DNA from: Alphaproteobacteria bacterium
GTDB taxonomy: Bacteria > Pseudomonadota > Alphaproteobacteria > CAAHEQ01 > UBA3637
Assembly: GCA_017412085.1 (NCBI GenBank)
Contig: JAFPYS010000020.1
Span: 1 to 55,063 of the forward strand
DNA: 55,063 nucleotides
Direction: 5' to 3'
This document shows positions 1 to 55,063 of this stretch, one piece after another. Position 1 is the stretch's first letter, and each line of letters begins with the position of its first letter. The position numbers were made by a program, and so were the translations under genes. The notes beneath the pieces are model-generated. The model made no database searches and was not told where the DNA came from. It saw only the letters and a program-made list of their open reading frames with translations.

Positions 1-119
1 AAATTTTATGTTTTTTGATTAATCCACTGATTATATTATATAATTTACATTTTCTGTTAATTTTATGTTCCCGTTTTTTGCCACGCATTTTAAAGGAACC
101 TTTTTGTTCGTCTAAAACA

Positions 120-149
120 ACAAAAAACGCCCCCAAAAATCGGAGGCGC
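120..149 (-). terminator. Rho-independent terminator of groESL
   Basis: On the minus strand a GC-rich stem (CGCCTCC pairing with GGGGGCG, one G-T wobble) is followed by a T run, 24 bases past the groEL stop. Bases 1-119 beyond it are AT-rich and show no gene. Confidence 0.8.
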
Positions 150-172
150 TTTCGTTGAAGGTATTTTTCTGT

Positions 173-1834
<1,662 letters not shown>

Positions 1835-2122
1835 TTATTCCAACACACCGAAAACTTCGGATTCTTTCATAATTACCAAGTCTTCGCCTTCAATTTTTAC
1901 CTCTGTTCCAGACCACTTACCAAACAAAACACGGTCCCCAACTTTTAATGTCATGGGGATTTCATGACCAGCCTCATCACGACCACCCGGTCCAACAGAT
2001 ACAATAATACCTTGCGATGGCTTTTCTTTGGCTGTATCTGGGATAATAATACCACCAGCGGTTTTATTTTCTTCCTCAACGCGTTTGATAACAACACGGT
2101 CTAACAATGGTTTTAATTTCAT
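1835..2122 (-). CDS. groS: Co-chaperonin GroES
   Basis: This is the 10 kDa lid of the GroEL folding chamber. The 95 residues match the family length. They begin [18 protein letters not shown] and contain the mobile-loop region [18 protein letters not shown] (residues 19-36), which docks onto GroEL through its hydrophobic GGIII segment. A strong AAGGAG ribosome site lies just upstream of the ATG. It is the first gene of the groES-groEL operon. Confidence 0.99.
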
Positions 2123-2147
2123 TTTATGCTCCTTTTTAATAGCATAA

Positions 2148-2177
2148 AGTATATAGTATTTTATGGTAAAAAGTCAA
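2148..2177 (-). promoter_or_regulatory. Probable sigma-70 promoter of groESL
   Basis: On the minus strand there is a -35 TTGACT (2172-2177) and a -10 TATACT (2148-2153) with an 18-base spacer; TATATA with a 16-base spacer is an alternative. It lies 25 bases upstream of groES. No CIRCE element is seen. Confidence 0.6.
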
Positions 2178-2183
2178 GAGGGA

Positions 2184-2774
2184 TCAGAACAATTTAACCA
2201 AGAAAAATGTCCCAACCAACAACACAAAGAACAGGATGCTTAACCACCCTAAATTCTTTTCAATAAAACCACGCATCGGTTTACCCCATTTATACAAGGC
2301 TCCCGCAACCAAAAAGAAACGTAATCCTCGCCCAATAACAGACACCAACATAAATAGACCAAAATTCATTTGCATCACACCGCTGGCAATTGTTATCAGC
2401 TTATATGGAAATGGCGTAATACCTGCGCCCAACACAATCCAAAAGCCATAATGAATATAGGCTTGTTTAACCGCTTCAAATGCTTCCATCCAACCAAAAT
2501 AATTTAAAAACGGAACCGCAAAAACATCATACAATCCACAACCAATGATATAGCCAAAAGCGCCTCCAATCACACTAAATAATGTGCATAAAAATGCGAT
2601 TCGAAATGCCTTTTCTCTTTGCTTTAAAACAAGTGGAATCATTAACACATCTGGCGGAATGGGAAAAAATGAACTTTCTGCAAATGACAACCCGCACAAA
2701 GCAGCAATGGCCCCCTTTCCCGCCATCAAATGCATTGTCCAATCATATAACTTCTTCATCCACTTACACCACAT
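2184..2774 (-). CDS. YqaA/DedA-superfamily inner-membrane protein
   Basis: This is a 196-residue integral membrane protein of the YqaA family (a SNARE-associated/DedA-related group). The family motif FFPIPPDVLMIPLVL near residues 35-50 and GAGITPFPYKLITIASG near residues 117-133 are conserved, with the loop prolines typical of DedA-like transporters. About five hydrophobic segments are visible. The ATG at 2774 has a GGGA ribosome site; an internal Met five codons later (2759) is an alternative start. Family members are linked to envelope integrity and lipid-carrier translocation, but the substrate here is unknown. It is transcribed away from the lipoprotein genes that follow. Confidence 0.85.
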   Translation of the reverse strand: MWCKWMKKLYDWTMHLMAGKGAIAALCGLSFAESSFFPIPPDVLMIPLVLKQREKAFRIAFLCTLFSVIGGAFGYIIGCGLYDVFAVPFLNYFGWMEAFEAVKQAYIHYGFWIVLGAGITPFPYKLITIASGVMQMNFGLFMLVSVIGRGLRFFLVAGALYKWGKPMRGFIEKNLGWLSILFFVLLVGTFFLVKLF

Positions 2775-2787
2775 GATTATTTCCCAT

Positions 2788-2816
2788 TTGACAAAGTTAA
2801 AATTTTATCTTCTAAT
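2788..2816 (+). promoter_or_regulatory. Probable promoter of the lipoprotein pair
   Basis: There is a perfect -35 TTGACA (2788-2793) and a -10 TCTAAT (2811-2816) with a 17-base spacer, 38 bases ahead of the lipoprotein start. It faces away from the YqaA gene. Confidence 0.55.
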
Positions 2817-2853
2817 AATGGATGTATTTTATTTTATCTTGAAAGGAATTGCA

Positions 2854-3336
2854 ATGAAAAAGATTTTATGTGTTCTTTGTATGACAACTGCGTTATTAGG
2901 TGTCACAGCTTGCGGTATTGGCGATACAAACACAACTTATGATCGCTATGAAATCGGCAGACAAGGCAGAACTTCAACAGGTCGAATTATTTCAATGACT
3001 CAGATTGAAATCGCTGGCAGCAATGAAACTGGCGGCTTATTGGGCGCTGGTGTTGGCGGGGCCTTGGGTGGTGTCGGCGGCAGCACCTTGGGTGGCGGCA
3101 AAGGAAGCACATTGTTTGCCATCGGCGGAGCTGCATTGGGCGCATTGGCTGGTGCTGCAATTGGATCTGCGACAGAACAGGCGGCCACACGCGATTTGGC
3201 ATATGAATTCATGGTTCAAAAAGCCAACGGTCAAGTTATTTCTGTTGTCCAAACAAACGAATTGGGCTTGCGTCCCGGTGATAATGTTGTTTTGGTTGAA
3301 ATTGATGGCACAACAAGAATCCGTTCGAAATATTAA
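2854..3336 (+). CDS. Glycine-zipper outer-membrane lipoprotein (SlyB/Pcp-like)
   Basis: This is a 160-residue predicted lipoprotein. A short signal peptide ends in a lipobox (GVTAC), so Cys19 should become the lipidated N terminus. A Gly/Ala-rich stretch at about residues 60-105 (GGLLGAGVGGALGG and later GGAALGALAGAAIGSA) is the glycine-zipper helix seen in SlyB/Pcp-type proteins. The tail (GLRPGDNVVLVEIDGTTRI) is typical of that family. The start was chosen at the Met of MKKILCVLCM, which has a GAAAGGAAT ribosome site; a longer reading would destroy the signal peptide. A second tiny lipoprotein gene follows 12 bases later, so the two are probably cotranscribed. Confidence 0.85.
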   Translation: MKKILCVLCMTTALLGVTACGIGDTNTTYDRYEIGRQGRTSTGRIISMTQIEIAGSNETGGLLGAGVGGALGGVGGSTLGGGKGSTLFAIGGAALGALAGAAIGSATEQAATRDLAYEFMVQKANGQVISVVQTNELGLRPGDNVVLVEIDGTTRIRSKY

Positions 3337-3348
3337 GGAGAGTAACAC

Positions 3349-3480
3349 ATGAAAAAATTATTATTCATTATTTGTATACTTGGAACACTTGCGTTACTTG
3401 CCTGCTCTTTCCATGGCAAACAACCAAAGGATGACACCTATTATAAACGCACACAAAGCGTTGGGTGGCCAACCGAGTAA
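3349..3480 (+). CDS. Small lipoprotein, 43 aa
   Basis: A 43-codon gene directly after the glycine-zipper lipoprotein, with an AAGGAGAG ribosome site. The product starts MKKLLFIICILGTLALLACS, a lipoprotein signal peptide with the lipobox LLAC. Only about 24 residues remain after Cys19 (ending RTQSVGWPTE). It resembles the tiny entericidin-like or YgdI-like cell-envelope lipoproteins in layout, but no family is recognised. A strong terminator follows 12 bases after the stop, so the gene closes a two-gene lipoprotein operon. Confidence 0.75.
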   Translation: MKKLLFIICILGTLALLACSFHGKQPKDDTYYKRTQSVGWPTE

Positions 3481-3491
3481 AAACAAAATTA

Positions 3492-3524
3492 AAACTCCCC
3501 GGTCAAACGTCGGGGAGTTTTTTT
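3492..3524 (+). terminator. Rho-independent terminator
   Basis: Stem AACTCCCCG pairs with CGGGGAGTT and is followed by a T run. It ends the lipoprotein operon and could also act on the convergent barrel gene. Confidence 0.9.
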
Positions 3525-3537
3525 GTTCTCTGCTGAA

Positions 3538-4335
3538 TTAGAAGAACATGCGCAAACGAGCGCCAACGGATTTGTCATAGATATCCGTACCATATTTTGC
3601 ACGGCCATCCAGAGCATACGTCCCATACACACCCAAAGCAATCTTTGGCGTAATGTAATAGGACGCTTCCGCCTCTGCCGTCACGACACGAGCTTCACGG
3701 TTTTCGTCATAAGTTAAACGAACGCCAGTATCCAACGCCCATACTTCGCATTTACCTTGGTAAACACCAGCTTTTGCGTTGTAAGTAAACTTATCTCCAG
3801 CAAATCCTTTGAGTCCTGATTTCTGTCCTACAGGAACCTCAATGCCACCCGTGACATACGGTAATGCACGCTTGAATTGATAGCCCAATTTTGTTTCTCC
3901 GGCGACATATTTGTATTCACCATCGAAATTTTTCAAACGATCTTGGCCATATTTTCCAGAAACTTGCCATCTGGCTGGTCCTGTTGTAATATTCCAAGCC
4001 ATTCCTGCGGACCAATTGATGTTTTCGTTGTCCCTGTTACGTCTCCAAGCTTGTCTATCCCAGTTACTTTTCCAGCGATCCCAAGTATTACCAACAGTAC
4101 CAACCAATGCCAAAGAATCGGTCAAACCAACACGAACTTCTTCTTGTAAGGCATATTGAGTAGATTTAGAACGATCAAAATCACCCTTTTCTACCACTTT
4201 TCTAGCGCTAGCGCTTGTAATAAATCCGATTTCTCCCTGTTCTGAAACAACATAAAACGGATTTGTAATATCTGCAGCGGCAGCTGCTCCGGCCACAGAT
4301 AAAATACTAAAAGCTAGCAATGTTTGTTTTAACAT
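3538..4335 (-). CDS. Predicted outer-membrane beta-barrel protein
   Basis: A 265-residue exported protein of unrecognised family. The N terminus (MLKQTLLAFSILSVAGAAAAAD) is a clear Sec signal peptide with cleavage after AAA. The mature part shows alternating aromatic/hydrophobic strands (for example ALPYVTGGIEVPV and ASYYITPKIALGVYGTYAL) and ends in Phe (RMFF), the usual C-terminal signature for BAM insertion. The central stretch is rich in Trp, Arg and Asn (residues 85-125). It could be a small porin or a surface barrel. It is monocistronic and convergent with the lipoprotein operon. Confidence 0.7.
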   Translation of the reverse strand: MLKQTLLAFSILSVAGAAAAADITNPFYVVSEQGEIGFITSASARKVVEKGDFDRSKSTQYALQEEVRVGLTDSLALVGTVGNTWDRWKSNWDRQAWRRNRDNENINWSAGMAWNITTGPARWQVSGKYGQDRLKNFDGEYKYVAGETKLGYQFKRALPYVTGGIEVPVGQKSGLKGFAGDKFTYNAKAGVYQGKCEVWALDTGVRLTYDENREARVVTAEAEASYYITPKIALGVYGTYALDGRAKYGTDIYDKSVGARLRMFF

Positions 4336-4505
4336 GTTTTATCCTTTCATTATATATATAACACGAATGGATCCCTCCACCCATTTTTACTTTAAAGGTT
4401 TTTTCGATGAATTGCAAGTAAATTTATTTGTCTTTCCCTTTTTCCTTGCAATTAACTTTAATTTTGTTATATTAATTTTACCATTAATTTATATGGGAGG
4501 GAAAA

Positions 4506-5027
4506 ATGAAAAAATTATTAGCACTTTTATTAACTATACTTATTTCAACGAAAGGATATACTATGGATAAAGAAAACACGCTGTATTTGGATCTGGACTA
4601 TGGACGAGTGGTCATCGAAATGTTGCCAGAGGCCGCCCCAAAACACGTGGCGCGTATTAAAGAATTAACACGTCAAGGATTTTATGATGGCATTAAATTC
4701 CACCGTGTTATTGAAGGCTTCATGGCTCAAACAGGCGATCCAACAGGTACAGGAATGGGAGGATCTGGAAAGAAACTGCCTGCCGAGTTTAACAAAGAAC
4801 ATCACGGACGCGGAACTGTTTCCATGGCAAGAGCTATGGATCCTAACAGTGCGGACAGCCAATTCTTTATTTGCTTCCAAGATGCCGGATTTTTGGATGG
4901 ACAATATACCGTATGGGGAAAAGTCACGTCCGGCATGGAATATGTGGACATGATTAAACGCGGTGAACCGCCTATCAATCCAGATATTATTGTTAAAATG
5001 CAAGTCGCAGCCGACGCCGACAAATAA
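4506..5027 (+). CDS. Cyclophilin-type peptidyl-prolyl isomerase
   Basis: This catalyses cis-trans isomerisation of Xaa-Pro bonds. Cyclophilin motifs are present: GFYDGIKFHRVIEGFMAQTGD (FHRV near residue 60, with the catalytic Arg), GTVSMARA near residue 100, and DSQFFICF near residue 117. The 173 residues match small bacterial PpiA/PpiB proteins. The first start (4506) has a strong GGAGGG site and gives a hydrophobic leader (MKKLLALLLTILISTKG). A second ATG at 4563 has its own AAAGGA site and would give a cytoplasmic protein starting MDKENTLYL. Both forms may be made. A terminator follows. Bases 4336-4505 ahead of it are AT-rich with no gene seen. Confidence 0.95.
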   Translation: MKKLLALLLTILISTKGYTMDKENTLYLDLDYGRVVIEMLPEAAPKHVARIKELTRQGFYDGIKFHRVIEGFMAQTGDPTGTGMGGSGKKLPAEFNKEHHGRGTVSMARAMDPNSADSQFFICFQDAGFLDGQYTVWGKVTSGMEYVDMIKRGEPPINPDIIVKMQVAADADK

Positions 5028-5031
5028 AAAA

Positions 5032-5058
5032 AGCCCCAACAACTGGGGCTTTTATTTT
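5032..5058 (+). terminator. Rho-independent terminator of the cyclophilin gene
   Basis: Stem AGCCCC pairs with GGGGCT around a short loop and is followed by TTTATTTTT, just after the stop. Confidence 0.85.
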
Positions 5059-5067
5059 TCTTACTTT

Positions 5068-5598
5068 TTATCGACGAATAGGACCATTCACACTTTCCAT
5101 AATTAACGTTCCTTTTGCATTTCTTGCCGCATTATATGCTTCGCGCAGCGTTTCTCTGATCCGATTTGGATCGGGCACTTTAACCATGCGTACTGTTCCC
5201 GTTTGATCTTCACTGGTTACACGAACGCTGCCTAAATTAACCCACAAATCAATCAGTGACTGATGCACGGTACTATCCACAACACGGAACAACTCGATTT
5301 CGTCAACATGCTTCGTCACAATACCAGAAATAATAATTAACCGTTTATCTGTTAATGTATATGAATGAAAAATGCGCTTACAATACATCAGTGGCCATAA
5401 CGAAACAGCAGCCACAACCAACCAACACCAAGACTCAAAAAAACCATTGCGTGCCATTGGAATAAAACCAACAACAAGCGCAATCACAATTAACCATGTC
5501 AATGGTTGATATTTTAAATCTCTTGTACTTCCCGTAACCGTCCAATAAAAATGCTCATCCGGCCGAAGAATCTGACTAATCATTTTTTCATCACTCAT
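5068..5598 (-). CDS. Bacterial PH-domain membrane protein (YdbS-like)
   Basis: A 176-residue protein with two hydrophobic segments (about residues 34-50 and 57-77) followed by a bacterial PH-like domain. The domain signature is YTLTDKRLIIISGIVTKHVDEIELFRVVDSTV. Such proteins (YdbS/YdbT type) sit in the inner membrane; the function is mostly unknown, with links to envelope stress or lipid interaction. The start was placed at the Met of MSDEKMIS because GGAGG lies five bases upstream; earlier in-frame Mets sit inside or before that site. It is convergent with the cyclophilin gene. Confidence 0.8.
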   Translation of the reverse strand: MSDEKMISQILRPDEHFYWTVTGSTRDLKYQPLTWLIVIALVVGFIPMARNGFFESWCWLVVAAVSLWPLMYCKRIFHSYTLTDKRLIIISGIVTKHVDEIELFRVVDSTVHQSLIDLWVNLGSVRVTSEDQTGTVRMVKVPDPNRIRETLREAYNAARNAKGTLIMESVNGPIRR

Positions 5599-5794
5599 CA
5601 TAACCTCCATCGCTGATGAATTTAATATATCAAAAAAAGAACAAAAAGAAAATACTTTTTATTTTATCCCACACATACGATAGTAAGTATTTGACATATA
5701 ATAATATTTTTTTAATATCCGGGACTAGATTTTTGTTTTTTTACACCCCAAAGTTATTGTGCTTCAAATGATCATTTAAAGAAAGGAGAATCAC

Positions 5795-6388
5795 ATGAAG
5801 AAGTACTTATTATCAACATTGGCCATCGCAGGATTGTTTGGTGTGGCTACAACCGCAAACGCTGCAGATGATGGATTAATGACAATGAATATGTCAAATC
5901 CTTATGCAGTAATGCAAGCAGGTATGGGCTTTGGCAGCAATGATTATAAAGAATCTGCTGTCTTCGCTTTAGGCGCAGGTTATCATATGAACCAATTTTT
6001 GAAATCCGATATTACTGTCGGTATGCGCGCCTGGGGCAAACTGAAAAAACAAGGACACAGTGCAGATGTATGGACAATTCCAGCATTAGCCAACCTTTAC
6101 ATGACAATGCCATACAAAAAAATTGAACCCTATATCATGGGCGGAATTGGTATGGCTTGGAATATGGTGGACAATACGCACCTCACAAAAGGCGACGACA
6201 AAATGTCTTTTGCATGGACAGCGGGTGCCGGTATTGGATATCGTTTATCCCATTGTTGGGGATTGGATTTGGGCTATCGCTACGTCGACTTGGGTGAAGG
6301 TAGATCCAAATTTAAAGACGGGTCGGGTCGCATCAAAAAAGATGTCAAATCTCATGACGTCATCTTGTCTGCACGTTATTATTTCTAA
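5795..6388 (+). CDS. OmpA-like eight-stranded outer-membrane barrel
   Basis: A 197-residue exported protein with a clean signal peptide (MKKYLLSTLAIAGLFGVATTANA, cleavage before ADD). The mature part follows the OMP_b-brl/Omp25 pattern. It has amphipathic strands such as IEPYIMGGIGMAWNM, FAWTAGAGIGYRLSHCWGLD and LGYRYVDLG, and ends VILSARYYF with a terminal Phe. Alphaproteobacterial surface barrels of this type are abundant structural or adhesive proteins. There is a strong AAAGGAG ribosome site. The 196 bases upstream contain TTGACA at about 5692 and AT-rich DNA but no gene. A bidirectional terminator follows. Confidence 0.85.
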   Translation: MKKYLLSTLAIAGLFGVATTANAADDGLMTMNMSNPYAVMQAGMGFGSNDYKESAVFALGAGYHMNQFLKSDITVGMRAWGKLKKQGHSADVWTIPALANLYMTMPYKKIEPYIMGGIGMAWNMVDNTHLTKGDDKMSFAWTAGAGIGYRLSHCWGLDLGYRYVDLGEGRSKFKDGSGRIKKDVKSHDVILSARYYF

Positions 6389-6407
6389 TAATCACAGGCA
6401 AAAAGAA

Positions 6408-6433
6408 AGGAGCTCTTCTGAGCTCCTTTTTTT
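6408..6433. terminator. Bidirectional terminator
   Basis: A perfect stem AGGAGCTC/GAGCTCCT with a short loop is flanked by a T run on each strand. It serves the barrel gene (+) and the convergent acyltransferase fusion (-), whose stop codon lies inside it. Confidence 0.9.
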
Positions 6434-9400
6434 ATCCCTTTGCCACTTCATTTAGGGCCATTTCTTTGGCGGTTACATAATCAAACTTACCCGTACCCAA
6501 CAAAGGCGGCTCATCAGTTGTAATAATGCGCGTTGGCAATCCCAATTCTGTCATACCAACACGTTTAAACAATTCAATCAGACGATCTTTGGTGATTTCC
6601 TTGCTGGTTGTGATAAGAATAATTTGTTCGCCCTTCTTATCGTCCGGAATGCTTACCGCACCACTGATTATATCGGGGAACTCTTTGGCAATGACTTGTT
6701 CCACAGCCAACAAAGACACCATCTCGCCACCAATTTTTGCAAAGCGTTTGCAACGACCCTTGATGAAAATAAAGCCATCTTCATCTACCTCAACAATATC
6801 TCCAGTATCATACCAACCATCTTTTGGAGGATCCAGTTTTAATGGGTCATTGTGCCGCATATATCCCTTCATAACGTTGGGTCCTTTTAACCACAATTCG
6901 CCCCCTTCTTTAATCCCTTCCACCGGTACCAACTTATATTCTATTCCTGGCACCAAACGTCCCACAGAACCATTTTTCTGGTGCAAGAAAGTATTGACCG
7001 AAATAATTGGCGAACATTCTGTCGCACCATAACCTTCAAACAAACGTACACCAAATTTTTCTTGCCATACTTTGCGTGTTTCATCCTTAATCTTTTCAGC
7101 ACCACCCGCCACAACACGCAGTGTGTTGAAATCATACGGATTTGCACAACGGGCATACCCCGAAAGGAAGGTGTCTGTTGAAAAGAAAATTGTTGCCCGA
7201 CAACTGGCCGCAATTTCCGGAATAATCCGGTAATGCAACGGCGTTGGATATAAGAAACATTTTATCCCATACAACAACGGCACAAATAAACCAATTGTCA
7301 ATCCAAACGAATGGAACATCGGCAAACAGTTTAATAACACATCTCGTTTATCAACATCAAAACGCGACCACACTTGCAAACAGTTGGACAAGATGTTTCT
7401 GTGCGTCAAAAACACCGCTTTGGGCAATCCTTCCGAACCAGAGGTAAATAATACCACCGCGGGATCGTCTGGTGTGATATTAAATTTCTTTTTCACGCGA
7501 CGATACATTGCTTTGGGGGCAATTGCACCGACAACACCCGCCAACTTATCCCACGTTCTTAACAAAGGTTTAGCATCTTCCAAATACAAAACTTTAACAT
7601 TATTTTTTTCTAATTCTTCCACCACGGGTTCCAACTTCGCCAAACTGACAACTTTATGCGCCGTGATAACTGTTTCAATTCCAACGGTCTTACATGTGGC
7701 AACAATGGCCTTTAACCCGCTTGTGAAATTAATCATTGCCGGCACTTTTCCCATGGCATGCAATCCCATCACCGCCAATGCACAAGCACTAGATGTTGGA
7801 ATCATAACCCCTACAATATTATCACTAGGAGCCATTTTCCGAATTAAGCGTCCCAACACTATTGATTTTAAAAACATCGCCATAAATTTAGTCGGTTGAC
7901 GCGCAGTATCTTCCAAAAGCGAATAAAAACGTCCCCGCATCTTCATACAATCCGCCACCGCTTCAAATGTAGTACGATTCAGGTCATATGTCTCAAACGC
8001 CATATTTGTCACAATATCATACAGCTTAGACGACGCTTTCTCGCGTTTTTCACGATTCGGCATATCCTCTGGATACTGGAAAGAAACGGGCGGCAAAATA
8101 TCTAAACTAATTTTAGGGAACCAACGACGCTCACAACGTTTGCCAATTACACGTGAAAAGAACGTATAACAAGCGCCATTAATCTTAATCGGCAAAATTG
8201 GTGCATCACCCATTGTCGCCATCATGGCTGCACCCTCGTAAATTTTCATACGACTGTTACCACCATCCACCAATCCTTGCGGGAAAATCATACAAAGTTT
8301 ATCTTGGCGTAATTCTTCCACCATCGCTTTAACGGCTAACGGAGAACGCGCATCTAATGGCTTCACATCCACCAAAGACGTCATAAACTTTACCACCAAT
8401 TTGCTCATTTTTTGTTCGCTGATTGTAAACACAATCTGCTTGTCAATAAACGCAGAAATCAGCAACACATCCATAAATGAGGTGTGGTTCGTTACAATTA
8501 ACGCTCGTTTTCCTGCCGCTTCCAAATTTTGCATGCCGCTGATTTTCACATGGAAAAGCAATGTCAACACTTTGCGCACCAAACGTCGACGACTCGCAAC
8601 CGGCAATAAGCGCACCATATAGGCCGTGACAATCAAGTTTGCAATGGCAAAAATTACAACGACTCCAACTAAGTTAACGCCCAACAATCTTAAGCTTAAT
8701 ACAATCAACAACGCAGCCGAAACAGTAACGGCATTTATCAGTGCGCTAAACGACATCATGCGTCCCATTACTTTCTTCGCTGTTTGTTTTTGTAAAAGCG
8801 TATAAAAAGGAATGCTGTACATAGCAAACAACACACCAAATGCAAACACATCCACTATCACACGCCAATAACGGCCATGTTTTGTTAACAACTTAAACAC
8901 CGTAATGGCTTTATCCACCTGAATATTTGCCAATGCCCGTGATGCAAACGCAAAATCAAACAATGCCAAAGATATCAACAAACCGACAGCGACAACTTGT
9001 GCGCCCAATGGTTTTCTTTTTGCAAACCACACACTTAAATAAGCGCCAACAAGGTAACCTATCGGGAAAACACCGGCAGATAAGAAGGCAATGACGGACC
9101 AACGCGCCTTTAAAATTGTTTGGCCATATTCGCCAGATAACATCAACACCAAAACCGCAATAACCCAAAACCATGCGATACCAATAATATAAGCCCACTT
9201 ATCGTATTGAAAGCGCAATGACTTGCTTAATTGATCAAACACATCCAACGGATTCTTGACAATCTGTGCAGAGGGATCCACCGCCTTTTCTTTTGGCAAC
9301 AAAGTTGTTATGCCAAAGCTTAGCACGGCCAACAAAAGCGTTGTGAAACAAATCCAATGAGGGGCCACGTCCTCTTTTAGAACAAAGGACAATCCTACCG

Positions 9401-9860
9401 CAGCAACAGAAGATCCCAACAAAGTAATGCTTTTAATCCAAGCATTTGCCCTTACCCATTTTGATTCCGCAACCAAATCCGGCGCTAAAGAATAATTAGC
9501 CACACGAATACATGCAGACAAGAATCCCGCCATACCGGCAATCAATAAAAACAAAGAAACAGACGACCAACTTGTCGCCAACCATGCCACCCCGGCGACC
9601 AATATCTCAGCGATTCGTGCAAATAATAAAAAGTTCTTTTTTGAAATTTTATCTGCCCAACTTCCCGCAAACGTACTGCCCACGCAAAATGTTAAAGCAA
9701 AAAATATAACTGATGGAATAACAACAACTGGCGTCGAAATAGCCATCTGATATGTAATGAAGAAAATAAACAAGGTCCGTACAAAGGAATCATTCAAAGC
9801 AGATAAAAAATGTGATCCCAATAATGGTAAAAACTTTTTATTTAACGTGTGTTCAGACAT
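6432..9860 (-). CDS. aas: Aas-type fusion: MFS transporter, acyltransferase, acyl-ACP synthetase
   Basis: A three-part 1142-residue protein of the lysophospholipid-recycling type. Residues 1-420 form a 12-helix MFS module (LplT-like lysophospholipid flippase). About residues 425-600 are a PlsC-type acyltransferase with NHTSFMD (HX4D, near 457) and a FPQG variant of the usual FPEG block. About residues 640-1140 are an AMP-forming ligase with VLFTSGSEGLPKA (near 805), YGATECSP (near 945) and GWYDTGD (near 1015). Together they would import, reacylate and thereby repair lysophosphatidylethanolamine. In E. coli LplT and Aas are separate proteins; here all three are fused. There is an AAAAGGAG ribosome site, and the gene is monocistronic. 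Confidence 0.93.
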   Translation of the reverse strand: MSEHTLNKKFLPLLGSHFLSALNDSFVRTLFIFFITYQMAISTPVVVIPSVIFFALTFCVGSTFAGSWADKISKKNFLLFARIAEILVAGVAWLATSWSSVSLFLLIAGMAGFLSACIRVANYSLAPDLVAESKWVRANAWIKSITLLGSSVAAVGLSFVLKEDVAPHWICFTTLLLAVLSFGITTLLPKEKAVDPSAQIVKNPLDVFDQLSKSLRFQYDKWAYIIGIAWFWVIAVLVLMLSGEYGQTILKARWSVIAFLSAGVFPIGYLVGAYLSVWFAKRKPLGAQVVAVGLLISLALFDFAFASRALANIQVDKAITVFKLLTKHGRYWRVIVDVFAFGVLFAMYSIPFYTLLQKQTAKKVMGRMMSFSALINAVTVSAALLIVLSLRLLGVNLVGVVVIFAIANLIVTAYMVRLLPVASRRRLVRKVLTLLFHVKISGMQNLEAAGKRALIVTNHTSFMDVLLISAFIDKQIVFTISEQKMSKLVVKFMTSLVDVKPLDARSPLAVKAMVEELRQDKLCMIFPQGLVDGGNSRMKIYEGAAMMATMGDAPILPIKINGACYTFFSRVIGKRCERRWFPKISLDILPPVSFQYPEDMPNREKREKASSKLYDIVTNMAFETYDLNRTTFEAVADCMKMRGRFYSLLEDTARQPTKFMAMFLKSIVLGRLIRKMAPSDNIVGVMIPTSSACALAVMGLHAMGKVPAMINFTSGLKAIVATCKTVGIETVITAHKVVSLAKLEPVVEELEKNNVKVLYLEDAKPLLRTWDKLAGVVGAIAPKAMYRRVKKKFNITPDDPAVVLFTSGSEGLPKAVFLTHRNILSNCLQVWSRFDVDKRDVLLNCLPMFHSFGLTIGLFVPLLYGIKCFLYPTPLHYRIIPEIAASCRATIFFSTDTFLSGYARCANPYDFNTLRVVAGGAEKIKDETRKVWQEKFGVRLFEGYGATECSPIISVNTFLHQKNGSVGRLVPGIEYKLVPVEGIKEGGELWLKGPNVMKGYMRHNDPLKLDPPKDGWYDTGDIVEVDEDGFIFIKGRCKRFAKIGGEMVSLLAVEQVIAKEFPDIISGAVSIPDDKKGEQIILITTSKEITKDRLIELFKRVGMTELGLPTRIITTDEPPLLGTGKFDYVTAKEMALNEVAKG

Positions 9861-9893
9861 AAAAACTCCTTTTAATCAAATCATAATGCGGTC

Positions 9894-9921
9894 ATTATAC
9901 CATATTCACTTAAAAAAGCAA
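9894..9921 (-). promoter_or_regulatory. Probable promoter of the aas fusion gene
   Basis: On the minus strand: -35 TTGCTT (9916-9921), 16-base spacer, perfect -10 TATAAT (9894-9899), 34 bases upstream of the start codon. Confidence 0.65.
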
Positions 9922-9951
9922 AGCTCAAAACACCACAAACACAAAAAAGTC

Positions 9952-9980
9952 TTGTGAAAAAGCGCTTTTTCGAGTATACT
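9952..9980 (+). promoter_or_regulatory. Probable promoter of comM
   Basis: -35 TTGTGA (9952-9957), 17-base spacer, -10 TATACT (9975-9980), 24 bases ahead of the ATG. Confidence 0.6.
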
Positions 9981-10004
9981 TGACATAAACAAAAGGATTA
10001 AAGA

Positions 10005-11525
10005 ATGATTTCTTGTACACACTCGGTTGCCTTTGCGGGTATTGATGTTTTAAAAATTAGCATCGAAGTTCAAGTTACCAACGGATTGCCCAGCTTCACC
10101 ATCGTTGGCTTGGGCGACAAAGCCATTGCCGAAAGCCGTGAGCGTGTGCGTGCTGCCTTACATGCGATAGGACTTTCTTTGCCTGCCAATCATATTACCG
10201 TTAATCTGGCGCCAGCTGATGTTTTAAAAGAAGGTACTCATTACGATTTGCCAATCGCGATTGCTTTAATGGGCGCTATGGGTGTTGTGGAACCAGAGTC
10301 CATCTTCAATTACATCATGATGGGTGAATTAGGCTTAGATGGCACCATTCGTCCCGTATCTGGTATTTTGCCAGCCAGTGTTGCCGCCACAGGATATGAC
10401 ATGGGATTTGTTTGTCCTTTTGAACAAGGGCCGGAAGCTTTATGGTCGGGGAACAACGCAATTGTGGCCCCACATAATTTACTGGATTTACTCAATCATT
10501 TAAAGGGGGCTCAATCTTTACCGCCGCCGCAACCCATTCCTCCGGAAAATGCAGAAGCTTCTGCCTTATTGGATATGAAAGATATTAAAGGTCAGGAAAG
10601 TGCCAAACGCGCTCTGGAGATCGCCGCTGTTGGGGGACATAATATTTTGATGATGGGACCGCCGGGATCGGGCAAATCGATGTTGGCAGCCCGTTTACCC
10701 ACAATTTTACCGCCCCTTTCCACTTTGGAAATGTTAGAGGTGAGTAAAATTCACTCTATCGCAGGCCTTTTAAAAGACGGGCAATTGGTTGCGACAAGAC
10801 CCTTCCGCGCCCCCCATTATAATGCCAGCACTCCCGCCATGGTTGGTGGCGGTTTAAAAGCAAAGCCCGGGGAAATTTCACTTGCTCATCGGGGGGTGTT
10901 GTTCCTAGATGAATTACCCGAATTTTCACGTCAAACATTGGAGGCCTTGCGGCAACCATTAGAAACTGGAGAAGTTTCAGTTGCCAGAGCCAATTCCCAT
11001 GTCACCTATCCGGCGCGTTTCCAATTTGTAGCAGCCATGAATCCTTGCCGCTGCGGATATCTGGGCGTTCCGGGGCATGAATGCGCAAGGGCACCCCGTT
11101 GCGCGGCCGAGTATCAATCAAAAATTTCTGGGCCACTTTTGGATCGTATAGACATTCAAATTGAAGTACCTTTAATTAATCCTTGGCAATTGGGACAATT
11201 GGCCGGCGGCGAAGATTCCGCCACCATTTTGGCTCGCGTTTTAAAAGCACGTGAATTTCAAGGCGATCGTTTCCAAAATCTTCCTATTTCCACCAACGCC
11301 GAAGCGGACGGCCGCGTTTTGGAACAGATAGCTCATTTAACCGACGAAGCACGCCAACAATTAATCCACGTTGCCGAACAATTGCACCTTTCTGGACGTG
11401 GTTTCCATCGCATGATTCGTGTGGCCAGAACAATCGCGGATATGGATCAATCTGATGAGATCTTGAAAGTCCACATGGATGAAGCGCTTTCATTCAGAAA
11501 GTCTTGTGCGAAAGGAGAATTTTAA
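10005..11525 (+). CDS. comM: ComM/YifB Mg-chelatase-like AAA+ ATPase
   Basis: ComM is a hexameric AAA+ helicase that extends branch migration during integration of transformed DNA. The 506 residues match the family. The N-terminal Lon-like/ChlI domain spans residues 1-170 (NGLPSFTIVGLGDKAIAESR, ending in YDLPIAIALMG). The Walker A GPPGSGKSM lies near 217-225, Walker B FLDELPEFSR near 300, and the zinc-finger-like NPCRCGYLG near 343. The C-terminal Mg-chelatase helical domain (LSGRGFHRMIRVARTIADM) closes it. The AAAAGGAT ribosome site supports the start. The stop overlaps the next start (TAATG), so it is coupled to the PAS-protein gene. No other competence gene is in the window. Confidence 0.96.
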   Translation: MISCTHSVAFAGIDVLKISIEVQVTNGLPSFTIVGLGDKAIAESRERVRAALHAIGLSLPANHITVNLAPADVLKEGTHYDLPIAIALMGAMGVVEPESIFNYIMMGELGLDGTIRPVSGILPASVAATGYDMGFVCPFEQGPEALWSGNNAIVAPHNLLDLLNHLKGAQSLPPPQPIPPENAEASALLDMKDIKGQESAKRALEIAAVGGHNILMMGPPGSGKSMLAARLPTILPPLSTLEMLEVSKIHSIAGLLKDGQLVATRPFRAPHYNASTPAMVGGGLKAKPGEISLAHRGVLFLDELPEFSRQTLEALRQPLETGEVSVARANSHVTYPARFQFVAAMNPCRCGYLGVPGHECARAPRCAAEYQSKISGPLLDRIDIQIEVPLINPWQLGQLAGGEDSATILARVLKAREFQGDRFQNLPISTNAEADGRVLEQIAHLTDEARQQLIHVAEQLHLSGRGFHRMIRVARTIADMDQSDEILKVHMDEALSFRKSCAKGEF

Positions 11526-12589
11526 TGCTCTTTTTGAGTTTGGCGGGCACAACTGGTTTATTATTTGGCGTCCTTTTGGGATGGCTGATCACAGTCGGTA
11601 CGCGCCATCGTTTGAAACATCGTTTACGCTTTTTGCAATCTATCCTTTTTCAACTTCCAGCGGGACTTTTTTATCAAGATTTAGATATAAAAAATTATAC
11701 CTTTTCTTCAAACAGTCTTTCCTTGTTTTTAAATTTAAGAAAAGATATCAAATGGAAACAAATTTTGACAGCCTTTCCAGATGAGGCCGCAAAAAGTTTA
11801 GACGAAGCTTATCAACAACTTTACAAGAACGCTCAGGCGTTTTCGTTGCTTTTAACCACGAACACTGGCGCTGACTTCATTATTTCGGGAACCGTTGTGC
11901 ACACACCGAAGCAACACGGCATATTAATCACTTTCCATAATGTATCTGACCTTGCCCATCAATTACACCTAACCTCACTGATGGAACGGCATAAAAATAT
12001 TTTAGCAAAAGCAATGGATACATTAACCTTTCCCTTGTTCATTCGCGATACAAAAGGAATAACCTTTTTTGCAAATCAGGCTGTAAACCAAGAAAAAGTT
12101 GATACGTTAAATGATTTAAGCTGGCTCAGTCTTCCTTTTCAGTCGGATGATACTTTTTACACCCTTACTTATGGTCAAGAAACCAAAACAGAAGAAGAAC
12201 TTGATCGCATTTTGTCCAATATGTTGCGCGCCCAAAGACGCTTGTGCGAACAACTGCCCTGTGCTGTTTGTTTGTTCAATGCTTCAGGTCAACTATTGGC
12301 TTGTTCTGATGCGTTTGCCAACTTGTGGCACTTAGACAAGAAATGGATTCAATCCGAACCATCTTATGAAGACTATTGGGATATTATTCAAGACAACGGA
12401 TTATTATCCAGAGTGGCAGATTTTGCAGATTATAAAAAACAACAACGAGAAAATTTCGCCCGCCTCAGCGAAGTACGTCAACTTTTCTTATATCTTCCAG
12501 ATGGAAAAATCATTCAGCGCACAATGATCCCCTATGTTCAAGGATGCGTTATTTTACTTGATGAAAATCAAACAAATACAAAAAAATAA
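11525..12589 (+). CDS. PAS-domain membrane protein without a kinase domain
   Basis: A 354-residue protein with one N-terminal membrane helix (about residues 3-24). A central region is rich in aromatics. A C-terminal PAS-like domain spans about 240-345 (LPCAVCLFNASGQLLACSDAFANLW, then the terminal LPDGKIIQRTMIPYVQGCVILLDE). That PAS form is familiar from DivL-like and related alphaproteobacterial sensor kinases, but no HisKA or ATPase domain follows; the gene simply stops at 12589. The start codon overlaps the comM stop (TAATG) and has an AAAGGAG site inside comM, so translation is probably coupled. It may be a kinase-less sensor or scaffold. Identification of the PAS domain is from memory of the family pattern. 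Confidence 0.65.
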   Translation: MLFLSLAGTTGLLFGVLLGWLITVGTRHRLKHRLRFLQSILFQLPAGLFYQDLDIKNYTFSSNSLSLFLNLRKDIKWKQILTAFPDEAAKSLDEAYQQLYKNAQAFSLLLTTNTGADFIISGTVVHTPKQHGILITFHNVSDLAHQLHLTSLMERHKNILAKAMDTLTFPLFIRDTKGITFFANQAVNQEKVDTLNDLSWLSLPFQSDDTFYTLTYGQETKTEEELDRILSNMLRAQRRLCEQLPCAVCLFNASGQLLACSDAFANLWHLDKKWIQSEPSYEDYWDIIQDNGLLSRVADFADYKKQQRENFARLSEVRQLFLYLPDGKIIQRTMIPYVQGCVILLDENQTNTKK

Positions 12590-12597
12590 TTTTTTGG

Positions 12598-12626
12598 TTG
12601 ACTTATGTTTTAAAGTGTGATAAAGT
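12598..12626 (+). promoter_or_regulatory. Strong promoter ahead of the 61-residue gene
   Basis: -35 TTGACT (12598-12603), exact 17-base spacer, -10 TAAAGT (12621-12626), beginning 9 bases after the PAS-protein stop. Confidence 0.6.
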
Positions 12627-12658
12627 GGCGCCCAAGAAACAAGCATAAGGAGGTCCCA

Positions 12659-12844
12659 ATGACCAAAGAGAAGTTAGCTCTTTCTGACTTTTTCAAGACT
12701 CAGACCGTTGTGTTTGCCAGCGGTGTTGAGAACACGAAAGAACAAAGACAAAGTCTCAACGGGTTACCTGTGTGCCATAGCGCTGTGAAAGTAACCGCAA
12801 AGTCCGTCAAGCTTGTTAAACCGCGCAAAGTTTCCGTAAAATAA
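12659..12844 (+). CDS. Small basic protein of unknown function, 61 aa
   Basis: A 61-codon gene with its own promoter and a near-perfect AAGGAGG ribosome site seven bases before the ATG. The product begins MTKEKLALSDFFKTQTVVFA. It has one Cys (LPVCHSAV) and a Lys/Val-rich C terminus (VKLVKPRKVSVK). There is no signal peptide or membrane segment. The family is not recognised. The high-quality expression signals argue for a real gene. It sits between the PAS-protein gene and tRNA-Thr, and the tRNA promoter starts three bases after its stop. Confidence 0.6.
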   Translation: MTKEKLALSDFFKTQTVVFASGVENTKEQRQSLNGLPVCHSAVKVTAKSVKLVKPRKVSVK

Positions 12845-12846
12845 TC

Positions 12847-12875
12847 TTGCTTTTTCATTCCTAATATGCTATAGT
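12847..12875 (+). promoter_or_regulatory. Promoter of tRNA-Thr
   Basis: -35 TTGCTT (12847-12852), 17-base spacer, -10 TATAGT (12870-12875), with the expected start point a few bases before the tRNA. Confidence 0.7.
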
Positions 12876-12884
12876 ATTTGCTGT

Positions 12885-12960
<76 letters not shown>

Positions 12961-13019
12961 CCTTTTTGGGGGAGCAATTCGTGTTAAATCTAACATCTTT
13001 TTTTGGGACAGGACATTAA

Positions 13020-13739
13020 ATGAAAAATTTTTTTCTATCTCCACTTTTTGCCGCATTTTTTGTTTGCATAAGCTTATTACTTTACTTTGTGATCTCATAT
13101 ATTGTTCGGTTAAATTTCGGCGTTTTTGATATTGAAAAATCCGGCGCCACAGAAGTTCTCACCTATGTTTCCTATGGTTTTGCCGCTGGAATTGTTTTGT
13201 GTTTATATAAAGATCATATTCATACCCATCGACAAACAACATATTTTGCTCTACTCTTTTTATGGTTGACCGCCTTATTAAGGGAAATGGGTATTCAACA
13301 TTGGCTAACGACGCACGATACAACCGCCATAAAAATCAAATTTTTTACAAATCCCAACAATCCTTTATATGAAAAAATTATTTCGGCATCACTTGTATTA
13401 TTAGTTCTTGTTGTTGTTTGCTATTTAATTTTCAAATATTTTAAGCCCATGGTTGTTGGTTTCTTTAAATTTAAAACAATTTATTGGACAATTGCCACTT
13501 TTGGAGTGCTGACAATTTCCACTCAATTTATTGATCGTTTCCCAGCAAATTATGTTAAGGCAACGGGGACACATCTGACCGAACCAGTTCGCTTTTTCTT
13601 AAAAATTTTCGAGGAAGGCGGAGAATCTTTGTTGCCGCTCTTATTTGCACTCGCTTTTGTGCAATTCCATTTTATTCTTCATAAAAAGACTTCTCAAAAC
13701 GGCGGTGAATCCAAAGATACTGCTCCGGATTCTGTTTAA
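13020..13739 (+). CDS. Six-helix membrane protein of unknown function
   Basis: A 239-residue polytopic protein not assigned to a family. Hydrophobic segments lie at roughly residues 7-29, 46-62, 73-88, 120-142, 155-172 and 204-222. A conserved-looking loop REMGIQHWLTTHDTTAIK lies between helices 3 and 4. The start has an in-frame ATG after GGACAGGACATTAA (weak ribosome site) 59 bases after tRNA-Thr. Its last 68 bases overlap the 3' end of the convergent lpxL-like gene. The polar tail (NGGESKDTAPDSV) is encoded by that shared stretch, so one of the two C termini may be secondarily extended. Confidence 0.6.
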   Translation: MKNFFLSPLFAAFFVCISLLLYFVISYIVRLNFGVFDIEKSGATEVLTYVSYGFAAGIVLCLYKDHIHTHRQTTYFALLFLWLTALLREMGIQHWLTTHDTTAIKIKFFTNPNNPLYEKIISASLVLLVLVVVCYLIFKYFKPMVVGFFKFKTIYWTIATFGVLTISTQFIDRFPANYVKATGTHLTEPVRFFLKIFEEGGESLLPLLFALAFVQFHFILHKKTSQNGGESKDTAPDSV

Positions 13740-14574
13740 TCCAGTCCCAATAGATATTATTCACATCTGTCATTGCGGCCTTCAAGGTCTCTTGATAATC
13801 TAACCCTTTAGGTATTTCCAATTGTTTAACAACAGAAAATGTATATATATTATCCTTTCCTCGCACGCCCTTTACCATGAAAATGGGGGCTTGTTTTTTC
13901 ATCGCTAAAGAAATCATCGCCGTCGCCGTCATGGCGGGTTTCCCGAAAAAGGGAACTTCCATACCTTCGCGTAATTTCTGATCACATAAAATAGCGATAA
14001 AATCCCCTTTATTCAACGTCTCAAGCATTAAACGCGCCCCAGCTGTTCCTTTGGGGATCTTGACCCCAGGACGACGTTCAAATAAAATCTTATTTAACCA
14101 CGGATTATTTGCTTTTCTGTAAACCGGATTCAAATGAAAATCTGGCCCAACCAACTTTGCCACATCAAATTCCCACCCCCCAAAATGGGCTGTGCAAATA
14201 AAGCCGCCTTTCCCCGTTTTTTGGGCAGCACGCACCAATTCCATATTTTCGCGACGGGATTGCTTTAAAATCTCAGAGCCGTGCGCCGATTCCGCAAAAA
14301 GCATCCCAAAATGGCACCACATTTTTTTCACGATTTCGCGCTTTTCTGCATCCGTTTTATCTGGCAACCCTACCGACATATTTTTCAATGCAATTTTGTT
14401 GCGCCGACGAGCAAACGGATAAATAATACGCCCAATACCATATCCCATTTTACGTGCGACCGGCAACGGTAACAGCCACAGTAATCCGCATATAGCCCCA
14501 ACAACGAGACCAACTAAAGGATCCTCAAAATATTTTTTAAAGAGGGGACGTTTCGCTTGGTGAATCTGGGACAT
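13672..14574 (-). CDS. lpxL: Lipid A late acyltransferase (LpxL/HtrB family)
   Basis: This transfers a secondary acyl chain to Kdo2-lipid IVA at the inner membrane. The 300 residues fit the LpxL/LpxM family. A membrane anchor lies near residues 20-40. The catalytic block is TAHFGGWEFD (HX4E, near residue 132), then NPVYRKANNPWLNKI, and later GDFIAILCDQKLREGMEVPFFG. The start overlaps the lpxK 3' end by 38 bases, and the gene belongs to the kdtA-lpxK-lpxL operon. Whether it acts as LpxL or LpxM cannot be told from sequence. Its 3' end overlaps a convergent membrane-protein gene. Confidence 0.88.
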   Translation of the reverse strand: MSQIHQAKRPLFKKYFEDPLVGLVVGAICGLLWLLPLPVARKMGYGIGRIIYPFARRRNKIALKNMSVGLPDKTDAEKREIVKKMWCHFGMLFAESAHGSEILKQSRRENMELVRAAQKTGKGGFICTAHFGGWEFDVAKLVGPDFHLNPVYRKANNPWLNKILFERRPGVKIPKGTAGARLMLETLNKGDFIAILCDQKLREGMEVPFFGKPAMTATAMISLAMKKQAPIFMVKGVRGKDNIYTFSVVKQLEIPKGLDYQETLKAAMTDVNNIYWDWIKQNPEQYLWIHRRFEKSFYEE

Positions 14575-15541
14575 TTAATACTCCTTGTAATAATTTCCAC
14601 ACTTCTTCTGGTTGATCAAACACAAACTGTCCGGGCATAACATATACATTTTGCCGAACATCCTTGGGCAATTTCACACCATCTTTTTCCGTCGTTAATA
14701 AAGGGACATTACCCGCTTTTTGTTTAATGGCTTCAATATCAAATCGTGTGTAGTAATAATGATCTGGAAAATCCTCTGTTCCGATTACATTAATTTCTTT
14801 TTCTTTTAAAGATTGATAAAATTTCTGAGGGTTCCCCATGCCAGCAAAGGCAAAAACATCTTTTCCCCTAAATAACGATACAACGGTTTCATCCAATTCA
14901 AAGTGTCCAGTAAAAATCGGCAAATCAATTCCGTTGCGTTCCAAATAAAAACGGACACCCCACGTATCCTCACCAACCAAAATAATTGCATTTGCCCGTT
15001 TCAACCCCTCTAAAACAGGTTCTCTTAATGGACCGGCGGGTAAAACATATCCGTTGGCAAAACCTTTCTTTCCATCAATCACAACGAAAGAAAAATCTTT
15101 TTGTAAAGTTGGATTTTGGAATCCGTCATCCATAATTAAAGCGCGCGCACTCCATTTTTCCGCAAGTTTGGCCCCTTTCGCTCGGTTATGATTCACAATC
15201 GTTGGTGCCACTTCGCTTAACAGCAAGGCCTCATCGCCCACATCCAAGGCTGTATGCGTTCTTTTGTCTACCAAAACCCCTTGCTTATCCGCTTTGTACC
15301 CGTGATTTAAATAATAAAAACTCCGGCCTTTTTCATGCAACATATGTCCCAAGGCCAGACATACTGGTGTTTTTCCAACACCGCCCACAAAAATATTTCC
15401 CACGCAAATAACTGGAATTGAAGCCTTGTACCCTTTTTTCTTAACGCGACGTCTTGTCATCGCTGCGTATACAGAACTAATCGGTTTTAATAAACTGATT
15501 AAAATGCCTTTTTCACGATTCCAAAATTTAGGTGCTTTCAT
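14537..15541 (-). CDS. lpxK: Tetraacyldisaccharide 4'-kinase
   Basis: LpxK phosphorylates the 4' position of the lipid A disaccharide to give lipid IVA. The 334-residue length is typical. The P-loop is GNIFVGGVGKTPV (about residues 47-59), shifted from the N terminus by the membrane-binding helix (FWNREKGILISLLKPISSVY). Further motifs are LNHGYKADKQG, ALIMDDGFQNPTL and LPAGPLREP. It lies one base from kdtA and overlaps lpxL, so the three lipid A/Kdo genes form one operon. Confidence 0.95.
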   Translation of the reverse strand: MKAPKFWNREKGILISLLKPISSVYAAMTRRRVKKKGYKASIPVICVGNIFVGGVGKTPVCLALGHMLHEKGRSFYYLNHGYKADKQGVLVDKRTHTALDVGDEALLLSEVAPTIVNHNRAKGAKLAEKWSARALIMDDGFQNPTLQKDFSFVVIDGKKGFANGYVLPAGPLREPVLEGLKRANAIILVGEDTWGVRFYLERNGIDLPIFTGHFELDETVVSLFRGKDVFAFAGMGNPQKFYQSLKEKEINVIGTEDFPDHYYYTRFDIEAIKQKAGNVPLLTTEKDGVKLPKDVRQNVYVMPGQFVFDQPEEVWKLLQGVLNVPDSPSETSPL

Positions 15542-15542
15542 C

Positions 15543-16808
15543 TTAAATAATTCCTCGTACTTTCAAGCATTCATGTAATCGAGACAGCACCGCCATCTCA
15601 GACGTTGCAGTTCTGTATGCCGTCTCTGCTAATTCTTTTTGTTTAACCGGGCTAGATAATAATTCCTGCACCGTGGCGGCCAATGCTTGTTCATCAGGCA
15701 CTTCTATCAATGCTTGCATTTCTTTTCCACTTTGCACAATTTCTTTAAAATTAAATGCATAAGGACCGATCACCACAGCACGCGACAAGCTCATCGGTTC
15801 CAACATATTTTGGCCACCAAATGGAATTAAACTTCCCCCCACAAACACCACAGGAGCCAACCGATATAAAAGTCCCATTTCTCCAATGGTATCAGCCAAA
15901 TATATATCTGTTTCAGGGGTAATTGCCTCGCCTCTTGAACGACGCGAAACTTTCAATCCTTTTTTGATAAACATTTTTTCAATGCTGTCCGCTCTGTGCG
16001 GATGACGTGGCACACAAATTGTTAAAAGATTTTCAAATTTTTCTTTAATTTGCAAGTGCACAAAAGCCATTTTTTCTTCTTCATTATCATGTGTCGATGC
16101 CCCACACCAGCAAGGCCTATCACCTATTTCAGATAATAATTTTTTCAACTCTGTCTCATCATAAGGAGAAGGCGGGGCCGCATATTTGATATTTCCGACA
16201 CAATCTATTGCTGGGCTTCCCAAAGCCTGCAACCGATTGGCATTTTCAAGCGATTGTCCTAATGTTAGTGTAAAATTTTGCAACATCGGTTTAATAAACC
16301 ATTTTGCACGTTGCCAGCGTTTAAAAGATTTATCCGAAATACGCCCATTTAACAATACCAACGGAATTTTTGCTGCATGAATAGATGCCAATAAATTCGG
16401 CCAAAAATCCGATTCAAACCACAATACAGCATCTGCTTTGAAATGACACACAAAATGGCGCGCCCCCCATGGAGAATCTATTGGAATAAACTGATGAAAG
16501 GCTCTTTCGGGCAATCGTTTTGCCATTAAGTCCGCCGATGTTACCGTTCCGCTTGTGACCATAATATGTAAATTGGGATCCAATTCAAGCAACTTATTGA
16601 TCAAAGGCATCATGGATAAACATTCGCCAACGCTGGCCCCATGCATCCAAATCAATTTCCCATCAGGCCTTTTTTTCGTCGGATATCCCAATCTTTCACA
16701 AAATCTGGTTTTACTTTCCTTCCCCTTCAAACGGCGCACCCAAAACCATATGGCCAATAACGGGGTTAAAGCAACAAAACAAACGCGATATAAAAATAAA
16801 GGTATCAT
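15543..16808 (-). CDS. waaA: Kdo transferase
   Basis: WaaA/KdtA adds Kdo from CMP-Kdo to lipid IVA, ahead of the late acylation done by LpxL. The 421 residues match the family. There is an N-terminal membrane anchor (residues 5-22). The Glycos_transf_N motif is LIWMHGASVGECLSMMPLI (near 52-70). A retaining GT-B C-terminal half carries CVPRHPHRADSIEKMF and FVGGSLIPFGGQNMLEPM. It is the first gene of the waaA-lpxK-lpxL operon, divergent from the winged-helix gene. Confidence 0.95.
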   Translation of the reverse strand: MIPLFLYRVCFVALTPLLAIWFWVRRLKGKESKTRFCERLGYPTKKRPDGKLIWMHGASVGECLSMMPLINKLLELDPNLHIMVTSGTVTSADLMAKRLPERAFHQFIPIDSPWGARHFVCHFKADAVLWFESDFWPNLLASIHAAKIPLVLLNGRISDKSFKRWQRAKWFIKPMLQNFTLTLGQSLENANRLQALGSPAIDCVGNIKYAAPPSPYDETELKKLLSEIGDRPCWCGASTHDNEEEKMAFVHLQIKEKFENLLTICVPRHPHRADSIEKMFIKKGLKVSRRSRGEAITPETDIYLADTIGEMGLLYRLAPVVFVGGSLIPFGGQNMLEPMSLSRAVVIGPYAFNFKEIVQSGKEMQALIEVPDEQALAATVQELLSSPVKQKELAETAYRTATSEMAVLSRLHECLKVRGII

Positions 16809-16822
16809 TTCCTCTCTCTTTT

Positions 16823-16831
16823 TGCTATAAT
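16823..16831 (+). promoter_or_regulatory. Extended -10 element
   Basis: TTGCTATAAT contains a perfect TATAAT preceded by the TGN extension. No good -35 is visible. It would start transcription about 33 bases ahead of the winged-helix gene. Confidence 0.5.
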
Positions 16832-16870
16832 ATGATGTATTCTAGCAAAATTAAAACAAAAAGGCAACAT

Positions 16871-17389
16871 ATGATTGGTCTTTATACCCAAAATACAAAT
16901 ACACTCGCTCAATTGCTGGATTTGTTGCGCGATCTCCCAATTGAAGCATATGAACCATCAAACAAATATGAGGCTGTTATTTGGTTGTCCAATACTCCAG
17001 CGCCGCATGATCTTACCTTGTTACCTTTGGATGAGTCACTTCCTTTAACATTTACTCAATGGCGTTCATTACTTCAAATAAAACAAGCAACAAAAGTTCA
17101 ATACCAAAATACCTTTTTCCTTTTTGATGCCCTTTCCCGCACAATTACAGATTTAAAAACGAAGAAACAAATTCTATTAACCGAAAAAGAAACAGATCTA
17201 ATCATCTTTTTGGTTCAATCTCAAAATCATCAGGCGACAAAAGAACAAGTATTACAAGAGGTGTGGCAATACACACCAGAAATCCAAACACACACGCTGG
17301 AAAGCCATATCTACACACTAAAGCAAAAGTTGGGTGCTCACGCTGACGATTTCATCCAACTTAAAAACGGCTGTCTTTTCTTAACCTAA
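16871..17389 (+). CDS. OmpR-type winged-helix protein lacking a receiver domain
   Basis: A 172-residue protein. Residues 95-172 form a Trans_reg_C (OmpR/PhoB) winged-helix DNA-binding domain: LTEKETDLIIFLVQSQ, then EQVLQEVWQY, and the recognition-helix region TLESHIYTLKQKLG. The N-terminal 90 residues (MIGLYTQNTNTLAQLLDLL) are too short and lack the Asp/Asp/Lys set of a phospho-receiver, so activation cannot be by phosphotransfer. The start was chosen at 16871 behind AAGGCAAC; an upstream Met at 16832 lies too close to the -10. It abuts the convergent ankyrin gene with no gap. Confidence 0.75.
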   Translation: MIGLYTQNTNTLAQLLDLLRDLPIEAYEPSNKYEAVIWLSNTPAPHDLTLLPLDESLPLTFTQWRSLLQIKQATKVQYQNTFFLFDALSRTITDLKTKKQILLTEKETDLIIFLVQSQNHQATKEQVLQEVWQYTPEIQTHTLESHIYTLKQKLGAHADDFIQLKNGCLFLT

Positions 17390-18046
17390 TTATTCCGCCA
17401 CTAAATTATCCGCCGGCACTGGCTCCGCAGGCTTTGCTACAGCTGGTTGAGCTTGCTGAGGTACAGGTTGCGCTTGGGCAACCGGCTGGGCCTGAGGCAA
17501 ACGATTCTGAACTCCCGCTTGGTCTTGGGCTTGCGCCGCCACCATACCGTACAATAACTTGTTGTTCAATTCATCTTGAAGCGCCGTATTTCTGAGCACT
17601 GGGTTCTTATTTAAGTACCAAAGAATGTTGCGCCCATAATCATCCGTAGCAGCAATATTCGCACCGGCCGCCACCAACAAATCCATAATTTGTTTATTAG
17701 GAGCATAATACGCCGCAAACAAAATCAAAGGAATTTGTTTCGGAGCTCCCGCAATTGGAAATGCGTCTAAAACGGCCTGAGTATTCACACGATTCGGATC
17801 TTGGCGTACGATTGCTTCCAATACATCCGGATTGCCACGGCGCACAGCCAACTGCATTAAGCTGCCACCACAACGCACTTGTTCATCAAAAACAACACCC
17901 CGAGAAATTAATGCTTGAACTTCTTCTGCTCCGCGTGCGTTCACAATCAAATTTTGCAGCGGTGTTAAGGCGCATTCCGTTACACGTTGTGCTACAGCAG
18001 GCAACACCAACAAACCACACGCAATCAAAAATAACAATTTCTTCAT
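17390..18046 (-). CDS. Exported ankyrin-repeat protein with Ala/Gln/Pro tail
   Basis: A 218-residue protein with a signal peptide (MKKLLFLIACGLLVLPAVAQ). It has about three ankyrin-like units between residues 35 and 150, for example GGSLMQLAVRRGNPDVLEAIV, LILFAAYYAPNKQIMDLLVAAGANI and DDYGRNILWYL. A low-complexity tail from about 170 on is rich in Gln, Ala and Pro (PQAQPVAQAQPVPQQAQP). It is probably a periplasmic protein-binding scaffold; the partner is unknown. The start was set at 18046 because of the GGGGGAG ribosome site and the signal peptide. It is the last gene of the lolA-side operon, 16 bases after lolA. Confidence 0.75.
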   Translation of the reverse strand: MKKLLFLIACGLLVLPAVAQRVTECALTPLQNLIVNARGAEEVQALISRGVVFDEQVRCGGSLMQLAVRRGNPDVLEAIVRQDPNRVNTQAVLDAFPIAGAPKQIPLILFAAYYAPNKQIMDLLVAAGANIAATDDYGRNILWYLNKNPVLRNTALQDELNNKLLYGMVAAQAQDQAGVQNRLPQAQPVAQAQPVPQQAQPAVAKPAEPVPADNLVAE

Positions 18047-18062
18047 AAGAGCTCCCCCTTTT

Positions 18063-18686
18063 TTATTTGTCTTCATACGGATTTTGGAACATAAAAATCT
18101 TTTTGTCAACAGGAATGTTCTGTTTTATATCAAAAAGTGACACGGTGGACTTGATTCCTTGCACATCCAAAACATCCCATTGCTTCAATGTCATTTCGTC
18201 TTTATCAATAACAAGAGTCAACTCGCCCAACTCCTTGGCGCCCTTTTTATGCGCTGTAATAAAATACTCATCCAACACATCTTGTACATCAGTCACCACA
18301 AAACCAGGATCATCAAACAATAATTTATCACGCAAAATCCATTCTACAGGCGTACTGTTTAAATCAAAATAATTTACTTCTTCCAGGTCTTTATCATGAT
18401 AAATAAACGCGCCTTGTGTGGCCACAAATTCAAGTGGAGACCCTTTTTCATACACAAGACGCATTTGACCTGGTTTAGAAATATAAATCGTACCGGTATG
18501 CAATTCATCCTTCATCTTAGAATTGAATTGGGCAAACTTTGCTTGAAGTGTTTTCATTTTGTTGTACGCTTTTTCAACCTTCGTCAAAATTTCACGATTC
18601 GCCTTTGTATCAACTTTCTTATCCACCAACGCAAAACTTGGCGTCGCAAAAATGAGTGCTAAACACAATAGAACTAGTTTTTTCAT
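18063..18686 (-). CDS. lolA: Outer-membrane lipoprotein carrier LolA
   Basis: LolA shuttles lipoproteins from LolCDE across the periplasm to the outer membrane. The 207 residues have a signal peptide (MKKLVLLCLALIFATPSFA). The conserved block MKTLQAKFAQFNSK is followed by TGTIYISKPGQMRLVYEKGSP. The half-barrel strand pattern continues through LDVQGIKSTVSLFDI. The start overlaps the ftsK stop by four bases (ATGA), so it is translationally coupled. The ftsK-lolA pairing is common in Alphaproteobacteria. Confidence 0.93.
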   Translation of the reverse strand: MKKLVLLCLALIFATPSFALVDKKVDTKANREILTKVEKAYNKMKTLQAKFAQFNSKMKDELHTGTIYISKPGQMRLVYEKGSPLEFVATQGAFIYHDKDLEEVNYFDLNSTPVEWILRDKLLFDDPGFVVTDVQDVLDEYFITAHKKGAKELGELTLVIDKDEMTLKQWDVLDVQGIKSTVSLFDIKQNIPVDKKIFMFQNPYEDK

Positions 18687-20890
18687 TCTTCGCCTCCACC
18701 AACATTAGGCGCTAAAATTTCACGTTTGCCGGCCACATTCGGTGCCGATACAATGCCTTCAGCCTCCATACGATCAATTAAATCTGCCGCCTTGTTATAA
18801 CCAATGGACAATCGCCGTTGAATATAACTTGTCGTCGGCTTTTTGTCGCGCAAAACAATTTGCACCGCTTTGTCATACAGCTCGTCTCCACTGCTGCCAA
18901 CACCGCCCATAGCGCCATTTGCCATATTGGCGGATTCAGACACAACCGCATCCACATATTCTGGACTTCCTTGTTGCGACCAATGTTTCACCACAGCCAA
19001 CACATCCTCGTCCGACACAAATGGGCCATGCACACGCGTCGGCTTGTTACCCGCCGGCATATAAAGCATATCACCACGACCAAGCAATTGCTCGGCCCCT
19101 TGTTCATCCAAAATCGTACGCGAGTCAATTTTGTTGCGCACCTGGAACGAAATGCGCGATGGGAAATTCGACTTAATTGTACCGGTAATCACATCCACCG
19201 ATGGACGCTGCGTTGCCAACACCAAGTGGATACCCACAGCACGCGCCATTTGCGCCAAGCGTTGAATCAACGGATCGGCCTCTTTACCACATTGCCCCAT
19301 CAAATCCGCCATTTCGTCAATGATAAACACAATATACGGCAAAGGCGTTAAATCAAAGGCACGATCTTCCATAATCGGCTCACCTGTTGCGGCGTCAAAG
19401 CCCGTTTGCACGCGACGCTTGAGTTCAATACCATCCGCTTTAGCTTGTTTTAGCTTTTCATTAAAGCCCGTAATATTTCGTACCCCCAACTGACTCATAG
19501 AACGATAACGATCTTCCATTTCGTGCACAGCCCATTTAAGAGCCATCAAAGCCTTTTGTGGCTCCGTTACAACCGGTGTCAACAAGTGCGGAATACCATT
19601 ATAAACAGACAATTCCACCATTTTGGGATCCACCAAAATCAGCCGACACTGATCCGGCGTAAAGCGATATAAAAGTGATAAAATCATCGTGTTAATTCCA
19701 ACGGACTTACCAGAACCCGTTGTTCCCGCAACAAGCAAATGCGGCATTTTAGCCAAATCTGCATACACAGGATGACCGCCAATATCTTTACCCAAAATAA
19801 TCGGCAAGGCCCCCGTGTGTTCTTGAAAAGATACCTGTTCTATCATCTCGCGCACATATACCGTTTCACGCGTTGGATTTGGCATTTCTATACCAATAGC
19901 GTTTGTTCCTGGAATTACCGCCATACGCACAGATGGCACCATCATTTCACGCGCCACATCTTCTGCCAAAGAAATCACCCGGGACACTTTAACACCGGAT
20001 GCCGGTTCAAAAGAATATAATGTGACAACGGGACCAGGCGCCACCTTAGTAATTTTTCCTTGCACTTGGAATTCACGCAATACACTTTCCAACTTTTCCG
20101 AAATCTGTTCACTCAATTCCTTACTCAACATCGGACCAGACGCCGCTTTAACCGGCGCCAACAAAGTGCTAGACGGCAACTCATACTTGCTTTCTTCATT
20201 TAATTCGGCAATAATATCTGCCTTCTTTTTATGTACAGCCGTCGCTTTCAGTTTTTCTTTGGACGCCGATTTTTTGATTTTATTTACCTGAGCCCGGACA
20301 TAAGCCGCTTTAAATGGTTTAGCTATTTTTTCAGGAACTTTTACCGGCAACTTTTTCATTCCCCACAACAAACCAGTTCCAGTCAACACGCCCACCTTTA
20401 CAAGCGGCAATTTTAATGTCATTACAGCCAAAGCCACAACAATAATCCATCCAATAACACTTTGCCATTGATTGGGCATATACCATGCTGCTAAATATTG
20501 TCCGACAAAACCACCCAAACCGGCCTTAAACCAATCCGTTTGATTTTGATGAAATGCTGACAGAAGCCAACACCCTAGAAGACCGGCCAAAATAATGCCC
20601 CCCGTCCGCAACCACATGTGATTTTTTTTAAGCAATAAAAACACGCCAAAAACAATCAACGCCACAGGAACAACAAACACGACAACACCAAACATTTGCA
20701 ATCCTGCATCCGCAAGCCACGCCCCCATTGCGCCCAACCAATTCAGTGTCGGCAACTTTGATGCCGTATTCCATGCGCTGTCCCATTTGTGGTAACTGAC
20801 CAAACTTAAAGCCATAACCAAACCACACAATGACAAAAATATTCCCTTAAACCAAAATGGTACTTTTATCTTCTTTTTCTTTTTAACCAT
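18683..20890 (-). CDS. ftsK: DNA translocase FtsK
   Basis: FtsK pumps DNA at the septum and activates dif recombination. The 735 residues have four to five membrane helices in residues 15-165 and a short, Lys-rich linker (about 190-230). The RecA-like motor carries Walker A VAGTTGSGKSVGIN (near 388-401) and Walker B VFIIDEMADLM. The gamma winged helix (TTSYIQRRLSIGYNKAADLIDRME, about 680-710) reads KOPS sites. The linker is much shorter than in E. coli, as in many alphaproteobacterial FtsK proteins. It overlaps hdaA by eight bases and lolA by four. Confidence 0.97.
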   Translation of the reverse strand: MVKKKKKIKVPFWFKGIFLSLCGLVMALSLVSYHKWDSAWNTASKLPTLNWLGAMGAWLADAGLQMFGVVVFVVPVALIVFGVFLLLKKNHMWLRTGGIILAGLLGCWLLSAFHQNQTDWFKAGLGGFVGQYLAAWYMPNQWQSVIGWIIVVALAVMTLKLPLVKVGVLTGTGLLWGMKKLPVKVPEKIAKPFKAAYVRAQVNKIKKSASKEKLKATAVHKKKADIIAELNEESKYELPSSTLLAPVKAASGPMLSKELSEQISEKLESVLREFQVQGKITKVAPGPVVTLYSFEPASGVKVSRVISLAEDVAREMMVPSVRMAVIPGTNAIGIEMPNPTRETVYVREMIEQVSFQEHTGALPIILGKDIGGHPVYADLAKMPHLLVAGTTGSGKSVGINTMILSLLYRFTPDQCRLILVDPKMVELSVYNGIPHLLTPVVTEPQKALMALKWAVHEMEDRYRSMSQLGVRNITGFNEKLKQAKADGIELKRRVQTGFDAATGEPIMEDRAFDLTPLPYIVFIIDEMADLMGQCGKEADPLIQRLAQMARAVGIHLVLATQRPSVDVITGTIKSNFPSRISFQVRNKIDSRTILDEQGAEQLLGRGDMLYMPAGNKPTRVHGPFVSDEDVLAVVKHWSQQGSPEYVDAVVSESANMANGAMGGVGSSGDELYDKAVQIVLRDKKPTTSYIQRRLSIGYNKAADLIDRMEAEGIVSAPNVAGKREILAPNVGGGEE

Positions 20891-21536
20891 TCAATCCCCC
20901 ATTTTGCGTTAGTTTTTCAATTGCCTCTTTAATTAAATAAATCGTAATACGCCGGCCATTTGCCAAAGAAAGCTCATCCGCAGTATTCACAACCTTTCTG
21001 ATGGCGTCAAATGAACGCGGCACTCGAGTTACAATATACATCAAAACGGATGGTTCTACAATAGCTTGTTTATCGGCAAACATTTTAGCGCAAACCGACA
21101 TAATCGTTTGATCATCTGGCATCTGAATCTCCGCCTTAGGAATCATTCCTATGCGCGATTGTAAATCCGGCAACTTAAACTGAGGAACACTTTTGGCCGT
21201 CATCAACAATCCACCACCCATTTCGTGCACTCTGTTAAACAAGTGGAACAAAGCTTTTTCGTCTTTTAATCCTTCCAAATTTTCCACAACAATCTTATCA
21301 CCCTGTGGCAAAAAATCTTCTGTTAAATCTTGCGCCTCTATACGCTCATCAGAAAATATCGCCGCCAAATGCGTCTTTCCGGATCCCGCTTCGCCATAAA
21401 TTAACAGGGCACGCATTGGCCACCGTGGGTACTTGTCAATCCAAGCTATTGCTTCCTGATTACATGGAGCCACCCAAAAATCCGTGCGCCCAAAAGCTGG
21501 TCGAGATGGAAAATCTAGCGCTAATTGTTCGCTCAT
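20883..21536 (-). CDS. hdaA: DnaA-related regulator HdaA/Hda
   Basis: Hda-type proteins bind the sliding clamp and stimulate ATP hydrolysis by DnaA, limiting re-initiation. The 217 residues contain an N-terminal clamp-binding motif (EQLALDF, residues 3-9) and a Walker A GEAGSGKTHLA (near 48-58). The AAA+ lid follows, and the DNA-binding domain IV of DnaA is missing, as expected for Hda. It sits between the AI-2E-type permease gene and ftsK in a tightly overlapped operon. Confidence 0.88.
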   Translation of the reverse strand: MSEQLALDFPSRPAFGRTDFWVAPCNQEAIAWIDKYPRWPMRALLIYGEAGSGKTHLAAIFSDERIEAQDLTEDFLPQGDKIVVENLEGLKDEKALFHLFNRVHEMGGGLLMTAKSVPQFKLPDLQSRIGMIPKAEIQMPDDQTIMSVCAKMFADKQAIVEPSVLMYIVTRVPRSFDAIRKVVNTADELSLANGRRITIYLIKEAIEKLTQNGGLNG

Positions 21537-22585
21537 TTATGCCCCTTATAAAAATCAGTTTGTTGATACCATTTCAGCAAATAGCGGATTAAAACACCTA
21601 AGATGGCCGCCACAGGAACAGCCAATATAATCCCTAAAAAGCCCGCCAACATACCACCAGCCAGTAAAACAAAAATCACCCAAACTGGATGTAAACCAAC
21701 CCTCTTTCCAACTAAATAAGGCGTTAAAAAATAACCTTCTGCAATTTGCCCAACCAAAAACACGCCGGCCAGACACAGCCATTGCGTCATGGTTAATCCT
21801 TGCAACAATCCCAACAACACGCTTAAAATCAAACCGATACCATATCCAATATATGGAATAAAAATCAAGACACCAGTCAAAATTCCCACCAAAGCCCCCA
21901 TCTCTAAACCTACAAGCGACAGGGCTGTAGCATAATAAATTGCTAAAATCAAACAAACACTTGCCTGTCCGCGAATAAATCCGGACAAAGTGGTGTTAAT
22001 TTCTTTCATTAAATTTTCCATTTCTGTTCTTTTTTTCATGGGAACCATCTCCTTTACATTTTTCGATACCTGGGGCCAATCACGCATCAGATAAAACAAT
22101 ACAACTGGTGTTATTAACAACAGAGAAACCAAACTGAATACCGCCATTCCCCCAGAAATAATCCGCATTAATGCAGCGCCTAATCCTTGAAATATATTTG
22201 AAGCTGTTCCCGAAACCGAATCGGACAATTGATACAACTGCTGTTCTGTCATATTTTGCCGACCATACGTTAAAATATCTTTCAACTTATCCCAAATTAA
22301 ATTAACCAACTTCGGCACACGCAAAGTAAAATCCATCACCTGCGATTGCAAAATAGGAACGACAATTAACACCAATGAAATAACAATAAATAGTACAGCC
22401 GTCACCAACAGGCCTGAGGCCAATCCCCTAGGCATCTTTTTGGAAATTTTATCAGTCACAGGATTTAAAGCGTACGCCAAAACAAAGGCCAACACAAATG
22501 GCAACAAAATACCACTTATCTGGTACACAAATACCGCCAACGCCAAAATTCCAATCAAAAACCAAGTGTTTTTATTCATATGCAC
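21533..22585 (-). CDS. AI-2E family transporter (PerM-like)
   Basis: A 350-residue polytopic protein of the AI-2E/PerM/YhhT family. There are two N-terminal helices, an amphipathic middle (residues 65-150), then about five helices. The family block LVGILTGVLIFIPYIGYGIGLILSVLLGLLQG lies near 235-266, with GKRVGLHPVWVIFVLLAGG after it. Members export signals or ions, but the substrate here cannot be deduced. Its 5' end overlaps the DUF2066 gene by 14 bases, and its stop overlaps the hdaA start by four. The permease-hda order is conserved in many proteobacteria. Confidence 0.9.
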   Translation of the reverse strand: MHMNKNTWFLIGILALAVFVYQISGILLPFVLAFVLAYALNPVTDKISKKMPRGLASGLLVTAVLFIVISLVLIVVPILQSQVMDFTLRVPKLVNLIWDKLKDILTYGRQNMTEQQLYQLSDSVSGTASNIFQGLGAALMRIISGGMAVFSLVSLLLITPVVLFYLMRDWPQVSKNVKEMVPMKKRTEMENLMKEINTTLSGFIRGQASVCLILAIYYATALSLVGLEMGALVGILTGVLIFIPYIGYGIGLILSVLLGLLQGLTMTQWLCLAGVFLVGQIAEGYFLTPYLVGKRVGLHPVWVIFVLLAGGMLAGFLGIILAVPVAAILGVLIRYLLKWYQQTDFYKGHK

Positions 22586-23630
22586 TAACCCGCACTAATG
22601 TTGCGCCATTTCCCGTGGAATCTTTATTTAAACGCCAACCATATTCTAATAAGCGTTGTGCAATTGTTTCTTCATCGCCCTTATATGTTGCTTCAACCAA
22701 AATTTGTGGCAAAAATAATCCTTTCAGAGCAATCTCTTCAAAGAACGTCCACGTCTTCATTTCCTGTTCTAAACGCAACCACTCAGGCAACGAATCCACC
22801 GGCACACGCAGATATAATGTTTGCTTATCCGCTAAACTGCTACTGCGGTCAGATCTCCAACGATTTTCCATGTCCTTAAAAACAGCGTCTGCCATTTGGG
22901 CTGCCGCCATTTTTTGATCTCCAGAGCCAAAACGAAACCGCTTGCGCACAACCTGCCCATTCATTCCCGCACTGGGATAAAAAGACGAACTAATTTGCCA
23001 CATATCATTTCCTTCATGCATAAGCCGCAAAATCATCACTTTTTCTTTTCCATAAGTCGGCAGCAACGTCGCCACAGCGCCGGTGCCTTGCTTGGTTAAT
23101 CGCAATTCTTCCTCCGTTCCATTTGGCACAACAGCCTGATAAAACGGCGCAAAATTTCGCTTTTCTTTTAATGCTTGATACAATGGATTTGTGCCTTCCA
23201 ATGTTTGTGTTACACCATTAACAACATACTCTGGGACAACCAACAAAGAAGGGGCTTGCGTTTTTAAATAAGTCACCTGTTCAGTATTCAAAAATTCCTT
23301 AACCGCCGTTGGATTAAACTCCACACTGATGCTGCCCATATATTTTGTTGCGGTTGTTTTTTCATTTTCAATAGATACGCCCAACACATAAGGCAAAACA
23401 GATTCTTCTGTCATCTGCGGTAATTGAGAAGCACTTCCCGGAGACAATCTGGTAATCAATCGTTTGAAAGCGACAACTTGACCTTCCGCCAACGCCGCTT
23501 CTTTTGCTTCCAATGCGGATGCACGTTCCGCTGCCACCTGTACATTTTCAACCTTGTACAAATTTGCTTTTGCGGTATTCAGAGTGCATACAATCCCAAA
23601 CAATACAATTAATTTAATAATACTTTTCAT
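22572..23630 (-). CDS. DUF2066 exported protein
   Basis: A 352-residue protein with a signal peptide (MKSIIKLIVLFGIVCTLNTAKA). The DUF2066 pattern begins YKVENVQVAAERASALEAKEAALAEGQVVAFKRLITRLSP (no function assigned to the family). The C-terminal half is rich in Trp and charged residues. It is the first gene of a minus-strand operon running DUF2066, AI-2E permease, hdaA, ftsK, lolA and the ankyrin gene. The start lies in a divergent gap of 73 bases facing hinT. Confidence 0.8.
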   Translation of the reverse strand: MKSIIKLIVLFGIVCTLNTAKANLYKVENVQVAAERASALEAKEAALAEGQVVAFKRLITRLSPGSASQLPQMTEESVLPYVLGVSIENEKTTATKYMGSISVEFNPTAVKEFLNTEQVTYLKTQAPSLLVVPEYVVNGVTQTLEGTNPLYQALKEKRNFAPFYQAVVPNGTEEELRLTKQGTGAVATLLPTYGKEKVMILRLMHEGNDMWQISSSFYPSAGMNGQVVRKRFRFGSGDQKMAAAQMADAVFKDMENRWRSDRSSSLADKQTLYLRVPVDSLPEWLRLEQEMKTWTFFEEIALKGLFLPQILVEATYKGDEETIAQRLLEYGWRLNKDSTGNGATLVRVSAYE

Positions 23631-23703
23631 TTGATTTTCCTGCCTTTTTTCTATATTCTAATGAAATTGAATGAAATTGCAAGAAAAAACAAAGGAGTTT
23701 AAA

Positions 23704-24057
23704 ATGTCTTATGATACCAACAATATTTTTGCAAAAATCTTACGCCACGAAATCCCCAACGCTACCGTTTACGAGGATGACTTTGTCCTGGCTTTTAAAG
23801 ATATTAATCCAAAGGCCAAAATTCATGTCCTGGTTATTCCCAAAGGATCTTATGTGGATTTGCAAGATTTAATCGAACATGGAACACCGGCTGAGATTGA
23901 TGGCTTTTTTAAAGGTATTTTAGCAACCGTCAGCACCTTACAACTTGCTAACGGATATCGGCTTGTCTTTAACACCGGAAAAGACTCCGGACAAGAAGTA
24001 CCACATTTGCACGCGCATATTTTGGCTGGTGAAAAACTCTGTTCTCACCAATTATAA
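23704..24057 (+). CDS. hinT: HIT-family nucleotide hydrolase (HinT)
   Basis: HinT hydrolyses purine nucleoside phosphoramidates. The 117 residues contain the N-terminal IFAKILRHEIPNATVYEDD, the HVLVIPKGSYVDL strand, and the histidine triad GQEVPHLHAHILAG (near residues 98-111). The start at 23704 has an AAAGGAG site; the longer upstream reading (23671) lacks one. Its stop overlaps the convergent lpxC stop by six bases with no terminator between. Confidence 0.95.
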   Translation: MSYDTNNIFAKILRHEIPNATVYEDDFVLAFKDINPKAKIHVLVIPKGSYVDLQDLIEHGTPAEIDGFFKGILATVSTLQLANGYRLVFNTGKDSGQEVPHLHAHILAGEKLCSHQL

Positions 24058-24930
24058 TTCAACAATCTCATAATTTGTTGGATCGGCGAACAAAGTCCGC
24101 AACAGTTGGTTGTTGTGGAAGTGACCAGATTTGACGCCTTTAAAATATCCAATAATAGGCATACCGGCTTCGTATAAATCACCCACAGCATCCAACACCT
24201 TGTGCTCCACAAATTCATTTGCATCGCGCAGACCATCCGGATTCAAAACAGTATCTCCTTGAATGGCAATCGCATTTTCCAATGTTGCCCCTTGAGCCAA
24301 TCCCATCGCACGCAATTGTTCAACCTCTGCGGCGAAACCGAATGTCCGAGCTGGTGCAATTAATTTTTTAAATTCTGCCTCATTCAAATCAAAACTAATT
24401 TCCTGATGTCCAATCACTTTTGTTTGGGGAAAATCAATTTCAAAATCAAACTTTAATCCACTTTCTGCTGGCGCCAATTCTGTGCTTGCCCCCTTACCAT
24501 CTTCAAAACGAACAGGCTTTAAAACTTTAATAGCTTTCGCTGGCTCCGCTTGCTCTTTCACGCCCGCCTTTTCGATCAAATCCACAAAATCACGAGCAGA
24601 ACCATCCATCAACGGTGCCTCCGGACCACTTAACTCTACGACCAAATTCGTAATACCTAATCCAGCTAACGCGCCCATAAAATGTTCCACCGTAGAAATC
24701 ACAACACCCACAGCATTCCCCAAACAGGTATTCATGCGCGTATCCACAACATGATCCCACTTTGCGGGCACTTTGTTATCTTTGTCCGTCACATCAGTGC
24801 GATAAAAAACAATACCCGTATTTTCTGACGCAGGTTTCAATGTCATATGAATCGGCTTGCCAGAGTGCAAACCAACACCTTCTGTTTCGATTTGTTGTGC
24901 TATCGTTTTTTGGTAAATATGTTCTGTCAT
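24052..24930 (-). CDS. lpxC: UDP-3-O-acyl-GlcNAc deacetylase LpxC
   Basis: LpxC is the zinc-dependent committed step of lipid A synthesis. The 292 residues include IETEGVGLHSGKPIHMTL, the zinc His of TVEHFMGALAG (near residue 78), and ARTFGFAAEVEQLRAMGLAQGA. The second zinc block is EFVEHKVLDAVGDL (near 233), and the catalytic His is in GHFHNNQLLRTL (near 260). The start is at MTEHIYQK behind AAAAGGAG; the long upstream reading to 25020 has no support. lpxC is usually near ftsZ, but no ftsA/ftsZ is seen here. Confidence 0.97.
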   Translation of the reverse strand: MTEHIYQKTIAQQIETEGVGLHSGKPIHMTLKPASENTGIVFYRTDVTDKDNKVPAKWDHVVDTRMNTCLGNAVGVVISTVEHFMGALAGLGITNLVVELSGPEAPLMDGSARDFVDLIEKAGVKEQAEPAKAIKVLKPVRFEDGKGASTELAPAESGLKFDFEIDFPQTKVIGHQEISFDLNEAEFKKLIAPARTFGFAAEVEQLRAMGLAQGATLENAIAIQGDTVLNPDGLRDANEFVEHKVLDAVGDLYEAGMPIIGYFKGVKSGHFHNNQLLRTLFADPTNYEIVEL

Positions 24931-25029
24931 TTTTTTCTCCTTTTGATTCATCCTAACACAAACCATCAAAAAATGCAACATCCCAAAGAATAGTTGCCTA
25001 ACCATAGCCCCACATTCCATTTATTTTCC

Positions 25030-25986
25030 ATGAAAAAGAAAAAAGAATACACCATTGCCGTCCTTGGAACACAAAATGCTGTTGGTCAAGCTATTTTGGC
25101 GGAACTTGAACGACAAAATTATCCCGTTGAACTGATTCATCCTTTAGATTTGCATCAAGAATCAGGTGCTATTATTTCTTATAAGAGTCAAACTCTATCA
25201 TCTTCCGCATTGGATTTGTTTGATCTAAATCAACCCCATATTCTTTTTTTGTGTGAACCCCGTATTTTTGAACGTTATCCCCACCATTTTCTACACGCAA
25301 AAAATTGGTTGATTGACTGCACAGGACAAATTCAAAAGGCCGCTTGCATTATTCCAGAATTAAACGGGAACAATATCCATTGCGTAAAGCACAAATGCCT
25401 GTGCGCTCCAAATTCCAGCACGATTGCCTTGGCGCGCGTGTTAAAACCATTGCACGAAAAATATACCTTGATTTCTGCGCAAGCAACGGCCATTTTGGGA
25501 GCATGGTATACTCAACCCAATCTTATTGACCCATTAATTCAACAAACACGGCACTATTTTACACAAACACCCATTTCTCAATCTAACACCTATCCTTCTT
25601 TGGCTTTTAATCTAATTCCAGATTTTTTTAAAAACCTAACACCGCTTATCCAACACCAATTGAAATGTTTTATTCCAACCCCCGTTCAAATACACACCTG
25701 CTTTGCCCCGGTATTACGTGGTGGTACCTTTTTTGTTCAGGTTACTTTGGAGCGTACACCTCACATAAACGGCATTCAGGCACTTTTTCAAGACAAAAGC
25801 TTTTGCCGTCTGATTACCTCAAAACAACCCATCGGGACACATGATTTGTTAGCGGAGGACAAGCTGTTTATTCAAGATATTCAAATTCATAAAAATACAC
25901 TTTCCTTTTGGCTTATTCAAGATCCATTACAAACTGGTTTTATTCAAAATGCCGTTCAAATTTTGTCCCTATTGATGGTTAAATAA
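25030..25986 (+). CDS. Asd-like (semialdehyde dehydrogenase family) protein lacking catalytic residues
   Basis: A 318-residue protein with the fold signature of aspartate-semialdehyde dehydrogenase: an N-terminal Rossmann strand (YTIAVLGTQNAVGQAIL), then the PNSSTIALARVLKPLHEKY block and a C-terminal TCFAPVLRGGTFFVQVTLE segment. The catalytic Cys of the PNCST motif is Ser (near residue 128). By motif alignment the catalytic His and substrate-binding Arg of the RVPV..RGH region are also replaced. It resembles the E. coli Usg type of catalytically dead Asd paralogue. The start has no good ribosome site. It lies between lpxC (divergent) and the M23 gene; no lysine or threonine gene is nearby. 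Confidence 0.75.
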   Translation: MKKKKEYTIAVLGTQNAVGQAILAELERQNYPVELIHPLDLHQESGAIISYKSQTLSSSALDLFDLNQPHILFLCEPRIFERYPHHFLHAKNWLIDCTGQIQKAACIIPELNGNNIHCVKHKCLCAPNSSTIALARVLKPLHEKYTLISAQATAILGAWYTQPNLIDPLIQQTRHYFTQTPISQSNTYPSLAFNLIPDFFKNLTPLIQHQLKCFIPTPVQIHTCFAPVLRGGTFFVQVTLERTPHINGIQALFQDKSFCRLITSKQPIGTHDLLAEDKLFIQDIQIHKNTLSFWLIQDPLQTGFIQNAVQILSLLMVK

Positions 25987-26027
25987 GCACTTGACATTTT
26001 GTTTAATATCTGGCATCAATAGTGTAT

Positions 26028-27467
26028 ATGAGTGATTTATTAAACAAAATTCAAATGTTATCATCTCGACTTAGGGAATCTCAGGCCTTAATGCGCGAGC
26101 GTTTACGGACGATTAATAAACAATTTGCGTTGATTGTTTTATTGCTTGCCATTTTATGCTTTATCACTTTGCCATTTGTTTTGACGCCAACACAAAAAGA
26201 AGAAACTACCCCACAATTACCCGATCAACCCGCCGAGGTTATCGAAGTATCAGACCTTACAGAACCAGAACAAGTTCATGAAGATTTGGGAGATGAACCC
26301 GTGGAAGCTCAGCAGGAGTTATCCTTTGATGATTTAGAAAAACGCGCTGTTCTTGGCGAATTGAAAGCAACCACTCGTGTCATGCAAAAAGGGGACAGTT
26401 TGCTCAGCCTTCTTTCAGAACAAAATGTTCCCGCCAAAGAACGCATGGAGATTGTGGAAGCTTTGGAGCTTGTTCTGGACTTAAAATCCTTACGCCCAGG
26501 CTTAACCTTTTTATTCATTCATGATATGGATGGCCGTCTGATGGGTTTGTCTGTTCGTCAAAAGGACAATGAATCTTTGGCTGTACTACGCGAACAAGAC
26601 GATTCTTGGGTTACGTTCTCGCAAACGGGACGTGTGGAAACCAAACAAGAGCACATCCAAGTTGTTATAGAACGCACATTTTCAGGCTCTGCTCAAAAGG
26701 CCGGCGTTCCAAATAACGTCATCAACCAAATCACTGGGGCTTTGGATGGAGAGTTTGATTTTGCAACAGACATCAAACCCGGCGACACTGTGGACGTCAT
26801 TATGGAAGGAAAAGTGACACAAGGGGGGCTCGAAATTGGAACAAAGCAAGCTGTGTATGTTGGTTTAAAAACAGCAAAGTTAACCGTTCACAAATACGCT
26901 TATAACGGCACTTTTTATGATCCAAAAGGCCGCACAAGTGAAAAAATGATTATGAAACGCCCATTAAAAGCCAGGCCACGCCTTTCTTCTCCCTTTGGAA
27001 AAAGACGTCACCCCATTTTGCAATATGAGATCTTCCACAAAGGTGTGGATTTAGCAGTTCCTAAAAATACCCCCGTTATGGCCGCTGCCGATGGCACAAT
27101 CGAAATTATCGGCCGTAAAGGATCCTATGGAAAATACATTCGCTTAGGTCACAAAGGTGGTTACCAAACTGCGTATGCCCACTTAAACGGATATCGACAA
27201 GACTTAAAAGTTGGCAGTAAGGTGAAACGTGGCGAAGTGATTGCCTATGTCGGCACAACCGGTCGTTCAACAGGCCCACACCTGCACTTTGAAGTGATAA
27301 AAAATGGTAAAGTCGTTAATCCTTTTGGTAACAACAAAATTTCTAGCACACAATTATCAGATTTTGAATTGGAAAAATTCCAATCTTGGGCAGAAAGCAT
27401 CCATCCAGACTTTAGGCTCCATCTGGCCGGTAAAATTCCACCAGTTCCTGGTCCTAAACCCTTTTAA
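26028..27467 (+). CDS. Membrane-anchored M23 metallopeptidase
   Basis: A 479-residue cell-wall endopeptidase or its activator. There is an N-terminal cytoplasmic stretch and a membrane helix (FALIVLLLAILCFITLPFVL, about residues 32-52). An acidic linker and an OapA/LysM-like region follow (MQKGDSLLSLLSEQNV). The M23 domain has HKGVDLAV (near 338) and GPHLHFEVIKNG (near 419), so the zinc ligands H-x3-D and HxH are intact and the enzyme is probably active. Start choice: ATG at 26028; an in-frame GTG lies six bases earlier. A TTGACA at 25991 is close upstream with only a weak -10, so the leader may be very short. The last four bases overlap the convergent SBP gene. Confidence 0.9.
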   Translation: MSDLLNKIQMLSSRLRESQALMRERLRTINKQFALIVLLLAILCFITLPFVLTPTQKEETTPQLPDQPAEVIEVSDLTEPEQVHEDLGDEPVEAQQELSFDDLEKRAVLGELKATTRVMQKGDSLLSLLSEQNVPAKERMEIVEALELVLDLKSLRPGLTFLFIHDMDGRLMGLSVRQKDNESLAVLREQDDSWVTFSQTGRVETKQEHIQVVIERTFSGSAQKAGVPNNVINQITGALDGEFDFATDIKPGDTVDVIMEGKVTQGGLEIGTKQAVYVGLKTAKLTVHKYAYNGTFYDPKGRTSEKMIMKRPLKARPRLSSPFGKRRHPILQYEIFHKGVDLAVPKNTPVMAAADGTIEIIGRKGSYGKYIRLGHKGGYQTAYAHLNGYRQDLKVGSKVKRGEVIAYVGTTGRSTGPHLHFEVIKNGKVVNPFGNNKISSTQLSDFELEKFQSWAESIHPDFRLHLAGKIPPVPGPKPF

Positions 27468-28420
27468 TTTATTTTTGATTCCTCTTCGTTATTCGAATTG
27501 ATACCATTCATACCAGGCGCATCTCTGAAACGTTCTCCCCATTCATCAATCACTTTTCGAATCTGTCGATCTGCTCTTTTGGGATCGGCATTATATTCTG
27601 CTAAAGCTTCCCCCAAAGCATCCTTTAATTTAAAACAATCTGTCGCACGTGTTAGCACCATAAACATAGTGGCCGAAGGCAAGGCTTTCCCAGAAGAAAC
27701 AATGCGCTCATGCAACTTATAGCGCCGTAACTCCGCTTCAATAGAGTATGGACTTCCAATCAGATAATCCGCTTCACCAGATAATAATTTTTTAAAAGCT
27801 GCTTCAGTTGTTTCTAAGCTGATTGGCATGTCCTCCGTTATCATCTCCGAAAAAAGAGGATAGATATTTTCTACACGCCGGATCACACCTTTTTTGTTGT
27901 GCAAACTGCTGTAGTTATGCACCTCAAACGCTCTATCTGCTGGATAGTAAACAGAAAAAACATTTGAAAACAGGGCCGGAAATACTGTTACTGCTCCACG
28001 TCCCACAGTAGAGTTCGGCGCATAAATCCCTATTAATAAATCCAGATTTCCCCTTTTTAATTCATTAATAGCCTCTTGATCCGAAGCATATCCAAAAACC
28101 TGATATCTAAGCTTCAATTTTTGCGCTAACTCTTTAAACACTTCCATGCCGAAGCCCTTACTTGCCAAGCTGGCGCCAGCTATTGTTCTTTGCCATTCTG
28201 CCCATCCAAAGGGTCTATTATTAGATGTTGTTGCAACACGAATTGGCCGAGAAAAACCGCATTCTGCAATTTTAACTTGCACTTCTTGATGTGACTTTTC
28301 CTCTTCTGGTACAAACATCCCATTGGCTTGTGTTTTAGGCTGCTTTGCCACCGTCACAAACGGCAACATCGCAACCGTACCAATCAATAAAAAACTCATC
28401 CATATTTTACGTTTCATCAT
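27464..28420 (-). CDS. Periplasmic solute-binding protein (SBP_bac_3 type)
   Basis: A 318-residue exported protein with a signal peptide (MMKRKIWMSFLLIGTVAMLPFVTVA). A type-II periplasmic binding fold follows: PIRVATTSNNRPFGW (near 60-74), FGMEVFKELAQKLKLRYQV, INELKRGNLDLLIGIY and later AFKKLLSGEADYLIGSP. The family binds amino acids or similar polar ligands. No permease or ATPase is adjacent; instead it lies 14 bases downstream of a histidine kinase on the same strand. It is more likely a ligand co-receptor for that kinase than part of an ABC importer; this is inference. Confidence 0.85.
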   Translation of the reverse strand: MMKRKIWMSFLLIGTVAMLPFVTVAKQPKTQANGMFVPEEEKSHQEVQVKIAECGFSRPIRVATTSNNRPFGWAEWQRTIAGASLASKGFGMEVFKELAQKLKLRYQVFGYASDQEAINELKRGNLDLLIGIYAPNSTVGRGAVTVFPALFSNVFSVYYPADRAFEVHNYSSLHNKKGVIRRVENIYPLFSEMITEDMPISLETTEAAFKKLLSGEADYLIGSPYSIEAELRRYKLHERIVSSGKALPSATMFMVLTRATDCFKLKDALGEALAEYNADPKRADRQIRKVIDEWGERFRDAPGMNGINSNNEEESKIN

Positions 28421-28434
28421 TTATCACTCCCTTT

Positions 28435-30459
28435 TTATTTTATAACTCGCTTTTGTGGAAAAATCAAAATCATTTTTGTGCCGCTTCCCAATTTGCTTGA
28501 AAGTGCTACGCTGCCCTGATAAGATTCCATCAATTTTTTCACAAGAACTAATCCCAACCCAGATCCCTTATGTTCTCTTGTCATCACATTTTCAACTTGA
28601 ACGAACGGTTGAAACAGCGTTTTAATTTTATCTTTGGGAATACCAATACCATTATCTTCCACCACTACACGCAAATCACGTGCCGTATTAATGCGCGCTG
28701 TAATTTCTATCTTACCATCATCCCCAGTAAATTTAACCGCATTGGATAATACATTTAAAAATATTTGACGCACAGATCGATCCTCAGCCATCAACCGGAT
28801 ATTGTCTGGAATATGTATTATAAATTGCTTGCCACTGCCACCAGGATACCCCTTGATGATTTCCACCGCCTCGGTAACAAGTTTGTTCAGATTCAACGGG
28901 GCTTCTTCACGACGCTTATGTTTTGATTCCACCGCAGACAAATCCAACACGTCATTGATCAGCGATAACAAATACTTACCACTTGTATAAATATAGCGAT
29001 TATATTCTTTGTATCTTGGATTTTCCACAGGACCAAATGTTTCCGTTTCAATTGCTTCAGAAAACCCCAAAATAGCATTTAATGGAGTACGCAACTCATG
29101 ACTTACACTTGCTAAAAAGTCACTTTTAACCTGGCTTGCCTCTTCGGCCTGATTGCGCGCTGCAATCATATCTCTTACAACACCGTTCATTTCGCGAGCC
29201 TGTTTTTTTAAAATACGGCGCCCCTTTTCCAATTCCGCCACTTTTATTTTTAATTGTTTTGCGTAATTTGCCACAGCTTGTTTGTTTTCATTTCGCCAAC
29301 GAGCTGCTCCAATAGCCTGAAAAACCTCTTGGAACAATTGATTTAAGCGTTGCAGCAATCTTGGAGAAAAGAAATTTCGCTCTGAACCATACAAAGTAAT
29401 CACGCCCTCTAAATGATGATTAATGATAATGGGGAATGCACACGTTGATTGTGGCGATTCCTTATTTGTATCTTTTAAAAAATGATAGTATGGCAACGGC
29501 GCAACATCTGAATAACCAACACATTTTCTGGTTTTAATTGCTTTTGCGATAGCAGATGTTTTAACCGCTGCATCTCTCAAATCAAACTGACTGGGGATAG
29601 ATGAAAATTTACCATCAGAATACACAACTTTAGTAATCAGTCTATTATCATCCAATTGCACAATACCCGCCAAAGTTAGATTGTATGCTACGCTCACATT
29701 TTTTAACATCTTTTCAAGCTGAGCTTGTTCTTGCTCTGGCCCTTTTAAGGCTCGAAACAACTTTAATGAATTAAACACAACGTCATAGTATCGCTCCATC
29801 GCGCTATTTTGATACTCTGACATAGCATCTTCCATGCTCCATAAAATCCCTTGTTCTGGATGGAGCGGATTTAAACAAACAGCAGACAATTCAACCGGCG
29901 TTAAAATACCATCTACCAAAATAAAAACTTTTTTTGTATAGCTTGTTTGAACTGCCAACCTTTTGATAATTGAAGACATTTTTTGTGGCAAATCAACTTT
30001 TGGGAACAAAATTTCTAAATGTGCCAATCCTGTCGGTTTTGTTCGAACCAATTGACGCATTTCATTATTTGACCAAACAATTCTACGACCTTTTGTAATG
30101 GCTAAAGGAATATGAATTCTCTTCAGGGCAGAATAAAATTGTTTTAAATCTTTTTCCAAAGCCCTTTTTTGTTTCGATAAATTGCGCCATTTATATTCAA
30201 AGAACAAATCCGTCGTCATATTTGAAATCAAATACCCCAACCGAATTGCGACAAATAATACGAACATCAAAAAAGCAACAACAAGCACAAATAATATCCA
30301 TTTTGATATTATTTGGTGTAATAAAACTTGCCAAGGAATAGAACGTGTGAAAAAGTTACTTGCCCACATATAAACAATCAAAACCCCAAACACGATGCCG
30401 CATCCGATCAAGCATCCCACTTTGGCAATTTCACCTAAGTATTTCCTCTTTTCTCCCAA
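28435..30459 (-). CDS. Membrane sensor histidine kinase with PAS- and GAF-like regions
   Basis: A 674-residue kinase with two membrane helices (about residues 14-32 and 53-77), separated by only a short periplasmic loop. A PAS-like region spans about 105-205 (HIPLAITKGRRIVWSNNEMRQL). A GAF-like region spans about 250-390. A coiled coil (about 400-445) leads to HisKA with the phospho-acceptor in SVSHELRTPLNAILGFSEA (near residue 455). The ATPase carries the N box NVLSNAVKFT (near 573), G1 VEDNGIGIP (near 603) and G2 GSGLGLVLV (near 631). No receiver domain is present and no response regulator is adjacent. The solute-binding protein gene follows by 14 bases, suggesting joint sensing. Confidence 0.92.
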   Translation of the reverse strand: MGEKRKYLGEIAKVGCLIGCGIVFGVLIVYMWASNFFTRSIPWQVLLHQIISKWILFVLVVAFLMFVLFVAIRLGYLISNMTTDLFFEYKWRNLSKQKRALEKDLKQFYSALKRIHIPLAITKGRRIVWSNNEMRQLVRTKPTGLAHLEILFPKVDLPQKMSSIIKRLAVQTSYTKKVFILVDGILTPVELSAVCLNPLHPEQGILWSMEDAMSEYQNSAMERYYDVVFNSLKLFRALKGPEQEQAQLEKMLKNVSVAYNLTLAGIVQLDDNRLITKVVYSDGKFSSIPSQFDLRDAAVKTSAIAKAIKTRKCVGYSDVAPLPYYHFLKDTNKESPQSTCAFPIIINHHLEGVITLYGSERNFFSPRLLQRLNQLFQEVFQAIGAARWRNENKQAVANYAKQLKIKVAELEKGRRILKKQAREMNGVVRDMIAARNQAEEASQVKSDFLASVSHELRTPLNAILGFSEAIETETFGPVENPRYKEYNRYIYTSGKYLLSLINDVLDLSAVESKHKRREEAPLNLNKLVTEAVEIIKGYPGGSGKQFIIHIPDNIRLMAEDRSVRQIFLNVLSNAVKFTGDDGKIEITARINTARDLRVVVEDNGIGIPKDKIKTLFQPFVQVENVMTREHKGSGLGLVLVKKLMESYQGSVALSSKLGSGTKMILIFPQKRVIK

Positions 30460-30522
30460 AAAACTGTCCCCCTTTTGACTGTGGGAAAATGCACATGACG
30501 TCGCTCAGTTCACAACCTCGCG

Positions 30523-31074
30523 TTAAAACACATACCGCCAGCCAATATACACGATGTGATGGCTTGTTTTAATAGTCCCCGTCTCTGTTTTCATTTTTCC
30601 AATATCTAAATAGCGGTAGCCGAGATCTAAATTAACAGCATTACTTATGTTCCAAGTTACGCCACCACCAACATTCCATGCCCAACCATGTCTATTTGCT
30701 TTAAACACATCCTTTTCTTTAATTTCCGTGTTATGGCGCCCCATACCAACATTGAAGAAAGGACGGATCGCAGACTTAAATGGGACATCGTAATATATTT
30801 GTCCAAAAATAGTATCAGTTTGTTGTTCATAATTATCCCGTTTTGCCGTTGTTGCAAAAGTGTATTCCGCCTCTATCCGGAAATGGCGCAAACGTAATCC
30901 CAAAGCCAGCGCAAAAGGAAACACAACATCATCTTTTTTTTCACCATCACGTTTCATCCCTGTGCGCATCAATCCCGCTTTGGTATTCACATAGACACCG
31001 CTACGCAAAGGGTGTGCAGCAAATGACGGCATCGCAAACAATAACAATAATATCGCAACAATTATTTTCTTCAT
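30523..31074 (-). CDS. Small outer-membrane beta-barrel protein
   Basis: A 183-residue exported protein with a signal peptide (MKKIIVAILLLLFAMPSFAA) and an eight-strand barrel pattern. Strands include LRLRHFRIEAEYTFATT, AIRPFFNVGMGRH, AWNVGGGVTWNISNAVNLDLGYRYLD and the terminal HHIVYIGWRYVF ending in Phe. It resembles the 197-residue barrel at 5795-6388 in the NxDLGYRYxDxG motif, so the two are probably distant members of one surface family. It is divergent from the Sel1 gene. Confidence 0.8.
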   Translation of the reverse strand: MKKIIVAILLLLFAMPSFAAHPLRSGVYVNTKAGLMRTGMKRDGEKKDDVVFPFALALGLRLRHFRIEAEYTFATTAKRDNYEQQTDTIFGQIYYDVPFKSAIRPFFNVGMGRHNTEIKEKDVFKANRHGWAWNVGGGVTWNISNAVNLDLGYRYLDIGKMKTETGTIKTSHHIVYIGWRYVF

Positions 31075-31111
31075 TTTGTCTCCTTTTAGGCTTGTTCCTT
31101 TGCCTAGTTCT

Positions 31112-31140
31112 AAATTAAAGAAAACTTACAGAATTGTCAA
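31112..31140 (-). promoter_or_regulatory. Probable promoter of the small barrel gene
   Basis: On the minus strand a perfect -35 TTGACA (31135-31140), 17-base spacer, -10 TAATTT (31112-31117). Confidence 0.5.
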
Positions 31141-31151
31141 TAAAAATTTTG

Positions 31152-31181
31152 TTGGACTTGATTTTGAATTTGTGATATAAA
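31152..31181 (+). promoter_or_regulatory. Probable promoter of the Sel1 gene
   Basis: -35 TTGGAC (31152-31157), 18-base spacer, -10 TATAAA (31176-31181), 18 bases before the start codon; divergent from the barrel-gene promoter. Confidence 0.5.
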
Positions 31182-31199
31182 TTTTTTGAAAGGGTGAAC

Positions 31200-32582
31200 A
31201 TGGATAAAAAAATTTTACTTTTAGCAACGGCTTTAACTGTGGTGTCCCCCGTTTTTGCGGGGCTTCCAGAAGCACTAATGAGTCTAAATTATAAGCAATA
31301 CACCACCGCTTTGGCTGAATTTCAAAATTTGGCCGAGCAAGGTAATGTTGCCTCTCTTTTTTATCTGGGTCGTATGTATCAAAATGGATGGGGTGTTTTG
31401 AAAAATGTTCCATTAGCTGTTAATTATTTTAAAGCCGCAGATGAGTCCTTTTACTTGCCCGCCGCCGCCCAGCTTGGCAAAATTTGGCTCTACGGCTCTG
31501 ACGGCGTTGCCGCCAATCCAACCGCGGCTATTCATCTATTAAAAAAGGCCGCATTGGCCGGAGATGCCGAGGCTGCTTTTGAATTAGGCAATGCCTCTTT
31601 ATCTGGATTGGGTGGAGATCCAGATTTCAATCACGCTTTTGGATTTTATTTAATTGCCGCATTAAAGGGCGACAAAAAAGCTCAATTTCAGCTGAGTCAA
31701 ATGTATTTGGTCGGTCGTGGCGTTCCTCAAAATCATCAAAAAGCGTTAACATGGATGACACGTTCTGCTAATCAAGGCTATGTCCGCGCTCAATTGGAAT
31801 TAGCTCATCAACTTGAAAACAACCCAAAATTAAAGAATCTGTCCGGAGCATATGCATGGAATTCTATCTTGGCTGCGTATAACTCTGATGTCATTGGCGC
31901 TAAGGCAGCTCAAAAACGCGACGAGTTGGCTCTCAACATTAAACAAAAGAATTTACAGGAATATCAGACAACTATTCGTTCTTGGTCGCCCAAAACACCC
32001 GAAGAATCTGTTCCAGAAGAAGAACGTAGGAACACTCCAACACCAATTATTCCGGACTTTAATGATCCAAAAACGTTGCAGCAAATTTTGTTGCAAGAAG
32101 GCTCGCTACCCCAGGATACTCAAGAATTTGGCCTGGCAACAGAAACGGTGGATATCGCCGAAGCAACGGGTGATCGTTTGGCTTTAACAAACGCCATTCA
32201 AAAAGCTCTCAAACGAGGCAAAATCAAAGCCGCTGCTTACTATGGTGATTTATTATACAAACGCTTCCATGATCCAGAAGAAGCTGTTAAATGGTATCAA
32301 ACGGGGGCGGATAGCAATGATGCTTATGCCCAATACCAATTGGCACGTTCTTATTGTGAAGGTTGGGCTGGGGCTCCAGACGCCGCCAGATGTTATGGTT
32401 GGCTTTTAACAACCAGTGAAACCCCTGATCCCGTGTTAAACGGATTGATCCAACAGGCGCTGTTAACCGTACGCGCAAACGCATCTCCCGATGAAATTGA
32501 ACGCGGCGAAGCGCAAGCCGAAGCATTTAAGAAAAAAGAGGCTAAAAAAGAAAAACAGAAAAAATTGTTTGACCTGTTCTAA
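31200..32582 (+). CDS. Exported Sel1-repeat protein
   Basis: A 460-residue protein with a signal peptide (ending VSPVFAG). It has two blocks of Sel1/TPR-like repeats. The first (about residues 35-210) includes ASLFYLGRMYQNGWGVLKN, LGKIWLYGSDGVAANPTAAI and AQFQLSQMYLVGRGVPQN. The second (about 345-415) has DPEEAVKWYQTGADSNDAYAQY. Between them is a Pro/Glu-rich linker, and the C terminus is Lys-rich (KKKEAKKEKQKK). Such solenoids bind partner proteins in the periplasm; the partner here is unknown. The start at 31200 follows GAAAGGG. A terminator follows. Confidence 0.85.
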   Translation: MDKKILLLATALTVVSPVFAGLPEALMSLNYKQYTTALAEFQNLAEQGNVASLFYLGRMYQNGWGVLKNVPLAVNYFKAADESFYLPAAAQLGKIWLYGSDGVAANPTAAIHLLKKAALAGDAEAAFELGNASLSGLGGDPDFNHAFGFYLIAALKGDKKAQFQLSQMYLVGRGVPQNHQKALTWMTRSANQGYVRAQLELAHQLENNPKLKNLSGAYAWNSILAAYNSDVIGAKAAQKRDELALNIKQKNLQEYQTTIRSWSPKTPEESVPEEERRNTPTPIIPDFNDPKTLQQILLQEGSLPQDTQEFGLATETVDIAEATGDRLALTNAIQKALKRGKIKAAAYYGDLLYKRFHDPEEAVKWYQTGADSNDAYAQYQLARSYCEGWAGAPDAARCYGWLLTTSETPDPVLNGLIQQALLTVRANASPDEIERGEAQAEAFKKKEAKKEKQKKLFDLF

Positions 32583-32598
32583 CATCTTAGAAAATTTA

Positions 32599-32629
32599 AA
32601 AAGCCCCGAATTGATCGGGGCTTTATTAT
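32599..32629 (+). terminator. Rho-independent terminator of the Sel1 gene
   Basis: Stem AAGCCCCGA/TCGGGGCTT followed by a T-rich tract. Confidence 0.85.
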
Positions 32630-32642
32630 TCTTAGACAGCGC

Positions 32643-33218
32643 TTACCAATTGCGCGCCGCCAATTCAAAATAGGCCTGAGGATGCGCACAAGCGGGACAT
32701 TCTGTCGGAGCCGTCTTGCTTTTAATCACAAAACCGCAATTGCGACAACGCCATTCGTTTTCGCCTACGCGGTCAAAAACTTCGCCCTTCTCAATGTTTT
32801 GCTTTAAAGCTTCATAACGATCGCCATGAAATTTTTCCGCTATACTGATTGCGCGCCACACGGCGGCAATTTCTGGGAATCCTTCTTTGTCGGCCACGTC
32901 AGCCATTGCAGGATACGCTTCGGACCATTCTTCCTTTTCCCCGGCAGCGGCAGCAGCTAAATTCTCCACTGTTGAACCAATTTTCCCGGCTGGGAATGTT
33001 GCCTCAATGGTCACATCGCCCCCCTCTAAGAATTTAAAGAAACGCTTGGCGTGTTCTTTTTCTTGGTTGGCCGTCTCTTCAAAGATAGCAGCAATTTGCT
33101 CATATCCTTCTTTTTTTGCTTTGCTAGCAAAGTATGTATAGCGATTGCGTGCTTGTGATTCGCCCGCAAATGATTTTAATAAATTTTTCTCTGTTTCTGT
33201 TCCATGTAATGTTGGCAT
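32643..33218 (-). CDS. rbr: Rubrerythrin
   Basis: Rubrerythrin reduces hydrogen peroxide in anaerobes and microaerophiles. The 191 residues comprise a di-iron ferritin-like domain, with FAGESQARNRYTYFA near residue 18, EETANQEKEHAKRFF near 47 and a second Glu/His set near 120-135. A C-terminal rubredoxin domain has two Cys pairs: CRNCG near 155 and CPACAHPQAYF near 172. The iron ligands look intact. It is monocistronic. Its presence suggests low-oxygen living. Confidence 0.96.
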   Translation of the reverse strand: MPTLHGTETEKNLLKSFAGESQARNRYTYFASKAKKEGYEQIAAIFEETANQEKEHAKRFFKFLEGGDVTIEATFPAGKIGSTVENLAAAAAGEKEEWSEAYPAMADVADKEGFPEIAAVWRAISIAEKFHGDRYEALKQNIEKGEVFDRVGENEWRCRNCGFVIKSKTAPTECPACAHPQAYFELAARNW

Positions 33219-33277
33219 ATTTTCTCCTTTGTTATATACAAAAGCAGTATAATAATATTCATATAAAAAGTAAAGGA

Positions 33278-33306
33278 AAATCCCCGCTTGAATTCAGCGG
33301 GGATTT
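33278..33306. terminator. Inverted repeat terminator after the prepilin-like gene
   Basis: An 11-bp stem, AAATCCCCGCT/AGCGGGGATTT, around a short loop, with T-rich flanks on both sides. It lies between the Cys-rich gene (stop at 33311) and the rubrerythrin start. Confidence 0.75.
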
Positions 33307-33310
33307 GTTT

Positions 33311-36300
33311 TTAATACGGACCTGTAAAGTTGCTACACTTTTTATTACAGTACCCATTTTTGTGGCCCTTCTTACAGACATAACCACCAAATGGTGCGGC
33401 TTTGCTAGATCCTTTAGCCCATCTAGCTGTCACTGTCAACTTTCTCACCGCAGCCTTTTCGGCAGCCTCTTGTTTGGCTTTAGAGGTCATTTGGTTCTCT
33501 GCAAAATAGAAGAAACCACCTGTAGACAAACCAACTTCACCCGCCCAACGATCCTGAACAACCATGTTAAGGTTACCGTGCCAACCCGCTGGTATCGCGT
33601 CTGTGGAATACTTTGGTTCAATCGTGTTAGTATGAGCCTTCACCCATGTCTTATCTTTTACTGCAGGACTGTCTTTACCAATACCTCTTGGAGCAGAAGA
33701 TTTCACAAAGTCATCCGCCTCCATGCTCCGGCTTACGTGCATGTAACGTTTGCAATAGAAATGCGCTGGGATCACATACTCACGTTGACGATACGTTTGT
33801 AAGCGCTTACAGTCATTTTCTATATCCCGCTTCTTGCCGTTGTAATCAAAGCCAGAGATATCGTTGATGGTCTGAGTTTTCACAACACCAATACATTGAC
33901 ATACATGGTGATCATCCCTTGTAAGGTCGTCGTATGACTCATATTCTGCCTTCGGCATACATGTGCCATCCGCCTTTACGCAGCCATCACATACCTGACA
34001 TGTGAACGCTTGAGTGCCTTTTTGCACACAGTACTTGCCACTTGGACAATCCGAATTGAAGATACATTCAACACATTGTGTTCCTTCTTCATAAGAAGCA
34101 TGGTTATGCCATGTCGATGGAGCACCATTAACACCATTTCTAGCACAATTGCCATTCGGACAAGCACCTCTTACACAGAACTTCTTACCTTTCCATATGC
34201 CATTACCACCACAACCGGTATCCGTACTTGTGCCCGTCTTATCATCAAGACAAACACCACAGTGGTTTCCAACTTCGTTAACTTTTCCATCGTTCACAGT
34301 TGTCTTCGTACTACCAAATACTGTGCCATTGGGCAAACATAATGGTTTTTCTTCATTGGTTGTGGCTTTATCACAGGCAAAGTCTGCATTTGAGCCTGTA
34401 GCCGTATCCACACATCTTACACACTCTGTACCAGGTGTTCCCTCTCCATCATTCTTCTTTGCCGTATTCCAGCAAACTGGTTTAGATGGGTTTTCTTGGG
34501 CTGCATTCTCACAACCAGCGTCGATATCCAACTTACTCTTTGTGTCTGAACACAGGCCGCAAGTTCCGTTTGATAACAACACTTGACCGGCAGGACAACT
34601 ACCACAATCGGTACCATATCCGCCATTTTCGGCACCATTACACATTGGCTTCGTTGGATCATTACATCCGATGTCTGGCTCAGAATCGTTTGCCTTATCA
34701 TTGATACATTTGTAACACTGAGTCCCATATCCGCCATTTTCGGCACCATTACACAGGTTACCACCCTTGTCGTCACCGCAACCTAAGTCTTTACCATCAC
34801 CAGGTTGTGTGTTCTGACATGTATGACATGTTGCACCGTAGGCGTTGCTGGCCGCTTCACACAAAGGTTCACCATCTGGACAACCAGCATCTTTCTTGTC
34901 GTCATTGTTGGTGTTTTTGCAATACTTACATTCGGTACCATAGGTGCCCTCTGCTGCATTACACAACTTATTACCGCTGGCATCGCAACCATCATCCTTT
35001 TCATCTTCCTTGTCACCATAGTTGTTGTTATGGCACAACACACAGGAGCTACCACCGAAGGCTGTTCCGTTGTCATTGCTTTGCTCTGGTTTGCACAACC
35101 TCTTCGTTGTATCAGCGCCCACTGGACAACCCGGATCTTCTTCCTCATGTTCTCCATCGTCTAAGCAAGCATAGCATCTGCCATCCCGACGATAGGTACC
35201 ATCTGGACATTTTTCACAAGCGTTGTTGCTGTTGCAGAAATATCCTTCACCCTTGCCTTCGCAATGAATATCGGCTGTACATTCCACACATTTCTTACCT
35301 ACATTGCCCGATCCATCGTTTGGATTCGCTGGATCCCAACAAATTGGTTTGGACGGCTCTTGAGCGGCTTCTTCCTCACAGCCTTTATCTGTATATCTGT
35401 CAGCCACAGAGTCATAGCACTTCACACAGTTACCATTCTCATCCATCACTGTGCCCGATCCACATTCACATTTCCTTGTTGTTGCATTCCACACCTGACC
35501 CGTTGGACATGCTGTACATTCGCCACGACCATTGTCAGCACTCTTATTACATTTAGGAGTATTTTGTGGACAAGGATATTCACCTTCCTCTGGCGTTGCC
35601 GTATAATCGGCATTACACACGATACATTTATGGTTCAAACAAGCTCTAAATGTTCTGCCTGTATACTTATCAGAATCGCTGTACCCTGTCTTTGTATCAT
35701 TTTGACAGTTAGCAACCGTGAGACATTCAATGCAGCTTTCATTTAAACAAATGTGTTTAGCAAACTTATTCCATCTTGCCTTACAATTTGGATCAGGATT
35801 GCTGTTTGAATTACATTCGACACAGCGCGCATTTTCTGAGCCCCTATTCGCACACACACCCTCGTTTGGACAAGGTTCACACACGCTTCCACAAGCTGCC
35901 GTTTTCAAACAACACTTCTTTCCATCCCAAATATATCTAGAATCATCAATTGGGCAATACACACATGAAAATTGGGTATCATAGTTATAGGGAATAAATC
36001 CTTGTGGACAGTTGAATTCCCAACGGGCCACACCCAACATTTCGCATTCTTTAAGAACGGCCAAAACTTGCTCTTGCGCCTTACCTGTCGCGGTTGAACG
36101 CACACCAACTCTGCTAGAAACCTTTACATCAGGCTCTTCGCCCTTTGCTTGAGCATCAAAATACTTATTCACCTCGGCCGGGACATCGTCTCGAGACAAA
36201 TCGCCAATCCACGCTTCAACGTAGCGTTTAAATTCCTCTTGCGTCAATGCACGCGTTCTTTTTCCATCCGGACCTTTTGCGGCCGCAGGGAAGTGTTCCG

Positions 36301-36712
36301 CCGCACTGAACACCGTTAAATCATCATTCTTTAATGCTTCAAAAACTGTTTGACATGTACCCGGTTGCACCTGCATGGCCGCAGTAAAGCTACCACCATC
36401 CAAGGCGCTGACCGTGATGAAACCATCAACATCTGACAATTCCATAATACCATCATTTACCTGAGGCCCGCGAATCACAAGCGTCGGATCAATTTGAACT
36501 GCCTTTTGGGGTTGAGAAAATTTGCGCGCCAAATCACCCGTCTTAACACCCATCACCAATTGTGAAACTTCTTTTGTCGTCTCCAGAGTACGATGGCGTT
36601 GAATTAAATAATTGTATCCTGTCAAACTTCCCAAAATCAACAGGGCGATTACAATCAACACTCCCAGCATCTCCAGCATACTACGTCCAGATTCATTTTT
36701 CAAGTTCTTCAT
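33311..36712 (-). CDS. Giant Cys-rich protein with type IV prepilin N terminus
   Basis: A 1133-residue protein. The N terminus MKNLKNESG|RSMLEMLGVLIVIALL is a class III (prepilin peptidase) signal: Gly before the cut, Glu at +5, then a hydrophobic helix. Residues 30-240 are pseudopilin-like. From about 240 to 980 it is extremely Cys-rich, with units of the form GC-x(n)-LC-x(n)-YGTxC-x2-C, best seen at about 445-757; the last 150 residues are less Cys-rich and basic. It would be a membrane-anchored or pilus-tip, disulphide-rich stalk. The start was set at 36712 behind AAGGAGGAC; the open frame continues to 36964 but would run through tRNA-His. No pilus gene is nearby. The family has no function known to me. 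Confidence 0.8.
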   Translation of the reverse strand: MKNLKNESGRSMLEMLGVLIVIALLILGSLTGYNYLIQRHRTLETTKEVSQLVMGVKTGDLARKFSQPQKAVQIDPTLVIRGPQVNDGIMELSDVDGFITVSALDGGSFTAAMQVQPGTCQTVFEALKNDDLTVFSAAEHFPAAAKGPDGKRTRALTQEEFKRYVEAWIGDLSRDDVPAEVNKYFDAQAKGEEPDVKVSSRVGVRSTATGKAQEQVLAVLKECEMLGVARWEFNCPQGFIPYNYDTQFSCVYCPIDDSRYIWDGKKCCLKTAACGSVCEPCPNEGVCANRGSENARCVECNSNSNPDPNCKARWNKFAKHICLNESCIECLTVANCQNDTKTGYSDSDKYTGRTFRACLNHKCIVCNADYTATPEEGEYPCPQNTPKCNKSADNGRGECTACPTGQVWNATTRKCECGSGTVMDENGNCVKCYDSVADRYTDKGCEEEAAQEPSKPICWDPANPNDGSGNVGKKCVECTADIHCEGKGEGYFCNSNNACEKCPDGTYRRDGRCYACLDDGEHEEEDPGCPVGADTTKRLCKPEQSNDNGTAFGGSSCVLCHNNNYGDKEDEKDDGCDASGNKLCNAAEGTYGTECKYCKNTNNDDKKDAGCPDGEPLCEAASNAYGATCHTCQNTQPGDGKDLGCGDDKGGNLCNGAENGGYGTQCYKCINDKANDSEPDIGCNDPTKPMCNGAENGGYGTDCGSCPAGQVLLSNGTCGLCSDTKSKLDIDAGCENAAQENPSKPVCWNTAKKNDGEGTPGTECVRCVDTATGSNADFACDKATTNEEKPLCLPNGTVFGSTKTTVNDGKVNEVGNHCGVCLDDKTGTSTDTGCGGNGIWKGKKFCVRGACPNGNCARNGVNGAPSTWHNHASYEEGTQCVECIFNSDCPSGKYCVQKGTQAFTCQVCDGCVKADGTCMPKAEYESYDDLTRDDHHVCQCIGVVKTQTINDISGFDYNGKKRDIENDCKRLQTYRQREYVIPAHFYCKRYMHVSRSMEADDFVKSSAPRGIGKDSPAVKDKTWVKAHTNTIEPKYSTDAIPAGWHGNLNMVVQDRWAGEVGLSTGGFFYFAENQMTSKAKQEAAEKAAVRKLTVTARWAKGSSKAAPFGGYVCKKGHKNGYCNKKCSNFTGPY
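34614..34755. repeat. 111-bp-spaced direct repeat inside the Cys-rich gene
   Basis: A 31-base identical segment occurs at 34614-34644 and 34725-34755 (offset 111 bases, 37 codons). It encodes the core CNGAENGGYGT of two neighbouring repeat units. Flanking repeat units are diverged. Confidence 0.85.
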
Positions 36713-36754
36713 TTTGTCCTCCTTGGTGGGGTTAAACTTAGTACTAATGCATCC

Positions 36755-36782
36755 ATTATACCACACTTTTTTTCTTTTGCAA
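36755..36782 (-). promoter_or_regulatory. Promoter of the Cys-rich prepilin-like gene
   Basis: On the minus strand: -35 TTGCAA (36777-36782), 16-base spacer, perfect -10 TATAAT (36755-36760). The leader is about 35 bases and ends in a strong AAGGAGGA site. Confidence 0.7.
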
Positions 36783-36793
36783 GAGTTTTTTAG

Positions 36794-36830
36794 AAAAAAA
36801 TAAAAAAAAGAGCCTTTTACAAAAAGCTCT
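36794..36830 (-). terminator. Terminator of tRNA-His
   Basis: On the minus strand the stem AGAGC.../GGCTCT (36809-36830) is followed by a long T run, just after the tRNA 3' end. Confidence 0.75.
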
Positions 36831-36839
36831 GTTATAAAA

Positions 36840-36917
36840 TGGGGCGGAAGATGAGACTCGAACTCACGACATCTGGTACCACAAACCAGCGCTCTAACCA
36901 ACTGAGCTACATCCGCC
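36840..36917 (-). tRNA. tRNA-His (anticodon GTG)
   Basis: Cloverleaf on the minus strand with anticodon GTG in the loop TTGTGGT. The extra 5' G (G-1) faces C73, the hallmark of tRNA-His. CCA is encoded (36840-36842). One acceptor-stem pair is a U-U mismatch. Confidence 0.92.
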
Positions 36918-36996
36918 ATCGGTTGATAGGTCATTATTTTGCCCGATTTTTGGTGAAATGTCAAGTGAAAAAGGAAGCAACATCAAAATTATGATT

Positions 36997-37212
36997 TTAA
37001 CTGTGTGTTTTATCTGCCTTCAAGAAAATACAATCCGGGTTCACCCCTTCGTGTCCGTCAGGCGCACTTTGATTAAAGACAGCATGGGTCGCCCTAACTA
37101 CCTTTGCAACGCCCCGATAATCAAACTGCTCCAAAGTTTCCACCAGTCCTTCAAATTGAAAACCTATATATTCTTTTGCGTCCACCGGCCGTATGATGTG
37201 TGTTTTCTTCAT
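36997..37212 (-). CDS. Small protein of unknown function, 71 aa
   Basis: A 71-residue soluble protein, MKKTHIIRPVDAKEYIGFQF then GLVETLEQFDYRGVAKVVRA, ending FLKADKTHS. The family is not recognised. The start was set at 37212 because AAAGGGGA lies upstream. A TTGACA-N18-TATTTA promoter (37258-37287) precedes it. It has no signal peptide or membrane segment. It stands alone between tRNA-His and the divergent moxR operon. Confidence 0.55.
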   Translation of the reverse strand: MKKTHIIRPVDAKEYIGFQFEGLVETLEQFDYRGVAKVVRATHAVFNQSAPDGHEGVNPDCIFLKADKTHS

Positions 37213-37257
37213 CTTTTTCCCCTTTCTTTTGTACAACCTTTGCGCGAATAATAAAAA

Positions 37258-37287
37258 TAAATATCGTTTTAAAATAAATAATGTCAA
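37258..37287 (-). promoter_or_regulatory. Probable promoter of the 71-residue gene
   Basis: On the minus strand: perfect -35 TTGACA (37282-37287), 18-base spacer, -10 TATTTA (37258-37263). Confidence 0.5.
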
Positions 37288-37304
37288 GTAAAAAATGAAA
37301 ATAT

Positions 37305-37332
37305 TTGCTTTTTATTTTAAATGCGTTATATT
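37305..37332 (+). promoter_or_regulatory. Promoter of the moxR operon
   Basis: -35 TTGCTT (37305-37310), 16-base spacer, -10 TATATT (37327-37332), 27 bases ahead of the ATG. Confidence 0.6.
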
Positions 37333-37359
37333 AGGTTATTATAAAGAAAGGAAGACAGC

Positions 37360-38322
37360 ATGACAGAACTACAAAATTTGTTTCAAACTTTACGCGCCTA
37401 TGTAAATGGTCAAATTATTGGCCAAGAACGCCTCGTTGACCGGTTGCTTATTGCCCTTCTTTCCGACGGACATTTGTTGGTTGAGGGCGCTCCGGGATTA
37501 GCCAAAACAAAGGCCGTAAAAGTGTTATCTCAAACGATTGATGCGCAAGCACATCGTATTCAATTCACGCCAGATCTTTTGCCTTCTGATGTAACCGGAA
37601 GCGATGTCTATCGTCCAGAAAATGGTACATTCTATTTTCAAAAGGGCCCTATTTTCCACAACTTGATTTTGGCGGATGAAATCAACCGCGCGCCAGCAAA
37701 AGTGCAATCCGCGCTGTTGGAGGCGATGGGTGAACGTCAGGTAACCATTGGCAATACAACCTACAAACTGCCGGAATTATTCACGGTGATGGCCACGCAA
37801 AACCCAATTGAAAACGAGGGCACATATCGTTTGCCAGAAGCTCAACTGGATCGTTTTTTGATGTATGTTATTATTACCCATCCAGATATTGAATCAGAGC
37901 GCAAAATCTTAAAACTTATTCAGGGCGAAGAGAAAAAGCAACCTCTTCCACCATTCAAGAAGATAAAAGAAAACGTTATTTTTGCGGCTCGTCAAGAAGT
38001 GTTAGATGTTCCGATGGCGCCAGAATTGGAAGAGTACATCATTCAATTTATTATGGCAACACGTGATCCGGGACGCTATGACAAAGAAATTGCTCGCTTG
38101 CTTCGTTATGGCGCAAGCCCACGCGGCACGATTGCTTTAGATATCTGTGCCAGAGCTAATGCTTGGTTAAATGGTCATGAGGCCGTTATGCCAAGCGATG
38201 TCACAGAGCTCATCCACGATGTCTTACGCCACCGCATTATTTTGTCATTTGATGCAAAATCAGAGCACGTCACGGCGGATCAAATCCTAGACATGCTAGT
38301 TGACAGAGTTCCTTTGCCATAG
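37360..38322 (+). CDS. moxR: MoxR-family AAA+ ATPase
   Basis: MoxR ATPases act as chaperones that mature partner proteins, usually with von Willebrand (VWA) proteins encoded nearby. The 320 residues have Walker A EGAPGLAKTKAV (about 43-54), Walker B LILADEINRAPAKVQSALLEAM (near 103), sensor 1 VMATQNPIENEGTYRLPEAQLDRF, and an AAA lid with YGASPRGTIAL. The AAAGGAAG ribosome site supports the start. It is followed seven bases later by a DUF58 gene and then a DUF4381 gene in the usual order, but the operon then stops. Confidence 0.95.
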   Translation: MTELQNLFQTLRAYVNGQIIGQERLVDRLLIALLSDGHLLVEGAPGLAKTKAVKVLSQTIDAQAHRIQFTPDLLPSDVTGSDVYRPENGTFYFQKGPIFHNLILADEINRAPAKVQSALLEAMGERQVTIGNTTYKLPELFTVMATQNPIENEGTYRLPEAQLDRFLMYVIITHPDIESERKILKLIQGEEKKQPLPPFKKIKENVIFAARQEVLDVPMAPELEEYIIQFIMATRDPGRYDKEIARLLRYGASPRGTIALDICARANAWLNGHEAVMPSDVTELIHDVLRHRIILSFDAKSEHVTADQILDMLVDRVPLP

Positions 38323-38329
38323 GTTATTT

Positions 38330-39232
38330 ATGAAAACGAAACACAGCGCCACAGATATTTTGTTGTCCGATTTGACTGCATTACGGCAGGCAGCTGTGTC
38401 GTTTTTGTTACCAGATAGCACCAAAAAAGCTCTGACTGGCAGTGGTAATACGTTCTCCCCTTTCAAATCCAGAGGGCTTGACTTTCAAGAAGTACGCGTT
38501 TATCAACCGGGCGACGATATTCGACAAATTGATTGGCATATTACCGCCAAGTACGGGAAGCCTTTTACAAAATTGTACACCGAGGAAAAGGAACGCACTA
38601 TTTTCTTTGTAGTTGATTTACGCGCCAACATGCAATTTGCTACACACGGCGATTTTAAGTCTGTTGTCGCCGCAAGAATGGCCGCATTTATTGCTTTTAT
38701 TGCCGAACAACAAAAGGAAAAAGTTGGATATATCATTTTAACAGATGACACCCTTGTAACTGGGGGCGAAGCCTCATCTGATGCCATTTCTCCCTTTTTA
38801 AACGCCCTCGTTAAACCCAGTTCTGGGCATCAACAAAGCTCCTGGAAAAACGCGATTCGTTTGCTCAATCAATTTTTACCTGCCGGTTCGTTCATTTTTT
38901 GCCTAAGCGATTTCCACGATTGGAATAATGCCGACACCCTTCTTTTGGCGCCTCTGTCCGAAAAGAATACGTTTGTCTTTTGTTCTATTTACGACAATAT
39001 GGAATCCGAACTTCCAAAAGGTCATTTGCCTTTTTCAGATGGCAAAAACACCATCATGGTTGATTTAGAAGACGATCGAGCACGCCAACGCTTTCATAAA
39101 GAATGGATGGCTCAACAAAATTTATTACAAACGGCCGCCCACAAATATGATTGGGGGTTGCTGCCGATTTCAACGGATTCTGATTATATAGACATTTTAA
39201 CACGTTTCTGTTTTGGAAGGAGTATCGCATGA
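38330..39232 (+). CDS. DUF58 protein (MoxR partner)
   Basis: A 300-residue DUF58 protein. The family signature LDFQEVRVYQPGDDIRQIDWH is followed by TAKYGKPFTKLYTEEKERTI (about residues 45-85). A VWA-like fold follows (FFVVDLRANM), where the metal-site DxSxS pattern is degenerate. The start was chosen at MKTKHSATD, just after the moxR stop; a longer reading overlaps moxR. Its stop overlaps the next start (ATGA), indicating coupling. It probably works with MoxR on envelope or stress functions. Confidence 0.9.
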   Translation: MKTKHSATDILLSDLTALRQAAVSFLLPDSTKKALTGSGNTFSPFKSRGLDFQEVRVYQPGDDIRQIDWHITAKYGKPFTKLYTEEKERTIFFVVDLRANMQFATHGDFKSVVAARMAAFIAFIAEQQKEKVGYIILTDDTLVTGGEASSDAISPFLNALVKPSSGHQQSSWKNAIRLLNQFLPAGSFIFCLSDFHDWNNADTLLLAPLSEKNTFVFCSIYDNMESELPKGHLPFSDGKNTIMVDLEDDRARQRFHKEWMAQQNLLQTAAHKYDWGLLPISTDSDYIDILTRFCFGRSIA

Positions 39233-39708
39233 CGCCCGAAATCGACTTGTCCGGCCTCAGAGATTTGCACATTCCAAATGCCCCAGCCATGTGGCCACTT
39301 GCAACCGGTTGGTGGGTACTCTTGGCCGCTTGTTTGTTGCTGATTATTGTTTCCATTGTCGCTTACAGTATTTGGCATCAGCGTCCAGAAAATTATGCTC
39401 TTCGAAAAGCACAAAAAATGGCAAACTCTATATCAGACGATCTTGTTTATCTTAAAAACATTTCGCAACTTTTAAAACGAGTCAGCATTGCCGTCTATGG
39501 ACGCACAAAGATTGCTCCCCTTAGCGATAAAACGTGGCAAGATTTTTTGCTGAAAGAGGCGCCGGATACGCTGACCAAAAATGAGGCACATCTTATTTCT
39601 TTTGCACCTTATGAACAAAAATTAAAAACCTCTCTTAACCGCTCCCAGATTGCGGAGCATGTCGAATTGTGGATTAAGAAAGTTTTTAAAAATAAAAAAT
39701 CCTCTTGA
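39229..39708 (+). CDS. DUF4381 membrane protein
   Basis: A 159-residue protein with one membrane helix (WWVLLAACLLLIIVSIVAYSIW, about residues 28-49) preceded by the family's proline-rich segment (LRDLHIPNAPAMWPLATGW). A cytoplasmic helical part follows. DUF4381 proteins lie between DUF58 and the VWA (BatA/BatB) genes in MoxR operons. Here no VWA gene follows: rpmG starts 60 bases later with its own promoter. Confidence 0.8.
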   Translation: MTPEIDLSGLRDLHIPNAPAMWPLATGWWVLLAACLLLIIVSIVAYSIWHQRPENYALRKAQKMANSISDDLVYLKNISQLLKRVSIAVYGRTKIAPLSDKTWQDFLLKEAPDTLTKNEAHLISFAPYEQKLKTSLNRSQIAEHVELWIKKVFKNKKSS

Positions 39709-39733
39709 CATTCTTTCAAAAAAAGCGTAATAT
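39705..39733 (+). promoter_or_regulatory. Promoter of rpmG
   Basis: Perfect -35 TTGACA (39705-39710), 17-base spacer, -10 TAATAT (39728-39733); it starts inside the DUF4381 stop. Confidence 0.7.
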
Positions 39734-39768
39734 GTCGCCAGTTTTAATTCAAAGAAAAGGCAGTAACT

Positions 39769-39939
39769 ATGGCAAAAAAGAATGTTAAAAACGAAATTCG
39801 TCTTGTGAGTACAGAAGGTACGGGTTATTTTTATATTGCAAAAAAGAATCCAAAAACTCATACTGAAAAAATGAAGGTGCGTAAATACGACCGTAAAGCT
39901 CGCAAGCATGTTGAGTTTACAGAAAAACCCATCAAATAA
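39769..39939 (+). CDS. rpmG: 50S ribosomal protein L33
   Basis: A 56-residue ribosomal protein: [20 protein letters not shown] then [20 protein letters not shown] and the tail [13 protein letters not shown]. It matches the alphaproteobacterial L33 form without zinc-binding Cys pairs. It is too short for usual ORF cut-offs but has a strong promoter, an AAAGGCA site and a terminator. Confidence 0.97.
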
Positions 39940-39961
39940 ATCTCCTTTTGGGTTTAAAAAA

Positions 39962-39988
39962 GTCCCGACCATGGTCGGGATTTTTTAT
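39962..39988 (+). terminator. Terminator of rpmG
   Basis: Perfect stem TCCCGACCATGGTCGGGA with a following T run, placed between rpmG and the convergent ctrA stop. Confidence 0.9.
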
Positions 39989-40001
39989 TCTCACTTGCGA
40001 C

Positions 40002-40685
40002 TTACTCTGTTACAGCGTCCTGTAGAATATATCCCCTTCCCCATACGGTTGTGATATAATCTTCACCGCCAGACAATTCTTTGATTTTGGAACGAATCTT
40101 ACAGAAAAACACGTCTATAATTTTCACTTCTGGTTCGTCCATACCATTATATAAGTGGTTTAAAAACTGTTCTTTGCTGACTGTCGCCCCTTTTTTCAAA
40201 GCCAGCAGTTCAATCAGCGCATACTCCTTGCCAGTTAACGGAAGAACTTTCCCCGCCACCGTCACAATCTTTGTGTTCAAATTAATCTGCATTTTACCCA
40301 CTTTAACAACGGATTCAGCATGCCCCTTACTGCGCCGCACAATGGCATTAACACGCGCAATCAACTCGTCAGCATTAAATGGTTTATTAACATAATCATC
40401 CGCTCCGGCCGACAAACATTCCACCTTCTTGTTGGCTAATTCAATTGCGGACAACACCAATACCGGCGTTTTAATCCCAGAAGAGCGAATACATCTTAAC
40501 GCATCTGCACCCGTCATATCCGGCAACATCAAATCCAAAATAATTAAATCATACTCATAAAGTTTTAACAACTCCAATCCATCTTTTGCCAACAACGCAG
40601 GCTCAACCGTCATTCCCGCATGTTTTAAGATCATGGAAATATTTTGACTCATGGCTTTATCGTCTTCAATCAACAAGATATGCAT
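40002..40685 (-). CDS. ctrA: Cell-cycle response regulator CtrA
   Basis: CtrA is the OmpR-type master regulator of the alphaproteobacterial cell cycle. The 227 residues begin MHILLIEDDKAMSQNI. The phospho-acceptor is Asp51 (LIILDLMLPDM), the switch Lys is in YVNKPFNADELIARV, and the CtrA-specific RRSKGHA linker follows. The winged helix has LTGKEYALIELLALKKG, FLNHLYNGMDEPEVKIIDVF and TVWGRGYIL. The start at 40685 is behind AAAGGAGGTC. The C terminus is DAVTE, without the Ala-Ala that targets Caulobacter CtrA to ClpXP. A CtrA box in its promoter suggests autoregulation. No cckA or chpT is in the window. Confidence 0.96.
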   Translation of the reverse strand: MHILLIEDDKAMSQNISMILKHAGMTVEPALLAKDGLELLKLYEYDLIILDLMLPDMTGADALRCIRSSGIKTPVLVLSAIELANKKVECLSAGADDYVNKPFNADELIARVNAIVRRSKGHAESVVKVGKMQINLNTKIVTVAGKVLPLTGKEYALIELLALKKGATVSKEQFLNHLYNGMDEPEVKIIDVFFCKIRSKIKELSGGEDYITTVWGRGYILQDAVTE

Positions 40686-40701
40686 GCCGACCTCCTTTTT
40701 C

Positions 40702-40716
40702 TTAACCATATATTAA
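40702..40716. promoter_or_regulatory. CtrA box upstream of ctrA
   Basis: TTAA-CCATATA-TTAA, an exact match to the established TTAA-N7-TTAA CtrA site, 17 bases ahead of the ctrA start codon. It overlaps the leader/promoter region. Confidence 0.75.
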
Positions 40717-40777
40717 CTTTTTAAAAAAAGCAAGAAAGATTTTTTATTTTTTATATTTTTTTATGCGTTTTTAAATT

Positions 40778-41452
40778 TCAACGAATACTTTGCAAGTCGC
40801 GACCATGCTTCTTAAGCCAATTTTCCGCGAAAATCCGCTTATCAGTTAAAGAATCAACCAGCGCCCAAAATCGATCACTGTGATTCATATGAACCAAATG
40901 TGCTACCTCATGGGCCACAAGATAATCTATCACATCAAGCGGCGCAAAAGCAATCTTCCAGCAAAAACTTAAGTTGTGTATGCTGGAACAACTGCCCCAA
41001 CGCGATGATGTATTTCTTAATGTAATACGCCCCGGCTTTACATTCAATTTTTGGATTAACATCGAAACACGCTTTTGAATATATGGGAGCAATACCTTTT
41101 GCGCATATGAACACACGCGTCGATGAAAAAATTCAGGTGCGCCAGAAATGAAAATAGTATTTTCCTTTTGTTCCGTCACGCGTCCCGATTGCAAAACGTA
41201 ATCGATTCCTAACAATGTAATCGTCTCATTTGGACAAAAAACTCGTTCTTTGTGACCATATTTTATGTGAGCATGAATCCATGCTGCTTGTTTTTTCGCA
41301 AAACTAATTGCCATAATCTTTGGGCAAAATCTTGGATAGGTTAAAACAATTTCTCCCTTTGTGTTTTGCTTTAATAAAATATGTTTTGCGCGCTGACTTT
41401 TCTGTAATCGCACTTTAAAATTCGCTATATTAATAAATTCATCTCTTGACAT
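40778..41452 (-). CDS. YgjP-like (DUF45) zinc metallopeptidase
   Basis: A 224-residue protein of the YgjP/WLM-related family. The zinc motif is HEVAHLVHMNHSDRFWALV (HExxH near residue 175, with a third His further on). Other family blocks are RITLRNTSSRWGSCSSIHNLSFCWK and the N-terminal SQRAKHILLKQNTKGEIVLTYP. Family members are predicted proteases; the substrate is unknown. It is divergent from a small membrane-protein gene across a 52-base gap with an inverted repeat. Confidence 0.9.
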   Translation of the reverse strand: MSRDEFINIANFKVRLQKSQRAKHILLKQNTKGEIVLTYPRFCPKIMAISFAKKQAAWIHAHIKYGHKERVFCPNETITLLGIDYVLQSGRVTEQKENTIFISGAPEFFHRRVCSYAQKVLLPYIQKRVSMLIQKLNVKPGRITLRNTSSRWGSCSSIHNLSFCWKIAFAPLDVIDYLVAHEVAHLVHMNHSDRFWALVDSLTDKRIFAENWLKKHGRDLQSIR

Positions 41453-41462
41453 TCATCTCTTC

Positions 41463-41488
41463 TTTTGTTACAAAATTATATAACAAAA
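41463..41488. repeat. Inverted repeat in a divergent promoter gap
   Basis: Perfect 8-bp arms TTTTGTTA/TAACAAAA separated by 10 bases, between the divergent YgjP-like and 86-residue membrane genes. It is a possible operator. Confidence 0.4.
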
Positions 41489-41504
41489 TACGAAGGGAAA
41501 TTCA

Positions 41505-41765
41505 ATGGATATTTTTTTAAAAATTTTCAAAATTATGCTGAGTACCATCATTAATATCATTGTATTTGGTGGCCTTATTATCGTTCTAGCATGGGCGATT
41601 TGGGACATAACTCCCCAAACAAGCATTACAAAAACAGCTTATTTCTTCTCGGAAAGTTGGCGCATCATTACGGGGCGACCACGCACAGAGTACCCCGAAC
41701 CAATTGTGACAGAAAAGCAATTGAAGCAATCTGAAAAACAGATGCGTTATATTTATAGCAAATAG
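41505..41765 (+). CDS. Small single-pass membrane protein, 86 aa
   Basis: An 86-residue protein with one long hydrophobic helix (about residues 8-33, including IINIIVFGGLIIVLAWAIW) and a polar C terminus (PRTEYPEPIVTEKQLKQSEKQ). The family is not recognised. There is a moderate GAAGGGAAA ribosome site. It lies 56 bases ahead of the SixA-like gene on the same strand, so the two may be cotranscribed. Confidence 0.6.
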   Translation: MDIFLKIFKIMLSTIINIIVFGGLIIVLAWAIWDITPQTSITKTAYFFSESWRIITGRPRTEYPEPIVTEKQLKQSEKQMRYIYSK

Positions 41766-41821
41766 CACCATTGCGCTTTTGATTTGTCTTGCCCATATTT
41801 TATCAAAACAAAGGGGACAAG

Positions 41822-42316
41822 ATGCATCTGAATTCAAGCAAAACACTTTATGTCATTGCCGCGGGAGATCCAGACAATTCCGCGCCAATTATTAACGAGT
41901 TAAAACGCCCTCTATCGCGTCGCGGAATCGCCAATGTTTTAACCTTATTAGAAGAATTAAAAGAAAATCCTATCTGCTTGCCAGAACTCATTTTATATTC
42001 ACCCAGTTTATATGTTCGTCAAACATTAGATTTGTTACATGAAGTTTTGGGCAATGTTGACACTATTTGTAAAGATGCCTTATATGCCGCACCAGATTAC
42101 CGTGTATTAGAAATTGTACAATCTTTGGATGATATTTTATCTTGTGTGATGATTGTTGGCGAATTGCCAGGTCTACGACAATTTGCCTCCTATGTTTCCA
42201 AGGGGAACCATTCGCCACTTTTAAAGCCAGCAGACGGCGTTATTTTAACCTTACCGAAAGGAGAATCTTGGCACACATTAAAACGTCAAAATGCTCGCCG
42301 CCTGCCTCTTTTTTAA
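41822..42316 (+). CDS. SixA-like histidine phosphatase homologue lacking catalytic residues
   Basis: A 164-residue protein that follows the SixA layout. It has an N-terminal strand TLYVIAAGDPD, RPLSRRGIANVLTLLEEL, PELILYSPSLYVRQTLDLL, and SCVMIVGELPGLRQFASYV. Real SixA has Arg-His-Ala in the first strand and VGHNPGL in the last. Here the catalytic Arg-His is replaced (VIAAG) and the second His is Glu (VGELPGL). It is therefore probably not a phosphatase; it could bind a phosphorylated partner. The start was set at 41822 behind AAGGGGACA. It ends three bases before the convergent phage cluster. Confidence 0.7.
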   Translation: MHLNSSKTLYVIAAGDPDNSAPIINELKRPLSRRGIANVLTLLEELKENPICLPELILYSPSLYVRQTLDLLHEVLGNVDTICKDALYAAPDYRVLEIVQSLDDILSCVMIVGELPGLRQFASYVSKGNHSPLLKPADGVILTLPKGESWHTLKRQNARRLPLF

Positions 42317-42318
42317 AT

Positions 42319-42504
42319 CTATGCTTTTACTGTCTTCGCATTTCCAACATTTAGTGCAAACAAATCCAAACAAGATTTTACTTTTCGCAAAACTGTATCA
42401 TCTTTATGTGTTGGTGTCAAAGCAGATAATGCACTTGCTCCCGCAATAATCGATGTAATTGCCGCTAAAATATCATTAAAATTAGTTATAATAAATTGAA
42501 TCAT
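42319..42504 (-). CDS. Small phage protein, holin-like, 61 aa
   Basis: A 61-residue protein with a hydrophobic N-terminal half (FNDILAAITSIIAGASALSAL, about residues 9-29). A conserved-looking TPTHKDDTVLRKVKSCLDLFALNVGNAK tail follows. This form is common at the lysis end of alphaproteobacterial prophages, from memory of the pattern, and its role is not proved. An AGGAGG ribosome site lies upstream. It is the last gene of the cluster, ten bases after the 103-residue gene. Confidence 0.6.
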   Translation of the reverse strand: MIQFIITNFNDILAAITSIIAGASALSALTPTHKDDTVLRKVKSCLDLFALNVGNAKTVKA

Positions 42505-42514
42505 GATTCCTCCT

Positions 42515-42826
42515 TTATTTTAAAATAAGATTCAATAAAGCTACCGAAATGGCAGCAACGGTTGTAGCAGAAATTGCCCCCAAAATTGTTTTAAATGGAG
42601 CTAATTCTGCCCTTTGAACATAGTCCGATTTTAAGGACTGATGAATGCGTTCACAATTTGTCTTTGTTTGAACATTGCCAATAAATGAAACCAATTCATC
42701 GTGGACACCCATCACATGAGTGTTCAATGCTCGTATTTCTTTTTTGATGCCCGTTAATTCGTTTTGTAAATTTGCAACGGTGGCCATCAATTTTCCTGTT
42801 TCTATTGTTAAATTCGAGGTCGGCAT
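42515..42826 (-). CDS. Coiled-coil protein with C-terminal membrane helix (lysis-module candidate)
   Basis: A 103-residue protein. A helical N-terminal part (LMATVANLQNELTGIKKEIR, heptad-like) is followed by a C-terminal hydrophobic helix (ILGAISATTVAAISVALLNLILK, about residues 80-102). This arrangement and its place beside the cell-wall hydrolase suggest a holin or hydrolase-release factor. The start at 42826 follows AAAGGAGA; the longer reading lacks a ribosome site and overlaps the hydrolase. Confidence 0.6.
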   Translation of the reverse strand: MPTSNLTIETGKLMATVANLQNELTGIKKEIRALNTHVMGVHDELVSFIGNVQTKTNCERIHQSLKSDYVQRAELAPFKTILGAISATTVAAISVALLNLILK

Positions 42827-42836
42827 TTTATCTCCT

Positions 42837-43244
42837 TTAATAAAGCGCATAAAACAAGTGATTCCCAATCTCAGCACAAGGAACAGCACATCTTGCCCAT
42901 ACTGGATTACAGCTCAATGTGTGGTAATGTGTTGCCCCTTTTGTGTTATCTGGCAAAAAACCGGCAATAGCCCTTTTGGCCACACGTTCACAAATCTGGT
43001 AAATCTTGTTTTCCTTTAAATCTTGCATTAAAAGGGCACAATTTGGATCATTTTTATTCCAACATGAAAATTGAAATGGCTTTAAACACACTTCTTCAAT
43101 GGTCTTTCCCCACCAATATGATCCAATTTTTTGCGCATGTTTTACTCGGTTTAAAATCACATTTGCTACTGCTTCGATTCCTGAAAGTTTTTCTCCCCTC
43201 GCCTCTCCAAACAGAGTCTTTGCAAAAATTTCCAATTCTGTCAT
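42837..43244 (-). CDS. SleB-type cell-wall hydrolase (endolysin)
   Basis: A 135-residue protein of the Hydrolase_2/SleB family. LFGEARGEKLSGIEAVANVILNRVK near residues 11-35 contains the catalytic Glu. The family's GATHYHTLSCNPVWA block lies near 104-118. No signal peptide is present, so export would need a holin. It follows terL by 15 bases with an AAAGGAAAAT site. In this setting it is the lysis enzyme of the cluster. Confidence 0.85.
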   Translation of the reverse strand: MTELEIFAKTLFGEARGEKLSGIEAVANVILNRVKHAQKIGSYWWGKTIEEVCLKPFQFSCWNKNDPNCALLMQDLKENKIYQICERVAKRAIAGFLPDNTKGATHYHTLSCNPVWARCAVPCAEIGNHLFYALY

Positions 43245-43259
43245 TTTATTTTCCTTTCT

Positions 43260-44684
43260 TTAAAAACCGCCTTGCCATTTTTGATATGTCAAGTTGGCAA
43301 AGGCATTCCTTTTCAATCGCACGGGTTCGGCCAACAAACATCCCGCCACAGCATCCAAAGCGTCATCATGTCCCTTTGGGGCAAATAGGTTAAAGTCTTC
43401 CAACTCATCCAAAAAAGATGTCTGTTTAATGCCTTCATGAACGGACAAAGCACCGTTCATCAGCGGCACCTCGAACGCCGACAAAATACGATCTTGTTTA
43501 TGGCGCCGAGAAACTTCTTCAATCACCGAACACGCAAGTTTTGACCGGTTTAATTCTTGCCTTAATAAAGCTGGCAAAAATTTACCAATTCCATTGGTTT
43601 CCAAATGAATTGCCGGCAAATGATTTTCCTTAATAAATTTCACAACCTCACGGCATTGAAACCCAGCAGCTTCTGTTTGTGGCGGGACATGCAGATACTT
43701 TAACCTATGCAGATAATAGTGCCCATCTGCATCTGAGAAAACACAGGCAATCACGCTGTTATCACCCCCATTTGCACCAAAGGCAGGATCCCACCAACAC
43801 GATACAGAAACCATCTGAGCGTTACCGATTTTTAACGTTGCCGAATCATTGGCTTCGTGGTAGCTCAATTCATCTTTATAAAAGATCAATCGCTTTACAT
43901 CTAAATGAGCCTCTGAAGTCTGTATGGCTTGCAGCATCATTTGACTTTGAAATTTAATAAGACCACTGCACTTTTTCATTCGAGCAATCTTATCTTGTGG
44001 GTATTTTTCAGGCCAATTAGACCTGCCCTGTCGATTCATTACTGGAATTTTTAAACAGCGCCAACCTTTCAAGAAGCCATCAACCGTATTGTATATTGTC
44101 TCTTGCGTATGTGGCGTTCCAACGTACAAAATCATTCCATCGGGGGCAAGAACATACTCCAATTCTCCCAATTTTCTTTTTAATTCTTGCCGCTTGGGAC
44201 CGGTATCACACGTTTTAGGAACCTCTACATCATCGCAAATAATAACATCGGCTCGACATCCCGTCAGATTGGATCCCAATCCCCGCGCCAAAACGGATGG
44301 ATCGCGCCCCGTTGCTTCACGTTTAATTGAAACACAGTCCGATGCCCACTCTTCAAGTTTGTCTGGCTTCATATCAACGCACAACGGATGTTGATCAATG
44401 ATACGTTTGATGTGTTGCACCATTTTTTTCGCCAAATCATGATCGGCCGCCACAATCAAAATTCTTAAATTCGGATTTTGACGCAACAACCACACACAAA
44501 ACAATCCAACCAATGTGGATTTGCCAGATGCCCGAAAAGCCATCAAAAGGCCTCGTTTTTCTTCTTGCCAAATCTTTTCCAAGAAGCGACAAATAGCACG
44601 ATGATGTTTAGGCAAATCCAGATTCAACTGTTGCATCCAAATCCAAGCAAATTCAATCAAACGAATCATCTTCATCTGTGTCAT
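43260..44684 (-). CDS. terL: Phage terminase large subunit
   Basis: The packaging motor. The 474 residues have Walker A FRASGKST (residues 50-57) and Walker B DVIICDDVE (near 147), then a coupling region YVGTPHTQETIYNTV. The RNase H-like nuclease has WWDPAFGANGGD (near 293), IHLETNGIG (near 356) and HDDALDAVA (near 445). All acidic nuclease residues appear present, so packaging should be functional. It overlaps the small upstream gene by 32 bases. An intact terL argues against simple decay. Confidence 0.93.
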   Translation of the reverse strand: MTQMKMIRLIEFAWIWMQQLNLDLPKHHRAICRFLEKIWQEEKRGLLMAFRASGKSTLVGLFCVWLLRQNPNLRILIVAADHDLAKKMVQHIKRIIDQHPLCVDMKPDKLEEWASDCVSIKREATGRDPSVLARGLGSNLTGCRADVIICDDVEVPKTCDTGPKRQELKRKLGELEYVLAPDGMILYVGTPHTQETIYNTVDGFLKGWRCLKIPVMNRQGRSNWPEKYPQDKIARMKKCSGLIKFQSQMMLQAIQTSEAHLDVKRLIFYKDELSYHEANDSATLKIGNAQMVSVSCWWDPAFGANGGDNSVIACVFSDADGHYYLHRLKYLHVPPQTEAAGFQCREVVKFIKENHLPAIHLETNGIGKFLPALLRQELNRSKLACSVIEEVSRRHKQDRILSAFEVPLMNGALSVHEGIKQTSFLDELEDFNLFAPKGHDDALDAVAGCLLAEPVRLKRNAFANLTYQKWQGGF

Positions 44685-44931
44685 TTGTCGCCTTTCGTGC
44701 CTGTTCTAATAAGTCAAACAAATCAGGTTCTGTCATTCCCTTCTCTTTTGCCGGCATCAATTTTTGTATCATTGCTATATGGCCCAACGCTGCTTTACAT
44801 GCATTGTGGTACAAGGCAAAATCCTTGGCCTCCATAGGTGTTATTTGAGCTGAAAATTCATGATAATCCTTGATGGCCTTTGCCAAATAATCGCACCATG
44901 CACAAGACAAAAAAGATTTTTCATCTGGCAT
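44653..44931 (-). CDS. Small terminase subunit candidate
   Basis: A 92-residue, mostly helical, acidic-tailed protein (MPDEKSFLSCAWCDYLAKAI at the start, NDTDEDDSFD at the end) placed directly before terL and overlapping it by 32 bases. Position, size and helical content fit a small terminase subunit. No recognisable helix-turn-helix is seen, so the call is positional. Confidence 0.5.
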   Translation of the reverse strand: MPDEKSFLSCAWCDYLAKAIKDYHEFSAQITPMEAKDFALYHNACKAALGHIAMIQKLMPAKEKGMTEPDLFDLLEQARKATNDTDEDDSFD

Positions 44932-44947
44932 GTCATCTCCTTAAATT

Positions 44948-45412
44948 TTAATCGGACAATTGCCCCAAACGTGCTCCCGCATTTAACACATTTGTTTGTT
45001 GAGCAATTCGTGTTTTGTTTAAGTTTAACAGGTTACGACTTTGAGTCTGTTTTAAACGATTATTTAACGTCCTCAATGAATATTGTGTTTTTTTCTGTTC
45101 GTATTTATTTTCCATATCCGTTTCTTTTTGCATTGTATTCAAAACAACTTGACCAGAGCCCGTTTCTGACGTTAACCCACTGGCTCCCAATCGAGCCTTA
45201 TAAGCTGATTGTTGTTTGGCCAATAAATTTCTATTTCTCCGTTCTGTTTCTTTTAAATTAGCCTCCTGTGCTTCGCGTTCAATGCTCGTCTGTTCTGCGG
45301 CTAATTTATTTGCTTGTTTTATTGTTTTCTTTTCTTCACGATGTGCTTTATCTGTATAATACGTCGCTCCTAAAATAGAAACGACCGTTGCTACTGCTGC
45401 TGCTTGAGCCAT
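44948..45412 (-). CDS. Internal virion protein-like, Gln/Lys/Ala-rich
   Basis: A 154-residue protein. A short hydrophobic N terminus (AAAVATVVSILGATYY) is followed by a long coiled coil rich in Gln, Lys and Glu (KKTIKQANKLAAEQTSIERE), then ARLGASGLTSETGSGQVVLN. This matches the small internal or ejected proteins of podoviruses, which carry an A-x-GASG(V/L) motif after the coiled coil. Podovirus core proteins are often much larger and accompanied by a lytic transglycosylase, so the ejection set is reduced here. Confidence 0.65.
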   Translation of the reverse strand: MAQAAAVATVVSILGATYYTDKAHREEKKTIKQANKLAAEQTSIEREAQEANLKETERRNRNLLAKQQSAYKARLGASGLTSETGSGQVVLNTMQKETDMENKYEQKKTQYSLRTLNNRLKQTQSRNLLNLNKTRIAQQTNVLNAGARLGQLSD

Positions 45413-45414
45413 AT

Positions 45415-47340
45415 TTAACCTCCTAATTTTATATCAGTTGTTACGGATACCAGTCTAAATGGTTGAGGACTAGATCCTTTAATTTCCCATAACGGTTGTG
45501 TTGGTGTTCTAACCCATCCCAATGATCGCAAAACCAAATCTTTTGTTTTTTGCGTATTAGGACTATTCAGTTCGTATGCTGCTAAATCTGGAACCATTTC
45601 TTGATGCACCCCGGTTCCCGTATCAATTTCCAAGGATTGTGTATCTATTAATCGCAAGACCAATCTCACCAATCGATAACTAGGAACTAACGCATTTCCA
45701 TCGTTTGCCGCGGCCGTCGCGGGTAATGGCGTTACCCGATGTTCAAACGGCAATCCTACTTCTATTTTTTGAGCCGGATACAAAAGTGTACATGTTCCGT
45801 CCACCACAATTTGCGGATCCAAAACAATGCCATCTCCTGTTAAATAAACGGTTTTCCCATTTAAATGAGCAAGATTTGTTAACGTTGTTGTGGCTTCTTC
45901 AAACTCGAACAAATGCCCACTATCCGTGTGCAGTTTATCATCAAAACATTCCAAACTATATGCTGTTCCACGTTTAATGATAAAATAAGCTTGATTACCT
46001 AAAATCGCCACCGACAAAAACGCCCCATCCGTTAATTGTTCGGTCCAGCTTTGTAAATTTTCAGAACGGAAACTTGTTAACACAACCAAGTGGCCATTGT
46101 TCATCACAATATAAGCTTGCCGTTCATATTTATCATATGCCATATCAATCGGGCTTTGAATCAAATGACGTACCAACAAAGACAAATCTGTCGCCTGATA
46201 AATACCCTCTAAATCCGAAAACAAAAATTCCCGAATTTCTCGACCATTTGCTCCTGCGAAAATCGTTGCCCCATCAATAGCCAGTGGTGGTACAAATATG
46301 TCCGATCGACTTCCCACTTGTGTTTGTCGTTTTAATTGAATTTCACTTGGGGTCAGTGGATCCCCAGATACCATCCATTCGGCGCTGGTTGTAAATACCT
46401 GTAAATGACGATTTGCAAACAGAGCCACAATATAATCCGATTGATCTGATAAGATTGTAAACTCTATTGCCTCAGCATCATATCCAGATCCTAATTCAAA
46501 ATTGGTAATATCGCCCGTTTGGCTAAACCACAACGTGCTAGACAATGCTTTACTGCCCCCAAAAACAAGACGTGATTGATATGTACAAACTGTTTGTGGC
46601 CATCCTTTTGCACTACAAAACGCTGGCTCCCCCCAATTCCGCGTTGCCTCTAATGCTGTGGAAGCTCCTGCGGCATCATCATCTACGAGTTTTTTCTTCA
46701 CGGTTGCCGTCGCACTTGTACTACTGTTCACAGATTGAATTTGCACATAGCCATCAGCCAACTTAAACTGCACTCCAACGTGTCGACTTTCAAACACTGC
46801 CGAACTGGTTGTTAATGTTACAGTTCCCAAACACCCAGAAGAGGCCATTGTCACACTATCTTTACCAAATCGGCTATATGGTTGACAAATACTTCCCGCA
46901 TCTACTAAAAAATTGAAATTTTCAAGATGCCACGAACTGTTTGTATAAACAAAACGTTTGGGTTGAACATTCGGATGGACAACCACAATTCCATTGGAAA
47001 CTTGACACCAGTTAATTTGACGTATTTGGGTCGAGGTCCACGGCGTTTGTATCGTCGTTATCAACGCATCATTTTGATAAACTTTGGTTGCACCATCTTG
47101 AATCAACAACAAAAATCGTGTTTGGCTGTCTGGTTCAAAAGCAATCAAACGCCCAAAAGAACCTGTGTCTGCTATATATTTTAGACCTGGCCTGCGATGG
47201 ATCCCCCCTGTCGGCTCCAAAAAGACATTTTTCAGGGCCATCGCTCCGTTTGCATAAGCCGTTAAATCTACACGACCCAGCATATCTGAAGACAATTCTC
47301 CCGCCGAAAAATTTGTCTTGCTTGAAAATAAATTTGTCAT
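45415..47340 (-). CDS. Podovirus tail nozzle/stabilisation protein
   Basis: A 641-residue protein beginning KTNFSAGELSSDMLGRVDLTAYANGAMALKN, then GGIHRRPGLKYIADTG. This N-terminal signature is common to tail-tube or nozzle proteins of many podoviruses. The rest is beta-rich (WFSQTGDITNFELG, EWMVSGDPLTPSEIQLKRQT). It starts four bases inside the adaptor gene (coupled). No separate tail spike or fibre follows, so this would be the most distal tail part encoded. Confidence 0.82.
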   Translation of the reverse strand: MTNLFSSKTNFSAGELSSDMLGRVDLTAYANGAMALKNVFLEPTGGIHRRPGLKYIADTGSFGRLIAFEPDSQTRFLLLIQDGATKVYQNDALITTIQTPWTSTQIRQINWCQVSNGIVVVHPNVQPKRFVYTNSSWHLENFNFLVDAGSICQPYSRFGKDSVTMASSGCLGTVTLTTSSAVFESRHVGVQFKLADGYVQIQSVNSSTSATATVKKKLVDDDAAGASTALEATRNWGEPAFCSAKGWPQTVCTYQSRLVFGGSKALSSTLWFSQTGDITNFELGSGYDAEAIEFTILSDQSDYIVALFANRHLQVFTTSAEWMVSGDPLTPSEIQLKRQTQVGSRSDIFVPPLAIDGATIFAGANGREIREFLFSDLEGIYQATDLSLLVRHLIQSPIDMAYDKYERQAYIVMNNGHLVVLTSFRSENLQSWTEQLTDGAFLSVAILGNQAYFIIKRGTAYSLECFDDKLHTDSGHLFEFEEATTTLTNLAHLNGKTVYLTGDGIVLDPQIVVDGTCTLLYPAQKIEVGLPFEHRVTPLPATAAANDGNALVPSYRLVRLVLRLIDTQSLEIDTGTGVHQEMVPDLAAYELNSPNTQKTKDLVLRSLGWVRTPTQPLWEIKGSSPQPFRLVSVTTDIKLGG

Positions 47341-47906
47341 TGGCGCACCTCAATAAGTGAAAAATCTTGGAAACACGCAGGTATATCTTGTTGACTGTCT
47401 GTTAATTTAGCCATTTTAAATTCTTCATCAGCTCGATTGTACATGTAATCTGTTCGCGTTGTGCTTTCCGTTAATGGTAAACATAATTCAGCAGATAACC
47501 GGGCAATCAAAGCATTACAAAAAAACGGCGGAAATTCGGATTCATTAGGTCTGCGAATATATGAAATCATAACCTGTTCTGAATTTGTATGAAGCGTATT
47601 TCCAACAATTTTATATTTTAATCCTTGGCTTTTAATTCCATTACCTGCAGACAGTATTCTTACGCAATCATTCGGTAATTGATATGCGTATTTATAATCC
47701 GCTTTTGGTGCTGTCACAAGGCGAGCCAACTCCACTTTTTCTAAGGCAAAGCGCCACGGATAAGAAGCCAACAAACTTTCCAACGTTGGCTCATAAAGTT
47801 GCATACACACTTTTGCTTCTGCTGTATCCTCATCAAATGAAGCAATAGTACTAGCCCCTAATTTTACTAAGGCCCGAGAACATAAATCAATTTTTGTATA
47901 GATCAT
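47337..47906 (-). CDS. Head-tail adaptor / tail tubular A-like protein
   Basis: A 189-residue protein of the gp11/tail-tubular-A type. It starts IYTKIDLCSRALVKLGASTI with the DEDTAEAKVCMQLYEPTLESLLASYPWRFA block, both typical of podovirus adaptors, and YQLPNDCVRILS follows. It should sit between portal and nozzle. It is separated from the capsid gene by a strong hairpin terminator and coupled to the next gene. Confidence 0.8.
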   Translation of the reverse strand: MIYTKIDLCSRALVKLGASTIASFDEDTAEAKVCMQLYEPTLESLLASYPWRFALEKVELARLVTAPKADYKYAYQLPNDCVRILSAGNGIKSQGLKYKIVGNTLHTNSEQVMISYIRRPNESEFPPFFCNALIARLSAELCLPLTESTTRTDYMYNRADEEFKMAKLTDSQQDIPACFQDFSLIEVRQ

Positions 47907-47920
47907 TTTGGCTTCCTTTC

Positions 47921-47952
47921 AAAAAAGAAGCCCCCCTGCAAGCAAGGGGGCT
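47921..47952 (-). terminator. Terminator between capsid and tail genes
   Basis: On the minus strand the stem AGCCCCC/GGGGGCT is followed by TTCTTTTTT. It would reduce tail-gene expression relative to capsid. Confidence 0.85.
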
Positions 47953-47971
47953 GTTATTTAACATGTTTTTT

Positions 47972-48844
47972 TTAGGTTTCTGCGTTTGCATCTTCTGCGG
48001 CAGGCGGCGTATCCAAACAAACCATTTTAACGACGCCGTCTTTATCAATTAAGCAAGCGCCTTGGCTCATCATATTGTTCACATAATGAGCGGCATAATC
48101 GCCGTGCCATGTGATGTCTGTTGTGATATCTTGTCCGGCAGCCAAACCAACGGCAGATTTATGGTAAATAAAACATGTTGTTGTGGCACTTGAACCAGAA
48201 CCAGACGTTGGCAAACCTGTGTGCATAATCCAATTAATTCCCATCCACTTGCGAGATTCAGAACCCGCAACAAACGGATGTTCATCGCCAACATAATTTG
48301 CATTGGAAAATTCATCCAAACTAAGCAGCTGATTCCATTGCGCTGGGCCAACCAATGCATAACGTTCACCGTCATCAGGCACATTTTTACTATTTAATTT
48401 GGCAAATGCTTCTAAAATACGGTCTTTTGTTAAGGCTTCACTAGATGTACCGGCCGTTGCTGTGGCGTCACCCAAGGCCGCAATAATTAAGGCATCTGTT
48501 TTGCGTCCCAAAGCATAAGCTCCCGCCGTTGCCAAGACTTTTCGTTCATCGTGACCAACCTTCAATTCATCCAATTTATCCACCCATTGTCCGGCATACC
48601 AGTCAGATAATTCACATTCCACTGGGGCATGTGTAACAGCCGAGGGTGTCAATTGTGCATTTCTTGCGCTTTTTTGATTTGCCGTCTGCGCTCCAATGAC
48701 TTGGAAAGTTGTGCTAGTTCCTGTGATACCACCTTTAAAACGGACGGTATTTCTGAGTTTAGAACCTTGTTGTTGATAAGCGTTATGAACTTCCGCTTCA
48801 AAATGTTTAATAAAAGAAGCGTCAATTGCTGTAGATACTGTCAT
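47972..48844 (-). CDS. Major capsid protein
   Basis: A 290-residue HK97-fold-type coat protein, as judged by length, position after the scaffold gene and pattern. The N-terminal arm (FIKHFEAEVHNAYQQQGSKL) leads to an ELSDWYAGQWVDKLDELK region. AFAKLNSKNVPDDGERYALVGPAQW is typical of podovirus coats, and the C terminus is ALIDKDGVV-like (GACLIDKDGVVKMVC). Translation starts after AAAGGAAT. It is flanked by hairpins on both sides. Confidence 0.8.
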   Translation of the reverse strand: MTVSTAIDASFIKHFEAEVHNAYQQQGSKLRNTVRFKGGITGTSTTFQVIGAQTANQKSARNAQLTPSAVTHAPVECELSDWYAGQWVDKLDELKVGHDERKVLATAGAYALGRKTDALIIAALGDATATAGTSSEALTKDRILEAFAKLNSKNVPDDGERYALVGPAQWNQLLSLDEFSNANYVGDEHPFVAGSESRKWMGINWIMHTGLPTSGSGSSATTTCFIYHKSAVGLAAGQDITTDITWHGDYAAHYVNNMMSQGACLIDKDGVVKMVCLDTPPAAEDANAET

Positions 48845-48887
48845 AAAGTATTCCTTTCATTTTTTAGGGTTAATTTTAAAGTTGAAA

Positions 48888-48926
48888 AACGAATCAAGTT
48901 ATGAAGAAAACTTCGCTTGATTCGTT
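48888..48926 (-). terminator. Long hairpin between scaffold and capsid genes
   Basis: 11-bp arms AACGAATCAAG/CTTGATTCGTT, with an inner CGAAG/CTTC pairing on the minus strand and a short T run after it. It could be a weak terminator or an RNase processing site that sets capsid mRNA levels. A perfect DnaA-box 9-mer lies at 48955-48963. Confidence 0.6.
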
Positions 48927-48970
48927 TTGGTTATATCTTGTGGGGCTTAAAAGCTTATCCACAAAAAGGG

Positions 48971-49615
48971 TTAATCATAAAGGCGTTTAAAACCCGCCTC
49001 TACACGTTTTAAAAGTTCTGGATCTTGATCGCGCCAATATTTTGGGCTTTGCATCAACTTTCTCAACGTTTCTTCATCATCCATAGTTGACACTTTGCCG
49101 CGTCCTTGAACCAATGGCGATTCCACATTTCCTTGCATCATTTGGTACATCGTCAAGATTCCTTTTTTCGTTTTTGATAAAGCATTAAAAATTTCTGGAT
49201 CTAAATTCTTTTCTGCCCACGTTGAAATTTGTCGTGCAATCGTATTAAACTGTTCTGCGCCACCGAATTCTTGCTCTAAATCTTGCAGTTCTCTATCTGT
49301 CGCAATATCTTCTACCATTTCTTCCATAACGGGTAAAATTTTGTCGGTTGCCAAATCATACACAACTTGTGCTTGCTCATTTGTGAAACCATGTTTGAAC
49401 AAAATTTCGTTAATTTCTGGATCAGATTCAATCAGTGGATTTTTACTTTTAATTTCATAATCGGCAGCAGATTTTGGCATCTGAGAATCTTCGCTTTTGG
49501 GCGCAGACATCTTTTTTTCCAAAGCCAAATACGATTTCAATAATTCTTCTGTTTTTAAATCTCCATTTTCATCTAAAAATTTTTCTGGTACTTTTGTTTC
49601 TTTTGTATCGGTCAT
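48971..49615 (-). CDS. Capsid scaffolding protein
   Basis: A 214-residue, highly acidic, helical protein (TDTKETKVPEKFLDENGDLK at the start) placed between portal and capsid genes, as in T7-like and related podoviruses. The middle has ATDKILPVMEEMVEDIATDRELQDLEQ, and the C terminus is basic-helical (PELLKRVEAGFKRLYD), as needed to touch the coat. The start lies one base from the portal stop, with an AAGGAG site inside the portal gene. Confidence 0.8.
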   Translation of the reverse strand: MTDTKETKVPEKFLDENGDLKTEELLKSYLALEKKMSAPKSEDSQMPKSAADYEIKSKNPLIESDPEINEILFKHGFTNEQAQVVYDLATDKILPVMEEMVEDIATDRELQDLEQEFGGAEQFNTIARQISTWAEKNLDPEIFNALSKTKKGILTMYQMMQGNVESPLVQGRGKVSTMDDEETLRKLMQSPKYWRDQDPELLKRVEAGFKRLYD

Positions 49616-49616
49616 T

Positions 49617-51116
49617 TTATTCTCCTTGTGTTTGTTGTTGTAATGGAATTAAAGGTGCTTTTTGTGCTGTTTGAAACAATGAATCGGGTATATTCAACTT
49701 TTGCCCCAACCATCTCACAAAAGCAGGCACATCCACTTGTGATAAAGCTGTTTCTCCTAATTTTGTAATTTCTTCTAACCATGTAAGCGCATTATTCGCT
49801 TCTGTTTCGGCCTGTCTTTTTGAACGTCCGGATTGATACGCAACCTTCAAATATCTTCCGTCAATGAAAACATCCGGAATTTCACCGCGTTTACGTAAAA
49901 TCGCTGCGGCTCGTTCAATTAATGGCATCAGTAATTCGGATTGCAATCGACCATATGTTGCCCCTAAAACCAACAGCATATCATCTGTCCGTTCCCTGAC
50001 TTCAGTCGCTGTCATTGTGTTACCATTGTCCAATTGACCTAATTTATCGCCCAATAAAGCATGTCGGATATGTTCACGCAAATCCTTTATCACAAGCTGG
50101 GAAACATCGAATTTGCCCGGCGATTCCAAGGCCGTCAATCCTTTCGAGCCAACGGCTTTTGGAATAATAGCACCCGGGGTCAGACGGATATTGGCGGGGT
50201 TTAACACACCATCATCCTCGGCAAGCCAAATGCCCGTCACTGCGATTGTGGCATTTTTAAGGATTAATTCCACAACCTTGTTTGCCGTTTTAATATCTGG
50301 CAAAGCCTTCATGACGGGAGAACGGCCATAAACTTCCCCCGGGGCCTTCAGCCAACGAAAAGCAATAAAGGGGGACGTTTCATAAGTACATTCTTTTAAT
50401 AAAACGGGCTCCCCTTTATTGGTGAATTGTTGGCAATCTGGATTTAAAAAAGCGGTATATGAATACGTCCCATACATATTTGGCTTAACGCATTCAATAA
50501 TTTCTAAAGTTATTTCTTCTTTTTTTGCCTTAGCCATTATGTCTGGCGGCAAGACAACTTCACCGAATCGAGAAATAAATGTATTATAATCCATCTGTGT
50601 TGTCCGAAAAATATAATCTAATTTACCCGTCGAACTTTCCGACAGACACAGCTGCGATAATGGTATCGCAGTAAATCTAAATGCAGAAGTTGATCCGAAA
50701 GGGGTCTCCTCAAACATCAAACAGGCAGTCCCCACGGTGATAAGATCCAAATAGCATTGATGAATCTCCATCGCAAAATTACTACGATCAAAATTCGTTT
50801 GAATTGCTTCGGTCATCTGATCCAATAATGGAACGATTTTTTCACGCTCATCCGAAGAGAATTCAGTTCCAGCGCTTAATGAAAACCAACGAAGCCATGG
50901 AGGCGTCAATTCTGATAACATCATTGCGCCTAATTGATCCACGGCGTCTGGCGCTGTTCCATCATAGAGCCGATTCGTTTTGTCCGCCGAAGGGGCAAAT
51001 ATCGCTTCTCTCTGAGGAAAGGCATATTCATAGCATTCTCGCCATATTGTTTCCCACGTCGCTCGCTCTTTCAATGCTTGCTTATAGGCATTGTATAATA
51101 CAATTGTATCTGTCAT
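49617..51116 (-). CDS. Portal (head-to-tail connector) protein
   Basis: A 499-residue protein of the podovirus head-to-tail connecting family. Signature blocks are WRECYEYAFPQREAIF, LYDGTAPDAVDQLGAMMLSELTPPWLRWFSL (residues 46-77), and the long stem helix ending near TATEVRERTDDMLLVLGATYGRL (about 365-390). It forms the dodecameric vertex. It is the first virion gene, with an AAAAGGAG site. Its leader holds two hairpins and follows a strong promoter. Confidence 0.88.
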   Translation of the reverse strand: MTDTIVLYNAYKQALKERATWETIWRECYEYAFPQREAIFAPSADKTNRLYDGTAPDAVDQLGAMMLSELTPPWLRWFSLSAGTEFSSDEREKIVPLLDQMTEAIQTNFDRSNFAMEIHQCYLDLITVGTACLMFEETPFGSTSAFRFTAIPLSQLCLSESSTGKLDYIFRTTQMDYNTFISRFGEVVLPPDIMAKAKKEEITLEIIECVKPNMYGTYSYTAFLNPDCQQFTNKGEPVLLKECTYETSPFIAFRWLKAPGEVYGRSPVMKALPDIKTANKVVELILKNATIAVTGIWLAEDDGVLNPANIRLTPGAIIPKAVGSKGLTALESPGKFDVSQLVIKDLREHIRHALLGDKLGQLDNGNTMTATEVRERTDDMLLVLGATYGRLQSELLMPLIERAAAILRKRGEIPDVFIDGRYLKVAYQSGRSKRQAETEANNALTWLEEITKLGETALSQVDVPAFVRWLGQKLNIPDSLFQTAQKAPLIPLQQQTQGE

Positions 51117-51128
51117 TTTTTCTACTCC

Positions 51129-51149
51129 TTTTCAATTTAAAATTGAAAA
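51129..51149 (-). repeat. Inverted repeat overlapping the portal ribosome site
   Basis: 10-bp arms TTTTCAATTT/AAATTGAAAA around one base; the 5' arm on the plus strand overlaps the AAAAGGAG site of the portal gene. Confidence 0.6.
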
Positions 51150-51177
51150 AATCACCCTCTATTTGGGGTGATTTTTT
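51145..51177. terminator. Bidirectional terminator-like hairpin in the portal leader
   Basis: 9-bp stem AAATCACCC/GGGTGATTT with a T run on both sides. On the minus strand it lies 36 bases after the late promoter and before the portal gene, so it should stop transcription unless overridden. Confidence 0.8.
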
Positions 51178-51212
51178 GTTTATAGATACACTTCTTGCTT
51201 TCAATTATTTTT

Positions 51213-51241
51213 ATAATATCACATTTTTTAAAAAATGTCAA
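51213..51241 (-). promoter_or_regulatory. Late promoter of the virion genes with palindromic operator
   Basis: Perfect -35 TTGACA (51236-51241), 17-base spacer, -10 TATTAT (51213-51218). An 18-bp perfect palindrome (ACATTTTTT/AAAAAATGT, 51221-51238) fills the spacer and is a possible operator. Confidence 0.75.
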
Positions 51242-51244
51242 GGA

Positions 51245-51637
51245 TTATTTTCCTTTTTTTTGATTTAAAAAACAAAAAAGTTGATACGGGGTCCATAAAT
51301 TAAAGCAATTTATCCCCAAAAAACGCTTAACCATTTCAACACACGTCAACGGACGTAAGTGAAATTTCACTCGGCTTGGAATTTGCGGCGTTGTTCGGAC
51401 AATTTTATATCCCCTATTTATAAAAAATGATTCAATATGTAATGTCTTCACTATAATTAGATCTGTAAAATGCATGACAGGATCTATAACACACCATTCA
51501 CGACCATTGCCTAGCACAATCAAACAATGGTAAAAACCTTTTTTTAAAAAATACGTCCACCAATGGGTCGGCAGCCCTCCAAAAACAACATAAGCAAAAG
51601 CTGGTCTATATCCAACAGAAATCGTATGTTTTAACAT
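51245..51637 (-). CDS. Phage-associated protein, possible permuted NlpC/P60-like fold
   Basis: A 130-residue protein, MLKHTISVGYRPAFAYVVFG at the start. A His-containing strand (KKGFYHCLIVLGNGREWCVIDP, near 32-53) precedes a Cys-containing helix (LTCVEMVKRFLGI, near 105-117). The order His first, then Cys in front of a helix is that of circularly permuted NlpC/P60 or LRAT-like peptidase folds; this is only a pattern match. The start is at 51637, directly after a run of ten G residues that forms the ribosome site. A start at 51664 would overlap the upstream gene. Confidence 0.55.
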   Translation of the reverse strand: MLKHTISVGYRPAFAYVVFGGLPTHWWTYFLKKGFYHCLIVLGNGREWCVIDPVMHFTDLIIVKTLHIESFFINRGYKIVRTTPQIPSRVKFHLRPLTCVEMVKRFLGINCFNLWTPYQLFCFLNQKKGK

Positions 51638-51638
51638 T

Positions 51639-51648
51639 CCCCCCCCCC
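51639..51648 (-). repeat. Ten-base G homopolymer at a translation start
   Basis: G10 on the minus strand, one base before the ATG of the 130-residue gene and two bases after the upstream stop. It serves as the ribosome site and is prone to slippage. Confidence 0.8.
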
Positions 51649-51650
51649 AA

Positions 51651-52007
51651 TCACCCAGCAACAATACCTTTTTTCCTTAATAAAACATCCAAAAAATTCA
51701 GCCCTTCACGCCATAATTCGCATATTTTAAGACTGTCCCCAAAATGTGGATGAGGCGGAACCTGGCTTGTACCATATTTAGACAAAACTTTCACGTGAGA
51801 CGGACGCAATATTCCCATCTGCGCCAATCTTTTTACCGCTATAATAATGTCTGAAGTTTCACAGGGGCGTGCAACATTCGAATCGGCTCTGTGACAGCTT
51901 CCCTTTTCCAAACCTTCACACAAACAACACCAAAACCAAGCTTCTTCCGCGCTGTCAAAAGGGGTTGTCTTTTTTTCTTTAGAAAATGACAGGTATTTAT
52001 TCCTCAT
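51651..52007 (-). CDS. Conserved alphaproteobacterial protein of unknown function, first gene of the cluster
   Basis: A 118-residue protein, MRNKYLSFSKEKKTTPFDSA then EEAWFWCCLCEG, with ARPCETSDIIIAVKRLAQMGIL, RPSHVKVLSKYGTSQVPPHP and the tail LLRKKGIVAG. I recall similar proteins with AEEAWFW and ARPCDPDD motifs in other Alphaproteobacteria, but know no function. It is probably a small helical regulator or adaptor. The start at 52007 is behind AAAGGAGACA. It is transcribed from the promoter overlapped by the LexA-type box, so it should be SOS-induced. Confidence 0.6.
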   Translation of the reverse strand: MRNKYLSFSKEKKTTPFDSAEEAWFWCCLCEGLEKGSCHRADSNVARPCETSDIIIAVKRLAQMGILRPSHVKVLSKYGTSQVPPHPHFGDSLKICELWREGLNFLDVLLRKKGIVAG

Positions 52008-52033
52008 TTTGTCTCCTTTCATTATAAATATGA

Positions 52034-52048
52034 GAACAAAACAGGAAC
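52034..52048. promoter_or_regulatory. LexA (SOS) box of alphaproteobacterial type
   Basis: GAAC-AAAACAG-GAAC, equal to GTTC-N7-GTTC on the minus strand. It is an exact match to the known alphaproteobacterial LexA direct repeat and overlaps the -10 (52046-52051) of the cluster's first promoter. Confidence 0.75.
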
Positions 52049-52074
52049 ATAATCCAGATTTTTTTCTTTGTCAA
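52046..52074 (-). promoter_or_regulatory. Promoter of the phage cluster's first gene
   Basis: On the minus strand: perfect -35 TTGACA (52069-52074), 17-base spacer, -10 TATGTT (52046-52051). It faces away from the S24 regulator promoter. Confidence 0.7.
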
Positions 52075-52098
52075 GATAAAAATAAGAAAAAAATCCTA

Positions 52099-52127
52099 TT
52101 GACATTAATAAAAAAATATGCTAGAAA
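52099..52127 (+). promoter_or_regulatory. Promoter of the S24 regulator
   Basis: Perfect -35 TTGACA (52099-52104), 17-base spacer, -10 TAGAAA (52122-52127). Confidence 0.6.
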
Positions 52128-52159
52128 TTATTTGCAACTAAAAAGTGAAAGGATTTAAA

Positions 52160-52795
52160 ATGCAGCTTTCTTATCATGAAATTTGGAACGGCCTAGAAAA
52201 CCTCGCAAAGGCCAAAGGACTATCTTTATCAGCCATGGCCCACAAGGCCGGACTAGATCCAACAAGTTTTAACAGATCAAAACGAATCGGTGCCGATGGG
52301 CGCAAACGTTGGCCATCCACAGAAAGTATGAATAAGGTCTTAAAGGCCATGGATGTAACTGTTTTCGAATTCATGGAATATGCGGGGCAACCGCTTCCCC
52401 AACCAAAATACACCATCCCCCTGTTGGGATTAGCAAAGGCAGGACGAGAGGGGTATTTTGATTCTGATGGCTATCCATTATCTACAGATGAATGGGACGG
52501 CATTGATTTTCCTATGCAACTTGGGCGAGGAGTCTACGCACTTGAAGTTTCTGGAAACAGCATGGAGCCGGTTTATCGGGCGGGTGACAAATTAGTAGTC
52601 CAACCCGATTCGGAAGTTCGCATCAATGATCGTATCGTTGTAAAAATAAAGACCGGAGAAGTTATGGTAAAAGAGCTTGTCCACAAAAGTGCAAAAAAAA
52701 TAGAGTTAAAATCATTAAATCCCCTGCACGAGCTTATTACATTAGAACCGAACGACGTCTGTTGGATGGCGCGGGTTATTTGGGTGAGTCAATAA
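52160..52795 (+). CDS. HTH regulator with S24 (LexA/CI-type) peptidase domain
   Basis: A 211-residue repressor. The N-terminal helix-turn-helix has LAKAKGLSLSAMAHKAGLDP, TSFNRSKRIGADGRKRWPST (about residues 17-56). The C-terminal S24 domain has an Ala-Gly bond in GLAKAGREG (near 94), the nucleophile Ser in EVSGNSMEPVYRAGD (near 137) and the general-base Lys in NDRIVVKIKTGEV (near 165). Self-cleavage on RecA activation is therefore plausible. This form is widespread in Alphaproteobacterial chromosomes, so it may be a host gene rather than the phage's own repressor. The start at 52160 follows GAAAGGAT. It overlaps convergent rlmB by 20 bases. Confidence 0.85.
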   Translation: MQLSYHEIWNGLENLAKAKGLSLSAMAHKAGLDPTSFNRSKRIGADGRKRWPSTESMNKVLKAMDVTVFEFMEYAGQPLPQPKYTIPLLGLAKAGREGYFDSDGYPLSTDEWDGIDFPMQLGRGVYALEVSGNSMEPVYRAGDKLVVQPDSEVRINDRIVVKIKTGEVMVKELVHKSAKKIELKSLNPLHELITLEPNDVCWMARVIWVSQ

Positions 52796-53513
52796 ATCGA
52801 TTCCACTCATACATCGCCACGGCCGCCGCATTCGAAACATTTAACGATTCGATGGCTGGATTCATTGGCAATTTGACAACCATGTCACAATTTTCCATTG
52901 TCAGACGCCGCATGCCATCTTCTGCGCCAAAAATCATCACACATTTTTTAGGAAGCTTATGATCGGTAATGAAATCCTTCGCATATCCATCCAACCCAAC
53001 ACACCAAAAACCCACCTTTTTGAGCATCTCCATCGCCCGGGCCAAATTTGACACACGGATCAGTGGAATTAACTCTGTTGCCCCACTCGCTGACTTTGCC
53101 AACACTCCTGTTTCATTCGGCGCCCCAGCCTCTGGCATAATAACTGCCTCTGCATGAAAGGCCACCGCGGAACGCATAATTGCACCAATGTTGTGAGGAT
53201 CCGTTACTTGATCCAAAATAACGATAAGGCATTTTTCTTTGTTTTCAACACTTGCAATAAAATCCTTCAAATCAACCGGCGGCAAAGGATCACATTTTGC
53301 CACAATTCCTTGATGAACCGCCCCCGGCCCCACCAATAAGTCCAACGAATGACGATCCGCCGGACGAACGGGTAAATTTGAAGGCAAATGCATCTCTGCC
53401 AACGTTTCTTTCATCGCATAAATTTCTTTTATCTTGCGCCGCGGATTTTTAACGGCCAAAGAAACGACGTGTTTTCCGTACAGGAACAACTCTTTTGAGC
53501 CTTGGTTCTTCAT
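52776..53513 (-). CDS. rlmB: 23S rRNA (guanosine-2'-O-)-methyltransferase RlmB
   Basis: This SpoU/TrmH-family enzyme methylates a 23S rRNA guanosine. The 245 residues have an N-terminal substrate-binding part (ELFLYGKHVVSLAVKNPRRK) and a SPOUT knot with VILDQVTDPHNIGAIMRSAVAF (near 112-133), CVMIFGAEDGMRRLTM and PMNPAIESLNVSNAAAVAMYEW. All three motifs are intact. The 5' end overlaps the upstream HAD gene by 65 bases. rlmB beside tRNA-Tyr is a common alphaproteobacterial arrangement. Confidence 0.95.
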   Translation of the reverse strand: MKNQGSKELFLYGKHVVSLAVKNPRRKIKEIYAMKETLAEMHLPSNLPVRPADRHSLDLLVGPGAVHQGIVAKCDPLPPVDLKDFIASVENKEKCLIVILDQVTDPHNIGAIMRSAVAFHAEAVIMPEAGAPNETGVLAKSASGATELIPLIRVSNLARAMEMLKKVGFWCVGLDGYAKDFITDHKLPKKCVMIFGAEDGMRRLTMENCDMVVKLPMNPAIESLNVSNAAAVAMYEWNRFIDSPK

Positions 53514-54159
53514 AAACTATCCTCCTTAAAATCATTTTGGTATCATATGGTGTTTCAACAAGATTGGCCTGTAATCCCTGCGCCAAAGCGACATCACAAA
53601 CATCTTGCGTATCATCCAGCAACAAAACATCCTGTGGTTGCTGACCTATTTGTGCACACAAATCTGTTAACTGCGTCCCTGTTTTCTTGGGGTGAAAAAC
53701 ACCATCATAAAAAGTATCTTCAATTGTAATGGTGTGTATTTTCAATGAAGCAATATCTTGTTGACCAGCCCCTTTTAAACAATTTAATACTTTTTGTAAA
53801 TGTGGTGCCGTGTTATTGGTCACAATATAGACAGGAAGTTTGGTCCCGCACATTCTTAATAATCGCAACATATCCCAATCCTCAGGGATCCGACTATAAT
53901 CCGTATTTTTTACCATTTCTCGTGCAAAAACATTAAAATCAATTTGGCGCTCTTGACATAGCGCTAAAGCGGCATTTAACAAACCATGCACGCCATTGGC
54001 CTTCAGCCTTGCACGCACTGGCGCTAGCGCATCTTTCGGAATACCCAATATATCCAAAGCTTTTCCAAAAGCAACGACCGCCATATCATAGTATGTGCAA
54101 TTTTGTTTGTTATATAACGTGCCATCACAATCTGCAAAAATAGCTTTTATATTTTTCAT
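53449..54159 (-). CDS. HAD-family hydrolase (copy 1 of tandem pair)
   Basis: A 236-residue HAD phosphatase. Motif I is FADCDGTLYNKQ (Asp nucleophile near residue 9), motif II IVTNNTAPH, and the final acidic motif VLLLDDTQDV (near 185). The helical cap lies between about residues 20 and 100. It resembles pyrimidine 5'-nucleotidase-like HADs, but the substrate is unknown. It is about half-identical in motif order to the gene just upstream and overlaps it by four bases. A basic tail (RVVPVRKTRRFFGR) runs 65 bases into rlmB. Confidence 0.85.
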   Translation of the reverse strand: MKNIKAIFADCDGTLYNKQNCTYYDMAVVAFGKALDILGIPKDALAPVRARLKANGVHGLLNAALALCQERQIDFNVFAREMVKNTDYSRIPEDWDMLRLLRMCGTKLPVYIVTNNTAPHLQKVLNCLKGAGQQDIASLKIHTITIEDTFYDGVFHPKKTGTQLTDLCAQIGQQPQDVLLLDDTQDVCDVALAQGLQANLVETPYDTKMILRRIVYEEPRLKRVVPVRKTRRFFGR

Positions 54160-54806
54160 GCAATAAAGCCTCTTAAAATTTCTTTGGTTTCTTTGGGGGA
54201 GGAAATAAGATACGCCTGCAACCCTTGAGCCAACGCCACTTTATAAACATTTTCAGAATCGTCCAGCAACAATACCTCTTCTGGTTTTAAACCACTTTGC
54301 GCACACAACTCAGTCAACATATTTTCCATTTTTTTCGAATGGAAAATGCCATCCTTTAATGTATCTTCAATGGCCACAAATTTCACACCCAATTCTTTTT
54401 GTACATCTTTAAAAGGAACGCCCCCTTTCAAATAAGCAAAAATTTTTTCCACATGCACGCGCGTGTTGTTTGTCACGATATAGACAGGAAGTTTTACTTT
54501 CTTCAACAAATCAAGTAATTCTAAATCCTTTGATATACGGCGATAATTGATATTGTTAACCAGTTTTTGGGCAAATTCAGCAAACTCAATATCGTGTCTT
54601 TGACACAGGGCTAATACTGCATTAAAAAATCCCCGTATCTTGTTCTTCTTTAATTTGGCATGTATTTCGTCAAATTCATCGAGGAATAAGTTATATTCAG
54701 CCAATGTTTTTCCAAGCCCCACCGTTGTAATATCTTCATCTGTGCATTCTTTTTTATCATAAAGCACGCCATCGCAATCAATAAAAAGGGCTTTCACATT
54801 TTTCAT
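54156..54806 (-). CDS. HAD-family hydrolase (copy 2 of tandem pair)
   Basis: A 216-residue HAD phosphatase with motif I FIDCDGVLYDKK, motif II IVTNNTRVH and the acidic motif VLLLDDSENV. It is a tandem paralogue of the downstream gene, sharing the AVLALCQ cap helix and the LAQGLQAYL end. The start was chosen at MKNVKALF (54806). There is no ribosome site; a TATAAT ends seven bases before the ATG, so the message is predicted to be leaderless. It is the first gene of the HAD-HAD-rlmB unit. Confidence 0.82.
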   Translation of the reverse strand: MKNVKALFIDCDGVLYDKKECTDEDITTVGLGKTLAEYNLFLDEFDEIHAKLKKNKIRGFFNAVLALCQRHDIEFAEFAQKLVNNINYRRISKDLELLDLLKKVKLPVYIVTNNTRVHVEKIFAYLKGGVPFKDVQKELGVKFVAIEDTLKDGIFHSKKMENMLTELCAQSGLKPEEVLLLDDSENVYKVALAQGLQAYLISSPKETKEILRGFIA

Positions 54807-54813
54807 ATTGGTA

Positions 54814-54842
54814 ATTATACAAAAAAGCACTTGACAAAGCAA
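54814..54842 (-). promoter_or_regulatory. Promoter giving a leaderless HAD mRNA
   Basis: On the minus strand: -35 TTGCTT (54837-54842), 17-base spacer, perfect -10 TATAAT (54814-54819). The expected start point coincides with the ATG. Confidence 0.65.
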
Positions 54843-54859
54843 CAAAAAAACGGCATAAT
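54831..54859 (+). promoter_or_regulatory. Promoter of the tRNA-Tyr/tRNA-Gly operon
   Basis: Perfect -35 TTGACA (54831-54836), 17-base spacer, -10 CATAAT (54854-54859). It overlaps the divergent HAD promoter. Confidence 0.7.
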
Positions 54860-54899
54860 ATTGCTACTTTGTTTTTCAACGAAACAAAGGGCACCTTGT

Positions 54900-54985
54900 G
54901 GAAAGGTGGGTGAGTGGTTAAAGCCAACAGACTGTAAATCTGTCCTCTTTTGAGTTCGCTGGTTCGAATCCAGCCCTTTCCACCA
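54900..54985 (+). tRNA. tRNA-Tyr (anticodon GTA)
   Basis: An 86-base type II tRNA with long variable arm. The acceptor GGAAAGG pairs with CCTTTCC, the anticodon loop is CTGTAAA, and CCA is encoded. Confidence 0.96.
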
Positions 54986-54986
54986 T

Positions 54987-55021
54987 TTTTAACAGCATCT
55001 TTTAGGAAGGTATTGTTAAAA
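54987..55021. repeat. Inverted repeat between two tRNA genes
   Basis: 8-bp arms TTTTAACA/TGTTAAAA around 19 bases, linking tRNA-Tyr and tRNA-Gly. It is a possible processing hairpin. Confidence 0.4.
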
Positions 55022-55028
55022 GTCAGGT

Positions 55029-55063
55029 GCGGGTGTAGCACAATGGTAGTGCAGCAGCCTTCC
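55029..55063 (+). tRNA. tRNA-Gly (anticodon TCC), cut by the window end
   Basis: The first 35 bases of a tRNA-Gly: GCGGGTG acceptor strand, a D arm with GCACAATGGTAGTGC, and an anticodon loop reaching TTCC. The 3' half lies outside the window. Confidence 0.85.

Follow-up and report, generated by a model that had tools for sequence, protein, structure and literature searches.

Positions 42319 to 52007 of a 55,063-nucleotide stretch of alphaproteobacterial DNA (contig JAFPYS010000020.1; the whole stretch is called the window here) hold a particle-gene cluster of 13 genes, all open and all on the minus strand. We read this cluster as the head-tail-packaging-lysis operon of a domesticated, SOS-controlled gene transfer agent (GTA) of podovirus type. 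We favor this reading by a modest margin (probability of about 0.62); neither packaging nor transfer has been shown. The cluster encodes a T7-type head, a short tail, and a packaging and lysis set over a span of about 10 kb, and a divergent S24 repressor gene lies next to it in addition to the 13. The features are as follows.

42319..42504, minus strand: small membrane protein at the holin position, last operon gene (phrog_9685 match; conserved in the family)
42515..42826, minus strand: small predicted membrane protein, start codon uncertain (conserved in the family)
42837..43244, minus strand: endolysin, cell-wall hydrolase (domain match to PF07486, Hydrolase_2)
43260..44684, minus strand: TerL, terminase large subunit of T7 type (NF033889, 377 bits)
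44653..44931, minus strand: small gene at the small-terminase position (phrog_31793, unknown function)
44948..45412, minus strand: candidate for a gp14-like small internal virion protein (judged from sequence character and from its place following tail tube B)
45415..47340, minus strand: tail tubular protein B, nozzle (phrog_376)
47337..47906, minus strand: tail tubular protein A (phrog_394)
47972..48844, minus strand: major capsid protein (PF19821/phrog_3437)
48971..49615, minus strand: T7-type scaffold/capsid assembly protein (PF05396)
49617..51116, minus strand: portal, head-tail connector (PF12236)
51245..51637, minus strand: u139, conserved 139-aa protein of unknown function (invariant His/Asp/Cys-Val-Glu motifs)
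51651..52007, minus strand: u123, conserved 123-aa helical protein of unknown function, first operon gene (sequence conservation)
52034..52048, plus strand: LexA box GAACAAAACAGGAAC (GAAC-N7-GAAC), overlapping the end of the operon promoter -10
52046..52074, minus strand: operon promoter TTGACA-N17-TATGTT, reading into u123 (sequence)
52160..52795, plus strand: CI/LexA-like S24 repressor, divergent (Ala-Gly cleavage site and Ser/Lys dyad intact)

The original prediction, made from sequence alone, held in its claim that capsid, tail, packaging, and lysis genes lie open and in one direction within less than 10 kb at these coordinates; its count of eleven genes is corrected to 13. The absence of integration, replication, and transcription take-over genes also held for the cluster, as no integrase, replication, RNA polymerase, or fibre genes were found within 42319-52007. 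TerL scored far above the NF033889 cutoff of 150 bits, and its ATPase and nuclease motifs are invariant. Some assignments are weaker. The product of 44653..44931 is inferred to be TerS from its position, that of 42515..42826 may be a second holin or a spanin partner (again inferred from position), and the gp14-like candidate had no family match in profile searches. We recognised no gp15/16-type ejection proteins among the cluster genes. A genome-wide search for a gp16-like ejection protein (phrog_342) returned only generic matches to lytic-transglycosylase domains, in every genome and in eight control genomes alike, and these were set aside as uninformative. A homologue of u139 is present in 32-kb Vibrio phages; structure models of u139 and u123 (confident or fair) matched no PDB fold.

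Next, we looked at the cluster across the family. It occurs in 27 genomes with the same gene order and in a single copy per genome, and its copies are intact except where contigs end. In the cluster tree, the family was monophyletic and 18 of 20 splits were common to the rpoB tree, while shuffled controls shared a mean of 0.28 splits and a maximum of 4 (patristic r = 0.93). The dN/dS values of the cluster genes were mostly 0.02 to 0.15, including in an unsaturated pair. These computations show that the cluster was inherited vertically from the family ancestor and has coevolved with its hosts, and that its structural and packaging genes are intact and under purifying selection. Three results that would have counted against the original prediction did not appear: no missing or extra phage module was found at either end of the cluster in the 27 genomes, no convincing att repeats flank it, and selection on terL and the capsid gene was strongly purifying rather than relaxed. 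Its claim of a maintained particle maker rather than random decay is thus supported, with particle production and DNA transfer remaining inferences.

The prediction of SOS control was also supported, on firmer grounds than before, since the LexA box carries more weight than the S24 gene by itself and replaces that gene as the link to the SOS response. In the window genome, the only other perfect match to the box precedes lexA, and a copy with one mismatch precedes recA. Across the family, the box was present at 18 of 22 loci, and a control pattern at 1 of 22. Genus g5 is without the LexA box, and its S24 protein has also lost the catalytic residues. Control of the cluster by the host regulator LexA is supported by a box held in common with lexA and recA; there are no binding data.

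Receptor binding had been reported missing, which is true of the cluster and false of the genome: the fibreless particle was a wrong reading. A T7-type tail fibre and a partner of about 100 aa are encoded at a locus unlinked to the cluster (contig C6 in the window genome), and we infer that this fibre belongs to the cluster-encoded particle. The unlinked fibre was found in 22 of 27 cluster-bearing genomes versus 2 of 15 cluster-lacking ones (P = 4 × 10−5). The exceptions are five cluster-bearing genomes without a detected fibre, one of which (G014) is 99% complete, and the two cluster-lacking genomes with one (G019 and G027). In other alphaproteobacterial families, the same fibre sits inside the cluster. 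Surface-glycan genes adjoin the fibre in 15 of 17 loci (P = 5 × 10−7 versus cluster flanks). The fibre tips are hypervariable, and tip similarity tracks shared neighboring glycan genes (Mantel P = 0.0004). The two closest tip pairs have neighboring glycan genes in common. Two pairs of loci provide most of the support for this association, and the pair G023 and G030 shares glycan genes and not tips. No LexA box was found before the fibre gene.

Under the GTA reading, DNA damage would activate RecA, LexA would come off its box at the operon promoter, and the S24 repressor would cleave itself. The cell would then make T7-type short-tailed particles, into which TerL may package pieces of the host genome; that the packaged DNA is host DNA is inferred because the element is without replication or integration functions. 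Holin and endolysin would lyse the producer cell. The particle would bear the fibre encoded beside the host's surface-glycan genes, and because of that location, it is expected to bind cells with a matching glycan, that is, kin, and so to deliver DNA to them. Targeting of cells with the same surface sugar is a possibility only.

Two features expected of GTAs are met with reservations. No self-propagation genes lie alongside the particle genes, although the rest of the genome may still hold replication genes, and the genes are dispersed over several loci by virtue of the unlinked fibre, so that a particle, its capacity being unknown, would hold only some of the genes that produce it. Several points weigh against the reading. 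Evidence is lacking for particles, for packaged DNA, and for transfer, and random packaging of host DNA is inferred only. Ejection proteins of the gp15/16 kind are unrecognised, the fibre is without a LexA box, and the co-occurrence of fibre and cluster has exceptions. Furthermore, cutting by T7-type terminases is usually at specific ends, whereas RcGTA arose from headful packers (PMC7947584).

Only two types of alphaproteobacterial GTA have been recognised so far, both with HK97-type capsids, and the sole published podovirus-type GTA is from a Firmicute. That system, FpGTA of Faecalibacterium (PMC12946183), offers a close analogy and a precedent for the unlinked fibre: it has a main operon of about 10 kb, a podovirus-type gene set, a gut bacterium as host, and several loci, including a second, unlinked operon holding fibre and lysis genes. 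It differs in its Firmicute host, in the lysis genes carried by FpGTA II, in packaging shown experimentally (fragments of 8.4 to 8.9 kb), and in that no LexA box or glycan-locus link is reported in the relevant sections of that paper. RcGTA (Rhodogtaviriformidae, type I) is likewise alphaproteobacterial, vertically inherited, and under purifying selection, with accessory receptor genes at other loci and fibres that bind the host's own capsular polysaccharide (PMC10218006), a precedent for a fibre tied to host glycans. However, RcGTA is siphovirus-like and headful, with a P22-like terminase ancestry (PMC7947584), whereas the window cluster is of T7 type, has a LexA box, and encodes a capsid of another family. 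Membership in the Rhodogtaviriformidae calls for a siphovirus-type cluster with an RcGTA-like TerL, which is not met given the NF033889 TerL, PF12236 portal, PF19821 capsid, and short-tail tube proteins. BaGTA (Bartogtaviriformidae, type II) is alphaproteobacterial and host-coevolved, with a main cluster of similar size, but BaGTA combines a capsid of HK97 type with a linked origin of replication derived from a virus (PMC9662315). The window cluster showed neither; this comparison was made without BaGTA sequences and rests on the assignment of the window capsid to PF19821.

Our best reading takes this GTA to be of a third alphaproteobacterial kind with relatives across the class. We are more doubtful of a bolder, joint version, in which a third, podovirus-type class of alphaproteobacterial GTA spans many families and is here directly LexA controlled, the fibre has moved from the particle operon to a surface-polysaccharide locus, tips and glycan genes are exchanged together, and damage-triggered DNA goes only to same-surface cells; on present evidence, it could well be wrong in at least one part.

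The main rival, which remains possible, is an SOS-induced killer particle like PBSX, where lysis frees DNA-filled particles that kill competitors without useful gene transfer and the glycan-linked fibre is matched to the producer surface, sparing self or hitting non-self. It fits the SOS box, the lysis genes, the glycan-linked fibre, and the lack of recognisable DNA-ejection proteins. PBSX is a long contractile-tailed Bacillus element; it resembles the window cluster in having SOS-linked particle genes without self-propagation, but the gene sets are unrelated. Against this rival, the terminase, portal, and scaffold genes are intact and under strong purifying selection, so DNA packaging itself is maintained. 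Of 30 family genomes checked, 29 carry ComEC, by which recipients could import DNA; it occurs with and without the cluster and was dropped as a discriminator.

A maintained particle with another host role (programmed lysis in response to DNA damage, for instance, or the release of nonchromosomal cargo) is unlikely. Function is inferred from sequence only, and the roles of u123 and u139 are unknown, which leaves room for it; every packaging gene and a receptor-binding fibre are retained, however, pointing to DNA delivery to other cells.

We regard as very unlikely a vertically inherited, still functional temperate phage or satellite with its replication and integration genes elsewhere in the genome. 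In its favor, one structural gene, the fibre, is already known to be unlinked, and the nearest complete relatives are true phages with related proteins in the same portal-scaffold-capsid-tube A-tube B order (capsid, 42% for the 34-kb Pelagibacter phage Hodr and 28% for 32-kb Vibrio phages such as PG9A-2). Yet these phages have replication genes and genes for large internal virion proteins, and PG9A-2 has, in addition, a large fibre-like gene and a gene annotated as an integrase. All of these are absent from the window cluster, which therefore does not meet the description of a functional T7-type phage with ejection proteins, replication module, and fibre in one segment. The congruence with rpoB, conserved chromosomal sites, one copy per genome, and absence of att repeats also speak against it, and the relatives in IMG/VR are all short fragments of no more than 22.6 kb, with no genome of phage size among them. 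A recently trimmed, now decaying prophage, which had been put forward as the simpler alternative, is all but excluded by the intact, same-order copies in 27 genomes of many genera, the rpoB congruence dating the cluster to the family ancestor, dN/dS far below 1, and the lack of att repeats, with only the fragmented terL matches of one genome (G034, 68% complete) in its favor.

If the GTA reading is true, a podovirus-type lineage in gut bacteria with genomes of roughly 1 Mb would broaden the range over which GTAs are known and account for many short "proviruses" listed in databases of viruses, and DNA damage would be plainly linked to DNA sharing. A fibre beside a glycan locus also makes an old question directly testable, namely, whether GTAs aim at kin.

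The predicted chromosomal site, between a SixA-like gene and rlmB, held in part: the whole site is found in the window species only, its close relatives share only the SixA side, and other genera use other conserved sites. G007 and G033 have a metal-SixA-atpAGDC neighborhood at the cluster; in G029, G026, and G032, the cluster likewise adjoins the ATP synthase operon, and in G031, G017, G018, and G016, it lies beside lnt-XRE. A cluster-free site could not be defined cleanly via atpC, as the operons are too divergent. In G035, an lnt-like gene comes after atpC; each of the two is found next to the cluster in other genera, which is no more than suggestive.

We regard the particle gene cluster as a likely gene transfer agent (GTA; probability about 0.6): it meets the genomic criteria of vertical inheritance, purifying selection, host control, absence of propagation genes, and dispersed loci. 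The particle would package random DNA and then deliver it to other cells, steps that are inferred from sequence alone. In design, the closest published analogue is the Faecalibacterium agent FpGTA, which pairs a podovirus-type operon with an unlinked fibre/lysis operon (PMC12946183; sequences were not compared). The original prediction of an 11-gene particle cluster held in substance, with the gene count now 13:

42319-52007, minus strand: operon of 13 open genes, encoding, from low to high coordinates, a protein at the holin position, another small membrane protein, a cell-wall hydrolase and a T7-type large terminase; next a small gene in the place of the small terminase, a gp14-like protein and tail tubes B and A; and then capsid, scaffold, portal and two proteins of unknown function
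52160-52795, divergent from the operon: S24 repressor
Contig C6 of the same genome, L324:5321-6970: 549-aa ORF, tail fibre found in the phrog_1640 search

The terminase catalytic motifs are unvarying among relatives.

terL is single-copy in the window genome, a draft of 967 kb in 21 contigs that is 86% complete. Within the genus, 11 of 11 genomes have the same cluster in the same gene order, as do most sampled genera of the family, and in none of these did we find a phage module beyond either cluster end. The left flank consists of host genes that recur from genus to genus. An ATP synthase operon precedes the cluster in genomes G007, G029, G033, G026, and G032; in G007 and G033 this operon is itself closely preceded by the window-flank genes for SixA and the metallopeptidase. 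In G031, G017, G018, and G016 the cluster comes after lnt and an XRE regulator, and in another part of the genus after an operon of pilus or secretion type. In a quick-search tree of six concatenated cluster proteins, the family formed one clade, and 18 of 20 splits recurred in the rpoB tree, against a mean of 0.28 after shuffling; the patristic correlation was 0.93. The capsid search was also negative in the cluster-lacking genera g2, g4, g6, and g10 and in genome G027, so these absences are losses or gaps. The dN/dS ratios were mostly 0.02 to 0.15 across cluster genes (capsid, 0.02 to 0.11; TerL, 0.05 to 0.12), as estimated from draft genomes by a simple counting method with synonymous sites saturated in most pairs.

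The near-identical pair G026 and G032 (loci L037 and L057) showed a dS of 0.7 to 0.84 in tail tube B and the gp14-like gene and of 0 to 0.2 in most other shared cluster genes; homologous replacement of one tract is a possible explanation.

Next to the S24 gene, the region before the first operon gene contains a conserved direct repeat, GAAC-N7-GAAC, which overlaps the -10 element of the operon promoter and corresponds to the LexA motif described for Alphaproteobacteria (PMC3323433, PMC12907096). The strict consensus GAACAAAAYARGAAC had only two perfect matches in the whole window genome, one at this promoter and the other ahead of lexA, 27 bp from the part that encodes the DNA-binding domain; recA is preceded by a copy with one mismatch. 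Across the family, the box was found at 18 of 22 loci; a control pattern with its letters reversed was found at 1 of 22. The Ala-Gly cleavage site and Ser/Lys dyad of S24 were kept in all aligned genera of the family except g5. In that genus (loci L049 and L052), the LexA box is missing as well, and control of the element has therefore probably been rewired, as far as can be predicted.

Distant alphaproteobacterial relatives encode a T7-type tail fibre (~500 to 790 aa) between the gp14-like and terminase genes, shorter in some (278 aa at two loci, 182 aa in another group); within the window's family, no tail fibre was found inside the cluster. Searching the genomes for the phrog_1640 fibre located it at a single unlinked site in most genomes that carry the cluster (22/27, versus 2/15 cluster-lacking family genomes; P = 4e-5) and in none of 14 control genomes. 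The receptor-binding gene originally reported as missing is thus absent from the cluster but not from the genome. A partner gene of ~100 aa follows the window-genome fibre and recurs in the family. Genomes G019 and G027 have the fibre gene without capsid and terminase (G027 also has the small partner gene), which may represent a relic, an assembly gap or a separate use of the fibre.

Surface-polysaccharide genes, including glycosyltransferases, rfb genes, GDP-mannose dehydratase, and RgpF-type proteins, adjoin the fibre in 15 of the 17 family loci with enough flank. Of 17 places downstream of the fibre, 12 held homologues of these glycan genes, compared with 2 of 41 control places, taken from the window and from cluster flanks (P = 5e-7; matches of a locus to itself were left out, and the query set was drawn from the same loci). 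Mean fibre identity was 59% over the first 165 residues and 18% over the tips. The pairs with the most similar tips, G012/G018 (different genera, 80%) and G004/G009 (54%), are also those that have three adjacent glycan genes in common (67 to 93% identity). Tip similarity correlated with shared glycan genes (Mantel r = 0.44, P = 0.0004, 16 loci); the result rests largely on these two pairs, and G023/G030 runs against it. RcGTA fibres bind the capsule of their own host (PMC10218006), and the position of the fibre next to glycan genes agrees with this.

The rival that matters is a PBSX-type killer particle, which would equally have an SOS box and a glycan link; we consider it unlikely. The recently trimmed prophage, first offered as the simpler alternative, is contradicted by the identical order across most sampled genera of the family, the rpoB-congruent tree, the low dN/dS and the lack of att-like repeats around the cluster, all of the checks named beforehand (phage modules in sister genomes, att repeats, relaxed selection on terL and capsid) having gone against it.

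Beyond the family, capsid relatives occurred on at least 536 contigs of alphaproteobacterial genomes, and almost all of the 80 best were, by record title, MAGs of Alphaproteobacteria or of uncultured proteobacteria. They were also abundant in IMG/VR, where every contig returned was ≤22.6 kb and several started at the S24 gene and stopped at the endolysin. Six predicted proviruses in IMG/VR (L262, L274, L277, L282, L285, and L292) have one boundary at the S24 gene, and several of them have their second boundary at the endolysin; these could be GTA-like units catalogued as viruses. The nearest isolated phage is Pelagibacter phage Hodr (capsid, 42%), followed by 32-kb Vibrio phages (capsid, 28%). 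Unlike the cluster, these phages carry large internal virion proteins, and Vibrio phage PG9A-2 has an annotated integrase in addition.

Related gut alphaproteobacteria (loci L182-L225) have the large terminase split into ATPase and nuclease ORFs (for example, L187:14297-14911 and 18151-19074), ~3.3 kb apart with opposite-strand host-type genes between them (dnaB, an XRE regulator gene and an ORF of 219 aa). The arrangement is conserved in about 40 loci and could hardly be kept by a phage; it suggests extreme domestication. The scaffold and capsid genes of some relatives are separated by a GGDEF-EAL sensor gene (L262:4788-6638, L301:6056-8410), a tentative hint of cyclic-di-GMP control drawn from gene placement. 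One relative of the element, L303, contains integrase-like and resolvase-like genes (12992-14542 and 16486-17067) that are probably a later insertion.
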